Assembly (NCBI GenBank): GCA_947502405.1
Contig: CANMZT010000005.1
Coordinates: forward strand, 124,001 to 188,000
Reading direction: 5' to 3'
Length of the DNA: 64,000 nt
Source: an uncultured Algibacter sp.
Lineage (GTDB): Bacteria; Bacteroidota; Bacteroidia; Flavobacteriales; Flavobacteriaceae
Part shown: piece by piece, positions 1 through 64,000 of the stretch
Layout: each line of letters begins with the position of its first letter
Numbering within the stretch: the first letter of the stretch is position 1
Notes under the pieces: model-generated
Told to the model about the DNA's origin: nothing
The model's database searches: none
What the model saw: the letters and a program-made list of their open reading frames with translations, nothing else
Translations under genes and position numbers: made by a program

Positions 1-628
1 ATGCATTTTTAGTCATATTCGCCTCATTTGCAATAGTTTTTAATGAAATGTCTTTTTGATAGTTAGTCATCGTGTATTCAAAAACATGACGCATACGATT
101 ACCCTCGTTATCAGAATATTTTTTTTCATATATAAAAGTGGAAAGTGTTTCAGATTTAGCAGTAGCAATGCGTTTTAAAATTTCTAAAAACAAAATGAAT
201 CGTTCTAATTTAGAGGCTTTTTTTAGTTTTTTAAAGCATTCAATAATGTCACTTTTATTACTTTTTACAACCAACCCTTTTGTAGATTTCACGAAAAAAC
301 GGTTAAGCTCTTTAAATTCACTCAATTCAAAAAACGTATCACCAAAAGAAGATTCAGTAAAAAACAAACTCAGCATTTTAGATTCAGTTACACCTTGTTT
401 ATCACTTTTAAAAGCGTGTGGTAAATTGCTGCCAATAATAAAAATATCATTTTCTATATAACTAGAAATATGATCGCCTACCAATAGCGTTCCGTTTCCT
501 TTTTCTATAAAACTAATCTGAATTTCATTATGTTGATGCAACTTATCATAAAAAACAGCTTCAATATCTTCTTGATAAATTAATGCGCTATTTTCTGGCT
601 TTGGTATTTTAAAAGGGTGCACTTTCAT
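1..628 (-). CDS. AraC-family transcriptional regulator, cut by window start
   Basis: About 209 N-terminal residues are visible; the gene runs off the left edge. It reads from an ATG at 626-628. The first 130 residues look like the cupin-type sensing domain of AraC regulators, with a His-rich turn (KLHQHNEIQISFIEKGNG) followed by beta-strand-like segments. From about residue 180 the sequence (NYQKDISLKTIANEANMTKN) is the start of the AraC helix-turn-helix, and the rest lies outside the window. It is transcribed away from the hydroxyproline genes with a 132-bp gap, so it is the likely local activator. The effector is unknown; hydroxyproline or a derivative is an inference from position. Confidence 0.85.
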   Translation of the reverse strand, partial: MKVHPFKIPKPENSALIYQEDIEAVFYDKLHQHNEIQISFIEKGNGTLLVGDHISSYIENDIFIIGSNLPHAFKSDKQGVTESKMLSLFFTESSFGDTFFELSEFKELNRFFVKSTKGLVVKSNKSDIIECFKKLKKASKLERFILFLEILKRIATAKSETLSTFIYEKKYSDNEGNRMRHVFEYTMTNYQKDISLKTIANEANMTKNA

Positions 629-760
629 TAATACAAAAATACTCAAAATATAAGCGTAATTTAAATAAATGGATAATATAATATTAAAACAGAATAATTT
701 AGTAGCATTGTTGATGGTAGTATTTATATAGTTTTATATCTCATTAAAAAGAATAAAAAA

Positions 761-1717
761 ATGAAATCCAATTGGGATGGTGTCATGCCTGCAGTGTTTA
801 CCTGGTTGAAAGAGTCAAAATCTGGTACTCTTGAAATTGACTTTGATACAACACAAAAACAGGCCGCAGGTATTTTAAACGCTCAAGGAAAGGGCGGAAG
901 CAGAATGAGCGGACTTGTTGGTTCTGGTACTCTGGGTGAGAATAGCTACTTGAGTAACACACAGCGCCTTTCTTTATTGAAATCTCTTTCTGAGGTTGCT
1001 AAAGAATACAATGTTCCGTTAATCAGCGGAGCTTCAGCAGAAACTAAGGAGGAACTTACTGAAATTATTGAAGGGCTTGCCTCAGTAGGAGTTGATACAG
1101 TTATGGTTATGCCGCCAAAAACTAAGGCGGTTCCTTCTGAAAAAGAAATGTATGACTATTATGCGCTTTCGGAAGCAACTGCAACGGAAATGGGTATAAC
1201 AATGATGCCTTATAATAATCCTGATGCAGCTGGTTATCATTCGCTTTCAACTGATCTTCTTTTAAGACTTTCTCTGCTTCCTAAAGTAACTGCGCTTAAA
1301 ATATCGACTATAGATGTTTCAATTATTGAAACGCTGATGTTAGAGAACAAAGATTTAAAAGTTTTGGCAGGAGTAGACACAGTTACTGTTCATGCAGGAC
1401 TTGCTGGAGCATGTGGTGGGATTACAGGTGTAGGTTGTATCTTCCCAAAAGCAAGTGTTACCATGCAGGAGTATGTTTCAAATGGGGAATGGGCTAAAGC
1501 TAACAAAATTTCTCAGGCTTTAAATTCCATATCGTATTTGGATGCTCAACCGCTGCTTTTGGAATATCTTAAACTTGCTATGGGGATTCACCATAATGAT
1601 GTTGCAGGAGGGCTGCGTACCTTTGGTAAGAAATTAACTAAACAGCAAATTGATGATGTACATGCGAGATATATTCTGACAAAAGAAAGACTTGAAGTTC
1701 TGGACTTAGTAACTTGA
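761..1717 (+). CDS. DapA-family lyase, probable 1-pyrroline-4-hydroxy-2-carboxylate deaminase
   Basis: 318-residue TIM-barrel protein of the dihydrodipicolinate synthase / N-acetylneuraminate lyase superfamily. Visible signatures are GSGTLGEN (54-61, the GTTGE-like loop), Tyr151 in MPYNNP and the Schiff-base Lys180 in TALKIS. In hydroxyproline catabolism a member of this family deaminates 1-pyrroline-4-hydroxy-2-carboxylate to alpha-ketoglutarate semialdehyde. The next three genes encode the other steps, so that role is inferred from context rather than from unique residues. Leucine codons here are rich in CTT and CTG, while the following genes use mostly TTA, which hints at a separate origin. 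A sugar-acid or other DapA-like substrate cannot be excluded. Confidence 0.8.
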   Translation: MKSNWDGVMPAVFTWLKESKSGTLEIDFDTTQKQAAGILNAQGKGGSRMSGLVGSGTLGENSYLSNTQRLSLLKSLSEVAKEYNVPLISGASAETKEELTEIIEGLASVGVDTVMVMPPKTKAVPSEKEMYDYYALSEATATEMGITMMPYNNPDAAGYHSLSTDLLLRLSLLPKVTALKISTIDVSIIETLMLENKDLKVLAGVDTVTVHAGLAGACGGITGVGCIFPKASVTMQEYVSNGEWAKANKISQALNSISYLDAQPLLLEYLKLAMGIHHNDVAGGLRTFGKKLTKQQIDDVHARYILTKERLEVLDLVT

Positions 1718-1832
1718 TGCTTTCAAACATTCAAAAATGAGAAAGCTTCGTTTTTACAAAAGGTAAAATGAATACTTTATAACACGTTTCTCATAATTCT
1801 AGAAATGGTTGTGAGAAAAAGTTTTTATCTTA

Positions 1833-1855
1833 AGGTGTTGATGGCAAAAACACCT
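1833..1855. other. Hairpin in the 199-bp gap between deaminase and dehydrogenase
   Basis: A 7-bp inverted repeat (AGGTGTT / AACACCT, 9-nt loop) lies about 60 bp before the aldehyde dehydrogenase. An upstream pair, TTTCTCA near 1788 and TGAGAAA near 1811, could form a second stem. There is no T-run, so this is not a clear terminator; it may be an mRNA-processing or attenuation structure. This is the only large gap inside the hydroxyproline set. Confidence 0.3.
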
Positions 1856-1916
1856 AGTATCAAAAAAGTAGCTTACAAACGAGTAAATTAAAAAAACATT
1901 TAAAAAATAAGTAACG

Positions 1917-3440
1917 ATGACTACAGGAAAAAACTATATCGGGCAAACGCTTAAAGCCGCAGGAAATAGTACTTATAAAACCGTAAACCCAAAACTAAAT
2001 ATTGAGAATCCAACATCGTTTTTTGATGCTACGGAAGCTGAAGTAAATGAGGCTGTAAACTTAGCTTGGAATGCTTTTAAAGTATACAGAAAAGTATCAG
2101 GAGAAAAACGTGCTGCTTTTTTAAATGCCATTGCTGATGAGATTTTAGCATTAGATCAAGAATTGATTGATATGTATACGATGGAATCTAGCTTACCTGA
2201 AGGAAGAGCTAATGGAGAGCGTGGTAGAACTATTTTTCAGTTACGCTCTTTTGCAGAGTTAATTCAGAACGAAGATTGGCGAGACAATGTTTTTGATGCA
2301 GCGCAACCAGACAGAGAACCTTTACCCAAAGCAGATTTAAGAAAAACATCCATTCCCTTAGGGCCTGTAGTGGTGTTAGGAGCCAGTAATTTTCCTTTGG
2401 CATTCTCAACAGCTGGAGGTGATACAGCGAGTGCTTTAGCAGCAGGTTGTCCTGTAATTGTCAAGTCGCATCCTATGCATTCGGGTACGGGCGAGTTGGT
2501 AGCAAGCGCAGTTATTAAAGCGGCAAAAGATACTGGTATGCCAAACGGTGTATTTTCAAATTTAAACGGTAACGGTGTTGACGTTGGAACAGCTTTAGTA
2601 AAACATCCAAAGGTTAAAGCAGTTGGCTTTACAGGAAGTGTAGGTGGCGGTAGAGCATTATTCAATCTGGCGGCACAACGTGAAGAACCCATCCCAGTTT
2701 TTGCCGAAATGGGAAGTATAAACCCTGTAATTATTACACCTAAGGCTATTGAAAATAGATCCGAAGCCTTAGCTTCACAATACGCAGGTTCTATTACTTT
2801 GGGTACTGGACAGTTTTGTACAAATCCTGGATTGCTTTTAACGATTGATGGTGATAAAACTCAAAAGTTTATAAATGATTTAGCGGATAAAACAGTTGCT
2901 ATTGAAGCGCAATGCATGTTGCATCCTAAAATTAAAGCAGGTTATGTATCTCATGGAAAAACGGTGTCTTCTCAAAGTGGTGCAGAGACCGTTGCTAAAA
3001 TTGAAGATGAAGTTGCGCCAAATTTCGCACATTCGCAAATCGTAAGTGTTTCAGGAAAAGACTTCTTGAAAAATCCAAAATTTCAACAAGAGGTATTTGG
3101 GCCATTTTCATTGGTAGTGAAAGCAAAAGATGAAGCAGAATTAATAGATGTCATCAACGGTTTAGAAGGTCAGCTAACAGGAACTATTATCGCAGAAGAA
3201 TCTGAATATGCGCAACTTCATGATATTGTAGATGCACTTGAAGATAGAGTAGGACGCCTAATTTTTAACGGTGTGCCAACAGGCGTTGAAGTATGTCCAT
3301 CCATGCAACATGGTGGACCATATCCCGCATCAACAGATTCTAGGTTTACAGCTGTTGGAACAAACTCTATTAAACGTTGGGTGCGTCCAGTAAGTTACCA
3401 GTCTTTTCCAAAGGAATTATTACCAGAAGCTATAAAATGA
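1917..3440 (+). CDS. Alpha-ketoglutarate semialdehyde (2,5-dioxovalerate) dehydrogenase
   Basis: 507-residue aldehyde dehydrogenase. Catalytic Cys301 lies in GTGQFCTNPG, the general base Glu264 in AEMGS, the oxyanion Asn158 in ASNFP, the cofactor-binding Lys183 in VKSHP and a Rossmann turn at GFTGSVGGG (237-245). The GQFCTNPG and AEMGSINP motifs are typical of the ketoglutarate-semialdehyde dehydrogenase branch, which makes alpha-ketoglutarate in hydroxyproline and sugar-acid degradation. It lies between the deaminase and the epimerase, which supports the last step of hydroxyproline breakdown. It is a cytoplasmic NAD(P)-dependent enzyme with no signal peptide. Confidence 0.9.
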   Translation: MTTGKNYIGQTLKAAGNSTYKTVNPKLNIENPTSFFDATEAEVNEAVNLAWNAFKVYRKVSGEKRAAFLNAIADEILALDQELIDMYTMESSLPEGRANGERGRTIFQLRSFAELIQNEDWRDNVFDAAQPDREPLPKADLRKTSIPLGPVVVLGASNFPLAFSTAGGDTASALAAGCPVIVKSHPMHSGTGELVASAVIKAAKDTGMPNGVFSNLNGNGVDVGTALVKHPKVKAVGFTGSVGGGRALFNLAAQREEPIPVFAEMGSINPVIITPKAIENRSEALASQYAGSITLGTGQFCTNPGLLLTIDGDKTQKFINDLADKTVAIEAQCMLHPKIKAGYVSHGKTVSSQSGAETVAKIEDEVAPNFAHSQIVSVSGKDFLKNPKFQQEVFGPFSLVVKAKDEAELIDVINGLEGQLTGTIIAEESEYAQLHDIVDALEDRVGRLIFNGVPTGVEVCPSMQHGGPYPASTDSRFTAVGTNSIKRWVRPVSYQSFPKELLPEAIK

Positions 3441-3459
3441 TGCGCTAAATTTTATTAAA

Positions 3460-4470
3460 ATGGCAAGAAACACTTTTGTTTGTATAGATGGGCATACTTG
3501 CGGAAACCCAGTTCGTGTTATAAAACATGGCGGACCTGAATTGATAGGTGCCAACATGAGTGAAAAGCGCCAGCATTTTTTGAAGGAATTCGATTGGATT
3601 CGTAAAGGCTTGATGTTTGAACCTCGTGGTCATGATATGATGAGTGGCAGTATTTTATACCCACCGCATAACCCCGAAAACGATTTTGCCATTTTATTTA
3701 TTGAAACTTCAGGATGTTTACCTATGTGCGGTCATGGTACTATTGGTACTATAACTATTGCTATTGAAGAAGGTTTGATACAGCCCAAAACATCTGGGAA
3801 AATTAGAATGGAAACACCAGCAGGTTTAGTTGAAATTGAGTATCAGCAAACTGGTAATAAAGTAGATTGGGTGCGATTAACCAATGTAAAAAGCTATTTA
3901 GCCGAAGCAGGTTTAACCATAGAGTGTCCAGAATTAGGTGAGTTAACTTTTGATGTGTCCTATGGCGGTAATTTTTATGCTATTATCGACCCGCAAAAAA
4001 ACTTCTCAGGTCTTCAAGATTTTTCAGCAAGTAAACTGATTCAATATTCACAAGTATTAAGACAAGCTATCAATCAAAAATATCCTGATAGATTTATTCA
4101 TCCAGAAGATGATACCATTCGCAATGTATCTCATATCTTATGGACAGGAACACCATTGGATTCAAAATCTTCTGGTAGAAACGCTGTGTTTTATGGCGAT
4201 AAAGCTATAGACAGAAGTCCCTGTGGTACAGGAACATCTGCAAGAATGGCACAACTTTATGCTAAAGGAAAATTAAAGATTGGAGAAGCATTTATTCATG
4301 AGAGTTTTATAGGTAGTAAATTTATTGGGCGTGTAACCGCGGAAACGTCTATATCGGGTAAACCAGCGATTATCCCAAGTATTCAAGGTTGGGCAAAAAT
4401 TTATGGGTATAACACCATAATTATTGATGATGAAGACGATCCTTATGCACACGGTTTTCAAGTAATTTAA
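3460..4470 (+). CDS. 4-hydroxyproline 2-epimerase (proline racemase family)
   Basis: 336 residues, the usual length for proline racemase / hydroxyproline epimerase. The two catalytic cysteines are visible: Cys90 in LPMCGHGTIG and Cys255 in RSPCGTGTSA. Two active-site Cys separate the racemases and epimerases from the Cys/Thr dehydratases. It interconverts trans-4-hydroxy-L-proline and cis-4-hydroxy-D-proline without a cofactor. It starts 19 bp after the dehydrogenase and ends 7 bp before the FAD enzyme, which uses the D-isomer. Proline racemase is the main alternative, but the four-gene context favours hydroxyproline. Confidence 0.92.
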   Translation: MARNTFVCIDGHTCGNPVRVIKHGGPELIGANMSEKRQHFLKEFDWIRKGLMFEPRGHDMMSGSILYPPHNPENDFAILFIETSGCLPMCGHGTIGTITIAIEEGLIQPKTSGKIRMETPAGLVEIEYQQTGNKVDWVRLTNVKSYLAEAGLTIECPELGELTFDVSYGGNFYAIIDPQKNFSGLQDFSASKLIQYSQVLRQAINQKYPDRFIHPEDDTIRNVSHILWTGTPLDSKSSGRNAVFYGDKAIDRSPCGTGTSARMAQLYAKGKLKIGEAFIHESFIGSKFIGRVTAETSISGKPAIIPSIQGWAKIYGYNTIIIDDEDDPYAHGFQVI

Positions 4471-4477
4471 TTGTGAT

Positions 4478-5725
4478 ATGAGTAAGCATGTAATCATTAT
4501 TGGTGGTGGAATTATTGGATTATGTTCCGCTTACTATCTTCAAAAAGAAGGTCATCAGGTTACTGTTGTTGATAAATCCAATATGGATTCAGGAGCATCT
4601 TATGTAAATGCAGGTTACATCACGCCTAGTCATTTCATTGCTTTAGCTGCTCCGGGAATGTTATCAAAAGGTGTTAAATGGATGTTCAATCCTAAGAGTC
4701 CACTTTACATAAAGCCAAGATTGGATGTGGATTTTATGAAATGGGCTTGGGCTTTTAAAAAATCGGCTATAGCTTCAAAAGTAGAACAATCAATTAAACC
4801 TTTACTAGATATTAATTTGTTAAGTAGAGATTTATATGAGGATTTAAAAAAGTCCAAAGACTTCAACTTTCATTATAAAAAAAAAGGACTTTTAATGTGC
4901 TACAAAACCGATAAGGTAGGCGAAGAAGAGTGGGAAGTTGGTAAACGTGGTATAGAAGAGGGATTGAAGGTTGAGCATTTATCAGCCGAAGCAGTTTCAA
5001 AATTAGAACCCGATGCAGACTTAAACATTAAAGGTGCGGTCTATTATCATTCTGATGCACATATGACACCAAACAATTTCATGCAAGACATGCTGTCATT
5101 TCTAAAGAAAAAAGGTGTATCAATTTTAAAAAATGAAACTGTTGTTGATGTTACGAATACTAATCAAACCATTTCAAAAGTTATTACAAACAAACAACAT
5201 TTAAAATGTGATGAAGTAGTATTGGCCGCAGGCAGTTGGAGTCCACAACTTAATAAAAAATTGGGCTTAAAGCTATTGCTCCAAGCTGGAAAGGGATATA
5301 GTATTAATGTAAAAAGTGATACTAAAATCACTATCCCTTCAATTTTATGCGAAGCAAAAGTAGCCATTACACCTATGGATGGTTTTACACGTTTTGCAGG
5401 AACTATGGAATTAGCAGGCGTAAATCATAAGATAAATCCTGTACGTGTAAATGCTATAGCTGATGCGAGCACTTCATATTATAATAATCTCAATATCACT
5501 TCCAAAGAAAAATTAGAAGCTAAATGTGGTTTGCGTCCATGTAGCCCTGACGGATTGCCCTATATTGGAAGATCTTCAAAATGTAAAAACCTTACTATCG
5601 CAACAGGTCATGCTATGATGGGATGGAGTTTAGGGCCAGCGACTGGGAAACTGGTTTCAGACTTTATCTCAGAAAAGAAAACAACCCTCGATATTTTTGC
5701 ATTTCATCCCGATAGAAAGTTTTAG
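4478..5725 (+). CDS. FAD-dependent D-amino acid dehydrogenase, probable D-hydroxyproline dehydrogenase
   Basis: 415-residue DadA/DAO-family flavoprotein. The N-terminal GGGIIGLCSAYYL (8-20) followed by VVDK is the FAD-binding Rossmann motif. Near the C-terminus, CGLRPCSPDGLPYIG and a GHAMMGWSLGPATG segment match the second FAD-binding part of the family. It should oxidise cis-4-hydroxy-D-proline to the pyrroline consumed by the DapA-like deaminase. It begins 7 bp after the epimerase and is the last gene of the set. A general D-amino acid dehydrogenase role is possible from sequence alone. Confidence 0.87.
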   Translation: MSKHVIIIGGGIIGLCSAYYLQKEGHQVTVVDKSNMDSGASYVNAGYITPSHFIALAAPGMLSKGVKWMFNPKSPLYIKPRLDVDFMKWAWAFKKSAIASKVEQSIKPLLDINLLSRDLYEDLKKSKDFNFHYKKKGLLMCYKTDKVGEEEWEVGKRGIEEGLKVEHLSAEAVSKLEPDADLNIKGAVYYHSDAHMTPNNFMQDMLSFLKKKGVSILKNETVVDVTNTNQTISKVITNKQHLKCDEVVLAAGSWSPQLNKKLGLKLLLQAGKGYSINVKSDTKITIPSILCEAKVAITPMDGFTRFAGTMELAGVNHKINPVRVNAIADASTSYYNNLNITSKEKLEAKCGLRPCSPDGLPYIGRSSKCKNLTIATGHAMMGWSLGPATGKLVSDFISEKKTTLDIFAFHPDRKF

Positions 5726-5762
5726 GATTTTTAACTAAATTCAAGAACCTTTAAATTATAAG

Positions 5763-5790
5763 TTTTTGAATTAAATTTCGACTATCTTTA
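5763..5790 (+). promoter_or_regulatory. Candidate Bacteroidota promoter for the msr-selO operon
   Basis: TTTTTG at 5763-5768 and TATCTTTA at 5783-5790 resemble the Bacteroidota -33 (TTTG) and -7 (TAnnTTTG) elements at suitable spacing, 46 bp before the msrB start. Confidence 0.45.
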
Positions 5791-5836
5791 CACTTAAAAG
5801 CATATTATAATTAATTAAAAAAGAAAGGACTGTATT

Positions 5837-6286
5837 ATGCTTACTTGGAAAGAAGTTATCAACTTTTCCGTAAATGGAAATCCAACCCCAGACAAGCGTG
5901 TCGAAAAAACTGAAGCAGAATGGAAGGCTTTATTAACCCCAGAACAATTTAGAATAACTAGACTTAAAGGTACAGAACGACCTCATAGTGGAGCACTTTG
6001 TAGCATTCACGAAGCAGGTAAATATAACTGTGTGTGTTGTGATACACCGTTATTTGATTCCACTATTAAGTTTGAATCTGGTACTGGTTGGCCTAGTTTT
6101 ACTCAACCTATTAAAGAGAACGCTATTAAGTACGAACGCGACACTACCTTTGGTATGGTGCGTGTAGAGGTTATGTGTAATACATGTGATGCGCATTTAG
6201 GACATGTGTTTCCTGATGGACCAGAACCAAGTGGACTCAGGTATTGTATAAACTCTGAATCTATGCAATTAGAGAAAGGGTTATAA
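5837..6286 (+). CDS. msrB: Peptide-methionine (R)-S-oxide reductase MsrB
   Basis: 149 residues covering the whole MsrB domain. Catalytic Cys137 is in LRYCINSESM. The zinc cysteines are Cys65 and Cys68 (NCVCC) and Cys114 and Cys117 (CNTC). GTGWPSF and LGHVFPDGP are the other family hallmarks. It reduces methionine-R-sulfoxide in oxidised proteins. No signal peptide is visible, so it is cytoplasmic. It opens a run of abutting genes for methionine and thiol repair; the glutaredoxin starts on the very next base. MsrA, which handles the S-epimer, lies 2.1 kb downstream in the same operon. Confidence 0.96.
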   Translation: MLTWKEVINFSVNGNPTPDKRVEKTEAEWKALLTPEQFRITRLKGTERPHSGALCSIHEAGKYNCVCCDTPLFDSTIKFESGTGWPSFTQPIKENAIKYERDTTFGMVRVEVMCNTCDAHLGHVFPDGPEPSGLRYCINSESMQLEKGL

Positions 6287-6592
6287 ATGAAAACAAAAAA
6301 ATTACATACCGCTACTCACAGTAGCTGTAGTTTTTCAGATACCACACTTCAAGAAATTAAACTATATGGTGCAGATAGATGTCATAAAACACAATATTAC
6401 AAGAGGTTTTTAGAAGACTTAAATTTGAATTATGAGTTTTTGGATGTAGAAATGAATGAAACTAACGCAGAAGCATTGCGTAATTTATATGAAAACAGAA
6501 AGCTTAACTTTCCAACGATTACTATTGGATGTAAAAAGCTCAGAAATCCTTCTGATACTGATTTAAAAAAGTGGATTAAGAAATTACTATGA
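6287..6592 (+). CDS. Glutaredoxin-like protein with a single active-site cysteine (CHKT)
   Basis: 101 residues with a glutaredoxin/thioredoxin-fold pattern: EIKLYGADRCHKT (strand plus active site), FPTITIG (cis-Pro strand) and KLRNPSDTDLKKWI (C-terminal helix). The active site has one Cys followed by His-Lys-Thr instead of CxxC, which implies monothiol chemistry or a non-redox role. An extra Cys lies in the N-terminal tail (HSSCSF). It abuts msrB and overlaps the selO start by 4 bp. E. coli SelO is known to AMPylate glutaredoxin, so this protein is a plausible SelO substrate or partner; that is an inference. Confidence 0.85.
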   Translation: MKTKKLHTATHSSCSFSDTTLQEIKLYGADRCHKTQYYKRFLEDLNLNYEFLDVEMNETNAEALRNLYENRKLNFPTITIGCKKLRNPSDTDLKKWIKKLL

Positions 6593-8151
6593 AACTCAAA
6601 ATTGAAGATAAATTTAATAAAGAATTACCTGCAGATCCAATTTTAGATAATTCTAGAAGGCAGGTTTCTGGAGCATGTTTTTCGTATGTAACACCCAAGC
6701 AAACGGCTAAGCCAGAGCTGCTTCATGTATCACCAGAAATGTTAGAAAATTTAGGTGTGACAGAAGATGATGCAAAACGTGAAGAGTTTTTAAATGTATT
6801 TACTGGAAATAAAGTTTTAGAAAACACAAAACCGTATGCCATGTGTTATGGCGGACACCAATTTGGGAATTGGGCTGGACAATTAGGTGATGGTCGTGCA
6901 ATTAACTTATGTGAGATTGAACACAATAACAAAAATTGGGCACTGCAGTTAAAAGGAGCAGGTGAAACACCATATTCTAGAACTGCAGATGGTTTAGCAG
7001 TTTTGCGTTCCTCTATTCGCGAGTATTTATGTAGCGAAGCCATGTTTCATTTGGGAGTACGAACTACTAGAGCGTTGTCATTGGCTCTTTCTGGTGATAA
7101 AGTGCTAAGAGATGTTATGTACGATGGAAATTCAGCGTATGAAAAAGGAGCTATTGTATGCAGAATAGCAGAATCCTTTTTGCGGTTTGGGAACTATCAA
7201 ATTTTTGCAGCAAGACAAGATTTACAAAATCTTAAAAGATTGGTTGATTATACGATAAAGCATCATTTTCCATATATAGGGGTACCTTCAAAAGAAGTTT
7301 ATATTAAATTTTTTAAGGAAGTTGCTAGTCGTACTTTGGAAATGATTATCCACTGGCAACGTGTAGGTTTTGTTCATGGGGTTATGAATACTGATAACAT
7401 GTCTATTCTTGGTTTAACCATTGATTATGGTCCCTACGGATGGTTAGAAGGCTACGATTACGGATGGACACCAAACACAACTGATAGGCAGCACAAGCGT
7501 TACAGATATGGAAATCAACCAAATATTGGTTTATGGAATTTACTTCAATTAGCAAATGCACTATATCCGCTTATTGAAGAAGCAGAACCTTTAGAGACTA
7601 TTTTAAATGAATATAAATTGGATTTTGAAAAGGGTTCTCTTAACATGATGCGTTCCAAATTAGGTTTAGAAGTTGAAGATGAAAATGATCAAAAATTGAT
7701 TAATGAACTTGAAGATAATATGCACCTTACTGAAACAGATATGACAATTTTCTATAGAAATTTGGCTAATTATAAAAAAGAAAGTACTTCAAAAGGTATT
7801 GAAGCTATTGAAAAAGCATTTTATAAACCTGATGAGGTTGTTGAGAATATTAAAATGAGGTGGCAACTATGGTTTGGAAAATACTCTGAAAGGCTTCAAA
7901 AAGAAACTTTAAGTGATGAACAGCGAAAAGTAAAAATGAATAAAGTTAATCCCAAATATGTTTTAAGAAACTATATGGCGCAATTGGCAATTGATGATGC
8001 GGATAGAGGAGATTACAATTTAATTGATGAATTATTTCAAATGCTTAAAAAACCTTATGATGAGCAGCCAGAATATCAAAAATGGTTTGTAAAACGGCCA
8101 GATTGGGCAAGGCATAAAGTAGGGTGTTCCATGTTATCTTGTAGCTCGTAA
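6589..8151 (+). CDS. selO: Protein adenylyltransferase SelO (pseudokinase-fold AMPylase)
   Basis: 520 residues, full length for the SelO/YdiU family. Hallmarks are GQLGDGRA, LKGAGETPYSRTADG and REYLCSEAM in the N-lobe and NTDNMSILGLTIDYGPYGWL in the catalytic region. The C-terminus ends in CSMLSCSS; the third residue from the end is Cys (TGT), where eukaryotic SelO has selenocysteine. SelO transfers AMP to Ser, Thr or Tyr and in E. coli targets glutaredoxin and 2-oxoglutarate dehydrogenase under oxidative stress. It overlaps the glutaredoxin by 4 bp and the next small gene by 1 bp, so the three are translationally coupled. Confidence 0.96.
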   Translation: MKLKIEDKFNKELPADPILDNSRRQVSGACFSYVTPKQTAKPELLHVSPEMLENLGVTEDDAKREEFLNVFTGNKVLENTKPYAMCYGGHQFGNWAGQLGDGRAINLCEIEHNNKNWALQLKGAGETPYSRTADGLAVLRSSIREYLCSEAMFHLGVRTTRALSLALSGDKVLRDVMYDGNSAYEKGAIVCRIAESFLRFGNYQIFAARQDLQNLKRLVDYTIKHHFPYIGVPSKEVYIKFFKEVASRTLEMIIHWQRVGFVHGVMNTDNMSILGLTIDYGPYGWLEGYDYGWTPNTTDRQHKRYRYGNQPNIGLWNLLQLANALYPLIEEAEPLETILNEYKLDFEKGSLNMMRSKLGLEVEDENDQKLINELEDNMHLTETDMTIFYRNLANYKKESTSKGIEAIEKAFYKPDEVVENIKMRWQLWFGKYSERLQKETLSDEQRKVKMNKVNPKYVLRNYMAQLAIDDADRGDYNLIDELFQMLKKPYDEQPEYQKWFVKRPDWARHKVGCSMLSCSS

Positions 8152-8405
8152 TGGATGTTTTGGAAAAAATAAAACAGCTACCAGTTGGCTACTCAGAAGT
8201 AAAGTACAAAAACAAAAAATACGGAGTAACTAGAACTGATTTTAATCAGGGTAAAAGTTTTAAGATTTATGCGGAAGAATTAAAGGGAAAGGACTTTGTA
8301 AGTCTAAACTACTATGTAACGTCTAAAAAGGAGTTATTGAAACCTTGCGAAATGCCCGAGAAAAAAGTATTAGATTTTTTTAAGAATTATAAAACAATAG
8401 ATTAA
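8151..8405 (+). CDS. Small uncharacterised protein between selO and msrA
   Basis: 84 residues, Lys-rich, with no signal or membrane segment and one Cys ([10 protein letters not shown]). Its ATG shares a base with the selO stop and it ends 4 bp before msrA, so it is surely co-expressed. I recognise no domain. The alternation of short strand-like and helical segments suggests a small alpha/beta fold. Context points to a role in methionine-sulfoxide repair or SelO function, but nothing in the sequence proves it. Confidence 0.75.
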
Positions 8406-8409
8406 AAAT

Positions 8410-8916
8410 ATGACTAATTATAAAAAAGCTTATATAGCAGGAGGTTGCTTTTGGGGAATGGAAGATTTGTTTAGAACCCGCCCAGGGATTAAAGATACTG
8501 AAGTTGGATATCAAGGTGGTGAAAATGATAATCCGACTTACAAAAATCATCCAGGACATGCCGAAGGTATAGAATTGACATATGACCCTAATGAAACATC
8601 TTTTAAAGAAATTTTAGATTATTTTTTTAGAATGCATAACCCTACAACCATTAATCAACAAGGTAATGATAGAGGGTCTAGTTATCGTTCTGCTATTTTT
8701 TATCAAAATGAAGAAGAAAAAACAATAGCGCAAGAGATGATTAATATAGTTGACGCCTCTGGAAAATGGGATGGAAAAGTTGTAACCACACTTGAGCCAT
8801 ACGCTACATTTTGGAAAGCAGAAGCGTATCATCAAGATTATTTAGTTAAAAATCCCAATGGATATACCTGTCATTTTTTACGATTTGAAGATAGTTTTCT
8901 TAAGGAAGAAGTATAA
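8410..8916 (+). CDS. msrA: Peptide-methionine (S)-S-oxide reductase MsrA
   Basis: 168 residues with the canonical [11 protein letters not shown] motif and catalytic Cys13. Conserved [12 protein letters not shown]-like, [11 protein letters not shown] and [11 protein letters not shown]-like segments are present. It reduces methionine-S-sulfoxide and complements the MsrB at the head of the operon. It lacks an N-terminal extension, so it acts in the cytoplasm. It follows the small orphan by 4 bp and precedes an aldo/keto reductase. Confidence 0.96.
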
Positions 8917-8930
8917 TAAATATTGAATAT

Positions 8931-9890
8931 TTGAAAAATCAAGATAACATAGGATTTGGTACAGCAGCAATAGGCAGACCCCAATATATTAATATTAAAG
9001 AAGAAATAGGTACCGAGCCATTCTCTTTATCCAAGTTTAAAGAAAAGGGGATTAAAGTTTTAGAAGAAGCTTATAATAGTGGTGTTAGGCATTTTGATAC
9101 GGCACCAGGTTATGGAATTGCAGAAGAGATATTAGAAACATGGCTGAAAAGTAAAAACGATTCCAGTATTCAAGTTTCAACAAAATGGGGTTACACTTAT
9201 GCTGCTAACTTTAATCCTAATGCGTTGCAACACGAAATCAAGGAACACTCATTGAGTAAGTTGAATGAACAATGGGCATTTTCTAAAAATCTTTTGCCTT
9301 ACTTAAAAATTTATCAAATACATTCGGCTACCTTAGAAACTGGTGTATTGGATAATAGTGAAGTTTTAAAACGATTGCATGAGTTAAAAAAAGAAAATAA
9401 CATCATTATAGGTTTAACCACAACTGGAGAAAATCAAATAGATGTTTTAGAAAAAGGGCTATCTATTGAAATAGACAATGAAAAACTATTCCAGTCCTTT
9501 CAATGTACCTATAATATATTGGATCAAAGTATTTCTAAATACGTAAATGAATTGCAAGACTTATCAGGACATTTTATAATAAAAGAGGCTATGGCCAACG
9601 GTAGACTTATACCTAATTATAGTTTTCCTAATTATAGAAAGTTATACGATTTGATGCAACGTTTAGCTAAAAAATATAATGTGGGGGCTGATGCTATTGC
9701 GTTGCGCTATTGTATGGAGGTTTTTCCTAATGCATTGGTTTTAAGTGGAGCGAATAATAGTAATCATTTACTAGGAAATCTAAAAGCAAGTCAATTTTCG
9801 TTTACTGAATCAGAAATAGAACAACTACAGGCATTTAAAATACCCAGTATTTCATATTGGAATGAAAGAAAGCAATTGGGATGGAATTAG
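8931..9890 (+). CDS. Aldo/keto reductase family oxidoreductase, TTG start
   Basis: 319-residue TIM-barrel oxidoreductase. HFDTAPGYG (Asp and Tyr of the catalytic tetrad), STKWGY (Lys) and YQIHSAT (His) are in the family order. It should reduce aldehydes or ketones with NADPH. No ATG lies near the 5' end; the best start is TTG at 8931, 14 bp after msrA, with a purine-rich AAGGAAGAA about 25 bp upstream. It is unusual inside an Msr operon and may clear reactive carbonyls made during oxidative damage (inference). The substrate is not predictable. Confidence 0.85.
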   Translation: MKNQDNIGFGTAAIGRPQYINIKEEIGTEPFSLSKFKEKGIKVLEEAYNSGVRHFDTAPGYGIAEEILETWLKSKNDSSIQVSTKWGYTYAANFNPNALQHEIKEHSLSKLNEQWAFSKNLLPYLKIYQIHSATLETGVLDNSEVLKRLHELKKENNIIIGLTTTGENQIDVLEKGLSIEIDNEKLFQSFQCTYNILDQSISKYVNELQDLSGHFIIKEAMANGRLIPNYSFPNYRKLYDLMQRLAKKYNVGADAIALRYCMEVFPNALVLSGANNSNHLLGNLKASQFSFTESEIEQLQAFKIPSISYWNERKQLGWN

Positions 9891-9912
9891 AACTTAAATT
9901 AAGGAATTATAA

Positions 9913-10434
9913 TTGAATCATTTAAAACGGATAGGTTTTGGAGGAGGATGCCATTGGTGTACAGAAGCTGTTTTTCAATCATTGGTTGGTGTTGAAAAAG
10001 TGCAACAAGGTTGGATAGCATCGTATGAAGAAAACAATACTTTTTCTGAAGCTGTAATAATTGATTATAATCCAAAATTAATTCCTTTAGAAGTGCTTAT
10101 TGAAATCCACCTTCATACCCATAAGAGTACATCAGCACATAGTATGCGTAAAAAGTATCGTTCTGCAATTTATATTTTCAATAAAAATGAAGAGTCTCAA
10201 ACTAGAAGGATACTTGATAAATTACAATTAAAATTTAATGATAAACTTATAACACAAGTACTTTATTATTCAAAATTTAAGGCTTCGAGAGCGGAAATAA
10301 CAAATTACTATTATAAGAATCCGAAAAAACCTTTTTGTGAAACCTTTATAAACCCTAAACTGAAACTATTATTAGAAAAGTTTAACAAGTATACCAGTAA
10401 CAGAATACTACATCTAAAAGCTAACGAAATATGA
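9913..10434 (+). CDS. Divergent MsrA-like protein with GCHWC active site
   Basis: 173 residues. The N-terminus carries [13 protein letters not shown] in place of the canonical GCFWG of MsrA, so two Cys flank His-Trp. Downstream spacing ([29 protein letters not shown]) follows the MsrA fold. The likely start is TTG at 9913, preceded by AAGGA at 9901-9905. It follows a true MsrA in the same operon, so a different substrate such as free methionine sulfoxide, or altered chemistry, is likely. The MsrA relationship is clear; the activity is not established. It overlaps the next gene by 4 bp. Confidence 0.8.
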
Positions 10435-11651
10435 GAACTGAAAGAATTGAAATTAAGAATAAAAAAGGATATTCGCTTGCTGCATATATAGAATTACCTG
10501 CAAATCAAAAGCCCAACTATTACGCAATTTTTGCACATTGTTTTTCTTGTAGTAGTAATTTAAATGCAACCAAAAATATATCAAGAGCTTTAACATCTCA
10601 AGGTTTTGGTGTAGTCCGATTTGATTTTACGGGCTTAGGTAGGAGCGAAGGCGAATTTGCCGAAAGTCACTTTTCTGCAAATGTTGAAGATTTGATTGCC
10701 GTTAATAACCATGTTACAGATAAATATAAAGCACCATGTTTACTAGTTGGACACTCTCTAGGAGGAGCAGCCGTAATAGTTGCAGCATCTAAATTAGATA
10801 ATATTAAAGCAGTAGCTACTATAGGAGCACCAGCAACGGTAGATCACGTAACACATCTTTTTTCGCATGCCATTCAGGAAGTTAAAGATAAAGGTGAAGT
10901 TGAGGTTAATATAGGAGGAAGACCATTTAAAATTAACCAAGAATTTGTAAATGATTTTGATAAAACTGATTTACCAGCTATAACAAAAAAGTTGCGGAAG
11001 CCAATTTTAATAATGCATGCACCATTTGATAGTATAGTTGGTATAGAAAATGCACAAGAGCTGTATCATAATGCGATGCATCCAAAGAGTTTTGTTAGCC
11101 TGCATGATGCAGATCATTTACTAAGAGAATCTAAGCACAGTGAATATGCAGGAAAAATGATTGGAGAATGGGCAAAACTCTATTTTCCTAAGTTAGAAAA
11201 CGAGATGTTAAGCACTAAGGGGGAACAATTGGTGGCTCATCTTGATTTATTAGAAAATAATTTTACTACACAACTTCAAACAAAAACGCACACCTTTATA
11301 GGAGATGAGCCAGTTAGTTTTGGTGGAGATGATTTTGGACCCTCACCCTACGAATATCTAAATGCAGCTATAGCAACATGTACAGCTATGACTTTAAAGT
11401 TATATGCAGAACGAAAAAAATGGGACTTACAAGAAGTTTATGTCTATATATCTCATGCCCGAAAGCATAGCGATGAACTGATGGTTGATGTAGAAGCACC
11501 AAGGTACTTAGACCATATTTCAAAGCAACTTAAGTTTATTGGTAATCTTGATGATAAGCAAAAGCAACGCTTAAAAGAAATTGCTTCAAAATGCCCTGTG
11601 CACAAAACAGTCGCTAGTGAAGTAGTGTTTGATACAGAGCTATTGGTTTAA
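10431..11651 (+). CDS. Alpha/beta hydrolase-OsmC fusion protein
   Basis: 406 residues with two domains. Residues 1-255 are an alpha/beta hydrolase with nucleophile Ser109 in GHSLGG, probable acid Asp200 and His229. Residues 260-406 are an OsmC/Ohr-type domain with Cys317 (ATCTAM) and Cys388 (KCPVHKTV), the peroxide-reactive pair of that family. OsmC/Ohr proteins reduce organic hydroperoxides with dithiol help. The fusion may cleave an ester and then detoxify the released peroxide, which is an inference. It overlaps the MsrA-like gene by 4 bp and is the last gene before a strong terminator. Confidence 0.92.
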
Positions 11652-11675
11652 ATTTTGTGAATTATATAAAAAAAT

Positions 11676-11707
11676 AAAACCCGATATTAATTAATATCGG
11701 GTTTTTT
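11676..11707. terminator. Strong hairpin terminator after the redox-repair operon
   Basis: AAAACCCGATATT and AATATCGGGTTTT form a stem of about 12 bp with a T-run on both sides, so it can work in both directions. It ends immediately at the island border, and before integration it would also have lain just downstream of tRNA-Ser. Confidence 0.9.
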
Positions 11708-11736
11708 GCGGAGAAAGAGGTAAGTGAACCTCTTTC
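11708..11736. other. Left attachment site (attL) with core inverted repeat
   Basis: GCGGAGAAAGAGG (11708-11720) matches the tRNA-Ser 3' end. GAAAGAGGT (11713-11721) and ACCTCTTTC (11728-11736) form a perfect 9-bp inverted repeat around a 6-bp centre, the layout of a tyrosine-recombinase core site. The left half is chromosomal, the right half element-derived. Confidence 0.75.
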
Positions 11737-11780
11737 GTAGTGCCTTTATTTATTACTGTTTCAGTCCTGTACCATTGTTG

Positions 11781-11799
11781 GGTCACCTAATAGGTCACC
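11781..11799. repeat. Left arm-type integrase repeat
   Basis: GGTCACCTAATAGGTCACC contains two GGTCACC heptamers 12 bp apart. It matches 18 of 19 bases with 32282-32300 near the other border, in the same orientation. This is the pattern expected for arm binding sites of an integrase or its accessory factor. Confidence 0.7.
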
Positions 11800-11827
11800 T
11801 TTATACCTTGTAGTAAAGATAAGGAAT

Positions 11828-12016
11828 TTACTTGATTAATCCTTGTACTTTACTGATTTCAAAGCCCATAAAGTCGCAAAATTCTTCGATAGTAACTAAC
11901 TGATGAGCTTCTTTGTTAAGGCGTTCTTTAATCGCTTTGATTATTGTTCTGCCATAACGCTCACTCTTTCCTGTTACCACTTGCACGTCTTTAGGGTAAA
12001 TACAGATTCTACTCAT
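11828..12016 (-). CDS. Small conserved protein at island left end, candidate directionality factor
   Basis: 62 residues, basic, with no membrane segment. It reads ICIYPKDVQVVTGKS near the start and LVTIEEFCDFMGFE near the end, a layout like the compact helix-turn-helix proteins common beside Bacteroidota mobile elements. I recognise the type but not a named family. It is the gene closest to the left attachment site and about 30 bp inside the GGTCACC arm repeats. Size and place fit an excisionase or recombination-directionality factor; this is an inference. A simple repressor is the main alternative. Confidence 0.65.
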   Translation of the reverse strand: MSRICIYPKDVQVVTGKSERYGRTIIKAIKERLNKEAHQLVTIEEFCDFMGFEISKVQGLIK

Positions 12017-12171
12017 TCACTTTAAATTTAAAATTAATACTCTAACTATACTTTATCTATACCGTTGCTATAAAGCACTTATATACAATATACGACTAAT
12101 ATCCCATTGAAAAAACTAACTAAATCGGAAGTTTTGGCAACTTATAAACACTACGGAAGCACTCTAATACA

Positions 12172-12197
12172 TTGACAGTCAATAGCTCGTATATTTG
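12172..12197 (+). promoter_or_regulatory. Promoter of the 249-residue island protein
   Basis: TTGACA at 12172 and TATATTTG at 12190-12197 match the Bacteroidota -33 and -7 elements (the latter perfectly), 28 bp before the ATG at 12226. Confidence 0.6.
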
Positions 12198-12225
12198 ATA
12201 TTCATCATCAAAAAATGTATTAGTT

Positions 12226-12975
12226 ATGGCAAAATTGAAAGGTATTATTAAGTTAGAAGGAACATTAGACAATCTAACTTTTTACAAAGCAAAAGAGGGT
12301 TATTTAGTAAAAACTAAAGGCGGTGTTTCTAAAGAGCGTATTCAAAATGACCCAGCGTTTGAACGAACTCGTGAAAACGGTTCAGAATTTGGAAGTTCTG
12401 CATCTTCTGGTAAGTTATTGAGAACAGCAGTAAGAAACTTAATGATTAGAGCAAAAGACAATCGAGTTTCAAGTCGTGTTACTCAAAAAATGACTCAAAT
12501 TAAAAACTTTGATACAACCTCTGTAAGAGGACAAAGAAATGTAGCTACAGGATTAGCAACACCAGAAGGTAAAGCCACATTAAAAGGCTTGGATTTTAAT
12601 AATAGAGCCATTTTAAGTGCTGTTTTATTTGCTCCTTTTACTGTAGATGGTGCAACTGGTGAAATTACTATTCCAAATTTAACGCCTGCAAATGATATTG
12701 CATATCCAAGTGGCGCAACACACGTAAGTTTAAGTTCGGCATTTTTAAAAATTGACTTTGATACTACAGATAACGCCATCGAATACAGTCCAATTGTAAA
12801 TATTCCGATTGATTCAACCTCTGCAACGCAAACACTAACTCCTGCAGGTGTTCCAACAGGCACAGGAAACGATATATTCGTTTTATTGGTTGAGTTCTTC
12901 CAAGAGATTAACGGTGTTCAGTATCCGCTTAAAAATGGTGCATATAACGTTTTAAATATCGTAGAAGTAGCATAA
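12226..12975 (+). CDS. Conserved Bacteroidota protein of unknown function (DUF6266-like)
   Basis: 249 residues without signal peptide or membrane helix. The N-terminal part (1-115) is basic, with KLEGTLDNLTFYKAKEG, GGVSKERIQNDPAFERTREN and an alanine/serine-rich helix that resembles a nucleic-acid- or assembly-related region. The C-terminal half (120-249) looks like an all-beta domain with many Thr, Pro and Asp. I have seen proteins of this pattern repeatedly in Flavobacteriia; DUF6266 is recalled from memory and not verified. It has its own promoter and terminator, so it is a single-gene unit inside the island and the only clearly plus-strand gene there. Confidence 0.75.
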   Translation: MAKLKGIIKLEGTLDNLTFYKAKEGYLVKTKGGVSKERIQNDPAFERTRENGSEFGSSASSGKLLRTAVRNLMIRAKDNRVSSRVTQKMTQIKNFDTTSVRGQRNVATGLATPEGKATLKGLDFNNRAILSAVLFAPFTVDGATGEITIPNLTPANDIAYPSGATHVSLSSAFLKIDFDTTDNAIEYSPIVNIPIDSTSATQTLTPAGVPTGTGNDIFVLLVEFFQEINGVQYPLKNGAYNVLNIVEVA

Positions 12976-13005
12976 AAGTTTCATTCTGACCTTTGAAGCT
13001 GAAAG

Positions 13006-13035
13006 AGTCCTATAATTTTTATTGTAGGGCTTTTT
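13006..13035 (+). terminator. Terminator after the 249-residue gene
   Basis: AGTCCTATAA and TTGTAGGGCT pair over about 10 bp with G-U wobbles, followed by TTTTTCTTTT. Confidence 0.75.
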
Positions 13036-13802
13036 CTTTTGCCATAATTTTTTTGAAGAAAAGAAAAAAGACAGCCAATGTTAAAGGTAGCCTGGATGAT
13101 GCTGTCAAGGTTTTTGGGTAAAAGTTTTTTACTCTAAAATCTTGAAACCTGTTACGATTGCTACTTAAAAAAGTTTTATTCAAAACCCGTAGGGCTTGAC
13201 CTTTACAGTATTGAGCGTTGGCTGAATGAAGCTACCTATATTTGCTTTCTTTTTTATTTTTTATGCACTTCATTTTCAAGTTTAGCTCAATCTAAAGACC
13301 TTCAATTATAGTACTATGTTTATTGATATTTGTTAACGAAATGAAACAAACAAAGACTTGAGGTAAGGAATACTTGGACTTAACGATGGTTTTGTGCAGA
13401 TGAATGAGATAACTAATATTCTAACCTATGTTATCTTAGTATTGTTCCAATATAGTTCTAAATGTGGTTATATGTTCCAATGTGAGCGTGGGATAAGCGG
13501 ATATTTTACATAATACCAGTTATAGCTACGAAAATATAAGAATACTGCGATAGCAAACCCTTGAAAGGATTTTTGCTACTATAACTTGTATTATGTAACA
13601 TAGCTTGGGTGAGTTTAGGGTTTTATGATAGAATAATAACAGAATAGCTTATTGCAGTTTGGTTTGATTTTATGAAAAGCAAAGCTGTAATATGCTATTA
13701 CCTTAAAGACAAAAAAACGCTAAACTTGTGTGGTAAGCGGAACAACACAAAAGACAGAGGATTTTGAGGTACGAAAAAACTGGGTTTTGGGTTGTGGGGA
13801 AT
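13036..13802. other. Long non-coding tract with inverted repeats
   Basis: I find no convincing gene in these 767 bp. It contains GACAGC...GCTGTC near 13070-13108, and a large inverted repeat with arms 13506-13528 and 13576-13598 (TTACATAATACcAGTTATAG type, about 21 of 23 matching). Inside that, TAGCAAA...TTTGCTA offers a competing stem. A short TTGTGT...ACACAA pair lies near 13727-13751. Such a block in a mobile element may be an origin of replication or transfer, or a structured RNA; the sequence does not decide. Confidence 0.5.
13506..13598. repeat. 93-bp inverted repeat in island non-coding tract
   Basis: 23-bp arms, two mismatches, 47-nt interior that can itself fold. No transposase is nearby, so these are not obvious IS ends. 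Confidence 0.65.
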
Positions 13803-13831
13803 AAAAAAGAGCCTTCCGAAAAAGACTCTTT
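13803..13831 (-). terminator. Terminator of the metal-resistance operon
   Basis: On the minus strand AAAGAGTC...GGCTCTTTTTT forms a hairpin with a T-run, just after the last gene of the block. Confidence 0.75.
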
Positions 13832-13840
13832 AATTATAAT

Positions 13841-14281
13841 TTAGTGGTCGTGATTTGAATGGTCATCACTTTTAGTTTCACCAGACTGATTCATCATCAT
13901 TTCGTGGTCGTATTGACAACAACCTGGTAAATCTTTATAGGCTTCTTCACTTCCTGCAACTTTTTCAGTATCATAACCTGATGCTGCGATAGCATTATGG
14001 ATTGCCATTGCATCGGTTTTTGTATCATCAAAAGACACATCAATCTTCTTTTTATCGACATCCCAATTGGCACTTGCAACACCTTCAACACCGTTAGCTG
14101 CTTTTTCGATAGTGTTTTTGCACATACCGCAATTACCTCTTACTCCAAAAGACAAGTCAGTCATTACTATATCTTTTGAAACTTCAGTAGTTGTTGTTTC
14201 TGTTTCTTTTTTGGTTTCGTTTTTACAACATGAAAAAACTACTGCTGCTATTACAGCTACACTTAAAATTACTTTCTTCAT
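13841..14281 (-). CDS. Periplasmic HMA-domain lipoprotein (metal chaperone)
   Basis: 146 residues. The N-terminus is a lipoprotein signal ending in FSCC (Cys18/19). Residues 38-105 form a heavy-metal-associated domain with the copper-binding pair Cys51 and Cys54 (NCGMCKN). The tail holds GCCQYDHEMMM and a His/Asp-rich end, giving further metal ligands. It probably buffers or hands Cu(I) to the CusCBA pump in the periplasm. It is the last gene of the minus-strand metal block, 36 bp after the CusB-like adaptor, and has a terminator behind it. Confidence 0.88.
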   Translation of the reverse strand: MKKVILSVAVIAAVVFSCCKNETKKETETTTTEVSKDIVMTDLSFGVRGNCGMCKNTIEKAANGVEGVASANWDVDKKKIDVSFDDTKTDAMAIHNAIAASGYDTEKVAGSEEAYKDLPGCCQYDHEMMMNQSGETKSDDHSNHDH

Positions 14282-14317
14282 TTTTTTAAAATTTAATTGT
14301 TATTACTTAATTTATTA

Positions 14318-16093
14318 TTATTCTATTATTTGTTTTACTTCACCACAGGTTAGCATTGCTTCGCCAAAATATGGGTTGATTACTTTTTCTTCTTTACTCA
14401 ACCAATATGCACCATTGTTGTTATCTGCCATAGGACAAAACTCTACATAGACTTTTTCGTTGACACCAAACAATTGTACTGTATTAATTAAATGTGATGA
14501 TAGGTGTTTGAAGTGGCTTCTTTGTTGCTTCAAATCTGTTGTTTTTGAGATAGAAGTAGCAGAAGATTTTATCTCTTTTGCCAATGACATCCAATGGTTA
14601 TGAGTTTTATCTTTTACTAATTTCATATCTACTTGACTCAAATTATCCAGTAAAGTATTAGCATCTTGAGATACTTTGTTTGTATTATCTTCAACTAACG
14701 CATTTTTTAAATTAATATAGCTTTCATAAACACTATTTAATTGTTGTTGAAATGCTTTAGGTACTTCCAAACGTTCTGTCATATTGGTATGGTCATTATC
14801 TTTATTTGATGCATTATTATCCATACCTAAGTGACCTTCGTGACCAGTCACTACTTTACCACCATCTTTATTCATCATAGATTTTTTGCCTTGTAATTGT
14901 GCTGCTGCATCAACTGTAAATGTTCCGTTAGTTACTATTTCATTTCCAATAAATAAACCCTCTATAACTTCATATTCATTACCCATTTGATTGCCTAATG
15001 TAACTTCACGCATTTCAAAAATTGGTTGGTCTGAATTGGTTTTTAAATAAACCACAGAGCGTTCACCTGTCCAAAGCACAGCAGATGCAGGAATCGATAA
15101 GGTTTCTTTATTTTCATTCTTAACACCATCAATATTTGCAGACACAAACATTCCTGGTTTAAATACATCATTTTTATTATTTAGTACTACACGCAGGGTT
15201 ACCGTTCTTGTTTTAGTGTTTAAAATTGGGTCAATAAAATCAACTTTCCCTTTAAATACCTTATTTGAATATGCATTGGTAGTTACAGAAACGTCTTGCC
15301 CTTTTTTAAATAAATCGATTTGATTTTCATAAACATCAAAGTTTGCCCAAACGGTATTTAGATTTGCAATTTTAAGCAATGATTGGCCTTGTTTGATATA
15401 ATCGCCTTTCTCTACTAATTTTTCGGTAACTGTTCCTGAAACCGTAGCATAAACTGGAAAGTTTTCTTTTACTTTTCCTGTAGATTCTATTTGATTGATT
15501 TGATTGTCAGAGAGTTTCCATAATTTTAATTTATTACGTACAGCTTTGTATAATGCGGGTTGAGATTCTTTTAAAGATGCTGCTGTAATTAATTCTTGTT
15601 GTGCTGCATACAATTCGGGTGAATAAATGGTTGCCAATAATTGACCTTTACGAACTTCTTCGCCTGTAAAACTGATATTCAAACGTTCTATTCTTCCTGA
15701 AAAATAACTGACTTGTACTGCATTAGCTTCTTCATTTTCAGCAATTTTACCAGATAATTTAATCGTGTTACCATCAACATTTCCTTTACCTACTATGGTT
15801 GTTTGAATATTTGCCAATGCCATAGCATTCTCCGTTAACTTGAATTGCTCTGCCAACAATCCATCACTACCACTTTCCGCAGGTATTAAATCCATCCCAC
15901 AAATTGGGCAATCGCCAGCTTCTGGTTGCATTATCTGCGGATGCATAGAACAGGTCCACATTTGATTGGTTTCTGCAACCTCATTGTGATTATGTTCTAT
16001 ATGTTCCTTTGAAGAGTTACCAAACAGTAGCCATCCTATTAAGATACCTACTGCTAATAACCCTAAATATATTATTCCCTTCTTATTCTTCAT
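14318..16093 (-). CDS. cusB: CusB-type periplasmic adaptor of heavy-metal RND efflux
   Basis: 591 residues, longer than the usual 400 or so because of added ends. After an N-terminal membrane anchor (8-25) comes a heavy-metal-binding domain with Cys48, His51, Cys62 and Cys65 (WTCSMHP and DCPICGMD). The central part is a membrane-fusion adaptor with lipoyl/barrel features (GRIERLNISFTGEEV, FKPGMFVSANIDG). The C-terminal 170 residues resemble a DUF3347 domain. It bridges the CusA pump and the CusC channel. It overlaps the DUF305 gene by 11 bp. Substrate Cu/Ag is inferred from the metal-binding domains. Confidence 0.92.
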   Translation of the reverse strand: MKNKKGIIYLGLLAVGILIGWLLFGNSSKEHIEHNHNEVAETNQMWTCSMHPQIMQPEAGDCPICGMDLIPAESGSDGLLAEQFKLTENAMALANIQTTIVGKGNVDGNTIKLSGKIAENEEANAVQVSYFSGRIERLNISFTGEEVRKGQLLATIYSPELYAAQQELITAASLKESQPALYKAVRNKLKLWKLSDNQINQIESTGKVKENFPVYATVSGTVTEKLVEKGDYIKQGQSLLKIANLNTVWANFDVYENQIDLFKKGQDVSVTTNAYSNKVFKGKVDFIDPILNTKTRTVTLRVVLNNKNDVFKPGMFVSANIDGVKNENKETLSIPASAVLWTGERSVVYLKTNSDQPIFEMREVTLGNQMGNEYEVIEGLFIGNEIVTNGTFTVDAAAQLQGKKSMMNKDGGKVVTGHEGHLGMDNNASNKDNDHTNMTERLEVPKAFQQQLNSVYESYINLKNALVEDNTNKVSQDANTLLDNLSQVDMKLVKDKTHNHWMSLAKEIKSSATSISKTTDLKQQRSHFKHLSSHLINTVQLFGVNEKVYVEFCPMADNNNGAYWLSKEEKVINPYFGEAMLTCGEVKQIIE

Positions 16094-16574
16094 TTTGCAA
16101 ACGATTAATCATAGCTTTCATTTCTTCTATTTCCTTTTTTTGTGCTTTAATAATATCCTCCGCTAATTGTTTTACTTCTGGGTCTTTTATATCTGCTCTT
16201 TCACTTGTTAAAATGGCAATAGAATGATGTGGTATCATCGCTTTCATCCAAAGTACATCACCAACTGTAGATTTTTGGTCACGTACTAATCCTAAAGCAA
16301 TAGCAAAAAGTGCTATACTTCCTATCACAATACCCATATTTTTCTTTTTGTCTTTATACATATTCTTCATAAAGAAAAACATAATTAAAGCCATTGTTGA
16401 GATACCTAAACAAACCATATAAAATCGTGTTAAACTAAACCATACGTGGTCAAATTCATAGGTGTTTAAGTACATTGTGATATACATTGCAACAAATGAT
16501 GAGCCTAACATTAAAAAGAATTTAGTGTAATTGCTCATTCCGTTTTCTTTGTTTTTGTGTTTTTGCGTGTTCAT
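16083..16574 (-). CDS. DUF305-containing membrane protein
   Basis: 163 residues. Three probable membrane helices (about 18-36, 48-68, 80-96) are followed by the DUF305 signature MIPHHSIAILTSERADIKD, which places a His pair next to an amphipathic helix. DUF305 proteins are common in copper and other metal-resistance clusters and are thought to bind metal or peroxide in the periplasm; the mechanism is not known. The gene overlaps the CusB-like gene, so co-translation is likely. Confidence 0.85.
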   Translation of the reverse strand: MNTQKHKNKENGMSNYTKFFLMLGSSFVAMYITMYLNTYEFDHVWFSLTRFYMVCLGISTMALIMFFFMKNMYKDKKKNMGIVIGSIALFAIALGLVRDQKSTVGDVLWMKAMIPHHSIAILTSERADIKDPEVKQLAEDIIKAQKKEIEEMKAMINRLQNEE

Positions 16575-16602
16575 AATATTTAATTTTAGTGGTTATAATT
16601 GT

Positions 16603-17331
16603 TTAATTAATTAACATAATACAAGCCATAACAATCATAATGGCATTTTCTATAAATGTAGCTTCTGTCATAGGCAACTTTAGAGCAGTACCTAAACAAG
16701 CACATCGTATTGACTTTTTATCCAAGAGTGTTTTTGTTACTCCAATAGTTGTAATACCTAATACAACAAGTGTTATTATTAAAGCTATATTGACTTCAAA
16801 ACGCATTAAGAACATTAATCCTAAAGCTGTTTCAATAAATGGATAAACCCAACCATAAACAGGTACTCTTTTTGCTAATGGGTCATACATTCTAAAAGAA
16901 TCAGGAAATCCTTTTAAATCTAACATCTTAAAGAAGCTAAACACGATATAGAATAAGCCCATAAAATCAAGCATAAATTCGTTCCAACTCCAATTTTTAT
17001 AATGTAATAACACACTTGCTGTTGCTATATAAAAGATGATAAGCAAAAGTGGTTTTAGCTGTTGGAATTTGCTTTTTTCTTCTACGGTTTCAGTAGCAAT
17101 TGTTGAAGATGAAAATACATTACGTTCTTGCTTTTCAGATAAAGTATATTTTTCTGGCAATGCGTTTTTTAGAGTTTCGGTTTCAATATGTTGCTTCATT
17201 GTTACTTCTGCTTCACTTTTTTCAAGGTTTACAGAAACATTTGTAACGTGTTCTAATGCGCCTAAATTCTTTTCTACGGAAGCCTTACAGTTATTGCAAG
17301 TCATTCCTGTTATTTTGTATGTATGTTTCAT
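16603..17331 (-). CDS. HMA domain fused to MauE/DoxX-like membrane domain
   Basis: 242 residues. Residues 1-66 form a heavy-metal-associated domain with Cys12 and Cys15 (GMTCNNC). Residues 95-242 contain four probable membrane helices of the MauE/DoxX type, with two Cys in the last part (IRCACLGT) that could be redox-active or metal-binding. Such fusions occur in Bacteroidota copper and mercury loci. The likely role is metal handling or thiol redox in the inner membrane. It overlaps the upstream lipoprotein gene by 4 bp. Confidence 0.85.
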   Translation of the reverse strand: MKHTYKITGMTCNNCKASVEKNLGALEHVTNVSVNLEKSEAEVTMKQHIETETLKNALPEKYTLSEKQERNVFSSSTIATETVEEKSKFQQLKPLLLIIFYIATASVLLHYKNWSWNEFMLDFMGLFYIVFSFFKMLDLKGFPDSFRMYDPLAKRVPVYGWVYPFIETALGLMFLMRFEVNIALIITLVVLGITTIGVTKTLLDKKSIRCACLGTALKLPMTEATFIENAIMIVMACIMLIN

Positions 17332-18053
17332 TGTTTTGGTAGTTTTAATGTTATATTATTATTAAAAAGTAAATCATCAATATGACCAGCAAAAGCATTA
17401 TCATCTGTTTTGAAGTGCATATGCATATTGGTAGTATGATGTGTGAAAATTGCTTTATGTTTTGTAGAATAGAACCCTATAATTTGAACTTCTTGATTTT
17501 GTAAAGTTCCATTTAAACCCGACTCTTTATGCTTTTTATGATTATGTATAGTATCACCATCTTTCCAATTAATGACGTGCCAATCTAATGAGGCTATTGA
17601 ACCTTCTAACAAAAATGGAAATGGCATATCTGTATTAATTCCATTACTCCCAGCTAACTCATAAATTAGTTCTTCTAAATCCTTTTTTGTCTTTATGTTT
17701 CTGATTGGAAATGTAACCCATTCTTCAACTTCAGCATACACTAATAAAGATGCTTTTAGATTGTAAGCGTCTCTGAATTGCAAACTACTATCAACCACAA
17801 AACTGTTAATCGGCTTACTGTTAAATATTTGTATTTCACCTTTAAGATTATCTACAGCACCAAGAGCGTATAGATACTTTTTTTCTGAAAGTGTATCTAA
17901 ACTAATTACTGGTTGAATATTACCAAACATAATAGTTCTCAATGCTCCTGCATATTGTACCTCTACTGGATTCTTCTCTTTACTTTTCTCTTGACACGAG
18001 AAGATAAAAAGCGTTAACAGAAATAGTGTTGCTATATATTTTGATTTATTCAT
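17328..18053 (-). CDS. Acetolactate-decarboxylase-like lipoprotein in the metal block
   Basis: 241 residues. The signal ends at lipobox Cys20 (FIFSC). The body follows the alpha-acetolactate decarboxylase (AlsD/BudA) pattern: LGAVDNLKGEIQIF (Glu region) and IIGFYST, then HMHFKTDDNAFAGHIDD, which keeps the three zinc His (211, 213, 224) of that enzyme. An extra His-rich loop (IHNHKKHKES, 169-178) sits before the last strands. AlsD is normally a cytoplasmic or secreted fermentation enzyme; a periplasmic lipoprotein form between CusC and the HMA protein suggests reuse of the Zn site for metal binding. The family call is firm, the role is inference. Confidence 0.8.
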   Translation of the reverse strand: MNKSKYIATLFLLTLFIFSCQEKSKEKNPVEVQYAGALRTIMFGNIQPVISLDTLSEKKYLYALGAVDNLKGEIQIFNSKPINSFVVDSSLQFRDAYNLKASLLVYAEVEEWVTFPIRNIKTKKDLEELIYELAGSNGINTDMPFPFLLEGSIASLDWHVINWKDGDTIHNHKKHKESGLNGTLQNQEVQIIGFYSTKHKAIFTHHTTNMHMHFKTDDNAFAGHIDDLLFNNNITLKLPKQ

Positions 18054-18056
18054 TGC

Positions 18057-19280
18057 TTAATTGGTTAAATAATTGATGATTGTACTTTGAACATAATAGT
18101 TCTTAATTGATTCTATTTGGCTCATTTGAAACTTTAGTTGTAATTCTTGTATGTCTAAAACATCATTAAAGTCAATCGTGCCAGTTTCATAGCTTTTTAT
18201 CAGTATTTGTTCTGCGTCTTTAACTTGTTTTATGTTCTTGATTGCTGTTTTATGACTTATTCTTGCTGATATACGCTCATTTACTGCCTTGTCTAACAAT
18301 GTTTCCAAAGTATTTAGTATTTCTTGTTTTTGAGATAGAATTTCTTGTTGTTCCAATTCATTTTGCTTTGAAATAGATTTGTACTTTTTATTAAAAATTG
18401 GAATGGATACCGAAACCATTGGCATTATAATATCCTTTCCGTTATCACTAAAATTCATATTTGGACGTTCAGCAACATTGATATAATCTAAACCGAAACC
18501 AATCATAGGACTGCTTTCTTTTTGGTTCAATAATTCAGATTGTTCAATAGATGTAAAGAGTTTATCATATTTTAATAACTCTGGGTGCAATGCTAAATTT
18601 TCAGTAGTAGTTTCAAAATCTTCTTTTGGAATCAATAGGTCTTCAACCACATTTACTTCAATATCATTTTCTCTATTTAATAGATTATTTAGCATAGTCT
18701 GTTCTGCTAAAAATTGCTGTTGCAATATATCTTTTAGTTGTTGCAACTCGTTTTGGCGCATTTGCAATCGTAACACATCTACCGCTGATGCTTTTCCAAC
18801 CTCAACAGAGGTTAGTGCCAATGTTTCGTATGTTTCAAGTAGTTTTATATTCTCGCTTAAAACCTCTTGTTTTGCTTTATTTGCGTATAACTTGTAATAG
18901 GATTGTGATACCGATGCCATTAATTTTCGTTTGGCAATAACTATATCTTCGTATTTAGCATCTGCCAATGCACTCACATAATTTTCTCTTGATGTAATTG
19001 TACCAAACCAAGGCAACATTTGTTTTGCAGACACCTTAAAACGTTGCGCTCCTGTTCGTGTTTCTGGCTCACTTATAAAGTAACCTACACCAAATTCGGT
19101 ATTAGGAATTGTATTGACCTCATTTACTTTTTCTGAAACTCTTTTGTACTGTAAATCGAACTTTTGAATCTCTGGATTATTAGCTAATGCTTCGTCAATT
19201 AAAGTTTCTAATTGTTGCGCATTTCCTTTGAGAGCAAAGAGAATAGAAAAAAGAAAAAAGATTGTTTTTATATGTTTCAT
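18057..19280 (-). CDS. cusC: TolC/CusC-type outer-membrane efflux protein
   Basis: 407 residues with a signal peptide ending in KGNAQ, then the long helical hairpins of the TolC family (ALANNPEIQKFDLQYKRV, LQMRQNELQQLKDI). It forms the outer-membrane exit duct for the RND pump. It overlaps CusA by 4 bp and is followed 3 bp later by the acetolactate-decarboxylase-like gene. No lipobox is visible, unlike E. coli CusC. Confidence 0.92.
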   Translation of the reverse strand: MKHIKTIFFLFSILFALKGNAQQLETLIDEALANNPEIQKFDLQYKRVSEKVNEVNTIPNTEFGVGYFISEPETRTGAQRFKVSAKQMLPWFGTITSRENYVSALADAKYEDIVIAKRKLMASVSQSYYKLYANKAKQEVLSENIKLLETYETLALTSVEVGKASAVDVLRLQMRQNELQQLKDILQQQFLAEQTMLNNLLNRENDIEVNVVEDLLIPKEDFETTTENLALHPELLKYDKLFTSIEQSELLNQKESSPMIGFGLDYINVAERPNMNFSDNGKDIIMPMVSVSIPIFNKKYKSISKQNELEQQEILSQKQEILNTLETLLDKAVNERISARISHKTAIKNIKQVKDAEQILIKSYETGTIDFNDVLDIQELQLKFQMSQIESIKNYYVQSTIINYLTN

Positions 19281-22200
19281 TTTGATGCTCTTTTTAGTTG
19301 AACTTCTGCTTTCCAGCTGTATAAAACTGGTACTACAAATAAGGTTATTAAGGCAATTAACATTCCGCCAAAACTTGGTATTGCCATAGGAATCATAATA
19401 TCGCTACCACGACCTGTTGAGGTTAGTATTGGTAATAATGCTAATATGGTTGTAGCTGTTGTCATTAAGCAAGGTCTTATTCGTTTTTCTCCTGCTTCTA
19501 CAACAGATGCTCTTACTTCCTTCTTATTATCTGGTGCATTTCTATCGAACGTTTGTGTTAAATACGTTGCCATTACCACACCGTCATCGGTTGCAATTCC
19601 AAAAAGTGCAATAAAGCCCACCCAAACAGCAACACTTAAATTAATTGGATGCATCTGAAATAAATCACGTAGGTTTTCGCCAAAGAAATTGAAGTTTAAA
19701 AACCAATCTTGACCATAGAGCCATATCATTAGAAATCCGCCTGCAAATGCTACTGCAATACCTGTAAAAACCATTAATGATGTACCTACAGAACGGAATT
19801 GAAAATATAGAATTAAGAAAATGATTGCTAATGCTAAAGGCACAACAACCGATAAGGTTTTTTCTGCTCTTAATTGATTTTCGTATGTTCCTGTAAATTG
19901 ATAGTTAATACCTTTTGGTACTACTAATTCGCCATTATCAATTTTTTCTTGAATTAAGGCTTGCGCATTTTCTACAACGCTTACTTCCGCAAAGCCATCC
20001 ATTTTATCAAATAATACATAGCCTACTAAAAAGGTATCTTCACTTTTAATGACTTGTGGACCTTGTTCGTATTTTATTGTTGCCAATTCGCTTAAAGGAA
20101 CTGGATTGCCTTTTTCTACTGGTACATAAATCTGTTTTAAATCGGTTGGATTAGCCCTTAATTCTCTTGGGTAGCGCACACGTACTCCATAACGCTCTCT
20201 ACCTTCAACGGTTTGGGTTAATACCATTCCGCCAACTGCAACTTTAAGTACATCTTGTACATCTTGTATTGAAATACCATAACGTGCAATCTTTTCTCTA
20301 TCAATATCAATAAGCAAATAAGGTTTCCCTACAATACGGTCTGCAAAAACAGCTTCATCTTTTACACCTTCGGCTTGTTTTAAAATATCCTCTAACTGTA
20401 CACCAAACGCTTCAATTTGTTTTAAGTCTTGACCTTTAACCTTTATTCCCATAGGTGCACGCATACCAGTTTGAAGCATTACCAATCGTGTTTCAATAGG
20501 TTGTAGTTTTGGTGCAGAAGTGACTCCAGGTAACTTGGTGACTTTTACTATTTCGTTCCAAATATCGTCTGGTGATTGTATTTCTGGTCGCCAATTACGG
20601 TAGAACTCGCCATTATCGTCTGGGATTAATTGAGAGCTTTCGACTGCGCTCAAGGTGACATTTTTAGTATTATTTGGATTTGTGATGAATCTTCCATCTT
20701 TCAATTCAAACAAACCATCTTCATTGACTTTATAACGTTGACGTTCTCCGTTTTCATTAAGCATATATTCTGGTTTGTACTGAATGACATTCTCATACAT
20801 TGATAGTGGTGCTGGGTCTAAAGCCGATTCTGTACGACCTGCTTTACCAACTACTGTTTTTATCTCTGGAATACTTGCTACAGCCATATCTAATTGTTGT
20901 AAAACCCTTTTATTTTCTTCTACTCCTGAATGTGGCATTGAGGTTGGCATCAACAAAAAAGAACCTTCATTTAATGATGGCATAAACTCTTTACCTGTGT
21001 TTTTCATAATAAAAAACCCAGCAATAACAATAGTTGTTGGTACAGATAAAAACAATAGTTTATTATCTAAACACCATCTTAAAATTCTTGTATAATATTT
21101 AATGAATAATGAGAAAACACCTAATAAGCCAAAGCAAATAATACTTACAAAAATGAGATTCCAAAAGATACTTTTATCTACACCTAATGGTCGCCAATAT
21201 TCAGCTAACAGGAATACGATTGCCGATGCTGAAATGATGATGTTAATAAGATTAGCTTGTTTATCTGTTAACTTATTTTGTTGGTTAAGCAATGCTGTAA
21301 TTCCAAAAGCAATTAATATCAATCCTAACCAATAACCATAAATTATAGCAACGATACCTAATGCTATTAAAACACCATTTAAAACATATTTAAAATTACT
21401 TTTAATGGATTTTTTTCTGAATAAAAATGCTGCGAATGGTGGTATTAAAAATAAGGCTACAATTATAGAAGCTGTTAAAGCGAATGTTTTGGTAAATGCT
21501 AATGGTCGAAATAATTTTCCTTCAGCACCAATCATTGTAAAAACAGGAATAAAACTGATAATGGTTGTCATCACAGCTGTTACGATTGCGCCTGAAACTT
21601 CGGCTGTTGCATTGTAAACCACATTATTTATAGGCAGCTTTTCTTTATTTTCATCTAAATGCCTAATGATGTTTTCTGAAAGAATAACACCAACATCTAC
21701 CATAGTACCAATAGCAATAGCGATACCAGATAAAGCCACAATATTCGCATCGACACCAAAGAGTTTCATTGCTATAAATACCATTAAAACCGCAACAGGT
21801 AATAAGCCAGAGATTAATACAGAAGCACGTAAATTAAATACCATAATGATAATGACTAAAATGGTAATTAGTATTTCTAACGTTAGGGCTTCATTAAGTG
21901 TACCTAAAGTTTCTTGAATCAATTCCGTTCTATCATAAAAAGGAACAATAGTTACTTGTGACGTTCTTCCATCTGCCAATACTTTTGAAGGTAATCCTGC
22001 GCTTAATTCATTAATTTTCTCTTTAACGTTATTGATGACTTCCATTGGATTCGCACCATAACGAGCCACCACAACAGCACCAACAACTTCTGCACCTTCC
22101 TTATCTAAAAGACCTCTTCGTGTTGCAGGACCTAATGATACTTTACCTATATCTTTAATTCTGATAGCTGTATAGTCTTCTGAAGTAACTACAGCATTTT

Positions 22201-22984
22201 CTATATCTGAAATGGATTTTACATAACCCAAACCACGTACTAAATATTCGGCTTGATTAATTTCTAAAGTTTGCGCACCGATGTCTTTATTACTTTCCCT
22301 AACCGCTTTTACAATATGATGTAAGCCAATATTGTATTGTCGCATTAATTCAGGATTTACATCTACTTGATATTCTTGTACGTAACCACCAATAGACGCT
22401 ACTTCCGATACACCGCTTGCAGATGATAAGGCATACTTTACATAGTAATCTTGTATGCTTCGTAATTCGTGTAAATCCCAACCACCAGTTACATTACCGC
22501 TTTCATCACGACCTTCTAATGTGTACCAAAATATTTGTCCTAAACCTGTTGCATCTGGACCCAAAGCAGGTTTAACACCATCAGGTAATAAGCCACTTGG
22601 TAATGAATTGAGCTTTTCTAATATTCTACTACGACTCCAATAAAACTCTACATCTTCTTCAAAAATGATATAGATGCTTGAAAAGCCAAACATTGACGAG
22701 CTACGAATGGTTTTTACTCCTGGAATACCCAATAAAGATGTTGTCAATGGATAGGTGATTTGGTCTTCTATATCCTGTGGTGAACGACCATCCCACTTGG
22801 TAAAAACAATTTGTTGATTTTCACCTATATCTGGAATAGCATCTACTGCAACAGGATTACTTGGTAAAAATCCTATATCCCAATTAAAAGGTGCGTTTAC
22901 TGTTCCCCATCCTATAAAAAGGACAAGCATTAAAACTGCAACGAGTTTATTTTCTATTAAAAATTTGATGCTTTTATTTAGCAT
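19277..22984 (-). CDS. cusA: CusA/CzcA-type heavy-metal RND efflux pump
   Basis: 1235 residues, about 190 longer than E. coli CusA. N-terminal and C-terminal RND halves are complete, including the acidic membrane residues in IGTMVDVGVIL and IATDDGVVMAT. The extra length is mainly two insertions: extra membrane helices after LFRKKS (about 530-625) and a periplasmic insert around 735-810 rich in Asn and Asp. Met residues occur in VMLQTGMRAPMG, close to a CusA copper-binding Met, but the Met of RYGM is Ile here, so Cu/Ag versus divalent metals is open. The periplasmic insert contains a short dispersed repeat in frame. Confidence 0.95.
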   Translation of the reverse strand: MLNKSIKFLIENKLVAVLMLVLFIGWGTVNAPFNWDIGFLPSNPVAVDAIPDIGENQQIVFTKWDGRSPQDIEDQITYPLTTSLLGIPGVKTIRSSSMFGFSSIYIIFEEDVEFYWSRSRILEKLNSLPSGLLPDGVKPALGPDATGLGQIFWYTLEGRDESGNVTGGWDLHELRSIQDYYVKYALSSASGVSEVASIGGYVQEYQVDVNPELMRQYNIGLHHIVKAVRESNKDIGAQTLEINQAEYLVRGLGYVKSISDIENAVVTSEDYTAIRIKDIGKVSLGPATRRGLLDKEGAEVVGAVVVARYGANPMEVINNVKEKINELSAGLPSKVLADGRTSQVTIVPFYDRTELIQETLGTLNEALTLEILITILVIIIMVFNLRASVLISGLLPVAVLMVFIAMKLFGVDANIVALSGIAIAIGTMVDVGVILSENIIRHLDENKEKLPINNVVYNATAEVSGAIVTAVMTTIISFIPVFTMIGAEGKLFRPLAFTKTFALTASIIVALFLIPPFAAFLFRKKSIKSNFKYVLNGVLIALGIVAIIYGYWLGLILIAFGITALLNQQNKLTDKQANLINIIISASAIVFLLAEYWRPLGVDKSIFWNLIFVSIICFGLLGVFSLFIKYYTRILRWCLDNKLLFLSVPTTIVIAGFFIMKNTGKEFMPSLNEGSFLLMPTSMPHSGVEENKRVLQQLDMAVASIPEIKTVVGKAGRTESALDPAPLSMYENVIQYKPEYMLNENGERQRYKVNEDGLFELKDGRFITNPNNTKNVTLSAVESSQLIPDDNGEFYRNWRPEIQSPDDIWNEIVKVTKLPGVTSAPKLQPIETRLVMLQTGMRAPMGIKVKGQDLKQIEAFGVQLEDILKQAEGVKDEAVFADRIVGKPYLLIDIDREKIARYGISIQDVQDVLKVAVGGMVLTQTVEGRERYGVRVRYPRELRANPTDLKQIYVPVEKGNPVPLSELATIKYEQGPQVIKSEDTFLVGYVLFDKMDGFAEVSVVENAQALIQEKIDNGELVVPKGINYQFTGTYENQLRAEKTLSVVVPLALAIIFLILYFQFRSVGTSLMVFTGIAVAFAGGFLMIWLYGQDWFLNFNFFGENLRDLFQMHPINLSVAVWVGFIALFGIATDDGVVMATYLTQTFDRNAPDNKKEVRASVVEAGEKRIRPCLMTTATTILALLPILTSTGRGSDIMIPMAIPSFGGMLIALITLFVVPVLYSWKAEVQLKRASK
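20632..20660. repeat. Short GC-rich dispersed-type repeat inside cusA
   Basis: On the gene strand it reads TGTCACCTTGAGCGCAGTC then GAAAGCTCTCA, with TTGAG...CTCAA able to pair. It encodes VTLSAVESS in frame, in a region absent from E. coli CusA, and is more GC-rich than its surroundings. I recall near-identical strings in intergenic repeats of Flavobacteriia, not verified. Confidence 0.4.
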
Positions 22985-23092
22985 TGGCTTTGATAATTAA
23001 ACAATTAGACAATGGTGTTACGAAAACACCGAATACAGCAAATTATCCTTACGACATACAGCCATAGGATAACACAGTCTATTGTTTAAAAA

Positions 23093-23506
23093 TCAAATTA
23101 AATAAGTCTCGTCAATCTTGAAGATTTGCCTGACTACGAGTGGTGGTTTGTATTCTTCGTAAGAAGATACATTGTTATCTAACCCTTCGAAGAGGTTAAT
23201 ATAGGTATGAACAAATGAAGCTATGAATACTTGTTGCTCAAACGTAATTTTATCGAATTGTAGTTGTAGTTCGTCTTGACCTTCAATAGCTAATTGCTTG
23301 TCATCACAACAATTCTTCTTTGTGATACTGCAACCTTCAGTAGATGGTTTTTCCATTTCCATTCCGCAACCTTTTGCTTTATGGAAAATAGCAGTTTCCA
23401 CTAAAGTATCTCCACAATAATGCATATTTACAGTAAACGACAATGTAGAAAATAACACTACGAAAGCCATCAACAAAGACATTATTTTATGTAATACTTG
23501 CTTCAT
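23093..23506 (-). CDS. HYC_CC_PP-type secreted protein of metal loci
   Basis: About 137 residues from the Met at 23506; an upstream Met at 23536 is open but would bury the signal peptide, so the later start is preferred. A signal/membrane segment (LLMAFVVLFSTLSFTV) is followed by MHYCGD, then KKNCCDD, then YKPPLV, the three motifs that name the HYC_CC_PP family. These proteins are found beside metal efflux genes in Bacteroidota; the Cys and His probably bind metal. It lies between the P-type ATPase and cusA in the same direction. Confidence 0.82.
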   Translation of the reverse strand: MKQVLHKIMSLLMAFVVLFSTLSFTVNMHYCGDTLVETAIFHKAKGCGMEMEKPSTEGCSITKKNCCDDKQLAIEGQDELQLQFDKITFEQQVFIASFVHTYINLFEGLDNNVSSYEEYKPPLVVRQIFKIDETYLI

Positions 23507-23568
23507 ACTAAATACAAAGGTATAAAATTTTAACAACTACTAATTTTGTTTAACAGAAGGTTAGCTAT

Positions 23569-25521
23569 TTAACTCCATTTCATTCGCTGTAATCTAACAG
23601 CATTTAAGATTGCCAATAATGCTACTCCAACATCAGCAAATACAGCTTCCCACATTGTAGCTAAACCACCTGCTCCCAGAATCAATACTATCACTTTAAC
23701 ACCAAAAGCTAAAATGATATTCTGCCAAACTATTTTTCGTGTAGAACGACTTATTTTGATAGCTCTAACTACTCTTGAAGGTTGGTCGGTTTGAATAATA
23801 ACATCTGCTGTTTCTATTGCGACATCACTTCCTAAACCACCCATTGCAATACCAACATTACTTGCTGCTAAAACTGGTGCATCATTAATACCATCGCCTA
23901 TAAAAGCTACTTTATTTTCAGGATTCTTCTTTAAAATTTCTACTTCGTTTAATTTATCTTCTGGTAGTAAACCACCTTTAGCATTTTCAATATTCAATTC
24001 TTTTGCAACTTGTTGCGTAATGGAATCTTTATCACCGGAAAGCATCATTAAATTTTTAATACCTACTTTGTGTAATGCTGTAATTGATTCTTTTGCATCT
24101 TCCTTTAATTCATCTGCTATCACTACATAACCTGCAAATTGATTATCGATTGCAACTAAAACGATAGATTCTACAATAGATTCCGTTTCCGTTGGTACTT
24201 CAATATTATTGGCAGTCATTAAGGCTTTATTACCTACTAAAACTGTTTTACCATTTATAATACCCTTTAAGCCTTTACCTGCAATTTCAGAAACATCTTG
24301 TGCTTCAAACTCTTCACCATCTGCTTTATACTCTAAAATTGCTTTTGCAATTGGATGCGTGGATTGCTCTTCCATCGCCATTAAGTATTGCATAAATTCG
24401 GTTTCATTCCAACCAATTGCTTTCACTTCTTTGATTTTAAAAACACCTTTGGTAACCGTACCTGTTTTGTCCATTACCAAAGTATTTATTTTGGTCATTG
24501 CATCGAGAAATGATGCGCCTTTAAACAATATTCCGTTTTTTGAAGCTGCTCCCAATCCACCGAAATAACCTAATGGAATTGAAATCACCAACGCACAAGG
24601 ACAAGATATTACCAAGAATATTAAGGCTCTGTATAACCAATCTCTAAAGACATAATCATCTACAAAAAAGTAAGGAATGAATGTTACACCAATAGCCAAG
24701 AATACAACGATTGGTGTGTATATACGAGCAAACTGTCTGATGAATAATTCTGTTTTAGATTTACGTGCTGTTGCATTCTGAACCATATCCAAAATCCGAG
24801 CAATGGAACTATCTTTAAATTCTTTGGTAGTTTCTATTTCAATTACACCTTCCAAATTAATGCTGCCCGCAAAAACTTTTTCACCTTTTGCAAGCGTATC
24901 AGGTTTACTTTCGCCTGTTAATGCAGCTGTATTAAATGAACCTTTGTCGGAAAGTAGAATACCATCCAATGGAATTTTTTCTCCCACACGGACTTGTACT
25001 TTTTCTCCAATTTCGACATTTTCAGGACTTACAGATACATAATCATTGTTACGATAAACCAAAGCTTCATTTGGTCGTACATCAAGCAATGCTTTTATAT
25101 TTCCTTTTGCTCTGTTTACTGCTGCATTCTGAAATAATTCTCCTACTGCATAAAATAGCATTACTGCCACACCTTCTGGATATTCACCAATAATAAATGC
25201 ACCAATTGTAGCAATAGACATTAAAAAGAACTCTGTGAAAACATCGCCTTTTATAAGGCTTCTCCATCCTTCTTTGATAACTGGAAACCCAACTGGAATA
25301 TATGCTATAGTGTACCAAACTACGCGAACCCATCCTTTAAATTGAGGAATTGCATCAAAATAATCTACAGCAATACCTACAATAAGGATTGTAAAACTTA
25401 TGATGGCAGGAATGTATGTTTTGAATGCACTACCATCTCCGTGGTCGTGACCATCATCGTGAGAATGTTGTTCTTCTGAATTTGGTTTTAAATCTCTTAA
25501 ATTGACTTTCTTTTTTTTCAT
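23569..25521 (-). CDS. P1B-type heavy-metal ATPase, Zn/Cd/Pb-like
   Basis: 650 residues. Phosphorylation Asp351 is in DKTGT, the actuator loop TGES is at 202-205, the membrane metal site CPC at 307-309, HP at STHPIAKA, and the hinge GDGINDAP is present. The last helices contain a Lys (FGVKVIVL) and an Asp (FADVGVAL), which fits the Zn/Cd/Pb group (P1B-2) rather than the copper group. The N-terminus lacks an HMA domain but is His/Asp-rich (18-30). It exports divalent metal to the periplasm, while CusCBA handles the outer steps. It overlaps DUF3703 by 4 bp. Confidence 0.93.
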   Translation of the reverse strand: MKKKKVNLRDLKPNSEEQHSHDDGHDHGDGSAFKTYIPAIISFTILIVGIAVDYFDAIPQFKGWVRVVWYTIAYIPVGFPVIKEGWRSLIKGDVFTEFFLMSIATIGAFIIGEYPEGVAVMLFYAVGELFQNAAVNRAKGNIKALLDVRPNEALVYRNNDYVSVSPENVEIGEKVQVRVGEKIPLDGILLSDKGSFNTAALTGESKPDTLAKGEKVFAGSINLEGVIEIETTKEFKDSSIARILDMVQNATARKSKTELFIRQFARIYTPIVVFLAIGVTFIPYFFVDDYVFRDWLYRALIFLVISCPCALVISIPLGYFGGLGAASKNGILFKGASFLDAMTKINTLVMDKTGTVTKGVFKIKEVKAIGWNETEFMQYLMAMEEQSTHPIAKAILEYKADGEEFEAQDVSEIAGKGLKGIINGKTVLVGNKALMTANNIEVPTETESIVESIVLVAIDNQFAGYVVIADELKEDAKESITALHKVGIKNLMMLSGDKDSITQQVAKELNIENAKGGLLPEDKLNEVEILKKNPENKVAFIGDGINDAPVLAASNVGIAMGGLGSDVAIETADVIIQTDQPSRVVRAIKISRSTRKIVWQNIILAFGVKVIVLILGAGGLATMWEAVFADVGVALLAILNAVRLQRMKWS

Positions 25522-25880
25522 TTAATATCTAATAATTTTTCAATCTCATTTGGAATAGGCATTCGTTTTAATGGTGGCACGTTTGCTCCACCTGTATTCC
25601 CAAGTGGAACGTGGTTTATAAATGATTTCCAGCCACCCACAAGCAACCTTGTGATTTGACCTATTACTTCTTTAGTATCTTTTTGTCTAAATCCAAATTT
25701 TAGCATTAACCAATGTGAATAGGTATGTTCTATTGGGTAAGATTGACCTATTATATGACTACGCTCTAAATGATACCAAGCATTACTATACTGCTTATTT
25801 TCTAAATATAATCTGTATTGTTTTAATTCTTCCTCATAAGCCTGTTTAAGAGGTTTAGGTATTTTAGTATTAAACTTCAT
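25518..25880 (-). CDS. DUF3703 family protein
   Basis: About 120 residues from the Met at 25880; an upstream Met at 25922 adds a hydrophobic stretch that does not look like part of the family. The core has HLERSHIIGQ, HTYSHWLMLKFG and GNTGGANVPPLKRMPIP, the conserved DUF3703 pattern. Conserved His residues suggest metal binding. DUF3703 genes are usually found next to metal-resistance genes; the function is unknown. It sits between the Fur-type regulator and the ATPase. Confidence 0.8.
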   Translation of the reverse strand: MKFNTKIPKPLKQAYEEELKQYRLYLENKQYSNAWYHLERSHIIGQSYPIEHTYSHWLMLKFGFRQKDTKEVIGQITRLLVGGWKSFINHVPLGNTGGANVPPLKRMPIPNEIEKLLDIK

Positions 25881-25936
25881 ATCCACTAATTTCAGATAAA
25901 AGTAGGTTAATAGTAAGTGCAATGGAAGTGCATTTG

Positions 25937-26350
25937 TTATCCACTACATTTATCACAAATACCTTTTACTACCAAGTTTACATTCTCTGAAACAAAGCCA
26001 TCAGGCACTTTAATTTGAGGTATTTTATGGTCTGTTAAGCAAATGGTTTCATTGCAATTGTTGCAATGGAAATGTAAGTGTAAATCAGTTTTTATATCAC
26101 AATTACATCCCTTTTCGCATAACGCATATTTTGTAATCCCTGTACCATCGTCTATTTGATGCACAATATCCTTTTCCTCGAAAGTTTTAATAGTTCTGTA
26201 TAAGGTAGTTCTATCTGCTTTTTCAAAAGCGTTTTCAATATCACTTAATGTTACCGCTATCTCTTTTTCTGCAAGAAACTTATAAATTAACATACGCATT
26301 GCTGTAACACGAATATTTTTTGACTCTAATACTTGTACTATAGTTTCCAT
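25937..26350 (-). CDS. Fur-family metalloregulator
   Basis: 137 residues. The N-terminal winged helix (to about 85) has the usual ADRTTLYRTIKTFEEKDIV recognition region. The C-terminal part has the His/Cys-rich dimer and metal region (DLHLHFHCNNCNETICL) and a closing CDKC. This could be Fur-, Zur- or Per-like; the two CxxC pairs fit a structural zinc site. It lies 2 bp after the TonB receptor and ahead of the ATPase, so it probably controls this block in response to Zn or another metal (inference). Confidence 0.93.
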   Translation of the reverse strand: METIVQVLESKNIRVTAMRMLIYKFLAEKEIAVTLSDIENAFEKADRTTLYRTIKTFEEKDIVHQIDDGTGITKYALCEKGCNCDIKTDLHLHFHCNNCNETICLTDHKIPQIKVPDGFVSENVNLVVKGICDKCSG

Positions 26351-26352
26351 AA

Positions 26353-28539
26353 CTAATCGTCGTCTTCGTTTCCAAATGGTTTAATAATTAGTCCTACACT
26401 AAATATAAAACCATCTGTAGGTGCATAAATCTCTGGAAAAACAGGATTTTCGTGTGGTGGTAAAACCAAAGGTGAAAACCTGCTTTGTCTTCTGTCTGTA
26501 AAGTTTTCAAAATTTACAAATACACTTCCTAATTTAAAGTTACGCATAACCAATAAACCCATAGTTACAAAATCTGTGGTTTCAGTACCATTAGATAAAA
26601 ACTGTTTTCCTGTATAGTAGGTTTCATAACCTATTCTCCACTTATCAGATTCGTACATTAAAACACTACCTGCATTATGTTTTGCGGTTAATGGCTTCTG
26701 TGGATTACCAGGTAAATAATTTAGTTTGGTATCAATAAGCGCATAGTTTAAAAACCATCTAAAGCCTTTGTATGTAAATTTTATATTTGTTTCTGCTCCT
26801 TTACTAAAAATTTCATCTGGTGCATTTTCAAACTGAAATAATCCGTTATCTGTTGAATTTAAAAGCAATCCATCATTAATAGCAGTAACATAGAATAATT
26901 GATTTACAGAAAAACCAATCTCATCAGATAAGCGGGTTTGATAGTTTACATCGAAATTAACACCATAAGAACGTTCTGCATCTACTGTAGATTTATCTAT
27001 TGCAAGTACATTTTCAAAATTGATATACTCTGCTTCCTCTGTGAAAATATCTGGAATTTTATACCCTAAACCTCCACCAATTCTACTTGAAAATCCACTA
27101 TTATTCTTATATAATAATGAAATTCTTGGTAATGGGAAGAATCCGAAATCGTTATTATAATCTGCTCTTAACCCTGTTTCTAATATCCAATTATCTGAAA
27201 TATCGTAGATATTATTTGCAAAAGCTCCAAAGGTCACATCTTTTTGGTCACGTTGTAGCGGTGCATTATCGTTTTCATCAAAGTTTGATGTATATAGATT
27301 AGCTCCAATTATCCAATCCGTTTTTTCTGATGCTTTGGTATATGTGATTTCAGTAAACGTGTTTGTTTGCTGACCATCAAAATTAAAATCAGGAACAGTT
27401 AAGTTTCTATCGAAAAATGAAATACTATTTTTAAATTGTAACGAGCTAATAGAATCTAATTGCGTTTGATACACCAATTGACTACTTAATCGTTTTGAAT
27501 TGTTTTCTTCAGTATATTGATGTATGCCATTTTCTCCACTTTCAATTTTGGTAATATCTCCACCAATTCTATCGTCGTACGTTCCGTTTAATCCAAACCA
27601 AAGTGTTGTTTTATCTGATGGATAATAAAACAGTTTAGGATTAAAAGAAATTGATGTTGTTTTTGGTAGGTTGCTAAAACCATCATCTTCTGGGTCGTAT
27701 GCTTTTTGATAATGACTAGAACCATAAAGTGAAACACCAAATTTTTCATTTCGTTTACTGTAAAAGATATTGGCTGTACTTCCTAACGCTTGTGTCTGCG
27801 TAAGCATTATATCTAATGCAGGTTCTTCGTCTGGTGTTTTAGATACCATATTTACTAATCCTGCAATAGCACCTCCACCGTAAAGTGTTGATGAACTTCC
27901 TTTAATAATCTCAAATTGTTGTAAGTCTAAAGGTGGTATTTGTAAAATACTTAATCCACTTGAAAAACCACCATATAATGGAAATCCATCTCTTAAGAGC
28001 TGTGTATACCTACCATCCAATCCTTGAATACGAATATTGGTACTCCCACTACTTAATGATGTTTGTTGCATCTGTATTCCTGTACTTTCACGAAGCACCA
28101 TAGAAATATTAGTAGGGTTCATTATTGCTTTTTCTCCTAATTCCTCTGCACCGATAAACTCGATACGTGTAGGTATTTTTCGTACTGTTCTTGTGCTTCT
28201 TGTAGATTGCAGTACTACAGCATCTAATTGATTTCCGCCCTCTTTTAGTTTAAACACTAATTTATTATTACTTGGAATTTGAATTGTTGTCTCAAATGTT
28301 TCAAAACCTAAAAAGGAAATTATTATTTGATGCTGACCGTCTGGTATTTCTGTAAATTCTGCAATACCATCAAAATTAGTTACAGCACCTTTTTCTAATG
28401 CTTCAAAGTAAACCGTAGCCCCCATTAAAGGCTCGTTTTCAGCCTCTGTAATAACTTTTATTTGTATATCTGATGTTTGTGCCTTTAGCGATAGGCAAAG
28501 TATTAAAATGAGCTTAATGCTCAATATGTATTTATTCAT
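26353..28539 (-). CDS. TonB-dependent outer-membrane receptor
   Basis: 728 residues with signal peptide, a carboxypeptidase-regulatory-like domain (about 22-95: AENEPLMGATVYFEALEKG), a plug domain (about 115-240: GSTNIRIQGLDGRY, GSSSTLYGGGAIAGLVN) and a beta-barrel ending in KPFGN with a short acidic tail. No SusD partner follows, so it is more like a metal or siderophore receptor than a glycan one. It is next to a Fur-type regulator inside a metal-efflux island. Why an import receptor sits with exporters is open; it may take up a metal chelate, or secrete or sense. Confidence 0.9.
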   Translation of the reverse strand: MNKYILSIKLILILCLSLKAQTSDIQIKVITEAENEPLMGATVYFEALEKGAVTNFDGIAEFTEIPDGQHQIIISFLGFETFETTIQIPSNNKLVFKLKEGGNQLDAVVLQSTRSTRTVRKIPTRIEFIGAEELGEKAIMNPTNISMVLRESTGIQMQQTSLSSGSTNIRIQGLDGRYTQLLRDGFPLYGGFSSGLSILQIPPLDLQQFEIIKGSSSTLYGGGAIAGLVNMVSKTPDEEPALDIMLTQTQALGSTANIFYSKRNEKFGVSLYGSSHYQKAYDPEDDGFSNLPKTTSISFNPKLFYYPSDKTTLWFGLNGTYDDRIGGDITKIESGENGIHQYTEENNSKRLSSQLVYQTQLDSISSLQFKNSISFFDRNLTVPDFNFDGQQTNTFTEITYTKASEKTDWIIGANLYTSNFDENDNAPLQRDQKDVTFGAFANNIYDISDNWILETGLRADYNNDFGFFPLPRISLLYKNNSGFSSRIGGGLGYKIPDIFTEEAEYINFENVLAIDKSTVDAERSYGVNFDVNYQTRLSDEIGFSVNQLFYVTAINDGLLLNSTDNGLFQFENAPDEIFSKGAETNIKFTYKGFRWFLNYALIDTKLNYLPGNPQKPLTAKHNAGSVLMYESDKWRIGYETYYTGKQFLSNGTETTDFVTMGLLVMRNFKLGSVFVNFENFTDRRQSRFSPLVLPPHENPVFPEIYAPTDGFIFSVGLIIKPFGNEDDD

Positions 28540-28587
28540 TGAATTATAATTGTAATTAACTAAATAATTGATTTAAATCGTATTACT

Positions 28588-28905
28588 TTAGCTTATTACT
28601 TGTGGCGGTTGCCAAATGTTGGAAAGGAAATTGTACCTATAGATAGATTGATATGTAGAAATTAACTCTGTTGAAATTTCAATATTGAGTTTTAAATCAA
28701 ATGTCTTGATTGGTACGTAAGTAATTGTCATACCGCAACAATTGCAAATACAAGTTACAGGACAAGAATCGTCGCTATCTTCTTGATGGTTGTGATTAAC
28801 ACTTATTTCGTCTTGATGCTTGTCTTCTATGTTTTGACCATCAGAACAAGGCTTTGCTGAAAGCAATAGTATTATTAAGGATAATATGATTGTTAAAAAT
28901 TTCAC
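28588..28905 (-). CDS. Small Cys/His-rich secreted protein (DUF6660-like)
   Basis: 105 residues. The signal peptide (MKFLTIILSLIILLLSAKPC) is followed by a His/Asp/Glu-rich stretch (VNHNHQEDSDD) and the Cys cluster CPVTCICNCCG. This composition points to a periplasmic or surface metal binder. The DUF6660 label is recalled, not checked. It is the first gene of the minus-strand metal block, 48 bp before the TonB receptor. Confidence 0.72.
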   Translation of the reverse strand: MKFLTIILSLIILLLSAKPCSDGQNIEDKHQDEISVNHNHQEDSDDSCPVTCICNCCGMTITYVPIKTFDLKLNIEISTELISTYQSIYRYNFLSNIWQPPQVIS

Positions 28906-28955
28906 GATTACAAAGATAAAAATTTAATGATGCAATGGTTGTGCAATTATTTTAT

Positions 28956-30467
28956 TTAAGCCACAACTTTAGCTTTCTCCTTTAAAGTTTCAAGATGCTT
29001 TACCATATTGCTTTTACACCATAACTCTCTTGCTAATTTTGGTGGGTGTCCTATCGCTTTAGATAGCTCCTCTTCCATAATAGCTTCGACTACATCCACA
29101 TATTCTTCTGTTGTAGAAATACTATCGTGGATTGTAAATATAGGTACATCTGGATATTCTTCTGATATACGCTTTGCTATAATATTAATCATTAAGTAAC
29201 TTTCAATACTCTGCAATAATCTTGGAAGTAATGTTTTGTCTTTACTTTTAAGTTGTCTAAACACCTCATATACGTATGGGAACATCTCCTTAAACATCTT
29301 CTTTGGTTTTGCATCTTCTTGACCCAAGAATCTATTATCTGTAAATAGCACTTGGAATACTGCTGTTTTAACCTCTTTACGGTTAGCAAATGTTTCTCCC
29401 AATTCCACACCAAAACGGTGCTCTAAAAACTCATAAAGCGTACCACTCACCACAAGATTTATATACTGACTAAACCCACTACTCATAAGTGCTTTATCAA
29501 TATCTCCTAACATAATGTAAGAATCAGTATCGTGGATTTTGATATGTGATATGTTTAATCTATCATCAATCCTACCATCAACCTTATAAATATTATCATT
29601 TATATTATTATAAGAAGAAAATAGCGACTTTTTGGGCTTATCGAATGTGATTGATAACTCTCTTGGTGTATTTGGCTCATTTTTTTGCTCAATCCAAAAC
29701 GAGCGACTCAACAATATAGTGCTTAAATAAGGTTGACTATTTTTTATATCAATCGAAATTAACTTTTGGCTATCATACGTTACCGCATTTCTGATGACAC
29801 TTCGCATATTAGTAAGGTTTGAATGAAAGCGATACACATTATCATCGTGCAACAAATAGTATTCTTCACGACTAATTTTTTCTGCGCTAATTTTTGCGTG
29901 GTTTAATTGTGATATAGGTTCTTTGAATTTTTTTCGACTTCTGTCATAGTCTTTTAACTGCTCGTTATTATCTTTTAATTCAAATTCTTGTGCTAAAAAT
30001 TCATTGACGTAATCAATATCAATTTCTAACTTGTCATTAAACCACTTTGTTAAATAGTCAAGGTGCTTAACAGATGCGTCTCTATTGTTTCGTTCTACTT
30101 TTAGTTTTCTATAAAACGTAAAATCTGTTACAGCTGTGGAAGTAATTGCTGTATTGTAGTCATCTACTAAACGATACCCTTTGGATTTAAAGCCTGGTAT
30201 ATATTGTCCATCAGTCTCAATTATTTTTAAGTCGTGCAATAGATAATCTATGTACTCCTTATAATTGGATATTTTGTCTTGTAAGAGTTTAGAGTTTAAT
30301 GGTACAAAGCCATCAAACATTAAATCTTTGTTATAAAGAGGTAGCGCATTTATTAAGTGAATAATATAAAGTAGCTTATCTCTTTTGCATCCGTATTTTT
30401 TAAAATTCGGTGGATTATCATACATCAATTGGTCGACATCCAAATTCTCTGGTATGTATAATCTCAT
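28956..30467 (-). CDS. Polymerase-like replication protein of the island (family A / single-subunit RNAP palm)
   Basis: 503 residues. Residues 1-105 look like a winged-helix domain (FVPLNSKLLQDKI, YIPGFKSKGYRL). Residues 205-480 carry an ordered set of polymerase motifs: an Arg-rich lead-in (SNLTNMRSVIRNA), motif A at LISIDIKNSQPYL with Asp240, motif B as Arg363-x3-Lys367-x3-Phe371-x3-Phe375, and motif C at IFTIHDSIS with His447-Asp448. Spacing and order match family A DNA polymerases and T7-type RNA polymerases. No 3'-5' exonuclease is present. It overlaps the helix-turn-helix gene by 1 bp. I infer a replicase or initiator-primase of the excised element; activity is unproven. Confidence 0.7.
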   Translation of the reverse strand: MRLYIPENLDVDQLMYDNPPNFKKYGCKRDKLLYIIHLINALPLYNKDLMFDGFVPLNSKLLQDKISNYKEYIDYLLHDLKIIETDGQYIPGFKSKGYRLVDDYNTAITSTAVTDFTFYRKLKVERNNRDASVKHLDYLTKWFNDKLEIDIDYVNEFLAQEFELKDNNEQLKDYDRSRKKFKEPISQLNHAKISAEKISREEYYLLHDDNVYRFHSNLTNMRSVIRNAVTYDSQKLISIDIKNSQPYLSTILLSRSFWIEQKNEPNTPRELSITFDKPKKSLFSSYNNINDNIYKVDGRIDDRLNISHIKIHDTDSYIMLGDIDKALMSSGFSQYINLVVSGTLYEFLEHRFGVELGETFANRKEVKTAVFQVLFTDNRFLGQEDAKPKKMFKEMFPYVYEVFRQLKSKDKTLLPRLLQSIESYLMINIIAKRISEEYPDVPIFTIHDSISTTEEYVDVVEAIMEEELSKAIGHPPKLARELWCKSNMVKHLETLKEKAKVVA

Positions 30468-30730
30468 TATGCACTTTTGTTTTGGGTTAAAATTCCGATT
30501 ACATCATCATACTCATAGTACATAGTTTTACCCATTTTGGTATAAGGTAATGTTCCGTTGATTCGTAAGTTCTGCAACGTACCTGCTGAAATATTTAATA
30601 GTTCACGTACGTCTGCTGATTTTAACCACTTTTTTTGCTCGTTTTGGCTTCCTAAAATTGTCTTAAGTTCTGTAATGATTTCCTGTTTTAGAGTCTTTAA
30701 ATCATCCTTTGTAATTACTTCAAATGTCAT
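30467..30730 (-). CDS. Helix-turn-helix protein (excisionase/MerR-like)
   Basis: 87 residues. An N-terminal coiled-coil-like helix (4-28) is followed by a DNA-binding domain: WLKSADVRELLNISAGTLQN is the helix-turn-helix and LPYTKMGKTMYYEYDDV the wing, as in HTH_17 / excisionase-type proteins. Genes of this type are typical of Bacteroidota mobile elements, where they control excision or replication. It is coupled to the polymerase-like gene (1-bp overlap), which suggests it acts with that protein at an origin. Confidence 0.85.
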   Translation of the reverse strand: MTFEVITKDDLKTLKQEIITELKTILGSQNEQKKWLKSADVRELLNISAGTLQNLRINGTLPYTKMGKTMYYEYDDVIGILTQNKSA

Positions 30731-30854
30731 TCTATATAAAAAATATTAATAGGTATTAACTACCTGATTTCTAACATACAATATACGCCAAAATCACCTT
30801 TTTTAAATGAAAAGTTATTGACAGTTATTAACGAAATAGATGAACTTTTTAACA

Positions 30855-30882
30855 AGAAACTACCTGTATTACAGGCAGTTTC
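30855..30882. promoter_or_regulatory. Hairpin between integrase and HTH gene
   Basis: GAAACT-A-CCTGT and ACAGG-C-AGTTTC pair over 11 bp with one mismatch and a 3-nt loop. It follows the integrase stop and precedes the HTH gene. AACTACCTG recurs about 100 bp away at 30757. With no clear T-run it may be an operator or origin element rather than a terminator. Confidence 0.45.
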
Positions 30883-30913
30883 ACGTATAAATCACTATTT
30901 TTAGATTAAATTG

Positions 30914-32164
30914 TTATTGGGCTATCTTATTGGTGTTTGGTCGAGTATTTTTATCAGCAAACTTTTGTTTTAAAATTGCCATATCATCACTTACTTTTCT
31001 ATCCAATATTTTAGCATAATGCTGTGTCGTTTTAAGTGATTTATGACCTAACATTTTGCTTACTGATTCCATTGGTACACCATTAGACAATGTTACAGTA
31101 GTTGCAAACGTATGACGAGCTAAATGGGTGGTTAAGTTTTTATTGATACCACACAAGTCTGCTATCTCTTTTAAATAGGCATTAGACTTTTGATTGCTTA
31201 ATACAGGAAGTAAAACATCTTTTGTAACTGCCTCTGGATGGCTCTCGTATTTCTTTATAATCTCTAAAGCAGTTGGAAGTAGTGGAATATTACTGCGTGT
31301 ATCGGTTTTAGTACGCTTTGTCTTTATCCATTTATCACCATCAATACCAAATACCAAATTATCTTTCGAGAGCTTCTTAACGTCGCTATATGCTAAACCT
31401 GTAAAACAACAGAATATAAAAATATCTCTTACTTGCTCTAAACGATTAGTGTGTAATTCTTTTTCGAGCATTGTTTGTATTTCTTCTTCTGAAAGAAATT
31501 GACGTTCTACTTCTTTTAAACGCACTTTATAATTTAGAAATGGGTCTTTTTTAATCCAATCATTGGCTATTGCAATACGTACTATCTTTTTAAAATTCTT
31601 GATGTACTTGATTGTACTGTTATGTCCGCAGTTTCTAACGGTTTTTAAATAGAACTCAAAATCTGTAATATACTTGTGGTCTATTCTGTTTACTGGTATA
31701 TCACTTACATTGTATTGATGTTGCATAAACTCTTGCAGATGCTTACATACTGTTTTATAACGCTCTAAAGTGCCTGCCGAAAACTCTCTACCAACTAATT
31801 TTTTAACTTGCTTGTTGTGATTGTTAAAGATGGTTATTAGTGTTCTTTGTTTTTCCTCAACGCCTAAAAACTTGTTTTTAAGGGTTTCAGTTGTAACCTC
31901 TTTGTTATCTTGAATTAAGTCTCTTTGGCTTTGATATACTTTTGTAGTTAGCGAATCTAAATAGGCATTTAGTTCTCGTATATCTTCTGTTCTTCCAATA
32001 GCTTTATTGGCTTCAACGCTCCATTTCTCAATCTCAATGGTACGTTTTGTACTAATCTCTGTACGCTTACCATCTATGGTAATACGTAGGTAAATAGGGC
32101 ATTTGCCCTGTGCATCTACTTTACTCTTTTTTAAGTAGAATAATAATCCAAATGTTTTGTTCAT
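30914..32164 (-). CDS. Tyrosine site-specific integrase of the island
   Basis: 416 residues: an arm-binding N-terminal domain (1-100), SAM-like core-binding domain (about 105-210) and catalytic domain (220-400). Catalytic residues visible are Lys in the RTKT turn (283-287), His347-x-x-Arg350 (HLARH), His374 (LGHKS) and the nucleophile Tyr383 (QHYAKI). The first catalytic Arg is absent: TGLAYSD has Ala258 where TGLRxSD is usual. CTnDOT-type integrases also lack this Arg, so it is likely active. It lies 236 bp from the tRNA-Ser 3' end, with a GGTCACC box directly before its start codon. Confidence 0.94.
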   Translation of the reverse strand: MNKTFGLLFYLKKSKVDAQGKCPIYLRITIDGKRTEISTKRTIEIEKWSVEANKAIGRTEDIRELNAYLDSLTTKVYQSQRDLIQDNKEVTTETLKNKFLGVEEKQRTLITIFNNHNKQVKKLVGREFSAGTLERYKTVCKHLQEFMQHQYNVSDIPVNRIDHKYITDFEFYLKTVRNCGHNSTIKYIKNFKKIVRIAIANDWIKKDPFLNYKVRLKEVERQFLSEEEIQTMLEKELHTNRLEQVRDIFIFCCFTGLAYSDVKKLSKDNLVFGIDGDKWIKTKRTKTDTRSNIPLLPTALEIIKKYESHPEAVTKDVLLPVLSNQKSNAYLKEIADLCGINKNLTTHLARHTFATTVTLSNGVPMESVSKMLGHKSLKTTQHYAKILDRKVSDDMAILKQKFADKNTRPNTNKIAQ

Positions 32165-32167
32165 TCT

Positions 32168-32300
32168 GGTGACCTTTAATTATACATTAATTTACAAAAT
32201 ATCGAGGTCTTTTAATTAATTTATATTGCTGATTTATAAACAGTTATAAACAATTAGGTGACCTGATTAAGGTTTAAAAAAGGTCACTTAATAGGTCACC
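32168..32300. repeat. Right arm-type GGTCACC cluster
   Basis: GGTCACTTAATAGGTCACC at 32282-32300 mirrors the left-end repeat. Inverted GGTGACC copies lie at 32257-32263 and at 32168-32174, the last only 4 bp upstream of the integrase ATG. Confidence 0.7.
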
Positions 32301-32346
32301 AACAGAATGGTATTTAATACATATTTTGATGTTTTGGGTAAAATAA

Positions 32347-32379
32347 AAAGTCCCATAAACATTGAGTTTACAGGACTTT
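32347..32379 (-). terminator. Terminator downstream of tRNA-Ser
   Basis: On the minus strand AAAGTCC...GGACTTTTTATTTT forms a 7-bp stem with inner GTAAAC/GTTTA pairing and a T-rich tail. It is element-derived and replaces the ancestral terminator now at the left border. Confidence 0.7.
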
Positions 32380-32399
32380 CGTCGATTTTGAATAAATCT

Positions 32400-32487
32400 T
32401 GGCGGAGAAAGAGGGATTCGAACCCCCGGAGGTGTGACCCTCAACAGTTTTCAAGACTGCCGCATTCGACCACTCTGCCATTTCTCC
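32400..32487 (-). tRNA. tRNA-Ser(UGA)
   Basis: 88 nt including an encoded CCA. The acceptor stem is GGAGAAA/TTTCTCC, the D-arm region TGGCAGAGTGGTCGAATGC, the anticodon TGA in CTTGAAAAC, then a long class-II variable arm and the T-loop GGTTCGAATCC. The 3' CCA (32400-32402) lies in the element-side sequence. It is the integration target of the island. Confidence 0.95.
32402..32414. other. Right attachment site (attR) core
   Basis: GCGGAGAAAGAGG, identical to 11708-11720, forms the 3' end of tRNA-Ser. A reconstructed attB would join the left-border terminator directly to this tRNA end. Confidence 0.8.
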
Positions 32488-32504
32488 TTGAGTGCCTCAT
32501 CAAG

Positions 32505-32522
32505 TCTCGATAACTATCGGGA
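32505..32522. repeat. Imperfect palindrome in the tRNA-Ser 5' leader
   Basis: TCTCGATAACTATCGGGA resembles the perfect palindrome TCCCGATAGCTATCGGGA at 43750-43767, so it is probably a copy of the same short repeat. It lies between the tRNA promoter and the mature 5' end. Confidence 0.5.
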
Positions 32523-32538
32523 TGCCTGAATGCGGGTG

Positions 32539-32569
32539 CAAATATAATGTCCTTTTTCATTCTATCAAA
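32539..32569 (-). promoter_or_regulatory. Promoter of tRNA-Ser
   Basis: On the minus strand TTTG (32566-32569), a 19-bp spacer and TATATTTG (32539-32546) match the Bacteroidota promoter consensus exactly, about 50 bp before the tRNA. Confidence 0.75.
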
Positions 32570-32688
32570 TAAAAATCTAACTTTTTCACAATAAATTTCA
32601 AGTATTATCATAAGCATATATTTTATCCCTTAATAGGCTAAAAAAATAACTACAAGCCTTATTTTTGCAAAAACACATTATACCATAA

Positions 32689-33318
32689 ATGGATACAATA
32701 AAACAGCTTAAGTGGCGGTATGCAACAAAAAAATTTGATACCACTAAAACACTATCAAAAGCTAAGTTAGATATTATTACACAAGCATTTAACCTTACAG
32801 CTACATCGTTTGGCTTGCAAACCATAAAGCTGGTTGTTATAGAAAATAAGGATATTAGAGCGTCTTTGGTAGCACCCGCATTCGGACAAAAACAAGTTCA
32901 AGACGCATCACATTTACTAGTAATTTGTGTCCAAAAAAATATCGAAGATAAAGATGTAACAAACTATTATAACAGCATTAAATCCATACGCAATACTCCA
33001 GAGTCTATATTAAAACCTTACCGAGAAGATTTAATTAAAATGATGCAAGGTAAAACGGTAAAAGAACGTCAGCAATGGTCAACCAACCAAGCCTATATTG
33101 CCCTAGGAAATTTAATGACCGTTTGTGCTATCGAAGGTGTAGATGCATGCCCCATGGAAGGATTTTTACCAAACAAATACGACGAAATTCTTAAATTAGA
33201 CAAAAAAGGATTAAAGTCAGTATTACTTCTTCCAATAGGTTATCGTGCCGGAGACGACATATTTTCTAAATTCGCAAAAGTTAGAAAACCAATAGAAGAA
33301 GCAGTAATTAAAATATAA
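32689..33318 (+). CDS. NAD(P)H-dependent nitroreductase-family oxidoreductase
   Basis: 209 residues, the usual length. WRYATKKFD at the start is the FMN-phosphate-binding motif (the R of RRSxRxF). QWSTNQAYIALGNLM and MEGFLPNKYDEIL follow the NfsB-type pattern. FMN enzymes of this kind reduce quinones, nitro compounds or flavin. A TATTTTTG -7 element lies at 32660-32667. It is a single gene, the first chromosomal gene beyond the tRNA. Confidence 0.9.
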   Translation: MDTIKQLKWRYATKKFDTTKTLSKAKLDIITQAFNLTATSFGLQTIKLVVIENKDIRASLVAPAFGQKQVQDASHLLVICVQKNIEDKDVTNYYNSIKSIRNTPESILKPYREDLIKMMQGKTVKERQQWSTNQAYIALGNLMTVCAIEGVDACPMEGFLPNKYDEILKLDKKGLKSVLLLPIGYRAGDDIFSKFAKVRKPIEEAVIKI

Positions 33319-33325
33319 AGCATTT

Positions 33326-33425
33326 GGGCGTTACCACAAGGGTCGGGCTTTCGGTAGTCGCTTTTTTGTGTTGCATAGGTGCAACAACACAAAAAGAGCT
33401 TCAACAAAACCTCAATCCCTAACGC
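33326..33425. repeat. Dispersed intergenic repeat, copy 1
   Basis: Begins GGGCGTTACC, continues AAGGGTCGGGCTTTC and ends TCAATCCCTAACGC. The ends GCGTTA/TAACGC are complementary. An inner hairpin TTTTTGTGTTG...CAACAACACAAAAA fills the middle. Related to 43735-43842 and 52831-52911. Confidence 0.75.
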
Positions 33426-33463
33426 AAAGTGTAGGTCCATTTCAACATTAAAGAACATACAAT

Positions 33464-34657
33464 ATGCCAGGATTTGAATTATTTGGAGATTTAGAACGAA
33501 AAGAAGTAAACGATGTGCTTGATAATGGCGTGCTTATGCGCTATGGATTCGATGGTATGCGTAAAGGCTATTGGAAAGCTAAAGAGTTAGAATCCGAACT
33601 TCAAAACACTTTTCAATCTAAACATGTGCAATTAGTATCAAGCGGAACCGCAGCAGTATCCGTAGCACTAGCAGCAGCAGGTGTTGGCGCAGGCGATGAA
33701 GTCATCATGCCTACGTTTACATTTGTAGCAAGCTTTGAAGCTATTATGATGTTAGGCGCCATACCCGTTTTAGTAGATATTGATGATACACTTTGTTTAA
33801 ACCCTGAAGCCGTGGAAAAAGCCATTACACCAAAAACAAAAGCTATTATGGTAGTACAAATGTGCGGTAGTATGGCAGATATGGGCGCATTAAAAACTAT
33901 TGCTACAGAACATAATCTAATCTTAGTAGAAGATGCATGTCAAGCTATTGGCGGCACTTACAAAGGCCAACCACTAGGAAGCATCGGCGATTTAGGCTGT
34001 TTCTCATTCGATTTTGTAAAAACCATCACCTGTGGTGAAGGCGGAGCAGTAGTAACAAACAATAAAGATTACTATATAAATGCAGACCATTACAGCGACC
34101 ATGGGCATGATCACGTTGGCAACGATAGGGGAGCAGAGTCTCATCCATTTTTAGGCTATAATTTTAGAATATCAGAATTGCATGCCGCTGTTGGTTTGGC
34201 GCAAGTAAAGCGTTTACCAGAATTCTTAGAAATTCAAAAGCGTAACTTCAATATAATTAGAAAAGCTTTAGCAGAAATTCCAGAAGTCACCTTTAGAAAA
34301 GTACCAGAAGGAGGCGAAGAAAGTTGTGCGTTTTTAAACTTTTCGCTTCCAAATCTAGAAATTGCGACTACAGTTTCTGAAGCTTTCAAAGAAAAAGGTG
34401 TAGATGTATGTTGGAATTATTATAATAACAGCTGGCATTACATTCGCAGATGGGATCATCTAAAAGATTTAAACTCACTTTACCCCATATCTGAGGATAT
34501 AAGAAGAGGATTGTCAAATTTAAAAACACAAGATTTTTCTATATCAGATTACCATATTGGTAGAAATATATCCTGTTTAATAAAACTCTCTTGGACTGAA
34601 GATGAAGTTAAATCAAGAGCTTTAAAAATGGCTAAAATCATTAAAGAGCATTTATAG
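33464..34657 (+). CDS. DegT/DnrJ/EryC1/StrS-family PLP aminotransferase
   Basis: 397 residues. The PLP Lys186 is in FSFDFVKTITCGEGG, with Asp157 in VEDACQ and the cofactor-phosphate loop at SSGTAAV (59-65). The family makes amino sugars or related surface-glycan and antibiotic precursors. It stands alone, without sugar-nucleotide genes, so the substrate is not predictable. Its ATG lies 38 bp after a dispersed repeat. Confidence 0.9.
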   Translation: MPGFELFGDLERKEVNDVLDNGVLMRYGFDGMRKGYWKAKELESELQNTFQSKHVQLVSSGTAAVSVALAAAGVGAGDEVIMPTFTFVASFEAIMMLGAIPVLVDIDDTLCLNPEAVEKAITPKTKAIMVVQMCGSMADMGALKTIATEHNLILVEDACQAIGGTYKGQPLGSIGDLGCFSFDFVKTITCGEGGAVVTNNKDYYINADHYSDHGHDHVGNDRGAESHPFLGYNFRISELHAAVGLAQVKRLPEFLEIQKRNFNIIRKALAEIPEVTFRKVPEGGEESCAFLNFSLPNLEIATTVSEAFKEKGVDVCWNYYNNSWHYIRRWDHLKDLNSLYPISEDIRRGLSNLKTQDFSISDYHIGRNISCLIKLSWTEDEVKSRALKMAKIIKEHL

Positions 34658-34740
34658 TTTAAGGTTTGTATTGTTTTTGTATGGGTTAAAAATTCTTTTC
34701 TTAGGGTTTTGATGGCTAATTTTATGATAAATAAAAACCC

Positions 34741-36285
34741 ATGCCAAAAAATAAAATATATTATACCTTAATAATGCTGTTAATCACGCTTTACAGCTTT
34801 TCGCAGCAAACACCTATAGATTTTTCAGACACCTCTCATAGTTTTAACTCTTGGGGTGGCAGTACATTTGTAAACCTTCCAGGGCCAATAGATTCAAATA
34901 ATGATACTGGACAATTTTTTCGCAGTAGTTCAGCATTAGAACAAGGGAATTATATAGATTTGAGCAGACCCATAGATTTGGATACTGAAGATGAGATTAC
35001 CTTAAGATTTTTAGCATTTGACACAAATTCTCACGATGTAGTAGTTAAACTTGAGAATGGAACCCATTCGAACATTGAAGTACTTGTAACAGCGCCTTCA
35101 AATCAAAATGCATGGTCAGATCTGAGTTTTGATTTTGCAACAGTTGGTGGAACAGGTCAATATAGCAGATTAACAATTAGAATTGACGATGGCAGTTCAA
35201 CACCAGGAGCCTTTCGAATTGATGATATTAATGATGGCAATATAGCAACGGACCCTAATGCATTGGATGTAATATATTCAGATTTAGTATGGTCTGATGA
35301 ATTTAATACATCGGGAAAGACCGCTGTAGATAATACTAAATGGCATCACCAAACTATTGGGCCTAATGGTGGACGATGGTATAATGGTGAAGAACAACAT
35401 TACACAAACAGTTTGGATAATTCTTTTGTTGAAAATGGTTTTTTAAATATTGTAGCCAAAAAAGAAGAAGGTTTTGAGCAAAATGGAGTTGTTTTAGATT
35501 ATACATCTGCAAGGTTAAATTCTAAATTTGCATTTACTTATGGTAGAGTTGATGTTAGAGCTAAATTACCTTTTGGAAATGGAACATGGCCAGCTATATG
35601 GACACTAGGAAAAAATGTTAGTGAAACGGGGGCTTATTGGCAAACACAAGGCTTTGGTACAACAAGTTGGCCTGCCTGTGGAGAGATTGACATTATGGAG
35701 CATGGTTTAGGAGCTATTAATCATACATCAAGTGCAATACATACACCTTCCAGTTCAGGTAACACAGTAAATACAGAATCTCAAGTTCTAAATGATGTGG
35801 CTAATAATTTTTATGTTTACTCCGTAAACTGGTCACCCAACCAAATTACGTTTATGGTAGATGGTGTTGGTTATTACACTTATAATCCAGCGGTTAAAGA
35901 TGCTAGTACTTGGCCGTTTGACTTAGCACAATACCTAATATTTAATGTAGCTATGGGAGGTATTTCTGGTGCTATAGATTCAGGTTTTACTGAAAGTGCA
36001 ATGGTTATTGATTATGTAAGAGTATATCAGAATACAACTTTAAGTGTATCTGATAACGATTTAAAAAACATATTATTCTATCCAAGTCCAGCTCTTGATA
36101 CGATGTACATTGAAACTACTCACAGCCTTGATAAAGTAGAAGTTTTTGATATTTCTGGTAAAAAAGTTTTAACAGCAATTAATCCTCAAACTGCAATAGA
36201 TGTTTCGTCACTAAAATCTGGTTTATATATTTTAAAAGTCTACAGTAGAAAACAGTTTATTACAAAAAGAATCGTAATAAAGTAG
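34741..36285 (+). CDS. Secreted GH16 beta-glucanase (laminarinase-like) with T9SS tail
   Basis: 514 residues: signal peptide (1-22), a beta-sandwich, CBM-like region (about 25-165), GH16 catalytic domain (about 180-433) with Glu315, Asp317 and Glu320 in GEIDIMEHG, and a C-terminal type IX secretion sorting domain (about 440-514, ending TKRIVIK). It should cleave beta-1,3(1,4)-glucans such as laminarin outside the cell; kappa-carrageenase or agarase activity is possible within GH16. It is not in a polysaccharide utilisation locus here, since no SusCD pair is near. Confidence 0.92.
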   Translation: MPKNKIYYTLIMLLITLYSFSQQTPIDFSDTSHSFNSWGGSTFVNLPGPIDSNNDTGQFFRSSSALEQGNYIDLSRPIDLDTEDEITLRFLAFDTNSHDVVVKLENGTHSNIEVLVTAPSNQNAWSDLSFDFATVGGTGQYSRLTIRIDDGSSTPGAFRIDDINDGNIATDPNALDVIYSDLVWSDEFNTSGKTAVDNTKWHHQTIGPNGGRWYNGEEQHYTNSLDNSFVENGFLNIVAKKEEGFEQNGVVLDYTSARLNSKFAFTYGRVDVRAKLPFGNGTWPAIWTLGKNVSETGAYWQTQGFGTTSWPACGEIDIMEHGLGAINHTSSAIHTPSSSGNTVNTESQVLNDVANNFYVYSVNWSPNQITFMVDGVGYYTYNPAVKDASTWPFDLAQYLIFNVAMGGISGAIDSGFTESAMVIDYVRVYQNTTLSVSDNDLKNILFYPSPALDTMYIETTHSLDKVEVFDISGKKVLTAINPQTAIDVSSLKSGLYILKVYSRKQFITKRIVIK

Positions 36286-36321
36286 AATTATTAGAGCGGT
36301 TTTTAAAAGGCTTTTAACTGA

Positions 36322-37482
36322 TTAATAATTTACATAATCAACAATTTCCAACCCATAACCAATTAAACCAACGCGTTTAGTTTGTTTAGTGTTTGAAATC
36401 AATCGTAGTTTGTGAATATTCAAATCATGTAGTATTTGAGCGCCAATACCAAAATCTCTAGTATCCATATTTACTCTTGGTGCTCTGGCGACTTTACCCT
36501 TTTCCTGATTGTCTTTCAAAAAAGATAAGCGATTTAAGATATTCATTGATTGAGACTCTTGATTAATAAAGATAATAGCACCTTTACCAGCATCATTAAT
36601 AACCTTAAACATATCGTCTAGTTGCTTATCAGCATTGTTTGTAAGTGTTCCTAAAATATCATTATTAAATAAAGTAGAATTAATTCTAGTAAGCACTTCT
36701 TCTTGATCAGTCCATTGTCCTTTAGTTAACGCAATATGTACCTGATTATTAGTGGTTTGTTTGTACGCTCTTAATCTAAAACTTCCAAAACGTGTTTCTA
36801 TTTGAAAATCTTCTTTTTTCTCAATTAAAGAGTCGTGTTGCATTCTGTAGGCCACTAAGTCCTCAATGGAAACTATTTTTAGGTCTAATTTTTTTGCGAC
36901 TTCAAAAAGTTGCGGCAAGCGCGCCATAGACCCATCTTCATTCATTATTTCTACAATCACACCAGCGGGATTTAATCCAGCTAATCTGGCAAAATCAATA
37001 GCCGCTTCAGTATGTCCTGTTCTACGCAAAACACCACCGTCTTTAGCCACTAACGGAAAAATATGGCCAGGTCTTGCTAACTCAAAAGGTTTTGTATTGT
37101 TATCAATTAAAGCCTTTATTGTTTTAGCTCTATCACTCGCTGAAATCCCAGTGGTTACTCCGTTCCCCCTTAAATCTACAGATACTGTAAATGCAGTTTC
37201 CATGGGGTCAGTATTATTTCTAACCATCATGTTAAGTTCAAGCTCTTTACATCTACCTTCAGTTAATGGAGCACAAATTAAACCTCTACCATGAGTTGCC
37301 ATAAAATTCACCATTTCTGGAGTCACTTTATCGGCTGCAGCCAAAAAATCACCTTCATTTTCACGATTTTCATCATCAACAACAATAATAACCTTGCCGT
37401 TTCTAATGTCATCTATTGCTTCATGAATGGTATTAAGCTTAAATGCTTGTTTGGTCTTTTGTGTCATAGTATTCGCCATCAT
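36322..37482 (-). CDS. ribB: RibBA-type protein: DHBP synthase with degenerate GTP cyclohydrolase II domain
   Basis: 386 residues. Residues 12-210 are a full 3,4-dihydroxy-2-butanone-4-phosphate synthase (VDDENRENEGDF, HGRGLICAPL, RTGHTEAAID). Residues 215-386 align with GTP cyclohydrolase II, but the zinc motif HSECLTGD...CDCG is replaced by TRINSTLFNNDILGTLTNN, without Cys. So only the DHBP step of riboflavin synthesis is supported; the second half may be structural or regulatory. This is common in Flavobacteriia as I recall. The gene is transcribed away from lptF/G with 16 bp between. Confidence 0.92.
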   Translation of the reverse strand: MMANTMTQKTKQAFKLNTIHEAIDDIRNGKVIIVVDDENRENEGDFLAAADKVTPEMVNFMATHGRGLICAPLTEGRCKELELNMMVRNNTDPMETAFTVSVDLRGNGVTTGISASDRAKTIKALIDNNTKPFELARPGHIFPLVAKDGGVLRRTGHTEAAIDFARLAGLNPAGVIVEIMNEDGSMARLPQLFEVAKKLDLKIVSIEDLVAYRMQHDSLIEKKEDFQIETRFGSFRLRAYKQTTNNQVHIALTKGQWTDQEEVLTRINSTLFNNDILGTLTNNADKQLDDMFKVINDAGKGAIIFINQESQSMNILNRLSFLKDNQEKGKVARAPRVNMDTRDFGIGAQILHDLNIHKLRLISNTKQTKRVGLIGYGLEIVDYVNY

Positions 37483-37498
37483 ATTGCAAAGATATGGC

Positions 37499-39466
37499 TT
37501 ATTTTAAAGATTCTAAACAATTTACTTTTAAGTCGCCTTTCATCTTTTCATTTAAAAATAAATAGGTGATGAAGTAAAAAGGAAGACCAAGAATTAAAAG
37601 TAATATGTTTGGTTTTTTTTGACTTTTTCCAATATGAGTGTAAAATTGAAATGCGTTAACGATAGATTTTATATAATAAATTAGATATAGTATTAACGAC
37701 ACGATACTTAATTGTATGGCAGGCGACATTAAGGAATTTAATTTATTATTTTTAAATACAAAGAACAAAATGAATAGTACGACTCCGATAATATACATTA
37801 TCCAAGCAAATTTAGAGTGTTCGTTGTAATCTTTTTTTATTGTTTCAGCAATATCATAACTTTCATGGATGTTTAAACCGCTTTCTCTTAAATCTGAAGT
37901 TGATAACCCTCTTGAATGCAATAATTCAATAGCATTAAAGCTTACTTCTTCATTGTGGCCTAAACTTTCATAATTATTAACTAAATCTATAAGTTCTTCA
38001 TTATTATAGTCAGTTAAAAATTTATAATTAGTATCATTATTTTTGCCTTTAATTCTAAAAGCGCGTTTTAAAGGTTCTAAAACATTATCAAATTCAAATA
38101 AACCTTTATCTGCTGTAGCTCTTCTAGTTAAGAATATTCCAAGAGGAAGCATTATTAATGTTGAAAACCAAGGTGCTATAATTGGGTTGAAACCTCCATT
38201 TTTAGCACTGTTTGTAGCAAAAATACCTATAAAGTGATAGGTTAAAAATAACAGAATAGCAATAACCATGGGCAAGCCTATGCCACCTTTTCTAATTAAG
38301 GCTCCTAACGGCGCTCCAACAAAAAACAAAATTACACAAGCAAAGCCTAAAGCAAATTTTTCATGAAGTGATATGACATGCCTATTTAACCACGTTCTAG
38401 AGTATGTCATGGTTTTATCTTTAGAAATAATTAATTGCTTTGAGCTTATCATAGATTTATGGGCAATATCAACCATTTCTAGCTTCTTTTTTGTGTCAAA
38501 TAGGTCTAGTACTGGGCCTATGTAGTTTGTTGTATCTACTGCCTTTTTCTTTGGCTCACGATTCCTGTTTAATCCTGATCTTAAGTGTAAATTTTCAGAA
38601 AATGTTTTATGTTCATCATTGTACTGACCAACAAGAGAATCAATTGTTTTGTTTAACCCGCCAACATCTAACATGTTGTATTTGTCGGTTTGGGATTGCT
38701 CATCAAAATCAACATTATTTAATTTAGATAAATCAATATTTATTATTTTAGTTTCAAACTTGCTTTTAGCAAAAGGTTTTCTTTTTCTAGCTTTTACGTC
38801 TTGTGGTGAAACATCACTATAATAGTGTCCGTCATTCAGAATAAGTCTTAGGACATTTGAATCTTTCTCGCTTGCTAATTCTCCAGTTTTAGACTTGATT
38901 ACTGTAGCATTAGTTCTACCATTTTTTCCTTTAACATGAATGGTAACATCTTTTAAATATTGGTCTCTATCACCGTATTTATCAGTAAATTTAATATTGT
39001 AAGTCCCTACGGGATTAAACTGCCCTTCAGCGAGTAACATTGCAGGTTTTAATTTTGCTATGTTTCTTCTGAGATTATATGAATTTAATTCTGCCCAAGG
39101 AATAACATTATTAGAAAAGAAAAACGTAGTAATTCCAAGTATAACTATAAAAACGCTTAATCCAGACATGGCACGTTGCAATGAAATACCTGTAGATTTC
39201 ATTGCTGCAAACTCATAGTTTTCTGCAAAACTACCAAAAACCATAATAGATGCCAGAAGAATAGTAAGTGGCAGTACTAATGGGATAAGTTTAGGCATGA
39301 AATACGCCAAAAACTTTACAATTACAATAATATCAAGGTCTTTACCAGCAAGCTCTTTTATATAAAGCCAAATAGTTTGTAAAACAAAAATCAGCATGAG
39401 TATAACAAACACGCTGAGAAAAGTTTTAAGGTAAGTTGTTAATATGTATCGGTCTAGTATTTTCAC
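37499..39466 (-). CDS. LptF/LptG-family lipopolysaccharide export permease
   Basis: 655 residues, longer than the usual 360. Three N-terminal helices (about 12-33, 55-80, 100-120), a periplasmic beta domain (about 130-350), and three helices after RHVISLHEKFALGFACVI are the YjgP/YjgQ core. A C-terminal extension holds a soluble stretch and three more helices (about 550-645). It forms the inner-membrane part of the LPS transporter with LptB. The end of the gene is 16 bp from ribBA. Confidence 0.9.
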   Translation of the reverse strand: MKILDRYILTTYLKTFLSVFVILMLIFVLQTIWLYIKELAGKDLDIIVIVKFLAYFMPKLIPLVLPLTILLASIMVFGSFAENYEFAAMKSTGISLQRAMSGLSVFIVILGITTFFFSNNVIPWAELNSYNLRRNIAKLKPAMLLAEGQFNPVGTYNIKFTDKYGDRDQYLKDVTIHVKGKNGRTNATVIKSKTGELASEKDSNVLRLILNDGHYYSDVSPQDVKARKRKPFAKSKFETKIINIDLSKLNNVDFDEQSQTDKYNMLDVGGLNKTIDSLVGQYNDEHKTFSENLHLRSGLNRNREPKKKAVDTTNYIGPVLDLFDTKKKLEMVDIAHKSMISSKQLIISKDKTMTYSRTWLNRHVISLHEKFALGFACVILFFVGAPLGALIRKGGIGLPMVIAILLFLTYHFIGIFATNSAKNGGFNPIIAPWFSTLIMLPLGIFLTRRATADKGLFEFDNVLEPLKRAFRIKGKNNDTNYKFLTDYNNEELIDLVNNYESLGHNEEVSFNAIELLHSRGLSTSDLRESGLNIHESYDIAETIKKDYNEHSKFAWIMYIIGVVLFILFFVFKNNKLNSLMSPAIQLSIVSLILYLIYYIKSIVNAFQFYTHIGKSQKKPNILLLILGLPFYFITYLFLNEKMKGDLKVNCLESLK

Positions 39467-39601
39467 ACGTTTAAATTTTTCTAATTATTTGAAAACAAAT
39501 TAATTATAAAATTAAGAACGTGTGCAACCACTGCGTTCTCATATTAAAAATCTTTAAAAAGATGTTTTTAAAATTTGTTAATAATCGTTTCAAACGAGAA
39601 C

Positions 39602-40237
39602 CTAATCTAATTTATTGATGTAATAATCTTTAAATTTATTGGCATCAAAGGTAAATAAGGTTTTTGATAACGGCGTATTAGTTTTAAAAGAATTAACAGT
39701 AAGCGTTGTTTTTGTATCGTTTTTACCTGTTTGAATTAAGTTGTAAATATTTTTAGTTTGTGCATCAATACCTAAAAGAATGCTTTTGATTTCAGAATTT
39801 GAATCAATAGGTGTTAATTTTACATATTGAATTTTTCTCCCATTAATATTTTGGGTAATATCAAGTTTGTAAGTGTATCCATCCTCGTAAAATGATAACA
39901 TTTTGCTAGGTGTAATAGCATCAACTTCATCTTCACTATCAGATGAAATAGTAACTTCTTCATCTTCAGTGCTAATTGTGTAAAGCTTATTTCCATCAAA
40001 TAAACGCGTAACACCAAGGATATTTAATCTGTATTTATCACCTTGCATAACAACATCACCTTTGGTTTCTTGCTTTATATTTTCAGATTGATTTTCTAAA
40101 GCATATTTGAAATCCAAAGAAATATTATCGTAGCTTTTTACTTGTTCCGAAACTTCATTTAATAAGCTTTTAGCCTTATTCTGGGCAAAAGTACTTACTG
40201 ATAGGGTTATTAATATTACTGCAATTAATCTTTTCAT
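39602..40237 (-). CDS. LolA-like outer-membrane lipoprotein carrier
   Basis: 211 residues. Signal peptide MKRLIAVILITLSVSTFAQ, then the half-barrel pattern of LolA (ISLDFKYALENQ, GDVVMQGDKYRLN, GNKLYTISTEDEEVTI). It ferries lipoproteins across the periplasm. It lies 9 bp after ftsK in the same direction, an arrangement common in Bacteroidota. Confidence 0.87.
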   Translation of the reverse strand: MKRLIAVILITLSVSTFAQNKAKSLLNEVSEQVKSYDNISLDFKYALENQSENIKQETKGDVVMQGDKYRLNILGVTRLFDGNKLYTISTEDEEVTISSDSEDEVDAITPSKMLSFYEDGYTYKLDITQNINGRKIQYVKLTPIDSNSEIKSILLGIDAQTKNIYNLIQTGKNDTKTTLTVNSFKTNTPLSKTLFTFDANKFKDYYINKLD

Positions 40238-40246
40238 GGTTATAAT

Positions 40247-42637
40247 TTATAATAATTCATCTTCTAAAAGTTTATCCAGAGCAGTTAAATCTGGGACTAA
40301 AACTTGTCTTGCTTTACTACCCTCAAAAGGACCAACTATTCCTGCGGCTTCTAGCTGGTCAATTAGTCTACCAGCTCTATTGTAACCTAGTTTCAATTTT
40401 CGTTGTAATAACGAGGCAGAACCTTGTTGCGCTGTTACAATAACTATTGCAGCATCTTTAAATAGTTTATCTCTGTCTGATATGTCTACATCAAGACTTG
40501 TGCCACTTTCTTCGCCAACATATTCAGGTAGCATATAGGCTTCGGGATATGCTTTTTGAGAACCAATATAGTCTGTAATTTTTTCTACCTCGGGTGTGTC
40601 TACAAAAGCACATTGTACACGTATTAAATCATTCCCTTGAGTATATAGCATATCACCTCTACCAATAAGTTGGTCAGCTCCAGATCCATCTAAAATAGTT
40701 CTAGAATCTATTTTTGAAGTTACTCTAAACGCAATACGAGCAGGGAAATTTGCTTTAATAATACCGGTAATTACATTTACAGAAGGGCGTTGTGTAGCAA
40801 TAATTAAATGAATACCTATAGCACGTGCTAATTGAGCTAAACGCGCAATAGGTGTTTCTACCTCTTTACCCGCCGTCATAATTAAATCTGCAAACTCATC
40901 AACAACCAAAACAATGTATGGTAAAAATTGATGTCCGTCATTTGGATTTAATTTTCTGGCTTTAAACTTCGCGTTGTATTCAGCAATATTTCTACAAAAT
41001 GCATTTTTAAGAAGCTCATAGCGGTTATCCATTTCAATACATAATGAATTTAATGTATTGATAACTTTAGTATTGTCAGTTATTATAGCATCTTCACTAT
41101 CAGGTAGTTTTGCCAAATAATGGCGTTCTATTTTATTAAAAAGTGTTAATTCAACTTTTTTGGGGTCAACCAAAATAAATTTCACTTCGGCTGGGTGTTT
41201 TTTATAAAGTAGTGATGTTAAAACCGCATTTAAACCAACTGATTTACCTTGGCCAGTAGCACCTGCCATAAGTAAGTGAGGCATTTTTGCTAAATCAACT
41301 ACAAAGGTTTCATTACTGATGGTTTTTCCTAAAGCTATTGGTAATTGCATCTCTGAGTTTTGAAATTTCTTTGAAGAAATCACAGAACGCATGGAAACGA
41401 TGGTTGAATTTTTATTTGGTACTTCTATACCAATAGTACCTTTTCCGGGTATGGGAGCAATAATTCTAATCCCTAATGCAGAAAGTGATAAAGCTATATC
41501 ATCCTCAAGATTTTTGATTTTTGAAATTCTAATTCCTGCATCAGGTACAATTTCATAAAGTGTTACTGTTGGGCCAATAGTGGCTTTAATGCTTGAAATT
41601 CCAATTTTGTAATTGTTTAAAGTATCAACAATTCTATTTTTATTTTCTTCTAATTCTTCTTGATTTATAGTGATGCCCTCAGTATCGTATTTCTTTAATA
41701 AATCAAGGGTTGGAAATTGATATTTTGCCAGTTCTAAAGTAGGGTCAAACTGTCCAAAATCTTCAACAAGTTTATCAGCGAGATTATCAGTTTCGGACTT
41801 TTCTTCTTTAACGTCTTCAACTTTTATCTCCAATTCAGCTTCTTCTTCAATTTCAGGTTCAGGAATTTTTACCTCTAAAGGTGCTGTTTCCAATTTAGAC
41901 TCAACAGGTTTTTTAGGGGCGGCTTTTGTTTGCTCTAAAGATAATTCATGCGCTGATTTTATAGCTTCAGCTTCTTCAGATAAATTATTGTCAAAAGGCA
42001 CAACAATATCTTCTTTTATTTCAGTAAGCTCATCTTTAATATCCTTTTTAGCCGACTTAAAAATATTGGCAATACCTTCAAAAGTTACTTTAAAACGAAT
42101 CGCTAAATACGTTATAAGGCCAAATACAAGTAATAAAACAGTACCAATTTTACCAATATAATCTTGAAGAAAACTATTAACCTCAAACCCTATAGTGCCA
42201 CCTAAAATATCGTTTTTGTTTCCAAAAAAACCTAAGAGGATAGATAACCAAATAATTATTAAAACACCCCAAAACCAGTGCTTTCTCAGTTTTGCTTTAC
42301 TGATGTTCATTAAAACATAAACGCCAGATAAAAAGGTTAAACCAGAAAAAATAAAAGATGCAACACCAAATCCGCGTTTAATAAAAAAATCGCTTAACCA
42401 AGCTCCAGATTTACTTAACCAATTCTGTGTTTTTACGTCTCTTGATGTGAAATCAGACAGTGTGCTCTGGTCTGCTTCTCCAGTAAAAAGATAGGAAATA
42501 AAAGCAATAAATAGCAGCAAGCCAGCAATAACAAGAAAACTACCTAATACCAACTTTTGCTGGCTAGATAATTTAAAACTAGGCGCTTTTATTTTTTTTC
42601 TAGGTGCTTTTTTAGCTTTGGGTTTGCTTTTAGCCAT
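40247..42637 (-). CDS. ftsK: FtsK/SpoIIIE DNA translocase
   Basis: 796 residues. Four membrane helices (about 28-50, 88-110, 120-138, 163-182), an acidic linker (200-310), the alpha/beta motor domain with Walker A AGATGQGKS (458-466) and Walker B VLVVDEFADL, and a C-terminal gamma winged helix (GSASLLQRKLKLGYNRAGRL) for KOPS recognition. It pumps DNA at the septum and activates XerCD. It shares an operon with the LolA-like gene. Confidence 0.96.
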   Translation of the reverse strand: MAKSKPKAKKAPRKKIKAPSFKLSSQQKLVLGSFLVIAGLLLFIAFISYLFTGEADQSTLSDFTSRDVKTQNWLSKSGAWLSDFFIKRGFGVASFIFSGLTFLSGVYVLMNISKAKLRKHWFWGVLIIIWLSILLGFFGNKNDILGGTIGFEVNSFLQDYIGKIGTVLLLVFGLITYLAIRFKVTFEGIANIFKSAKKDIKDELTEIKEDIVVPFDNNLSEEAEAIKSAHELSLEQTKAAPKKPVESKLETAPLEVKIPEPEIEEEAELEIKVEDVKEEKSETDNLADKLVEDFGQFDPTLELAKYQFPTLDLLKKYDTEGITINQEELEENKNRIVDTLNNYKIGISSIKATIGPTVTLYEIVPDAGIRISKIKNLEDDIALSLSALGIRIIAPIPGKGTIGIEVPNKNSTIVSMRSVISSKKFQNSEMQLPIALGKTISNETFVVDLAKMPHLLMAGATGQGKSVGLNAVLTSLLYKKHPAEVKFILVDPKKVELTLFNKIERHYLAKLPDSEDAIITDNTKVINTLNSLCIEMDNRYELLKNAFCRNIAEYNAKFKARKLNPNDGHQFLPYIVLVVDEFADLIMTAGKEVETPIARLAQLARAIGIHLIIATQRPSVNVITGIIKANFPARIAFRVTSKIDSRTILDGSGADQLIGRGDMLYTQGNDLIRVQCAFVDTPEVEKITDYIGSQKAYPEAYMLPEYVGEESGTSLDVDISDRDKLFKDAAIVIVTAQQGSASLLQRKLKLGYNRAGRLIDQLEAAGIVGPFEGSKARQVLVPDLTALDKLLEDELL

Positions 42638-42747
42638 TAACGGTTTGTTGTTTCAAAAAATAATCTAAAAATGAGATTGTTATTGAATAGTTTTAGCTAT
42701 GCAACAAAAATACAAATTACTAACGTTTATCCTAAGGTATTAGTATT

Positions 42748-43116
42748 TTAAAAAACCTTAGGTAGGTATATAATAAGTCCAATAATGCAAGCAAAAACAG
42801 AGGCTATAAAAACAGCCCCTGCAGCAATATCTTTTATTAAACCAATTTTATGGTGGCGTTCAGGGTGAATAAAATTAGCAATTTCTTCTATGGCTGTATT
42901 AACGCCCTCAACGCTCATAACTAAACCAATTGCTAAAATTTGAACTATCCATTCACCACTAGAAATTCTAAAGTAAAAACCAGCAATAGTAACAATTATA
43001 GCTATAACAAGCTGTGTTTTTATACTAGCCTCAGTTTTTAAAAGTATTAGTGCACCTTTAAAAGCATAATTAACACTTTTTAATCGGTTTACTAAAAAAG
43101 AGTCTTTTTTAGGCAT
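42748..43116 (-). CDS. dgkA: Diacylglycerol kinase (DgkA type)
   Basis: 122 residues with three membrane helices and the signature EGVNTAIEEIAN. A prokaryotic DgkA or undecaprenol kinase phosphorylates diacylglycerol or undecaprenol in the inner membrane. It overlaps the tpx stop by 8 bp, so the two are co-transcribed. Confidence 0.92.
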   Translation of the reverse strand: MPKKDSFLVNRLKSVNYAFKGALILLKTEASIKTQLVIAIIVTIAGFYFRISSGEWIVQILAIGLVMSVEGVNTAIEEIANFIHPERHHKIGLIKDIAAGAVFIASVFACIIGLIIYLPKVF

Positions 43117-43615
43117 CTTGTAGCGCTTCTAAAGCAGCTTTGTAGTTTGGTTCATCAACAATTTCACCCACTTGTTCAGTATATTTTACGGTACCATTTT
43201 CATCTAAAACAAAAATACAACGCGAGTGTAAACCTTCTAAAGGCCCATCAACAATATTTAAACCATAGTCTTTACCAAAGTTTCCATTTTTAAAATCTGA
43301 TAAATTAACCACGTTTTCTAAGCCTTCAGCAGCACAAAAACGAGCCTGTGCAAATGGTAAATCTCTTGAAATACAAAGCACTTTAGTGTTTTTCAATTCG
43401 CTGGCTTCTTGATTAAATGTTCGTACAGATTGTGCACAAGTTCCAGTATCCACACTCGGAAATACGTTTAAAACAACTTTACTTCCTTTATAATTCGTTA
43501 AACTGTGTACATCCAAATCCGTTGTTGTTAGTAAAAAGTCAGGAGCTTTAGTGCCAACTTCAGGCAAACTACCAGATGTATTTATTGCGTTTCCTTTTAA
43601 TGTAATTGCAGCCAT
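43109..43615 (-). CDS. tpx: Thiol peroxidase (Tpx-type peroxiredoxin)
   Basis: 168 residues. Peroxidatic Cys60 (SVDTGTCAQSVRTFN) and resolving Cys94 (ARFCAAEG) are spaced as in Tpx. It reduces peroxides with thioredoxin. It starts 463 bp from the divergent katG; together with Prx and Trx downstream it makes a local peroxide-defence zone. Confidence 0.95.
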   Translation of the reverse strand: MAAITLKGNAINTSGSLPEVGTKAPDFLLTTTDLDVHSLTNYKGSKVVLNVFPSVDTGTCAQSVRTFNQEASELKNTKVLCISRDLPFAQARFCAAEGLENVVNLSDFKNGNFGKDYGLNIVDGPLEGLHSRCIFVLDENGTVKYTEQVGEIVDEPNYKAALEALQDA

Positions 43616-46298
<2,683 letters not shown>

Positions 46299-46317
46299 AT
46301 TATAGAATATGTAAACT

Positions 46318-46348
46318 AAAAGGATGAGTTTTTATACTCATCCTTTTT
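46318..46348 (+). terminator. Terminator after katG
   Basis: AAAAGGATGAG and CTCATCCTTTTT form an 11-bp stem followed by a T-run. Some read-through to the ankyrin gene is possible. Confidence 0.9.
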
Positions 46349-46363
46349 CTTTTTTAAAATAAA

Positions 46364-46837
46364 GTGATGAACGAAACAGAATTGTTTTTTAATTCAATAC
46401 AACAAGGAAAAGTGGATAATGTTGAAGCGCAACTTGATAGAAATCCAGAATTAGTAAACTCAAAAGATGCTAGAGGGTTTACACCTTTAATCTTTGCTTC
46501 TTATTTTGACAAAACAGATATTGTTAAAACTTTAGTGGCGCATAAAGCAGCAATTGATGCTACTGATGGGCAAGGTAATACCGCGTTAATTGGAGTTGCC
46601 TTTAAAGGAAATACGAGTTTAGCCGATTTATTAATAAAACATGGCGCAGCTATTAATGCAAAAAATAAAAATGGTGTAACCCCATTAATTTTTGCAACCA
46701 TGTATAATCAAGTTGCTATGGTTGACTTGTTGTTAAAACACAAAGCCGATAAAAGTTTAAAAGATAATGAAGGTAAAATAGCTTTAGATTATGCTGAAGA
46801 AAAAGGCTTTAGTGAGATTATTATGTTTTTGGGGTAA
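46364..46837 (+). CDS. Ankyrin-repeat protein downstream of katG
   Basis: 157 residues with about four ankyrin repeats (GFTPLIFASYFDKTDIV, GNTALIGVAFKGNTSLA, GVTPLIFATMYNQVAMV, GKIALDYAEEKGFSEII). No signal peptide. Ankyrin genes next to catalases are known from other bacteria (ankB beside katA in Pseudomonas aeruginosa supports catalase activity). The same link is likely here but is inference. Confidence 0.9.
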   Translation: MMNETELFFNSIQQGKVDNVEAQLDRNPELVNSKDARGFTPLIFASYFDKTDIVKTLVAHKAAIDATDGQGNTALIGVAFKGNTSLADLLIKHGAAINAKNKNGVTPLIFATMYNQVAMVDLLLKHKADKSLKDNEGKIALDYAEEKGFSEIIMFLG

Positions 46838-46906
46838 TTTTTTTGATAGGCTCAAACGGTCAAGGCTATGAGTAGTTGCGTGGTTTAGCACTAAATTTTG
46901 CAAGTA

Positions 46907-46959
46907 CACACCTAACTGTTAAAAAACACTTGGATTTTTGCTTAGTTCATTGTTGTGTG
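46907..46959. repeat. Imperfect inverted repeat beyond the toxin stop
   Basis: CACAC...AACT pairs with AGTT...GTGTG around a 26-nt loop region. It lies 11 bp past the toxin gene's 3' end. A conserved-looking GCACTAAATTTTGC precedes it. Together with 47569-47613 it brackets the toxin-antitoxin pair. Confidence 0.45.
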
Positions 46960-46969
46960 CAGTTTTTTT

Positions 46970-47272
46970 TTATTTCAGTAGTTTTTTAATATCCATTCTT
47001 TGGTGTAAAACTCTAACTATTTCTACAATATCATTTTCCACCTTTCTATAAAAAATCAAATGGGATTTTATTTTAGTCACTCGATAATTCTTTCGAGTTT
47101 GCTCCGCTGACTTTCCAGTTATAAAGTTGTCAGCAATAAATTCAATTTCCGTAATTATCAAGTCGTAATATCTGTCAGCTTGTTTTTTAGACCATTTATT
47201 AAGCGTATAAATCCAAATTTTATCTAAATCCTCAATCGCTTGTTGACTTATGCGATATTTGTTTTTACTCAT
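46970..47272 (-). CDS. RelE/ParE-family toxin
   Basis: 100 residues, basic. The ParE pattern is clear: YRISQQAIEDLDKIWIYTLNKW at the start and NYRVTKIKSHLIFYRKVENDIVEIVRVLHQRMD at the end. ParE toxins poison DNA gyrase, RelE types cut mRNA; the paired antitoxin favours ParE. The ATG overlaps the antitoxin stop by 4 bp. Confidence 0.9.
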   Translation of the reverse strand: MSKNKYRISQQAIEDLDKIWIYTLNKWSKKQADRYYDLIITEIEFIADNFITGKSAEQTRKNYRVTKIKSHLIFYRKVENDIVEIVRVLHQRMDIKKLLK

Positions 47273-47511
47273 AAGTGTTTACGATGTAATTCTTTCAGAT
47301 GTTGTTTTGGGTCAAAATTTTCAACAAATCCACTATTTTCACCAACTTCGAGAGCTTTAATCAGTTCCCTTTCCTTTTTTTCTTCACGTTCTAACAAGCG
47401 TAAAGCAGAACGAATTACTTCGCTAACTGAACCATATCTTCCAGAATTTACTTCTTCTCTTATGAAATCCTCAAAATGATTTCCGAGTGATATTGATGTG
47501 TTTTTTCCCAT
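47269..47511 (-). CDS. ParD-like ribbon-helix-helix antitoxin
   Basis: 80 residues from the Met at 47511 (MGKNTSISLG). An earlier Met at 47559 lies upstream of the promoter, so the later start is chosen. TSISLGNHFEDFI is the RHH strand and first helix; GRYGSVSEVIRSALRLLE is the second. The C-terminal 40 residues bind the toxin. It represses its own promoter in known systems. Confidence 0.9.
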   Translation of the reverse strand: MGKNTSISLGNHFEDFIREEVNSGRYGSVSEVIRSALRLLEREEKKERELIKALEVGENSGFVENFDPKQHLKELHRKHL

Positions 47512-47528
47512 TTTGCTATATTTTTGCT

Positions 47529-47560
47529 CAAATATACCAAATCTTGGTAGCGTAGCCAAA
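47529..47560 (-). promoter_or_regulatory. Promoter of the toxin-antitoxin operon
   Basis: TTTG (47557-47560), 20 bp, then TATATTTG (47529-47536) on the minus strand, 18 bp before the antitoxin ATG. The match sets the antitoxin start. Confidence 0.7.
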
Positions 47561-47568
47561 TTGCATAC

Positions 47569-47613
47569 AACGACTAGATATGAAATCGTTTTAATGTTTC
47601 ATATCTTGTCGTT
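47569..47613. repeat. Near-perfect inverted repeat upstream of the toxin-antitoxin pair
   Basis: AACGACTAGATATGAAA and TTTCATATCTTGTCGTT pair over 16 of 17 positions with an 11-nt loop. GTTAAAC at its edge fits the GTTRRRY end of integron attC sites, but the other end fits poorly. Confidence 0.65.
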
Positions 47614-47654
47614 AAACGAATTTCAGTAATTTTTCTTATAAAATTAAGTTTAAG

Positions 47655-47685
47655 TAAAAAAACCACTTCAGTTGAAGTGGTTTTT
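47655..47685. terminator. Two-way terminator of the prx-trx operon
   Basis: AAAAAAACCACTTCA and TGAAGTGGTTTTT form a 10-bp stem with A and T runs on the two sides. Confidence 0.9.
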
Positions 47686-47707
47686 AATACTTATTTCTCT
47701 CTTTCAA

Positions 47708-47965
47708 TTAAGTGTCAATAGAACCCATAACACGTTCCATAAAACTATTTAAAGCTTCTTTTTTAGGTGTACCATCTTTAGTCATTTTATTAACTTCAAT
47801 GGCACCATACATGTTGGAGATTAATTCACCTATAACATCTAACTCTTCATCTTTTAAAGAAGGTACTTCAGTTAAGGCTTCTAGAGTTTCAATGGTTTCA
47901 ACAACAAAATCTTCGTCGTTGTCTTCAATAAAATTCGTTAAGTGTTTAATTACTGGTAACTTCAT
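47708..47965 (-). CDS. Small helical protein after thioredoxin (DUF6952-like)
   Basis: 85 residues, acidic and mostly helical, without Cys, signal or membrane segment. The family label is recalled, not checked. Its start overlaps the end of the thioredoxin gene by 20 bp, so translation is coupled. It is the last gene of a three-gene peroxide operon. Function unknown; it may be a regulatory partner of the thioredoxin. Confidence 0.75.
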   Translation of the reverse strand: MKLPVIKHLTNFIEDNDEDFVVETIETLEALTEVPSLKDEELDVIGELISNMYGAIEVNKMTKDGTPKKEALNSFMERVMGSIDT

Positions 47966-48260
47966 TTACTAAATCTTTTAAAACATCAAACTTATTTGTC
48001 TGTACTTGGTTTACAAATGCACCATTTTTAAAAGTGGCAAATGTTGGTAAATTATCAACAGTTGCTAACTTTCTGCTTTCTGGAAACTTTTCCGCGTCAG
48101 CGATAATAAAAGTAACGTCCTCTAACTCTGATGCTAGTTTCTTTACTTTTGGTTTCATGATACGGCAATTACCACACCAAGTTGCAGAGTATTGTACCAC
48201 AACGGCATCGTTTTCAGCTACTAGATTCTGTAAATTATCTTGTTCTAATTCTTTAACCAT
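47946..48260 (-). CDS. Thioredoxin-family protein with CGNC active site
   Basis: 104 residues, thioredoxin fold: VVQYSATWCGNCRIMKP with Cys29 and Cys32, FIIADAEKFPESR, and a cis-Pro strand at NLPTFATFKNG. The usual CGPC is CGNC, which changes redox potential. It starts 7 bp after the peroxiredoxin and is probably its dedicated reductant (inference). Confidence 0.92.
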   Translation of the reverse strand: MVKELEQDNLQNLVAENDAVVVQYSATWCGNCRIMKPKVKKLASELEDVTFIIADAEKFPESRKLATVDNLPTFATFKNGAFVNQVQTNKFDVLKDLVNEVTSN

Positions 48261-48267
48261 TTGTTAA

Positions 48268-48912
48268 TTAATTTGCGTGTGCTGCTAAATATTCGGCTAC
48301 ACCATTTCTGTTTGCATTCATAGCTTCTTTTCCTTCTTCCCAGTTTGCGGGACAAACTTCTCCTTTTTCTTGAACATGCGTTAAAGCATCAACCAAGCGT
48401 AAATATTCTTGGACATTTCTACCAAGTGGCATATTGTTTATACTTTCATGTTGTACCACACCATCTTCATCAATAATGTAAGTAGCTCTGTAAGTTACAT
48501 TATCACCTTCAACTTGTACTGTTCCTGTTTCTTCGTCATAGGTTTCATTAGTAATATCTAAAATACCTAAAACACTAGATAGGTTTCTGTTGCTATCTGC
48601 TAAAAGCGGGTAAGTTACACCTTCAATTCCTCCATTGTCTTTTTCTGTGTTTAACCATGCAAAATGTACCTCTGGTGTATCACAAGACGCTCCGATTACT
48701 ATGGTATTTCTTTTTTCAAATTCACCTAAAGCTGCTTGAAATGCGTGCAACTCTGTTGGGCATACAAAAGTGAAATCTTTTGGGTACCAAAACAATACGA
48801 CTTTTTTCTTGTTATTAACCGCTTCTTCAAGAACGTTTACTTTAAAAGTATCGCCCATATCATTCATTGCGTCTACGTTTAAATCTGGGAATTTTTTTCC
48901 TACTAATGCCAT
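48268..48912 (-). CDS. 2-Cys peroxiredoxin (AhpC/TSA family)
   Basis: 214 residues. Peroxidatic Cys51 is in FTFVCPTELHAF and resolving Cys187 in GEVCPANWEEG, as in typical 2-Cys enzymes. It reduces H2O2 and organic peroxides using the downstream thioredoxin. A TATTTTTG -7 element lies at 48954-48961 on the minus strand, 42 bp before the start. Confidence 0.95.
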   Translation of the reverse strand: MALVGKKFPDLNVDAMNDMGDTFKVNVLEEAVNNKKKVVLFWYPKDFTFVCPTELHAFQAALGEFEKRNTIVIGASCDTPEVHFAWLNTEKDNGGIEGVTYPLLADSNRNLSSVLGILDITNETYDEETGTVQVEGDNVTYRATYIIDEDGVVQHESINNMPLGRNVQEYLRLVDALTHVQEKGEVCPANWEEGKEAMNANRNGVAEYLAAHAN

Positions 48913-49057
48913 TTTATTTAAAATTTTGTAATTAAGATTCGTTTTTCAGTGTGCAAAAATAGTATGCAACTACAGAACAGTAAACCCAATAAAATTTTAA
49001 ATACTTATTGATTAATAGTATTTATTTATGGATATTGAAAATGAATGAATTACGTTG

Positions 49058-50545
49058 TTATTCTTGAGATTTTAGTTGCTTTATTTTGATATGGAAAGCA
49101 GCAAAAAGTAGGGTCATAAACGGACTTAGCCAATTAAAAATGGCATAAAAAAAGTAGTCAAAAACACTAACACCAAGTACGCTACTGTGGTAGGCTCCAC
49201 AAGTATTCCAAGGTATTAAGGGAGATGTTACGGTACCTGAATCCTCAAGAGTTCTACTTAAATTTTCAGGAGCAAGTCCTCTATCTTCATAGGCTTTTTT
49301 AAACATTTTTCCAGGAACAACAAGGGCTAGATATTGATCTGATGCAGTAATATTTATAGCTAAACAACTAATAACAGTACTGGCAAATAATCCGAATGTT
49401 GAAGTGGCTAAACTTAATAGGGCTTTACTGATTTTTGATAAAGCACCAATGGCATCCATAACACCTCCAAATACTACCGCGCAAATAATTAACCAAACGG
49501 TACCTAACATACCACTCATTCCACCTGATGAGAATAATTCATTTAAACTATCATTTGAAGTTTCAATTGCAGTATCCACTGTCATAGCATTCATAATGCC
49601 TTTGTATGCAGATTCAAATGTTAGTGAGTCTGCTCCTGCAATATCTTTAACAACTTCTGGTTGAGCAATAACGGCAACTATACCACCTAATAATGTGCCT
49701 ATTATAAGCGCTACTAACGGAGGTGTTTTTTTTACAATTAAAAGTATAAGAACTACTGGGACGATAAAGAGCCAACCACTAATGAGGAATGATGAATTTA
49801 TGGCTTGCAAAATAACAGATGTGTCGGCTACTCCTTTGGTATCAATTGTAAACCCAATAATAATAAAAACGATAAGCGTAATAATAACTGTTGGTACAGT
49901 AGTTAATGTCATGTATTTAATATGAGAAAATAGTTCGCCACCAGCCATTATTGGCGTTAAATTAGTAGTATCGCTAAGTGGTGACATTTTATCTCCAAAA
50001 TAGGCTCCTGAAAGTACTGCTCCGGCGGTCATTCCAAGCGAAATTCCTAATGCATTCCCAATACCAATCAGTGCAATACCCACGGTTGCGGCAGTTGTCC
50101 ATGAACTTCCTGTTGCAATTGAGGTTATGGAACAAATTATAACGCACGCAGCTAAAAATATATTAGGGTTTAAAATTTGTAAGCCATAGTACATCATAGA
50201 TGGAATAATACCACTAATTAGCCAAGTCCCAGCTAAAGCACCTACCATTAAAAGAATGAGGATAGCTCCAGTTGCGGATTTAATACTTTCTGATACTTCC
50301 TCTAGCATCAGTTTATAGGGTACCTTGTTGTAAAAACCAACAATAGCTGCAACAGCTGCTCCAAGTAAAAGTATAAATTGATTAGAGCCGCTTAAAGCAT
50401 CATCTCCAAAAACATATACGTTATAAGCCAACATTATAATTAGGGCAAGTAAAGGAATTAATGCTTCCCAGATATTAAGCTCCTTATTTTCTATAATATT
50501 TTGGTCATTGGCTTTAAATTCAGATATGTTTTGGTCGTTTTTCAT
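49058..50545 (-). CDS. NhaC-family Na+/H+ antiporter
   Basis: 495 residues with about 12 membrane helices. GSSWTTAATVGIALIGIG, YFGDKMSPLSDTTNL and LSRTLEDSGTVTSPLIPWN are the NhaC hallmarks. It exchanges sodium (or malate/lactate in some relatives) for protons at the inner membrane, in keeping with a saline habitat. It is a single gene. Confidence 0.93.
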   Translation of the reverse strand: MKNDQNISEFKANDQNIIENKELNIWEALIPLLALIIMLAYNVYVFGDDALSGSNQFILLLGAAVAAIVGFYNKVPYKLMLEEVSESIKSATGAILILLMVGALAGTWLISGIIPSMMYYGLQILNPNIFLAACVIICSITSIATGSSWTTAATVGIALIGIGNALGISLGMTAGAVLSGAYFGDKMSPLSDTTNLTPIMAGGELFSHIKYMTLTTVPTVIITLIVFIIIGFTIDTKGVADTSVILQAINSSFLISGWLFIVPVVLILLIVKKTPPLVALIIGTLLGGIVAVIAQPEVVKDIAGADSLTFESAYKGIMNAMTVDTAIETSNDSLNELFSSGGMSGMLGTVWLIICAVVFGGVMDAIGALSKISKALLSLATSTFGLFASTVISCLAINITASDQYLALVVPGKMFKKAYEDRGLAPENLSRTLEDSGTVTSPLIPWNTCGAYHSSVLGVSVFDYFFYAIFNWLSPFMTLLFAAFHIKIKQLKSQE

Positions 50546-50617
50546 CTAGGTTTTTTTTGCTACGTAATGTTACGATTTTATTGAAAGCTTTCAAAATGAT
50601 GTGACTTATTTGAGTTT

Positions 50618-50893
50618 TTGGGTCTTAAATATTACCAAACCTTAAAAAATTTAACCGTGTTATTTATTTTATCATTTTTATTTGCGTTCGCAGTACTTTA
50701 TTTTTTGATATATACATCAGAACCATCAATAGACTTAACAACTACTATATCAGATAAGGAAAATTATATTGAGTTCGAACAATCGGAAACTCATCAAAAC
50801 CCTCCAATGCTAAACTTTAAATCATTTATGATGCCAGACGAGTTAGGTTTTCTGATTGGTACAGAAGATGATTTGTTAAGGGTGTGTAAATAA
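50618..50893 (+). CDS. Small single-pass membrane protein, unknown
   Basis: Up to 91 residues from a TTG at 50618; the frame is closed upstream at 50597 and has no ATG near the 5' end. One membrane helix (about 12-33) then a polar tail. I recognise no domain. It could be a real small protein or a chance frame; the hydrophobic helix and spacing make it plausible. Confidence 0.4.
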   Translation: MGLKYYQTLKNLTVLFILSFLFAFAVLYFLIYTSEPSIDLTTTISDKENYIEFEQSETHQNPPMLNFKSFMMPDELGFLIGTEDDLLRVCK

Positions 50894-50985
50894 AAGCTCA
50901 TAAAATGATAACTATAAGAGGTTTATTACATAATTTTTTTCTACTTTTACCGTTAAGAAGTCGTGATAAACACGTCTTAAAAAAA

Positions 50986-51756
50986 ATGAAAAGAATTTTC
51001 TCTCAGTTTCTTTTATTTTTCTGCCTAAACTTATTTGCGCAAGTTGGTGTTGGTACAACTATGCCAGATTCCACATTAGATGTTAATGGTTCCTTATCTT
51101 TAAGTATCACGAGTACTTCTGGAAATCTCACATTAGATGATACGCACCATACAATCTTGATTACTGGAAATCATAATATTACTTTGCCAGTAGCAAATAC
51201 TTGTGCGGGAAGAGTATATATAATTAAAAACCCAACAGCAAATACACCTACAATCTCATCATACAATGATTTAAATGGAAATACATCCACTGCACTAAAT
51301 AGTCAAACAACAATAAGCATTCAAAGCGACGGTACCAATTGGGAACAAATTAGTACAAGCAAAATTACTTATGAAAAAATTGTAATTTGGGCTGAAGAAG
51401 CATCAGATTTAGCTAATAATCAAATGGAATGGAGTTTTGCTAATGGCGATACAGGTTTTATTGGAATTCCTCTACCAGAAGCTTGGGAAGCTTATGCAGT
51501 AAGTTTTCATGCAGATAATACGTCCAATGGTTCTAACACCATGTTAATGGCTGTTGTAAATATATCAGGCAACGGCGCGTTTACAGAATTTTTCAGATTT
51601 ACAGCTTCAGGCGCAAATGATAATTTGGCTTACACAGAAATTTTAACAACTCCTGTGGCTATTCCAGCAGGAACTACATTAGGTTTTAGATCTATAACAG
51701 AGACAGGGAATATTAATAGTGCTCGTGTAGCTGTATGGCTTAGGCGTATCCCTTAA
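50986..51756 (+). CDS. Secreted beta-rich surface protein
   Basis: 256 residues from the Met at 50986, chosen because a signal peptide (RIFSQFLLFFCLNLFAQ) starts there; an upstream Met at 50905 would misplace it. VGVGTTMPDSTLDVNG is a phrase typical of Flavobacteriia surface and tail-fibre-like proteins. The rest is Thr/Asn/Ser-rich beta structure. No sorting tail is visible. Function unknown. Confidence 0.7.
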   Translation: MKRIFSQFLLFFCLNLFAQVGVGTTMPDSTLDVNGSLSLSITSTSGNLTLDDTHHTILITGNHNITLPVANTCAGRVYIIKNPTANTPTISSYNDLNGNTSTALNSQTTISIQSDGTNWEQISTSKITYEKIVIWAEEASDLANNQMEWSFANGDTGFIGIPLPEAWEAYAVSFHADNTSNGSNTMLMAVVNISGNGAFTEFFRFTASGANDNLAYTEILTTPVAIPAGTTLGFRSITETGNINSARVAVWLRRIP

Positions 51757-51799
51757 ATTCATATTCATATCTAAAAAGTTAGTAACTTCGCTAGCTTAA

Positions 51800-52822
51800 A
51801 TGGATTCATTAACTCAAATTGTATTAGGTGCAGCTTGCGGAGAAGCGGTACTTGGAAAAAAAATAGGAAACAAAGCCTTGTTATTTGGAGCAATTGGCGG
51901 TACTATTCCAGATTTGGATGTACTAGTTGGAAGTTGGCTCTACGGTAACGAGATTGATGCCATGTTGTTTCACAGAGGGTTTATGCACTCCATTTTGTTT
52001 TCCGTTATAGCAGCTTTTGTATTGGGTTGGATAGTTTATAAATTATACAATTCAGGAAATCGATTTGGTTCTACAAACTTAAAAGATTGGATTTTACTGT
52101 TTTTCTGGTCTCTATTTACGCATCCTATATTGGATTGCTTTACACCTTATGGCACACAACTTTTTGCGCCTTTTAGCAACCATCGTGTCGCGCTAAACAA
52201 TATAGCCGTTGCAGACCCTGCATATACATTTCCATTTTTAATCTGTGTAATTGTTTTGATGTTTTTTAAAAGAACTTCAAACAAACGACGTTTATGGCTA
52301 AAATTAGGTGTAGGCATTAGTTCTATATACATGCTATTTACCTTAGGCAATAAATTATATGTAGATTCAATTTTCAGAAAATCTCTTAAAGAAGCCAATG
52401 TAAATGTATTTAGATTCAGTACCCAACCCGCTATCTTTAATAATGTTTTGTGGTATGCCATCGCAGAAAGCAAAACTGCATATTATGTCTCAGATTATTC
52501 TTTGTTTGATACTAAAAACCGTTTTTTAAATTTCAGGGAAGTCCCCAAACAACGAGACCTAAAATCCTCGGTATATAAAGATATTAAAGACTTAGCATGG
52601 TTCAGCAATCAATATTACAGCATTTATAAACTAAATGAAAACGAATATTTGTATAATGATTTGCGATATCCGTTATTAGACTTAGATAATCCAAATACGT
52701 CTGTTTTTAGCCTAAACTTATACAAAGATGGTAATCGTTTAAACATGAAACCTTTTAAACCTAAATTTGATAGCCTTGGCGATATTATTTCTCAACTTTG
52801 GGAGCGTATTAAAGGTATTTAA
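51800..52822 (+). CDS. YdjM/DUF457-type membrane-bound metal-dependent hydrolase
   Basis: 340 residues. The N-terminal half has MDSLTQIVLGAACGEAVLG, GGTIPDLDVL, FHRGFMHSILF and THPILDCFTPYG, the conserved His/Asp positions of the family, set among four helices. The C-terminal third is soluble. E. coli YdjM is LexA-controlled, but the substrate is unknown. A dispersed repeat follows. Confidence 0.9.
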   Translation: MDSLTQIVLGAACGEAVLGKKIGNKALLFGAIGGTIPDLDVLVGSWLYGNEIDAMLFHRGFMHSILFSVIAAFVLGWIVYKLYNSGNRFGSTNLKDWILLFFWSLFTHPILDCFTPYGTQLFAPFSNHRVALNNIAVADPAYTFPFLICVIVLMFFKRTSNKRRLWLKLGVGISSIYMLFTLGNKLYVDSIFRKSLKEANVNVFRFSTQPAIFNNVLWYAIAESKTAYYVSDYSLFDTKNRFLNFREVPKQRDLKSSVYKDIKDLAWFSNQYYSIYKLNENEYLYNDLRYPLLDLDNPNTSVFSLNLYKDGNRLNMKPFKPKFDSLGDIISQLWERIKGI

Positions 52823-52830
52823 ATTTATTA

Positions 52831-52911
52831 GGGCGCAACCCAAGGGTCGGGCTTTCACTAGTCGCTCCTCCTTAGGTCGGGAGCTCCAACATGCCGTTCA
52901 ATCCCTTGCGC
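52831..52911. repeat. Dispersed intergenic repeat, copy 3
   Basis: Starts GGGCGCAACC, shares AAGGGTCGGGCTTTC and TAGTCGCT with copy 1 and ends CAATCCCTTGCGC. The ends changed together (GCGCAA/TTGCGC here, GCGTTA/TAACGC in copy 1), keeping the pairing. Inner stem GCTCC...GGGAGC. Confidence 0.75.
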
Positions 52912-52994
52912 AATATCCTGCTAACTTCAATTCTAAATCAAAAGTTTAATACTGTCAGCTAACCAAAATTTTTATTAGTTTCAGTACAATAAGG

Positions 52995-54203
52995 TTACTT
53001 ATCCTCCAAAATACCAATGTTAATCATACAATCTCGCATCATGTGGTAAGTACGTTCAATATCAGCATCCAAACCAATAGAAAAACGAATCAAACCATCA
53101 CTTAAACCCATCTCTTTTTGTTCATCCTCGGGAATTTCAGAAGACGTAGAACTTCCAGGTGCGCTAAATAAAGTTTTGTAAAACCCTAAACTCACAGCTA
53201 AATACCCTAAATTTCTATTTTGCATGAGTTCCATAAGTTCATTAGCTTTTTCTAAAGAGCCCACATCAATAGTTAACATACCACCAAAGCCATAAGTTTT
53301 GTTCATCATACTTTTAAATAAGTCATGAGAAGGGTGAGAGGCTAACCCAGGATAAACTGTTTTTAAACCATCAGTTTCAAATTTTTTAGCCAAAAACATG
53401 CCGTTTTTACTATGTTGTTGCATTCTTATATGTAAAGTTCTTAAGTTCTTTAAAACCGAAGCAGCACGTAAACTATCCATGGTAGAACCTAAAAGCATGG
53501 AAGCACCATCATTCACATTTCTTAAATCGTTTATAAACTCTTGTGTACCGCAAACTACGCCACCAACCGTATCACTAGAGCCATTAATAAATTTTGTTAA
53601 ACTATGTATAACAACATCTGCACCCAGAATAGCTGGAGAAATGGATAACGGAGAAAAGGTATTATCAACCACTAACTTTAAATTATGCTTTTGTGCTATT
53701 TCTGCTAAACCTTTAATATCTGCCACTTCTAAAAGCGGATTACTAACAGATTCGCAATAAATAATTTTGGTGTTTTTAGTTATGGCTGCCTCAACTAAAT
53801 TAAGTTTAGTGATGTCAACAAAGCTAGTTTTAATATTAAATTTGGGTGTAAAATTTTTCAAAAATGCATACGTGCCGCCATATATCGTTCTACTGGAAAT
53901 AATATGATCTCCCGCACCACATAATTGCATAATTACAGGTGTTATGGCGCCCATCCCAGAAGCTGAAACGTTGGCTGTTTCTGTGCCTTCCATAGCTGCT
54001 AAAGCTTCACCTAAATATAAATTTGATGGTGATGAGTGTCGCGAATACAAATAGCAACCATCAGCATTACCTTCAAAAGTGTCAAACATGGTTTTTGCAG
54101 ATAGAAAGGTATAAGTAGACGAATCTGAAATAGAAGGGTTTACACCTCCAAATTCACCAAAGTACTGTAAGTCCTGAATATTGTTTGCGGGTTTAAAAGT
54201 CAT
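52995..54203 (-). CDS. PLP-dependent Cys/Met metabolism enzyme (methionine gamma-lyase-like)
   Basis: 402 residues. PLP Lys204 is in HSLTKFINGSSDT; Tyr53 and Arg55 (YSRHSSPS) and Tyr108 (IYGGTYAF) are the other active-site residues. The Cys of true methionine gamma-lyases (YGCTF) is Gly110 here, so cystathionine gamma-lyase or gamma-synthase activity is also possible. A divergent Lrp-type regulator starts 159 bp away and is its likely controller. Confidence 0.88.
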   Translation of the reverse strand: MTFKPANNIQDLQYFGEFGGVNPSISDSSTYTFLSAKTMFDTFEGNADGCYLYSRHSSPSNLYLGEALAAMEGTETANVSASGMGAITPVIMQLCGAGDHIISSRTIYGGTYAFLKNFTPKFNIKTSFVDITKLNLVEAAITKNTKIIYCESVSNPLLEVADIKGLAEIAQKHNLKLVVDNTFSPLSISPAILGADVVIHSLTKFINGSSDTVGGVVCGTQEFINDLRNVNDGASMLLGSTMDSLRAASVLKNLRTLHIRMQQHSKNGMFLAKKFETDGLKTVYPGLASHPSHDLFKSMMNKTYGFGGMLTIDVGSLEKANELMELMQNRNLGYLAVSLGFYKTLFSAPGSSTSSEIPEDEQKEMGLSDGLIRFSIGLDADIERTYHMMRDCMINIGILEDK

Positions 54204-54261
54204 TTTTAGTATGTTTTATCTATATACAAAATTTATTAAATTAAGATTAAAAAACAATGAT

Positions 54262-54293
54262 TAATATTAAGTTTAGAAAATAAAACTAATATT
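54262..54293. promoter_or_regulatory. Inverted repeat between PLP enzyme and Lrp gene
   Basis: AATATTAAGTTT and AAACTAATATT pair with one bulge around a short A-rich loop. It is an AT-rich palindrome of the kind Lrp/AsnC proteins bind, placed between the two divergent genes. Confidence 0.45.
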
Positions 54294-54362
54294 GCGTATA
54301 TTCATAGAATTATATTTTAAAAACTAATGTGTCTTTGAGATTCTAAAGAAATTATTTCAATT

Positions 54363-54821
54363 ATGACTTTTGATGCTACAGATAAAAGATTACTAGAGTA
54401 CTTACAACAGGATAGTAAACAAACAAATAAAGAACTGTCAAACAAACTCGGTTTATCAGTTACAGCTGTTTACGAGCGAATAAAAAAACTAGAAAAACAA
54501 GGTTTCATTGATGGATATATAGCATTAGTTAATAAAGAAAAAGTGAATCGAGATTTTGTGGTGTTCTGCCATATAAAATTGGTACAACATAGTCAAGATT
54601 TTGTAGTTCGGTTTGAAAAAGAAGTCAAACAACTAAATGAAGTATTAGAATGTTATCATTTAAGTGGCGATTACGACTATTTATTAAAAGTTATTGTTGC
54701 CGATATGCAAGAATTTAGAGCCTTTATGGTAGAGAAATTAACCAACATCAACCATATTGGGAGTACACACAGTATGTTTGTAATTAACAGAGTTAAACAC
54801 ACCACAGTAATAAATTTTTAG
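54363..54821 (+). CDS. Lrp/AsnC-family regulator
   Basis: 152 residues. Winged helix at 6-60 (LLEYLQQDSKQTNKELSNKL, SVTAVYERIKKLEKQG), then the RAM ligand-binding domain with YHLSGDYDYLLKVIV. It senses an amino acid, most likely a substrate or product of the divergent PLP enzyme (inference). It ends 1 bp before the CPBP protease gene. Confidence 0.93.
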   Translation: MTFDATDKRLLEYLQQDSKQTNKELSNKLGLSVTAVYERIKKLEKQGFIDGYIALVNKEKVNRDFVVFCHIKLVQHSQDFVVRFEKEVKQLNEVLECYHLSGDYDYLLKVIVADMQEFRAFMVEKLTNINHIGSTHSMFVINRVKHTTVINF

Positions 54822-54822
54822 C

Positions 54823-55449
54823 ATGCAATCCACGCTATATAAAAGCTTAGAGTTATTAATTGTATTTGTTTTAATACCAGTTAGTTTTGCTATAAATTAT
54901 TCACCTTGGCTTAAGCTAGGTATAGGTGTAATTGGGTTTATTTATGTAATTTACATATTGATAAAAATAGAGAAACTTAAGTTTAAAATGTCTAAGTATT
55001 TAAACTGGAAAGCTTTTTGGAAGACTACCGTTATTAAACTATCTCTTATAATAATTATTACAACTAGTTTTGTCTGGATTACTGATAGTACTCAGCTTTT
55101 TAATGTGCTATTAAGCAAACCTATTAAGTGGCTCGTATTACTATTTGTTTATAGTTTTTTTTCAGTATATCCTCAAGAGTTACTTTATAGAACATTTTTC
55201 TTTAAGCGATATAGGTTGTTGTTTGAAAATGAAAATTTATTCATTTTTATTAATGCAATACTATTTTCTTTGGCGCATCTGTTTTTTAATAGTGGCTTGG
55301 TTTTATTACTAACTTTTTTGGGCGGCTTATTGTTTGCATTAACATTTGTTAAAACCGAGTCTACATTATTAGTATCCATTGAGCATGCCATTTACGGTTG
55401 TTGGCTTTTTACTGTTGGTATGGGAGATATGTTAGGGTTTCCAACATGA
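54823..55449 (+). CDS. CPBP-family intramembrane protease
   Basis: 208 residues with six or so membrane helices. Motif 1 is QELLYRTFFFKR, with Gln where the first Glu of EExxxR usually is; motif 2 FSLAHLFFN supplies His. CPBP proteins include CAAX proteases and bacteriocin-immunity proteins. The Gln change may lower or alter activity. It starts 1 bp after the Lrp gene. Confidence 0.85.
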   Translation: MQSTLYKSLELLIVFVLIPVSFAINYSPWLKLGIGVIGFIYVIYILIKIEKLKFKMSKYLNWKAFWKTTVIKLSLIIIITTSFVWITDSTQLFNVLLSKPIKWLVLLFVYSFFSVYPQELLYRTFFFKRYRLLFENENLFIFINAILFSLAHLFFNSGLVLLLTFLGGLLFALTFVKTESTLLVSIEHAIYGCWLFTVGMGDMLGFPT

Positions 55450-55531
55450 TTAATAACATATATACTACTTATATTAAAACTTTTACTATTTTTAGAGAGC
55501 TATTACTAACCTTTAATTAATATTAAAAGAC

Positions 55532-56050
55532 ATGAAAAAATTAGGACCAATTATCTTAGGCTTTATTATTGGAGCAGTATTAACTTATTATTTCTGCCCG
55601 CGTCCAACTGATGCTATGCATACAATGGATGTTGAGGTAAAAGCCCCAAAAGACACAATCTCAGTTGCACAAGCCAAAATTTTAAGTAAAAACTGGGAAC
55701 AGAGAAATCCAATTGAAGTAGATTCAACTCTGGAGGTTGAAGGTTCCAAAAAGAAAATCCGCTCCGTTTGGTGGTCTTTAGATGAGATTAACGAGTATTT
55801 GGCTTATGCTGAGGTAGAATCTAAGAAATTGGGATATACTATGACAGGTGTTAGAGTATACCTAGGGAACTATGGTAAAAACCCTAATCAAGCTATACAA
55901 AATAGAAACACTATGTTTATTGTACCTACTGGACCAAGAAAAACATCAAAAGCAAGTAGTTTAAATATAATGTTGCCTCCAACAGATAACGATATTCCAG
56001 CTCCACCTTTAAATCATGGTAGTGGTGGAAACGGAGGTTACCCACAATAA
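55532..56050 (+). CDS. Membrane-anchored protein of unknown function
   Basis: 172 residues. One N-terminal helix (4-21) ending in FCPRP, a soluble middle (SVWWSLDEINEYLAYAEVE, GVRVYLGNYG) and a Pro/Gly/Asn-rich end. Proteins like this seem common in Flavobacteriia but I know no function. It precedes the membrane protein / kinase pair by 8 bp, so the three are one unit. Confidence 0.75.
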   Translation: MKKLGPIILGFIIGAVLTYYFCPRPTDAMHTMDVEVKAPKDTISVAQAKILSKNWEQRNPIEVDSTLEVEGSKKKIRSVWWSLDEINEYLAYAEVESKKLGYTMTGVRVYLGNYGKNPNQAIQNRNTMFIVPTGPRKTSKASSLNIMLPPTDNDIPAPPLNHGSGGNGGYPQ

Positions 56051-56058
56051 ATATTTAA

Positions 56059-56781
56059 GTGATTGATTTTCTTTTAAGTCATTATGAGGCCTTAACGCGT
56101 TCATTAGAATTTTTAGCAGCTATAACTGGTATTTTATATTATAAAAAGTACCAAAGAACAGCTGCTAAATATTTTATTTTTTTCTTGGTTTTTATCGCTA
56201 TTTGTGAATCTCTTTGTACATATACAAATTATGTTAGACCAGACGGGTTCTTAAATTTTTTGATTGGTACTAAATTTCAAAAGAATCATTGGTTTGCTAC
56301 CTTGTATTGGGTTATTGGGGCTGTTTTATTTTATTCATTTTACTTTTACAGAGTATTAAAGACAGATTTATACAAGAAAATCATTAAATATATCTCTTAT
56401 GGATTTTTAATTTTTTCTTCTATATATATAGCTTGTCATTGGGAAAAGTTTTTTTTCCAATTTTTTACTGTTTTTGATGTGTTAGGAGCTATCATTATAT
56501 GTACATGCTCAATTCTATATTTTATTGAAATTTTGGTAAGTGATAAAATTTTGGAGTTTTATAATTCTATAAATTTTTATATAAGTGCTACAATTTTTAT
56601 TTGGTGGCTTATCATTACACCTCTATCATTTTATAGTGTATATTTCAATTATGAAGTAGGAAAGAATTTCTTTGATTTAGATTTTGTACACTTAAGGTGG
56701 CAAATCATTTTGTTTTCAAATATTTTTATGTATTTAACTTTTACTTTTGCTTTTATATGGTGCAAACCGGAGAACAATTAA
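56059..56781 (+). CDS. Multi-pass membrane protein upstream of histidine kinase, GTG start
   Basis: 240 residues with about six or seven membrane helices, aromatic-rich, and no soluble domain. It starts with GTG at 56059, 8 bp after the previous gene. It overlaps the kinase gene by 25 bp in another frame. It may be the sensory membrane part of the kinase encoded as a separate chain (inference). Confidence 0.75.
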   Translation: MIDFLLSHYEALTRSLEFLAAITGILYYKKYQRTAAKYFIFFLVFIAICESLCTYTNYVRPDGFLNFLIGTKFQKNHWFATLYWVIGAVLFYSFYFYRVLKTDLYKKIIKYISYGFLIFSSIYIACHWEKFFFQFFTVFDVLGAIIICTCSILYFIEILVSDKILEFYNSINFYISATIFIWWLIITPLSFYSVYFNYEVGKNFFDLDFVHLRWQIILFSNIFMYLTFTFAFIWCKPENN

Positions 56782-57557
56782 CAAGTACAGCCTCAGAACG
56801 ATATTTACTCGTTTATATGCTAGCAGTTTTGGTAATTATTACCACTTTGGTTGTAGTATTCTTTATCGTATTTCAAAGACGTAAAAATAAACTACTCCAA
56901 GATAAAATAAAACAACAGCAAGCTTTTGAGGCAGAAATTATTCAGGCGCAAACTGAAGCACAAGAGCAAACCTTAAAAAATATAGGATGGGAATTGCACG
57001 ATAATGTTGGGCAATTATTGTCTTTTGCTAGTATGCAGTTAAGTATTTTAAAAATGCAAGTTGCGGATGATGTTAGGGACAAGTTTAAAGATACTTCCGA
57101 GGCGCTTAGTAATGGTTTAAAAGAGGTTAGAGCGCTTTCAAAAACATTAAATAATGATGTGATTTTAAATATCGGTTTTGAGAAGTCTATAACCAATGAG
57201 TTAGACAGAATGAAAAAAATGAAATTCACCTCTGCTGAACTTAAAATTATCGGTGATAAAGTTGATTTTATAGACCGAAAACACGAAATTATTATTTTCA
57301 GAATTCTTCAGGAGTTTTTATCCAATTCTGTAAAATATTCAGAAGCCAAAAACATAGCCATTACTTTAGATTATAAACCTGAAAGCATAATAATTACTGC
57401 AACCGATGATGGTAAAGGCTTTGATATAAATGAAATTGAACAGGGTTCTGGTTTAATTAATATGAAAAGTAGAGCTGCTTTAATTGGTGCCAATTTAAAT
57501 TTGAATTCTAGATTAGGTGAAGGTGTAGAATTAGTGCTAAATTATCCTTTATCTTAA
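56757..57557 (+). CDS. Sensor histidine kinase (HisKA_3 / NarX-type)
   Basis: 266 residues from the ATG at 56757; longer readings would only retrace the upstream gene. A single helix (about 18-39) precedes a coiled coil. The H-box ELHDNVGQLL has His81, and the ATPase has LQEFLSNSVKYSE (N box), TDDGKGFD (G1) and GSGLINMKSRA (G2). It lacks any extracellular sensor, which fits help from the overlapping membrane gene. No response regulator is adjacent. Confidence 0.9.
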   Translation: MVQTGEQLTSTASERYLLVYMLAVLVIITTLVVVFFIVFQRRKNKLLQDKIKQQQAFEAEIIQAQTEAQEQTLKNIGWELHDNVGQLLSFASMQLSILKMQVADDVRDKFKDTSEALSNGLKEVRALSKTLNNDVILNIGFEKSITNELDRMKKMKFTSAELKIIGDKVDFIDRKHEIIIFRILQEFLSNSVKYSEAKNIAITLDYKPESIIITATDDGKGFDINEIEQGSGLINMKSRAALIGANLNLNSRLGEGVELVLNYPLS

Positions 57558-58937
57558 TTATCCTAAGTACTTAAATACCTTTTTTAATAAACTCATTTTT
57601 CCTTTATAAGGAGCATATCTAAATGATGGATCAAACCAATTACCGCGTTTAATAATTGGTTTCGCATTCGAAAAGGTTTCATAACCATGCTTACCGTGGT
57701 ATTTACCCATTCCGCTAGCGCCAATACCCCCAAAAGGTAATCGGTGGTTTCCAAAATGAATCAATAAATCATTAATAACCCCGCCTCCATAATTAAACTT
57801 TTCAATAACTTCTTTTATAAAGGGCTTTTGGTTAGAAAATAAATAAAGTGATAGTGGACGTTCTAGTTTCCATATTATTTGCTCGATTTCTTCATTAGTT
57901 TCATAAGTTAGTATAGGCAAAATAGGACCGAAGATTTCTTCTTGCATGATTTTACTATCTAAACTTGGTGAATCAACAATTGTTGGAGAAACATAACACG
58001 CATCAATATCAACTTCACCACCAAAAACAATATTTATATCTTTTAATAAATTGGCTAGCCTTTTAGTGTTTTTTGTATTAATTATTCGAGGTAAATCTGG
58101 TGATAGTTTTGGGTTTTTACCATAACGTCGAATTATTTCTGTTTTCAATGCGTCAATCAGCTTATGCTTGATATTAGATTTAGCAATTACATAATCTGCT
58201 GCAATACAGGTTTGTCCACCATTTAAGAGCTTTCCCCAAACCAATCTTCTAGCTACAAGTTTTAAGTTTACGGTGTCATCAATAATACATGGTGATTTTC
58301 CTCCAAGTTCTAATGTTACAGGTGTTAGATGTTTTGCTGCTGCTTTTGCAATGATTTTTCCGACTTTTGTGCTCCCTGTGAAAAAAATATAGTCCCATTT
58401 TTCTGCTAATAAAATTGTTGAAGTCTCAACACCACCTTCTATAGAAATGGCAACTGTCTCAGGAAAAGTATTTTGTATAATTTCAGTAATTACTTTTGAT
58501 GTATGTTTTGTAAGTTCACTTGGTTTTAAAACAACAGTGTTTCCTGCTGCTATAGCCATAATTAATGGTTCCATAGCTAGAAGAAAAGGATAATTCCAAG
58601 GTGCAATAATTAAAACAGTTCCATAAGGGTCTTTATAAATATAATCTTTTGAAGGAAAGGTTAAAAATGAGGATTTGACGCGTTTTGGTTTGGACCACTT
58701 CTTTAGGTTTTTTATAGCCAGATTTAGTCCTGAGATGACCAGTCCAACCTCACTAATATAAGACTCGAATTCTGATTTTTTAAAATCTTTTTTTAAAGCA
58801 TCCAGTATATCTTGTTCATGCTCTAAAATTTCTTTTTTTAAAGATTTTAAAAGCTTTAGCCTGTAAGTAATATCTTTTGTTTTTTGAGACTTGAAAAATA
58901 CTCGTTGATTCTTTATTATGTTAGGTACGGTGTTCAA
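57558..58937 (-). CDS. Aldehyde dehydrogenase (ALDH3-like)
   Basis: 459 residues. Catalytic Cys244 (GGQTCIAADYV), base Glu210 (TLELGGKSP), Asn115 (PWNYPF) and Lys138 (LKPSE). Short length without the usual N-terminal strand and the C-terminal FDP-like end favour the ALDH3 group, which oxidises medium and long-chain aldehydes. Its stop abuts the kinase stop, so the two genes converge. Confidence 0.92.
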   Translation of the reverse strand: MNTVPNIIKNQRVFFKSQKTKDITYRLKLLKSLKKEILEHEQDILDALKKDFKKSEFESYISEVGLVISGLNLAIKNLKKWSKPKRVKSSFLTFPSKDYIYKDPYGTVLIIAPWNYPFLLAMEPLIMAIAAGNTVVLKPSELTKHTSKVITEIIQNTFPETVAISIEGGVETSTILLAEKWDYIFFTGSTKVGKIIAKAAAKHLTPVTLELGGKSPCIIDDTVNLKLVARRLVWGKLLNGGQTCIAADYVIAKSNIKHKLIDALKTEIIRRYGKNPKLSPDLPRIINTKNTKRLANLLKDINIVFGGEVDIDACYVSPTIVDSPSLDSKIMQEEIFGPILPILTYETNEEIEQIIWKLERPLSLYLFSNQKPFIKEVIEKFNYGGGVINDLLIHFGNHRLPFGGIGASGMGKYHGKHGYETFSNAKPIIKRGNWFDPSFRYAPYKGKMSLLKKVFKYLG

Positions 58938-58966
58938 TAGTAAAGCTTTTTCTAAAGGTATCTAAT

Positions 58967-59665
58967 TTAAAATAAACAAGCATTCCAAATAGCATCATTT
59001 GGTAAAGGGGCATCTATTGAAATAGATTCCTTTTTTACAGGATGAATAAATTCAATATATCTGGCATGTAAACTTATGCTGGCATCTTTGTTACTTCTAT
59101 CAAAACCGTATTTTAAATCACCCTTAATAGGGCACCCTATATTTGATAATTGAACGCGAATTTGATGGTGTCTTCCCGTTTCTAGATTAACTTCTAGTAA
59201 ATAATAATTATCTAATTTTTTTATAACTTGGTAGTGTAGAATAGCTTTTTTACTACCAGTAACTTCTTTAGAGTAAGCTTTAGATTTGTTGTTTTTAGGG
59301 TTTTTGACTAGCCAATTTATAAGTGTATCCTTATGCTTGGGCGGTTCTTTTTTTACGATGGCCCAATAGGTTTTTTTTATGTCTTTAGAAAGGAATAATT
59401 TGTTTAGTCTAGGAAGTACTTTACTCGTTTTTGCAAAAATCACCAGACCAGTTGTTGGTCTGTCTAAGCGGTGTACAGTTCCTAAATATACGTTTCCAGG
59501 CTTGTTGTATTTGTCTTTAATAAATTCCTTAACAACATCACTCATTGGTTTATCTCCTGTTTTATCACCTTGAACGATATCACCAGCACGTTTGTTTATA
59601 ATAATAATGTGGTTGTCTTCATATATGACTTGAAGATTACTTTTATTAGATAGAACTTTTGACAT
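58967..59665 (-). CDS. RluA-family RNA pseudouridine synthase
   Basis: 232 residues. Catalytic Asp68 is in HRLDRPTTG, and LETGRHHQIRVQLS is the other family motif. It lacks an S4 domain, which suggests a narrow target such as a single rRNA or tRNA site. It lies 29 bp upstream of the aldehyde dehydrogenase in the same direction. Confidence 0.93.
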   Translation of the reverse strand: MSKVLSNKSNLQVIYEDNHIIIINKRAGDIVQGDKTGDKPMSDVVKEFIKDKYNKPGNVYLGTVHRLDRPTTGLVIFAKTSKVLPRLNKLFLSKDIKKTYWAIVKKEPPKHKDTLINWLVKNPKNNKSKAYSKEVTGSKKAILHYQVIKKLDNYYLLEVNLETGRHHQIRVQLSNIGCPIKGDLKYGFDRSNKDASISLHARYIEFIHPVKKESISIDAPLPNDAIWNACLF

Positions 59666-59696
59666 GTTGGATTTCTCGATTTTTCGAAAGTTAGAT

Positions 59697-60047
59697 TTAT
59701 TTTAATGTTGATTTAAACTTAGAGGTCATTTTTATTATTGAATCTAAATTTTTTAAAAGTTTATCTAACTCATCATTATCTATAAATTTTAAATCGAAAG
59801 CTATTAATAATTGAGTTTCAACTTCGTATGCAGAGCCAAGTGTTATCTGTAAAAAACGAGCAAAGTCTTTGTTTGATTTTCTGGAGGAACCTTCGGCAAT
59901 GTTAGAAGGTATCGATACTGATGCTCGTCTTAATTGATTGGTTAAGCCAAATTTTTCTGAATCTGGAAACTTTGAAGTAATCGAATAAATTTCAGAACAA
60001 AATAATCTACTTTTTTTCCAAATTTCTAAGTCTTTGAAACGATGCAT
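59697..60047 (-). CDS. Four-helix-bundle protein (S23/IVP family)
   Basis: 116 residues. FKDLEIWKKSRLFCSEIY at the start and RRASVSIPSNIAEGSSRKS in the middle identify the S23 family, named from ORFs inside 23S rRNA intervening sequences. Freestanding copies are frequent in Bacteroidota; their function is unknown. It lies between rluA and panB, 31 bp and 92 bp away. Confidence 0.9.
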   Translation of the reverse strand: MHRFKDLEIWKKSRLFCSEIYSITSKFPDSEKFGLTNQLRRASVSIPSNIAEGSSRKSNKDFARFLQITLGSAYEVETQLLIAFDLKFIDNDELDKLLKNLDSIIKMTSKFKSTLK

Positions 60048-60139
60048 TTGTTGGGTTATTAGATTGTTGAATTTGTTCGATTGTCAAGTATTTAGTATTA
60101 TAATAAGCCTAACTAATCTAAAAATCCAAGAAGTCTAGA

Positions 60140-60958
60140 TTAATAGGATTCACTCTCGTTAGGGAAATCTTGAGTTTTTACATCATCTACATATTGAGAA
60201 ATAGCAGTAGACATCTCTTCATATAAATTTAGGTATCGTCTTAAAAATCTAGGATTAAACTCATGCGTCATACCAATCATATCATGTAATACTAAAACTT
60301 GTCCGTCAACTTCAGGTCCAGCACCTATACCTATTATAGGTATACTTACGCTCTCTGCAACTTGTTTAGCAAGTTTTGCAGGTATTTTTTCTAAAACAAT
60401 AGCAAAGCATCCTAATTTTTCTAGCATTTTTGCATCCTCTAATAATTGTTCTGCTTCTTGTTCTTCTTTGGCACGAACCGTATATGTTCCAAATTTATAA
60501 ATAGATTGTGGTGTTAAACCTAAATGGCCCATAACTGGAATTCCTGCGTTTAAAATACGTTTTATGGATTCTTTGATTTCCTTACCACCTTCAAGCTTTA
60601 CAGAATGTGCGCCACTTTCTTTCATAATTCTTATTGCCGAACGCAGCGCTTCTTTAGGGTCACTTTGGTAACTTCCAAACGGTAGGTCTACAACAATAAG
60701 TGCTCTATAAATAGCACGTACAACCGAAGATGCATGATAAATCATTTGGTCTAAGGTAATTGGTAAGGTAGTTTCGTGGCCAGCCATAACGTTACTGGCA
60801 GAATCGCCTACTAAAATAACATCTACACCTGCGCTATCTACAATTTTTGCCATGGTATAATCGTATGCTGTAAGCATTGATATTTTTTCACCCGTAGCTT
60901 TCATATCAACAAGTGATTTTACGGTTACGCGTTTATATTCTTTTTTGGCAGTAGACAT
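60140..60958 (-). CDS. panB: 3-methyl-2-oxobutanoate hydroxymethyltransferase PanB
   Basis: 272 residues. [43 protein letters not shown] and [10 protein letters not shown] (catalytic Glu) are the PanB motifs. It makes ketopantoate with methylene-THF in coenzyme A synthesis. The rest of the pantothenate genes are not in the window. Confidence 0.96.
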
Positions 60959-61077
60959 GTTATTTTGAAATTAGTTAGCACGTAAAAATACACAAAATAA
61001 GAAGATACTGTTAAACTTTTCTTTAAAGGGAATCTACATGCTTAGATATCAGTTATTTTAGCTAAAAACTGAAAGCC

Positions 61078-61539
61078 ATGGCACGTATTATATTTTATTT
61101 AGTACTTTTAATAACTACGACTTTATTTGGTCAAACAGACGAAGAGACTCAGGTTAAAGCTACGGTGGATGTTTTTTTTGAAGGTTTTCATAAAGGTGAT
61201 ACGGCTTTGATGAAATCGGTTATGGCGGATAAGATTTTAATGCAAACAGCTTACAGGAATAAAGAAGGTAAAGATATTTTAGTTACCGATAATCCCAAAA
61301 AACTTATTAACGCTATTGCTGATAGACCGGACGACCAAAAATGGGATGAACGCTTGTTAGACTACAGGATTCAAGTGGATGGCAATATGGCGAATGCTTG
61401 GACACCTTACGAGTTTTGGTTTAATGGAGAATTTAGCCATTGTGGTGTTAACTCATTTCAGATGTTTAAAGATGGTGATATTTGGAAAATTATTTATTTG
61501 ATTGATACACGCAGACGTTCTTCTTGTGATAGGGGGTAG
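61078..61539 (+). CDS. Secreted NTF2/SnoaL-like protein
   Basis: 153 residues with a signal peptide (MARIIFYLVLLITTTLFGQ) then a cone-shaped alpha+beta NTF2-like fold (VDVFFEGFHKGDTALMKSVMAD, WTPYEFWFNGEFSHCGVNSF). No catalytic residues are evident, so binding or hydrolysis of a small molecule is possible. It is a single gene transcribed away from panB. Confidence 0.8.
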   Translation: MARIIFYLVLLITTTLFGQTDEETQVKATVDVFFEGFHKGDTALMKSVMADKILMQTAYRNKEGKDILVTDNPKKLINAIADRPDDQKWDERLLDYRIQVDGNMANAWTPYEFWFNGEFSHCGVNSFQMFKDGDIWKIIYLIDTRRRSSCDRG

Positions 61540-61581
61540 CGCATTTTTATCTGATTTTGGTGAATATCTACTGGTTCATAA

Positions 61582-62040
61582 TTAAGACCGAGGCTTATCA
61601 ATTCCTCTATCATACATCACAATACTGCCAGCAACAGAAACGTTTAAACTTAAATGCGATTTAAACTTTACTAAAAAATGACTTTTTTCAATCGCTTTTT
61701 TTGAAAGTCCATGATCTTCTGCACCTAATAAATAAACGCAACGTCTGGGGTGGTTAAAGGTTTCTAAATCTTCAGCATCATCGGTAAGTTCAACACTTAC
61801 TAGTCTAGCACCTTTAGGGAGGTTTTTATAAAATTCATCAAACGTTTCATAATGAAAATAGGGCATAGACTTCACAGCATTATGCGTGTCGCAAGCTTGT
61901 TTTGCATAACGATTGCCAATGGTAAAAATAAAACTAGCGCCTAAATTTTGAGCAGAACGCCAAAGCACACCTAAATTTTCAGGTGTTTTTCCGTTTTGTA
62001 TGCCGATACCGAAGAATTCGTTTTCAAAGTTGTCATTCAT
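61582..62040 (-). CDS. TrmH/SpoU-family RNA 2'-O-methyltransferase
   Basis: 152 residues. The SPOUT knot is seen in NLGVLWRSAQNLGASFIF, VYLLGAEDHGLS and LSLNVSVAGSIVMYDRG (SAM-binding knot with Asn). It lacks the extra N-terminal domain of larger members and likely modifies a tRNA. It follows moaA by 25 bp. Confidence 0.9.
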   Translation of the reverse strand: MNDNFENEFFGIGIQNGKTPENLGVLWRSAQNLGASFIFTIGNRYAKQACDTHNAVKSMPYFHYETFDEFYKNLPKGARLVSVELTDDAEDLETFNHPRRCVYLLGAEDHGLSKKAIEKSHFLVKFKSHLSLNVSVAGSIVMYDRGIDKPRS

Positions 62041-62065
62041 CTTTCAAAAGTAAATATTCTATAGA

Positions 62066-63073
62066 TTACCCACCAATAGTGATCATACTTCTGTTTTTAG
62101 AATGTAAATCAGGTTTTTGTAGTTTTTCCAAAGTGTCCATACCACCACGCACTTTAAATTTAGCTTGTACTGCTTTTTGTATGATGGGTTCAATTGGTTT
62201 TCCTGCTCTTAAAGTGGTTAATACATCAGACTCTGTAGCAGAAAATAAACAATTTTTTAATTGACCGTTAGCTGTTAAGCGCAATCTATTACATGAATCG
62301 CAAAACGGATTAGTAACAGAGCTTATAATAGCGAAACTACCTTTATAGTCTTTTATTTTGTAGTTTTTAGAGGTGTCGTTTGGCGCATCTTGTAAACGTT
62401 CTACTTTATCTTCCGCGAAAGCGTTATTTACATAAGTCATAACTTCAGCATACGATACCATTTTACTCATATCCCATTTATTACCATCAAAAGGCATAAA
62501 CTCTATAAACCGAACAGACACAGGTAAATCTCTAGTAAAGTGGATGAAATCTATAATTTCATTATCATTAAAACCTTTCATTAAAACAGCATTCACTTTT
62601 ACTGTAAAACCCTCTTTTACAAGCAATAAAATATTATCATAAACCCGTCTAAATTCATGGCGTCTGGTAATATGTTTAAACTTGTTTTTATCCAAAGAGT
62701 CTAAACTCACATTAATTTTATTAACGCCGTTAGCCTTTAAAACAGGAATAAACTTATCAATAATCACCGCGTTTGAAGTTATGGATAATTCCACAGGAAG
62801 CGATGCTAGTTTTTCTAAAATAACAGGAATATCTTTTCTAACTAAAGGCTCTCCACCAGTCAATCTAATTTTTGTAACACCATGATCAACAAAGGTTTTA
62901 GCGATATCATATATTTCTTCATAAGTCATTAAATGACTTTTGGGTGATAAAGGTACACCATTAGCAGGCATGCAATAGGTACAACGTAAATTACAACGCT
63001 CTGTTAAAGAGATACGAAGGTAAGCATGGTCTCTACCATGTGAATCTTGTAATATGTTTTTTTCTTCGCTCAT
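62066..63073 (-). CDS. moaA: GTP 3',8-cyclase MoaA
   Basis: 335 residues. The radical-SAM cluster is Cys27-x3-Cys31-x2-Cys34 (CNLRCTYC). The second cluster is in NPFCDSCNRLRLT and LKNCLFS. RLTGGEP is the SAM-binding loop, and the chain ends in Gly-Gly as required for activity. It makes the first intermediate of molybdenum cofactor with MoaC, encoded just upstream. Confidence 0.97.
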   Translation of the reverse strand: MSEEKNILQDSHGRDHAYLRISLTERCNLRCTYCMPANGVPLSPKSHLMTYEEIYDIAKTFVDHGVTKIRLTGGEPLVRKDIPVILEKLASLPVELSITSNAVIIDKFIPVLKANGVNKINVSLDSLDKNKFKHITRRHEFRRVYDNILLLVKEGFTVKVNAVLMKGFNDNEIIDFIHFTRDLPVSVRFIEFMPFDGNKWDMSKMVSYAEVMTYVNNAFAEDKVERLQDAPNDTSKNYKIKDYKGSFAIISSVTNPFCDSCNRLRLTANGQLKNCLFSATESDVLTTLRAGKPIEPIIQKAVQAKFKVRGGMDTLEKLQKPDLHSKNRSMITIGG

Positions 63074-63148
63074 TGCTTCGCTTTGTTTATTTGTTGAATC
63101 GTTGAATTGTGTAACCGTTTAAACAAATTAACACGAATAAACGTTTTT

Positions 63149-64000
63149 TTAATCGTGTCTTGCACCTTTAAGTATTCTAAAACTATGTAACACCGCTGGA
63201 AAAATAGCATCCATAGATTCTTTTGCGCCATTTGTTGAACCTGGTAAAGCTAAAACCAAAGTATCGCCAATAGTGCCTGCAACACTTCGTGATAACATGG
63301 CAAACGGCATGCGCCCTTGCCCGTAGCTTCTAATGGCTTCCTCAATTCCAGGAATGCGTCTCTCTATAATTGGTAATAATGCTTCTGGAGTAACATCGCG
63401 CCCTGATAACCCAGTTCCTCCAGTATAAATTACCATATCAATACCTTGTTCTTGATAGGATTTTACTTTTTGTTGAATGATATCTTTTTCATCAGGAATA
63501 ATCACGTATTCATTGACTTTAACTTCACTCTCTTCAAGCTTTTTGATGATAGCTTTTCCTGCTTTATCTTCTTTATGACCCGCTGAAATAGTATCGCTAC
63601 AAACTACAACTGCTGCTGTTAAGTCTTTTCTGAATTTATCTCTAAAATCAGATTTCCCGCCTTTCTTTTCTAATAACTTTATCGCATGTATTTCTATGCC
63701 TTTATCAATAGGTTTTAGCATGTCATACATGTTTAGAGCCACTACGCTTGCTCCATGCATCGCTTCAACTTCAACGCCTGTTTTGTAAATGGTTTTTACC
63801 GTGAATAATACAGTGATTTCAAGTCCATCAATTTGGTATTCAATTCCAGTAAATTCAATAGGTAAGGGGTGGCAATCTGGCAAAATATCTGGCGTGCGTT
63901 TTACACCTAATAACCCTGCCGCTTTACTCATAGCGAATACATTGCCTTTAGGAACGGTTTCGTTTTCAATGGCAGTAATCGTTTCTTGTTTACTGACCTT
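63149..64000 (-). CDS. moaCB: Bifunctional MoaC-MoaB fusion, cut by window end
   Basis: 284 residues are visible; the frame continues past the window edge (VSKQETITAIENETVPKGN precedes the Met at 63931). The first 110 residues are MoaC (KAAGLLGVKRTPDILPDCHP, VEVEAMHGASV), cyclic pyranopterin monophosphate synthase. The rest is a MoaB/MogA molybdopterin-binding domain (VVVCSDTISAGHKEDKAG, YTGGTGLSGRDVTPE). The fusion links the second step of cofactor synthesis with a later adenylation-type domain. It is co-directional with moaA, 75 bp upstream of it. Confidence 0.94.
   Translation of the reverse strand, partial: KVSKQETITAIENETVPKGNVFAMSKAAGLLGVKRTPDILPDCHPLPIEFTGIEYQIDGLEITVLFTVKTIYKTGVEVEAMHGASVVALNMYDMLKPIDKGIEIHAIKLLEKKGGKSDFRDKFRKDLTAAVVVCSDTISAGHKEDKAGKAIIKKLEESEVKVNEYVIIPDEKDIIQQKVKSYQEQGIDMVIYTGGTGLSGRDVTPEALLPIIERRIPGIEEAIRSYGQGRMPFAMLSRSVAGTIGDTLVLALPGSTNGAKESMDAIFPAVLHSFRILKGARHD

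Follow-up and report, generated by a model that had tools for sequence, protein, structure and literature searches.

A winged-helix, family A-like polymerase encoded in tRNA-targeted integrative elements of Bacteroidota

The window, which is the whole stretch of 64,000 nucleotides of uncultured Algibacter sp. DNA that was analysed, carries a gene that almost certainly encodes a family A-like polymerase with a winged helix and that lies in a tRNA-targeted integrative element. Within the PolA/T7-RNAP superfamily the protein is a divergent member, its sugar-gate position being occupied by Gln and its motif C reading HDS. Its main job is, on balance, probably to initiate or perform the replication of the element once excised, a process that we infer. 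The coordinates of the gene, its motifs and the surrounding island are given in Table 1.

Table 1. Features of the polymerase gene and of the tRNA-Ser island, in positions of the window.
Feature	Position	Strand	Remarks
Winged-helix / family A-like polymerase (P0001), complete	28956..30467	-	503 aa
Winged-helix domain, codons 1-112	30132..30467	-	Model secondary structure; Foldseek matches weak
Helical region, probable thumb, codons 113-205	29853..30131	-	Model secondary structure
R213 in R-x-H-[ST]-N-L-T motif	29829..29831	-	Invariant in alignments
Motif A (IDIKNSQPYL), D240 and Q245	29724..29753	-	Asp 27/27 and 103/103
Motif B, R363-x3-K367-x3-F371-x3-F375	29343..29381	-	Single helix in model; hhalign to PolA motif B
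Motif C (TIHDS), H447-D448	29121..29135	-	Alignment; hhalign to PolA HDE
Excisionase-like HTH_17 protein (Xis), 87 aa	30467..30730	-	HTH_17 E 1.6e-7
Integrase-Xis intergenic region, 183 bp	30731..30913	.	Hypervariable among relatives; hairpin (read by eye)
Tyrosine integrase, 416 aa	30914..32164	-	Phage_integrase, Phage_int_SAM_5, Arm-DNA-bind_5
GGTGACC/GGTCACC repeats, integrase end	32255..32302	.	Probable arm-type integrase sites; role inferred
GGTGACC/GGTCACC repeats, far end	11781..11799	.	Match integrase-end repeats
tRNA-Ser(TGA), integration target	32400..32487	-	Adjoins integrase
att core GCGGAGAAAGAGG, 13 bp, within tRNA 3' end	32402..32414	.	
Second att copy, island far end	11708..11720	.	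Island 20.7 kb in all
62-aa far-end gene	11828..12016	-	Also at far end of L101 and L110 elements; coordinates by hand
249-aa far-end gene	12226..12975	+	Kept in same-clade elements; without Pfam or PHROG match
Cargo: metal-efflux and related genes	13841..28905	-	P-type ATPase, TonB receptor and Fur by Pfam

Searches with the polymerase sequence returned no Pfam family at E ≤ 1, no PADLOC match and no PDB-sequence match. The best PHROG match (E 0.24) and an NCBIfam match to ribosomal S4 (E 0.03) were judged to be due to chance, nothing significant being found in these two libraries. When searched with the whole protein, 21 of the 395 genomes of the class gave a match at E ≤ 1e-3; with a profile as query, 18 of the 395 genomes of the phylum were positive (own genome counted both times). 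The own genome contains a host PolA gene separately from the island polymerase. From GTDB genomes, 80 loci with a homologue were kept (of 150 confirmed), the hosts being Bacteroidota by title except for one Rhizobium MAG and one record titled 'bacterium', and 62 further loci with a homologue were taken from IMG/VR. Most of the 142 polymerase ORFs in these related loci encode 390-540 aa. In-frame tails resembling homing endonucleases were seen in the homologues of L112 (9971-12028; NUMOD1 and a GIY-YIG match below the Pfam cut-off) and L139 (1506-3302; NUMOD4 and HNH), and in L152 a separate NUMOD4/HNH ORF (11487-11876) overlaps the end of the polymerase gene. Nei-Gojobori dN/dS was 0.04-0.18 against nine relatives of 47-96% identity, in some of which synonymous sites were close to saturation; as judged from these ratios, the polymerase gene is under purifying selection.

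Motifs A, B and C, described in the original prediction, are present in the ORF translation at the residues quoted there. Their conservation was assessed in two sets. The first comprised 27 homologues (window included) and was gathered with the whole protein as query, without selection for motifs; the phage record LR756503, the match of which is identical to that of LR756501, was omitted. R213, D240, S244, K367, P397, E422 and D448 were found in 27/27 sequences, Q245 in 26/27, H447, Q419 and S449 in 25/27 each, and R363 in 23/27, two sequences having Lys. Since this set was gathered by the whole protein and not by the motifs, the motifs are not due to chance. The second set was derived from the 142 ORFs by dropping those outside 370-620 aa or at least 85% identical to a sequence already kept; 106 sequences (window included) were left after these filters, and removal of L072, L139 and L143 by hand resulted in 103. 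Here R213, D240, Q245, Y345, K367, Q419, E422, H447 and D448 were invariant (103/103) and S449 was present in 95/103. At position 363, Arg was found in 81 sequences, Lys in 19 and Asn in 3, while position 371 held Phe (57), Tyr (27) or Leu (11) and position 375 (K+8) Phe (88) or Tyr (14). The conservation of motifs A and C is partly built into this second set, because 102 of the 103 sequences came from loci retrieved by patterns around motif A or motif C, the remaining one being a second copy in the L115 flank; R213, Y345, K367, Q419 and E422 lie outside the retrieval patterns. D240, K367 and D448, the residues that were named in the original prediction as those by which it could be refuted, are invariant in both sets. 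A catalytically dead DNA-binding regulator, for which nothing speaks but the winged helix and the overlap with the Xis gene, is scarcely credible in view of this invariance and of the purifying selection.

An AlphaFold2 model was built from the 103-row alignment, with a pLDDT of 87.4, a pTM of 0.86 and residues 268-322 disordered. Comparison with the PDB using Foldseek yielded 86 chains at E ≤ 1e-3; all 50 listed were family A DNA polymerases at a probability of 1.00, among them the Taq, Bst, M. smegmatis, Plasmodium apicoplast and phage G20c enzymes, and for the matches listed TM-scores to PolA were low (0.26-0.37 on the query). Against BFVD, 47 matches at E ≤ 1e-3 were obtained, of which 18 carried a DNA polymerase name and 4 the name 'uncharacterized', 25 being unnamed. 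In the two closest of these, the same fold was found over the full length at TM 0.59-0.78: A0A516L5C2 (unnamed, 409 aa) and A0A8D9FR19 (403 aa, 'Putative DNA polymerase I', uncultured marine phage); to go by the models, these two viral genes are probable members of the polymerase family. The palm domain that had been predicted was thereby found, as part of a family A polymerase domain, in both the PDB and the BFVD search. No 3'-5' exonuclease domain was present in the model ahead of the polymerase part, in line with the exonuclease-free enzyme proposed beforehand.

Profile comparison using hhalign gave, against a PolA profile, a probability of 38% and an E of 3.3e-4 (single comparison), with motif B, the Gln helix and motif C aligned. 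Against a profile of 16 T7-type RNAPs the probability was 0.7% and the E 0.087, which is not significant, and integrase control profiles gave probabilities of 0.1-0.2%. The 38% is modest, and the family assignment is carried by the fold search, that is, by a predicted structure. PF00476 (DNA_pol_A) was matched by 0/103 members at E ≤ 0.01. The original prediction had assigned the protein to family A DNA polymerases or T7-type RNA polymerases; by fold and profile family A is favoured over the T7-type enzymes, though motif C is RNAP-like.

The active-site residues are of mixed character. Both catalytic Asp (motifs A and C) and the R-x3-K of family A motif B are present, the Arg being replaced in the sequences with Lys or Asn mentioned above. 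In common with family A DNA polymerases (Pol I, Taq, T7 gp5), the protein has the predicted fold, the motif A Asp, the motif B R-x3-K, an aromatic residue at K+8, a Gln between motifs B and C and the H-D of motif C. It differs from them in failing DNA_pol_A, in the absence of the exonuclease domain, in the winged helix added in front, and in two substitutions. At D+5 of motif A, the family has Gln (Q245) where 21/21 aligned PolA sequences have Glu and T7 RNAP has Gly; in motif C, it has HDS where 21/21 aligned PolA sequences have HDE, HDS being also the sequence in T7 RNAP (H811-D812-S813). The R-x-H-[ST]-N-L-T motif is, we assume, the likely counterpart of the PolA GRLSS motif.

A primase or T7-like RNA polymerase, making RNA (primers or transcripts) for the element, is an improbable alternative. 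It would accord with the HDS motif C, with the loss of the PolA-invariant Glu at D+5 and with the Ser at D+4 of motif A, which is the same as in T7 RNAP. It would also accord with Tyr345: the equivalent position seems to be His in PolA and Tyr in T7 RNAP, so that by motif order Tyr345 may be the counterpart of Y571. Against it stand the PolA profile, which scored better than the T7-type one, the absence of any RNAP from the 50 PDB matches listed (of 86), and position K+8, which is mostly Phe in the family (88/103) and Tyr in aligned PolA and T7 RNAP. In T7 RNAP, the Tyr at K+8 senses ribose.

The N-terminal winged helix was modelled with helices at residues 29-45, 59-65 and 69-79 and strands at 83-85 and 97-100. 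The models agree with the region claimed previously (residues 1-105) and extend it to about residue 112. Residues 1-145 modelled alone reached a pLDDT of 91, and Foldseek found 0 PDB matches to them at E ≤ 1e-3. Among the seven best matches, four were 4pql (two chains), 4pt7 and 5kbj, all weak (E 0.12-0.19), with the titles 'DNA binding protein', 'Structure of initiator' and 'Structure of Rep-DNA complex', respectively; the remaining three were ScpAB and LmrR entries. In PMC7145576, 4PT7 is named as the RepA of a staphylococcal plasmid, and a RepA_N initiator is described in an integrated satellite. Between them, the 103 members match nine Pfam families, and RepA_N is not one of these. The likeness of the modelled winged helix to plasmid initiators is weak and suggestive only. 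A usual plasmid Rep was considered and rejected: three tblastn queries against 72,556 plasmid records all found the same single homologue, on a plasmid of 35 kb with its own annotated replication initiation protein.

In the window, the stop codon of the Xis gene overlaps the start codon of the polymerase gene (TAATG). That a tyrosine integrase and an HTH protein accompany the polymerase, as stated in the original prediction, was confirmed by Pfam matches, the overlapping Xis gene lying beside that of the integrase. The integrase lies beside a tRNA gene, the 3' end of which is duplicated 20.7 kb away, and like repeats are found at both termini, as expected of a tRNA-targeted island. A 16-bp att probe allowing up to 3 mismatches gave four matches where 0.05 were expected. 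The copy at the far end differs from the probe at two positions, and two unrelated places near 40.5-40.9 kb differ from it at three each. Besides the cargo listed in Table 1, the island presumably carries an RND pump and membrane-fusion and TolC-like proteins. The 249-aa far-end protein has a counterpart of 40% identity in congener G402, and the ends of the island recur in elements of other genera (L101 and L110).

The tRNA-Ser site was followed in 9 congeners. In G396, of the same genus, a related island separates the two host flanks, which lie about 21.6 kb from each other on a single contig, and six others were read at the site: G402 and G401 have a different integrase, and four have none in the stretch listed. 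In G400, a terminator like that of the window lies directly at tRNA-Ser, but the host genes beyond it are different. No clean empty tRNA-Ser site was found among the congeners read. The site behaves as a hotspot, the integrases of G402 and G401 (L317 and L318) being 61% and 39% identical and accompanied by Xis homologues. The polymerase slot is occupied in G402 by a 218-aa protein without Pfam match and in G401 by a 152-aa protein with HTH_36; a homologue of the polymerase gene is absent from the elements of both genomes at this site.

The same architecture was examined in the 80 genome loci. A related integrase was found in the fetched flanks of 62/80, within 3 kb in 58/80 and within 700 bp in 44/80, and was missing within 3 kb in 22/80. 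Where present within 3 kb, it lies upstream on the same strand (34 loci), downstream and convergent (23) or downstream on the same strand (1). An Xis-like gene at most 400 bp upstream of the polymerase was found in 20/80 loci. A tRNA gene lies at most 1.5 kb from the integrase in 46/58 loci, with its 3' end toward the integrase in 41/46; the targets include tRNAs for Ser, Met, Val, Asn, Asp, Arg, Pro and Lys. The tRNA counts were made by script over all 80 loci, the tRNA tool having covered 50/80. In 12/46 loci, a figure to be read with the many flanks too short to reach the far end, the element is bounded 5.2-13.4 kb away by a repeat that derives from the tRNA and has 13 nt or more; matches of 11 nt, seen in 4 loci, were left out of the att count. 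The repeat of L137 may be a native tRNA-Asn gene pair instead of an att pair. Distances between polymerases and between integrases correlate over 55 polymerase-integrase pairs (Mantel 0.425; reached by 0/999 permutations).

For the cargo of the twelve bounded elements, 75 of the 98 ORFs were scanned jointly; for L127 and L137, six ORFs were scanned one by one, as were three DUF3871 ORFs. Among the matches listed were DpnII-type restriction-modification proteins, methylases, RadC, MerT and PADLOC candidates. In L127 and L137, the two smallest elements, 0/6 further ORFs (≥80 aa) had a Pfam replication-protein match, one matching Fib_succ_major. Restriction-modification genes and candidate defence proteins in the cargo of related elements would suit a reading of the polymerase itself as an anti-phage defence enzyme carried as cargo. 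This is very unlikely: the polymerase has no PADLOC match, phages themselves have homologues, and in most integrase-bearing loci the gene is at the integrase end.

Comparison of near-identical islands points to exchange of the polymerase gene as a module. Between the window and G396, the integrase is 97% identical at the amino acid level, Xis 98% and seven cargo genes 86-96%, versus 63-64% for the polymerase. The corresponding dS is 1.84 for the polymerase, 0.26 for the integrase, 0.18 for Xis and 0.36-0.63 for four cargo genes, and such a difference from the six other genes argues for import of a divergent allele and not for fast evolution in place. In the 45 pairs whose integrases are 90% or more identical, amino acid identity averaged 68% for the winged helix, 65% for the thumb, 90% for the first palm part and 81% for the rest. 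The winged helix and thumb are thus the most variable parts between near-identical islands, which suggests specificity. By these sequence comparisons, the gene has been exchanged between near-identical islands in the way expected if it had its own specificity.

The spacer between integrase and Xis was considered as the origin. It is 48-56% identical versus 89-95% for the integrase gene when the window is compared with G396, L099, L101 and L110, and 92-99% identical in other pairs (L100, L102, L103, L105). Its identity follows that of the integrase gene (Spearman 0.83) and hardly that of the winged helix (0.23). As the spacer was replaced in some pairs but not along with the winged helix, these data argue against it as the cognate site, and this candidate origin, though hypervariable, is unsupported. 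Seven stretches were searched for repeats, and neither an origin nor an iteron array came to light. Of 12 loci tested for overlapping ends, which would indicate a circular contig, none showed an overlap; 7 of the 12 are whole contigs and the other 5 are uninformative.

Homologues also occur in huge phages, in six records of 595-735 kb, two of which share an identical match. Of PolB, PolA and PolIII alpha, only the first was found, as partial matches, in four of the five records searched. The remaining record encodes a PolIII alpha and, in addition, a PolA-like ORF that shares 4 nt with the gene of the homologue. In this last phage, LR756511 (L032:4995-7441), the overlapping ORF has 428 aa and a DNA_pol_A match, so that two family A-type genes are adjacent. 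A role as sole replicase of huge phages was rejected, a PolB (partial) or PolIII alpha being found in 5/5 records searched; given this other replicase, the homologue looks like an accessory polymerase there. An integrase neighbour was found in 4/62 IMG/VR loci. Two conserved neighbours without convincing family match were each present in 36/67 viral loci, and 27/67 contained a member of a cluster represented by a Gp23-like major capsid protein.

The main rival to element replication is accessory synthesis also in the islands. When the element has entered a cell, been excised or been damaged, the enzyme would then fill gaps, repair DNA or convert single strands for it. The bulk of replication would fall to host PolIII, and the winged helix would bind DNA without origin specificity. 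Such a role, which we regard as rather unlikely though well worth weighing, would fit the five huge phages that have PolB or PolIII alpha too (one with the adjacent PolA-like ORF), the small layout without exonuclease, and an AAA_24-type ATPase that adjoins the polymerase in three of the 12 bounded elements, that of L174 resembling Sak4 annealing proteins. It fits less well with the position of the gene by the integrase and Xis, not among the cargo, and with the variability of winged helix and thumb between near-identical islands. In the three elements with this ATPase (L158:6554-8473, L174:7836-9678 and L175:7045-8986), the ATPase forms a pair with a DUF3871 protein beside the polymerase and divergent from it.

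For replication of the element, the following course may be envisaged. The integrase and Xis would excise the island as a circle, and the winged helix would bind a site on the element. At the bound site, the thumb-palm-fingers module would prime DNA, extend it or both, with D240 and D448 holding metal ions and K367 and R363 the nucleotide, and the element would be copied before re-integration. The product would be DNA and not RNA, and binding would be specific to the element. In favour of this course count the fold, the invariant catalytic residues, the place beside the integrase, the modular exchange and the weak initiator likeness of the winged helix. Against it count the origin search without result, the spacer that does not follow the winged helix, the single homologue among the plasmid records, the other replicase in the five huge phages searched, the same-site elements of G402 and G401 that lack a polymerase homologue, the 22/80 loci without a related integrase within 3 kb, the low TM-scores and the modest hhalign probability. 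In keeping with the original prediction, the excised island may thus be copied from an origin bound by the winged helix.

The best reading is that of a putative initiator-polymerase, by which the excised island would be copied in analogy to PolB pipolins. These are PolB-encoding, self-synthesizing integrative elements which share with the island a tyrosine recombinase, att-like direct repeats at a tRNA gene and a polymerase of their own, and with the island elements a variable cargo including restriction-modification genes (PMC7385651). Pipolins have a primer-independent PolB (piPolB), whereas the island has the family A-like polymerase with its winged helix and no piPolB; the island elements were found here mainly in Bacteroidota. 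Phage satellites (PLE with RepA_N; P4 and PICI with primase/helicase) are likewise chromosomal elements with a recombinase, and the RepA_N-type initiator of PLE may be likened to the winged helix of the island (PMC7145576). In the island, a polymerase fused to the winged helix takes the place of the helicase/primase of the satellites. A search of the open literature, outside which subscription papers and bioRxiv largely lie, found no report of a family A polymerase in such integrative elements. The kind of element is known from PolB pipolins (PMC7385651), and the type of polymerase and its fusion are new within the literature searched.

It is possible, and we propose it tentatively, that these islands belong to a widespread, undescribed class of self-replicating Bacteroidota integrative elements with a single-protein replicon. 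In that case, a RepA-like winged helix fused to a minimal family A polymerase would recognise the origin and start DNA synthesis without a separate primase, whole-gene swaps would set the replication specificity of near-identical islands, and the enzyme would have moved between islands and huge phages. A function is thereby proposed for a protein family named by none of the libraries searched (Pfam, NCBIfam, PHROG, PADLOC, PDB), and the family offers a small polymerase to characterise, without exonuclease domain and with an unusual sugar-gate residue. The self-synthesizing mobile elements described in the cited papers use family B polymerases; if the proposal is true, the islands would represent a second way, independent of the first, in which integrative elements have come to carry a polymerase. 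Islands of this type may carry their own polymerase to copy themselves, which, if true, would be part of the explanation for the spread of metal-resistance and defence cargo in Bacteroidota.
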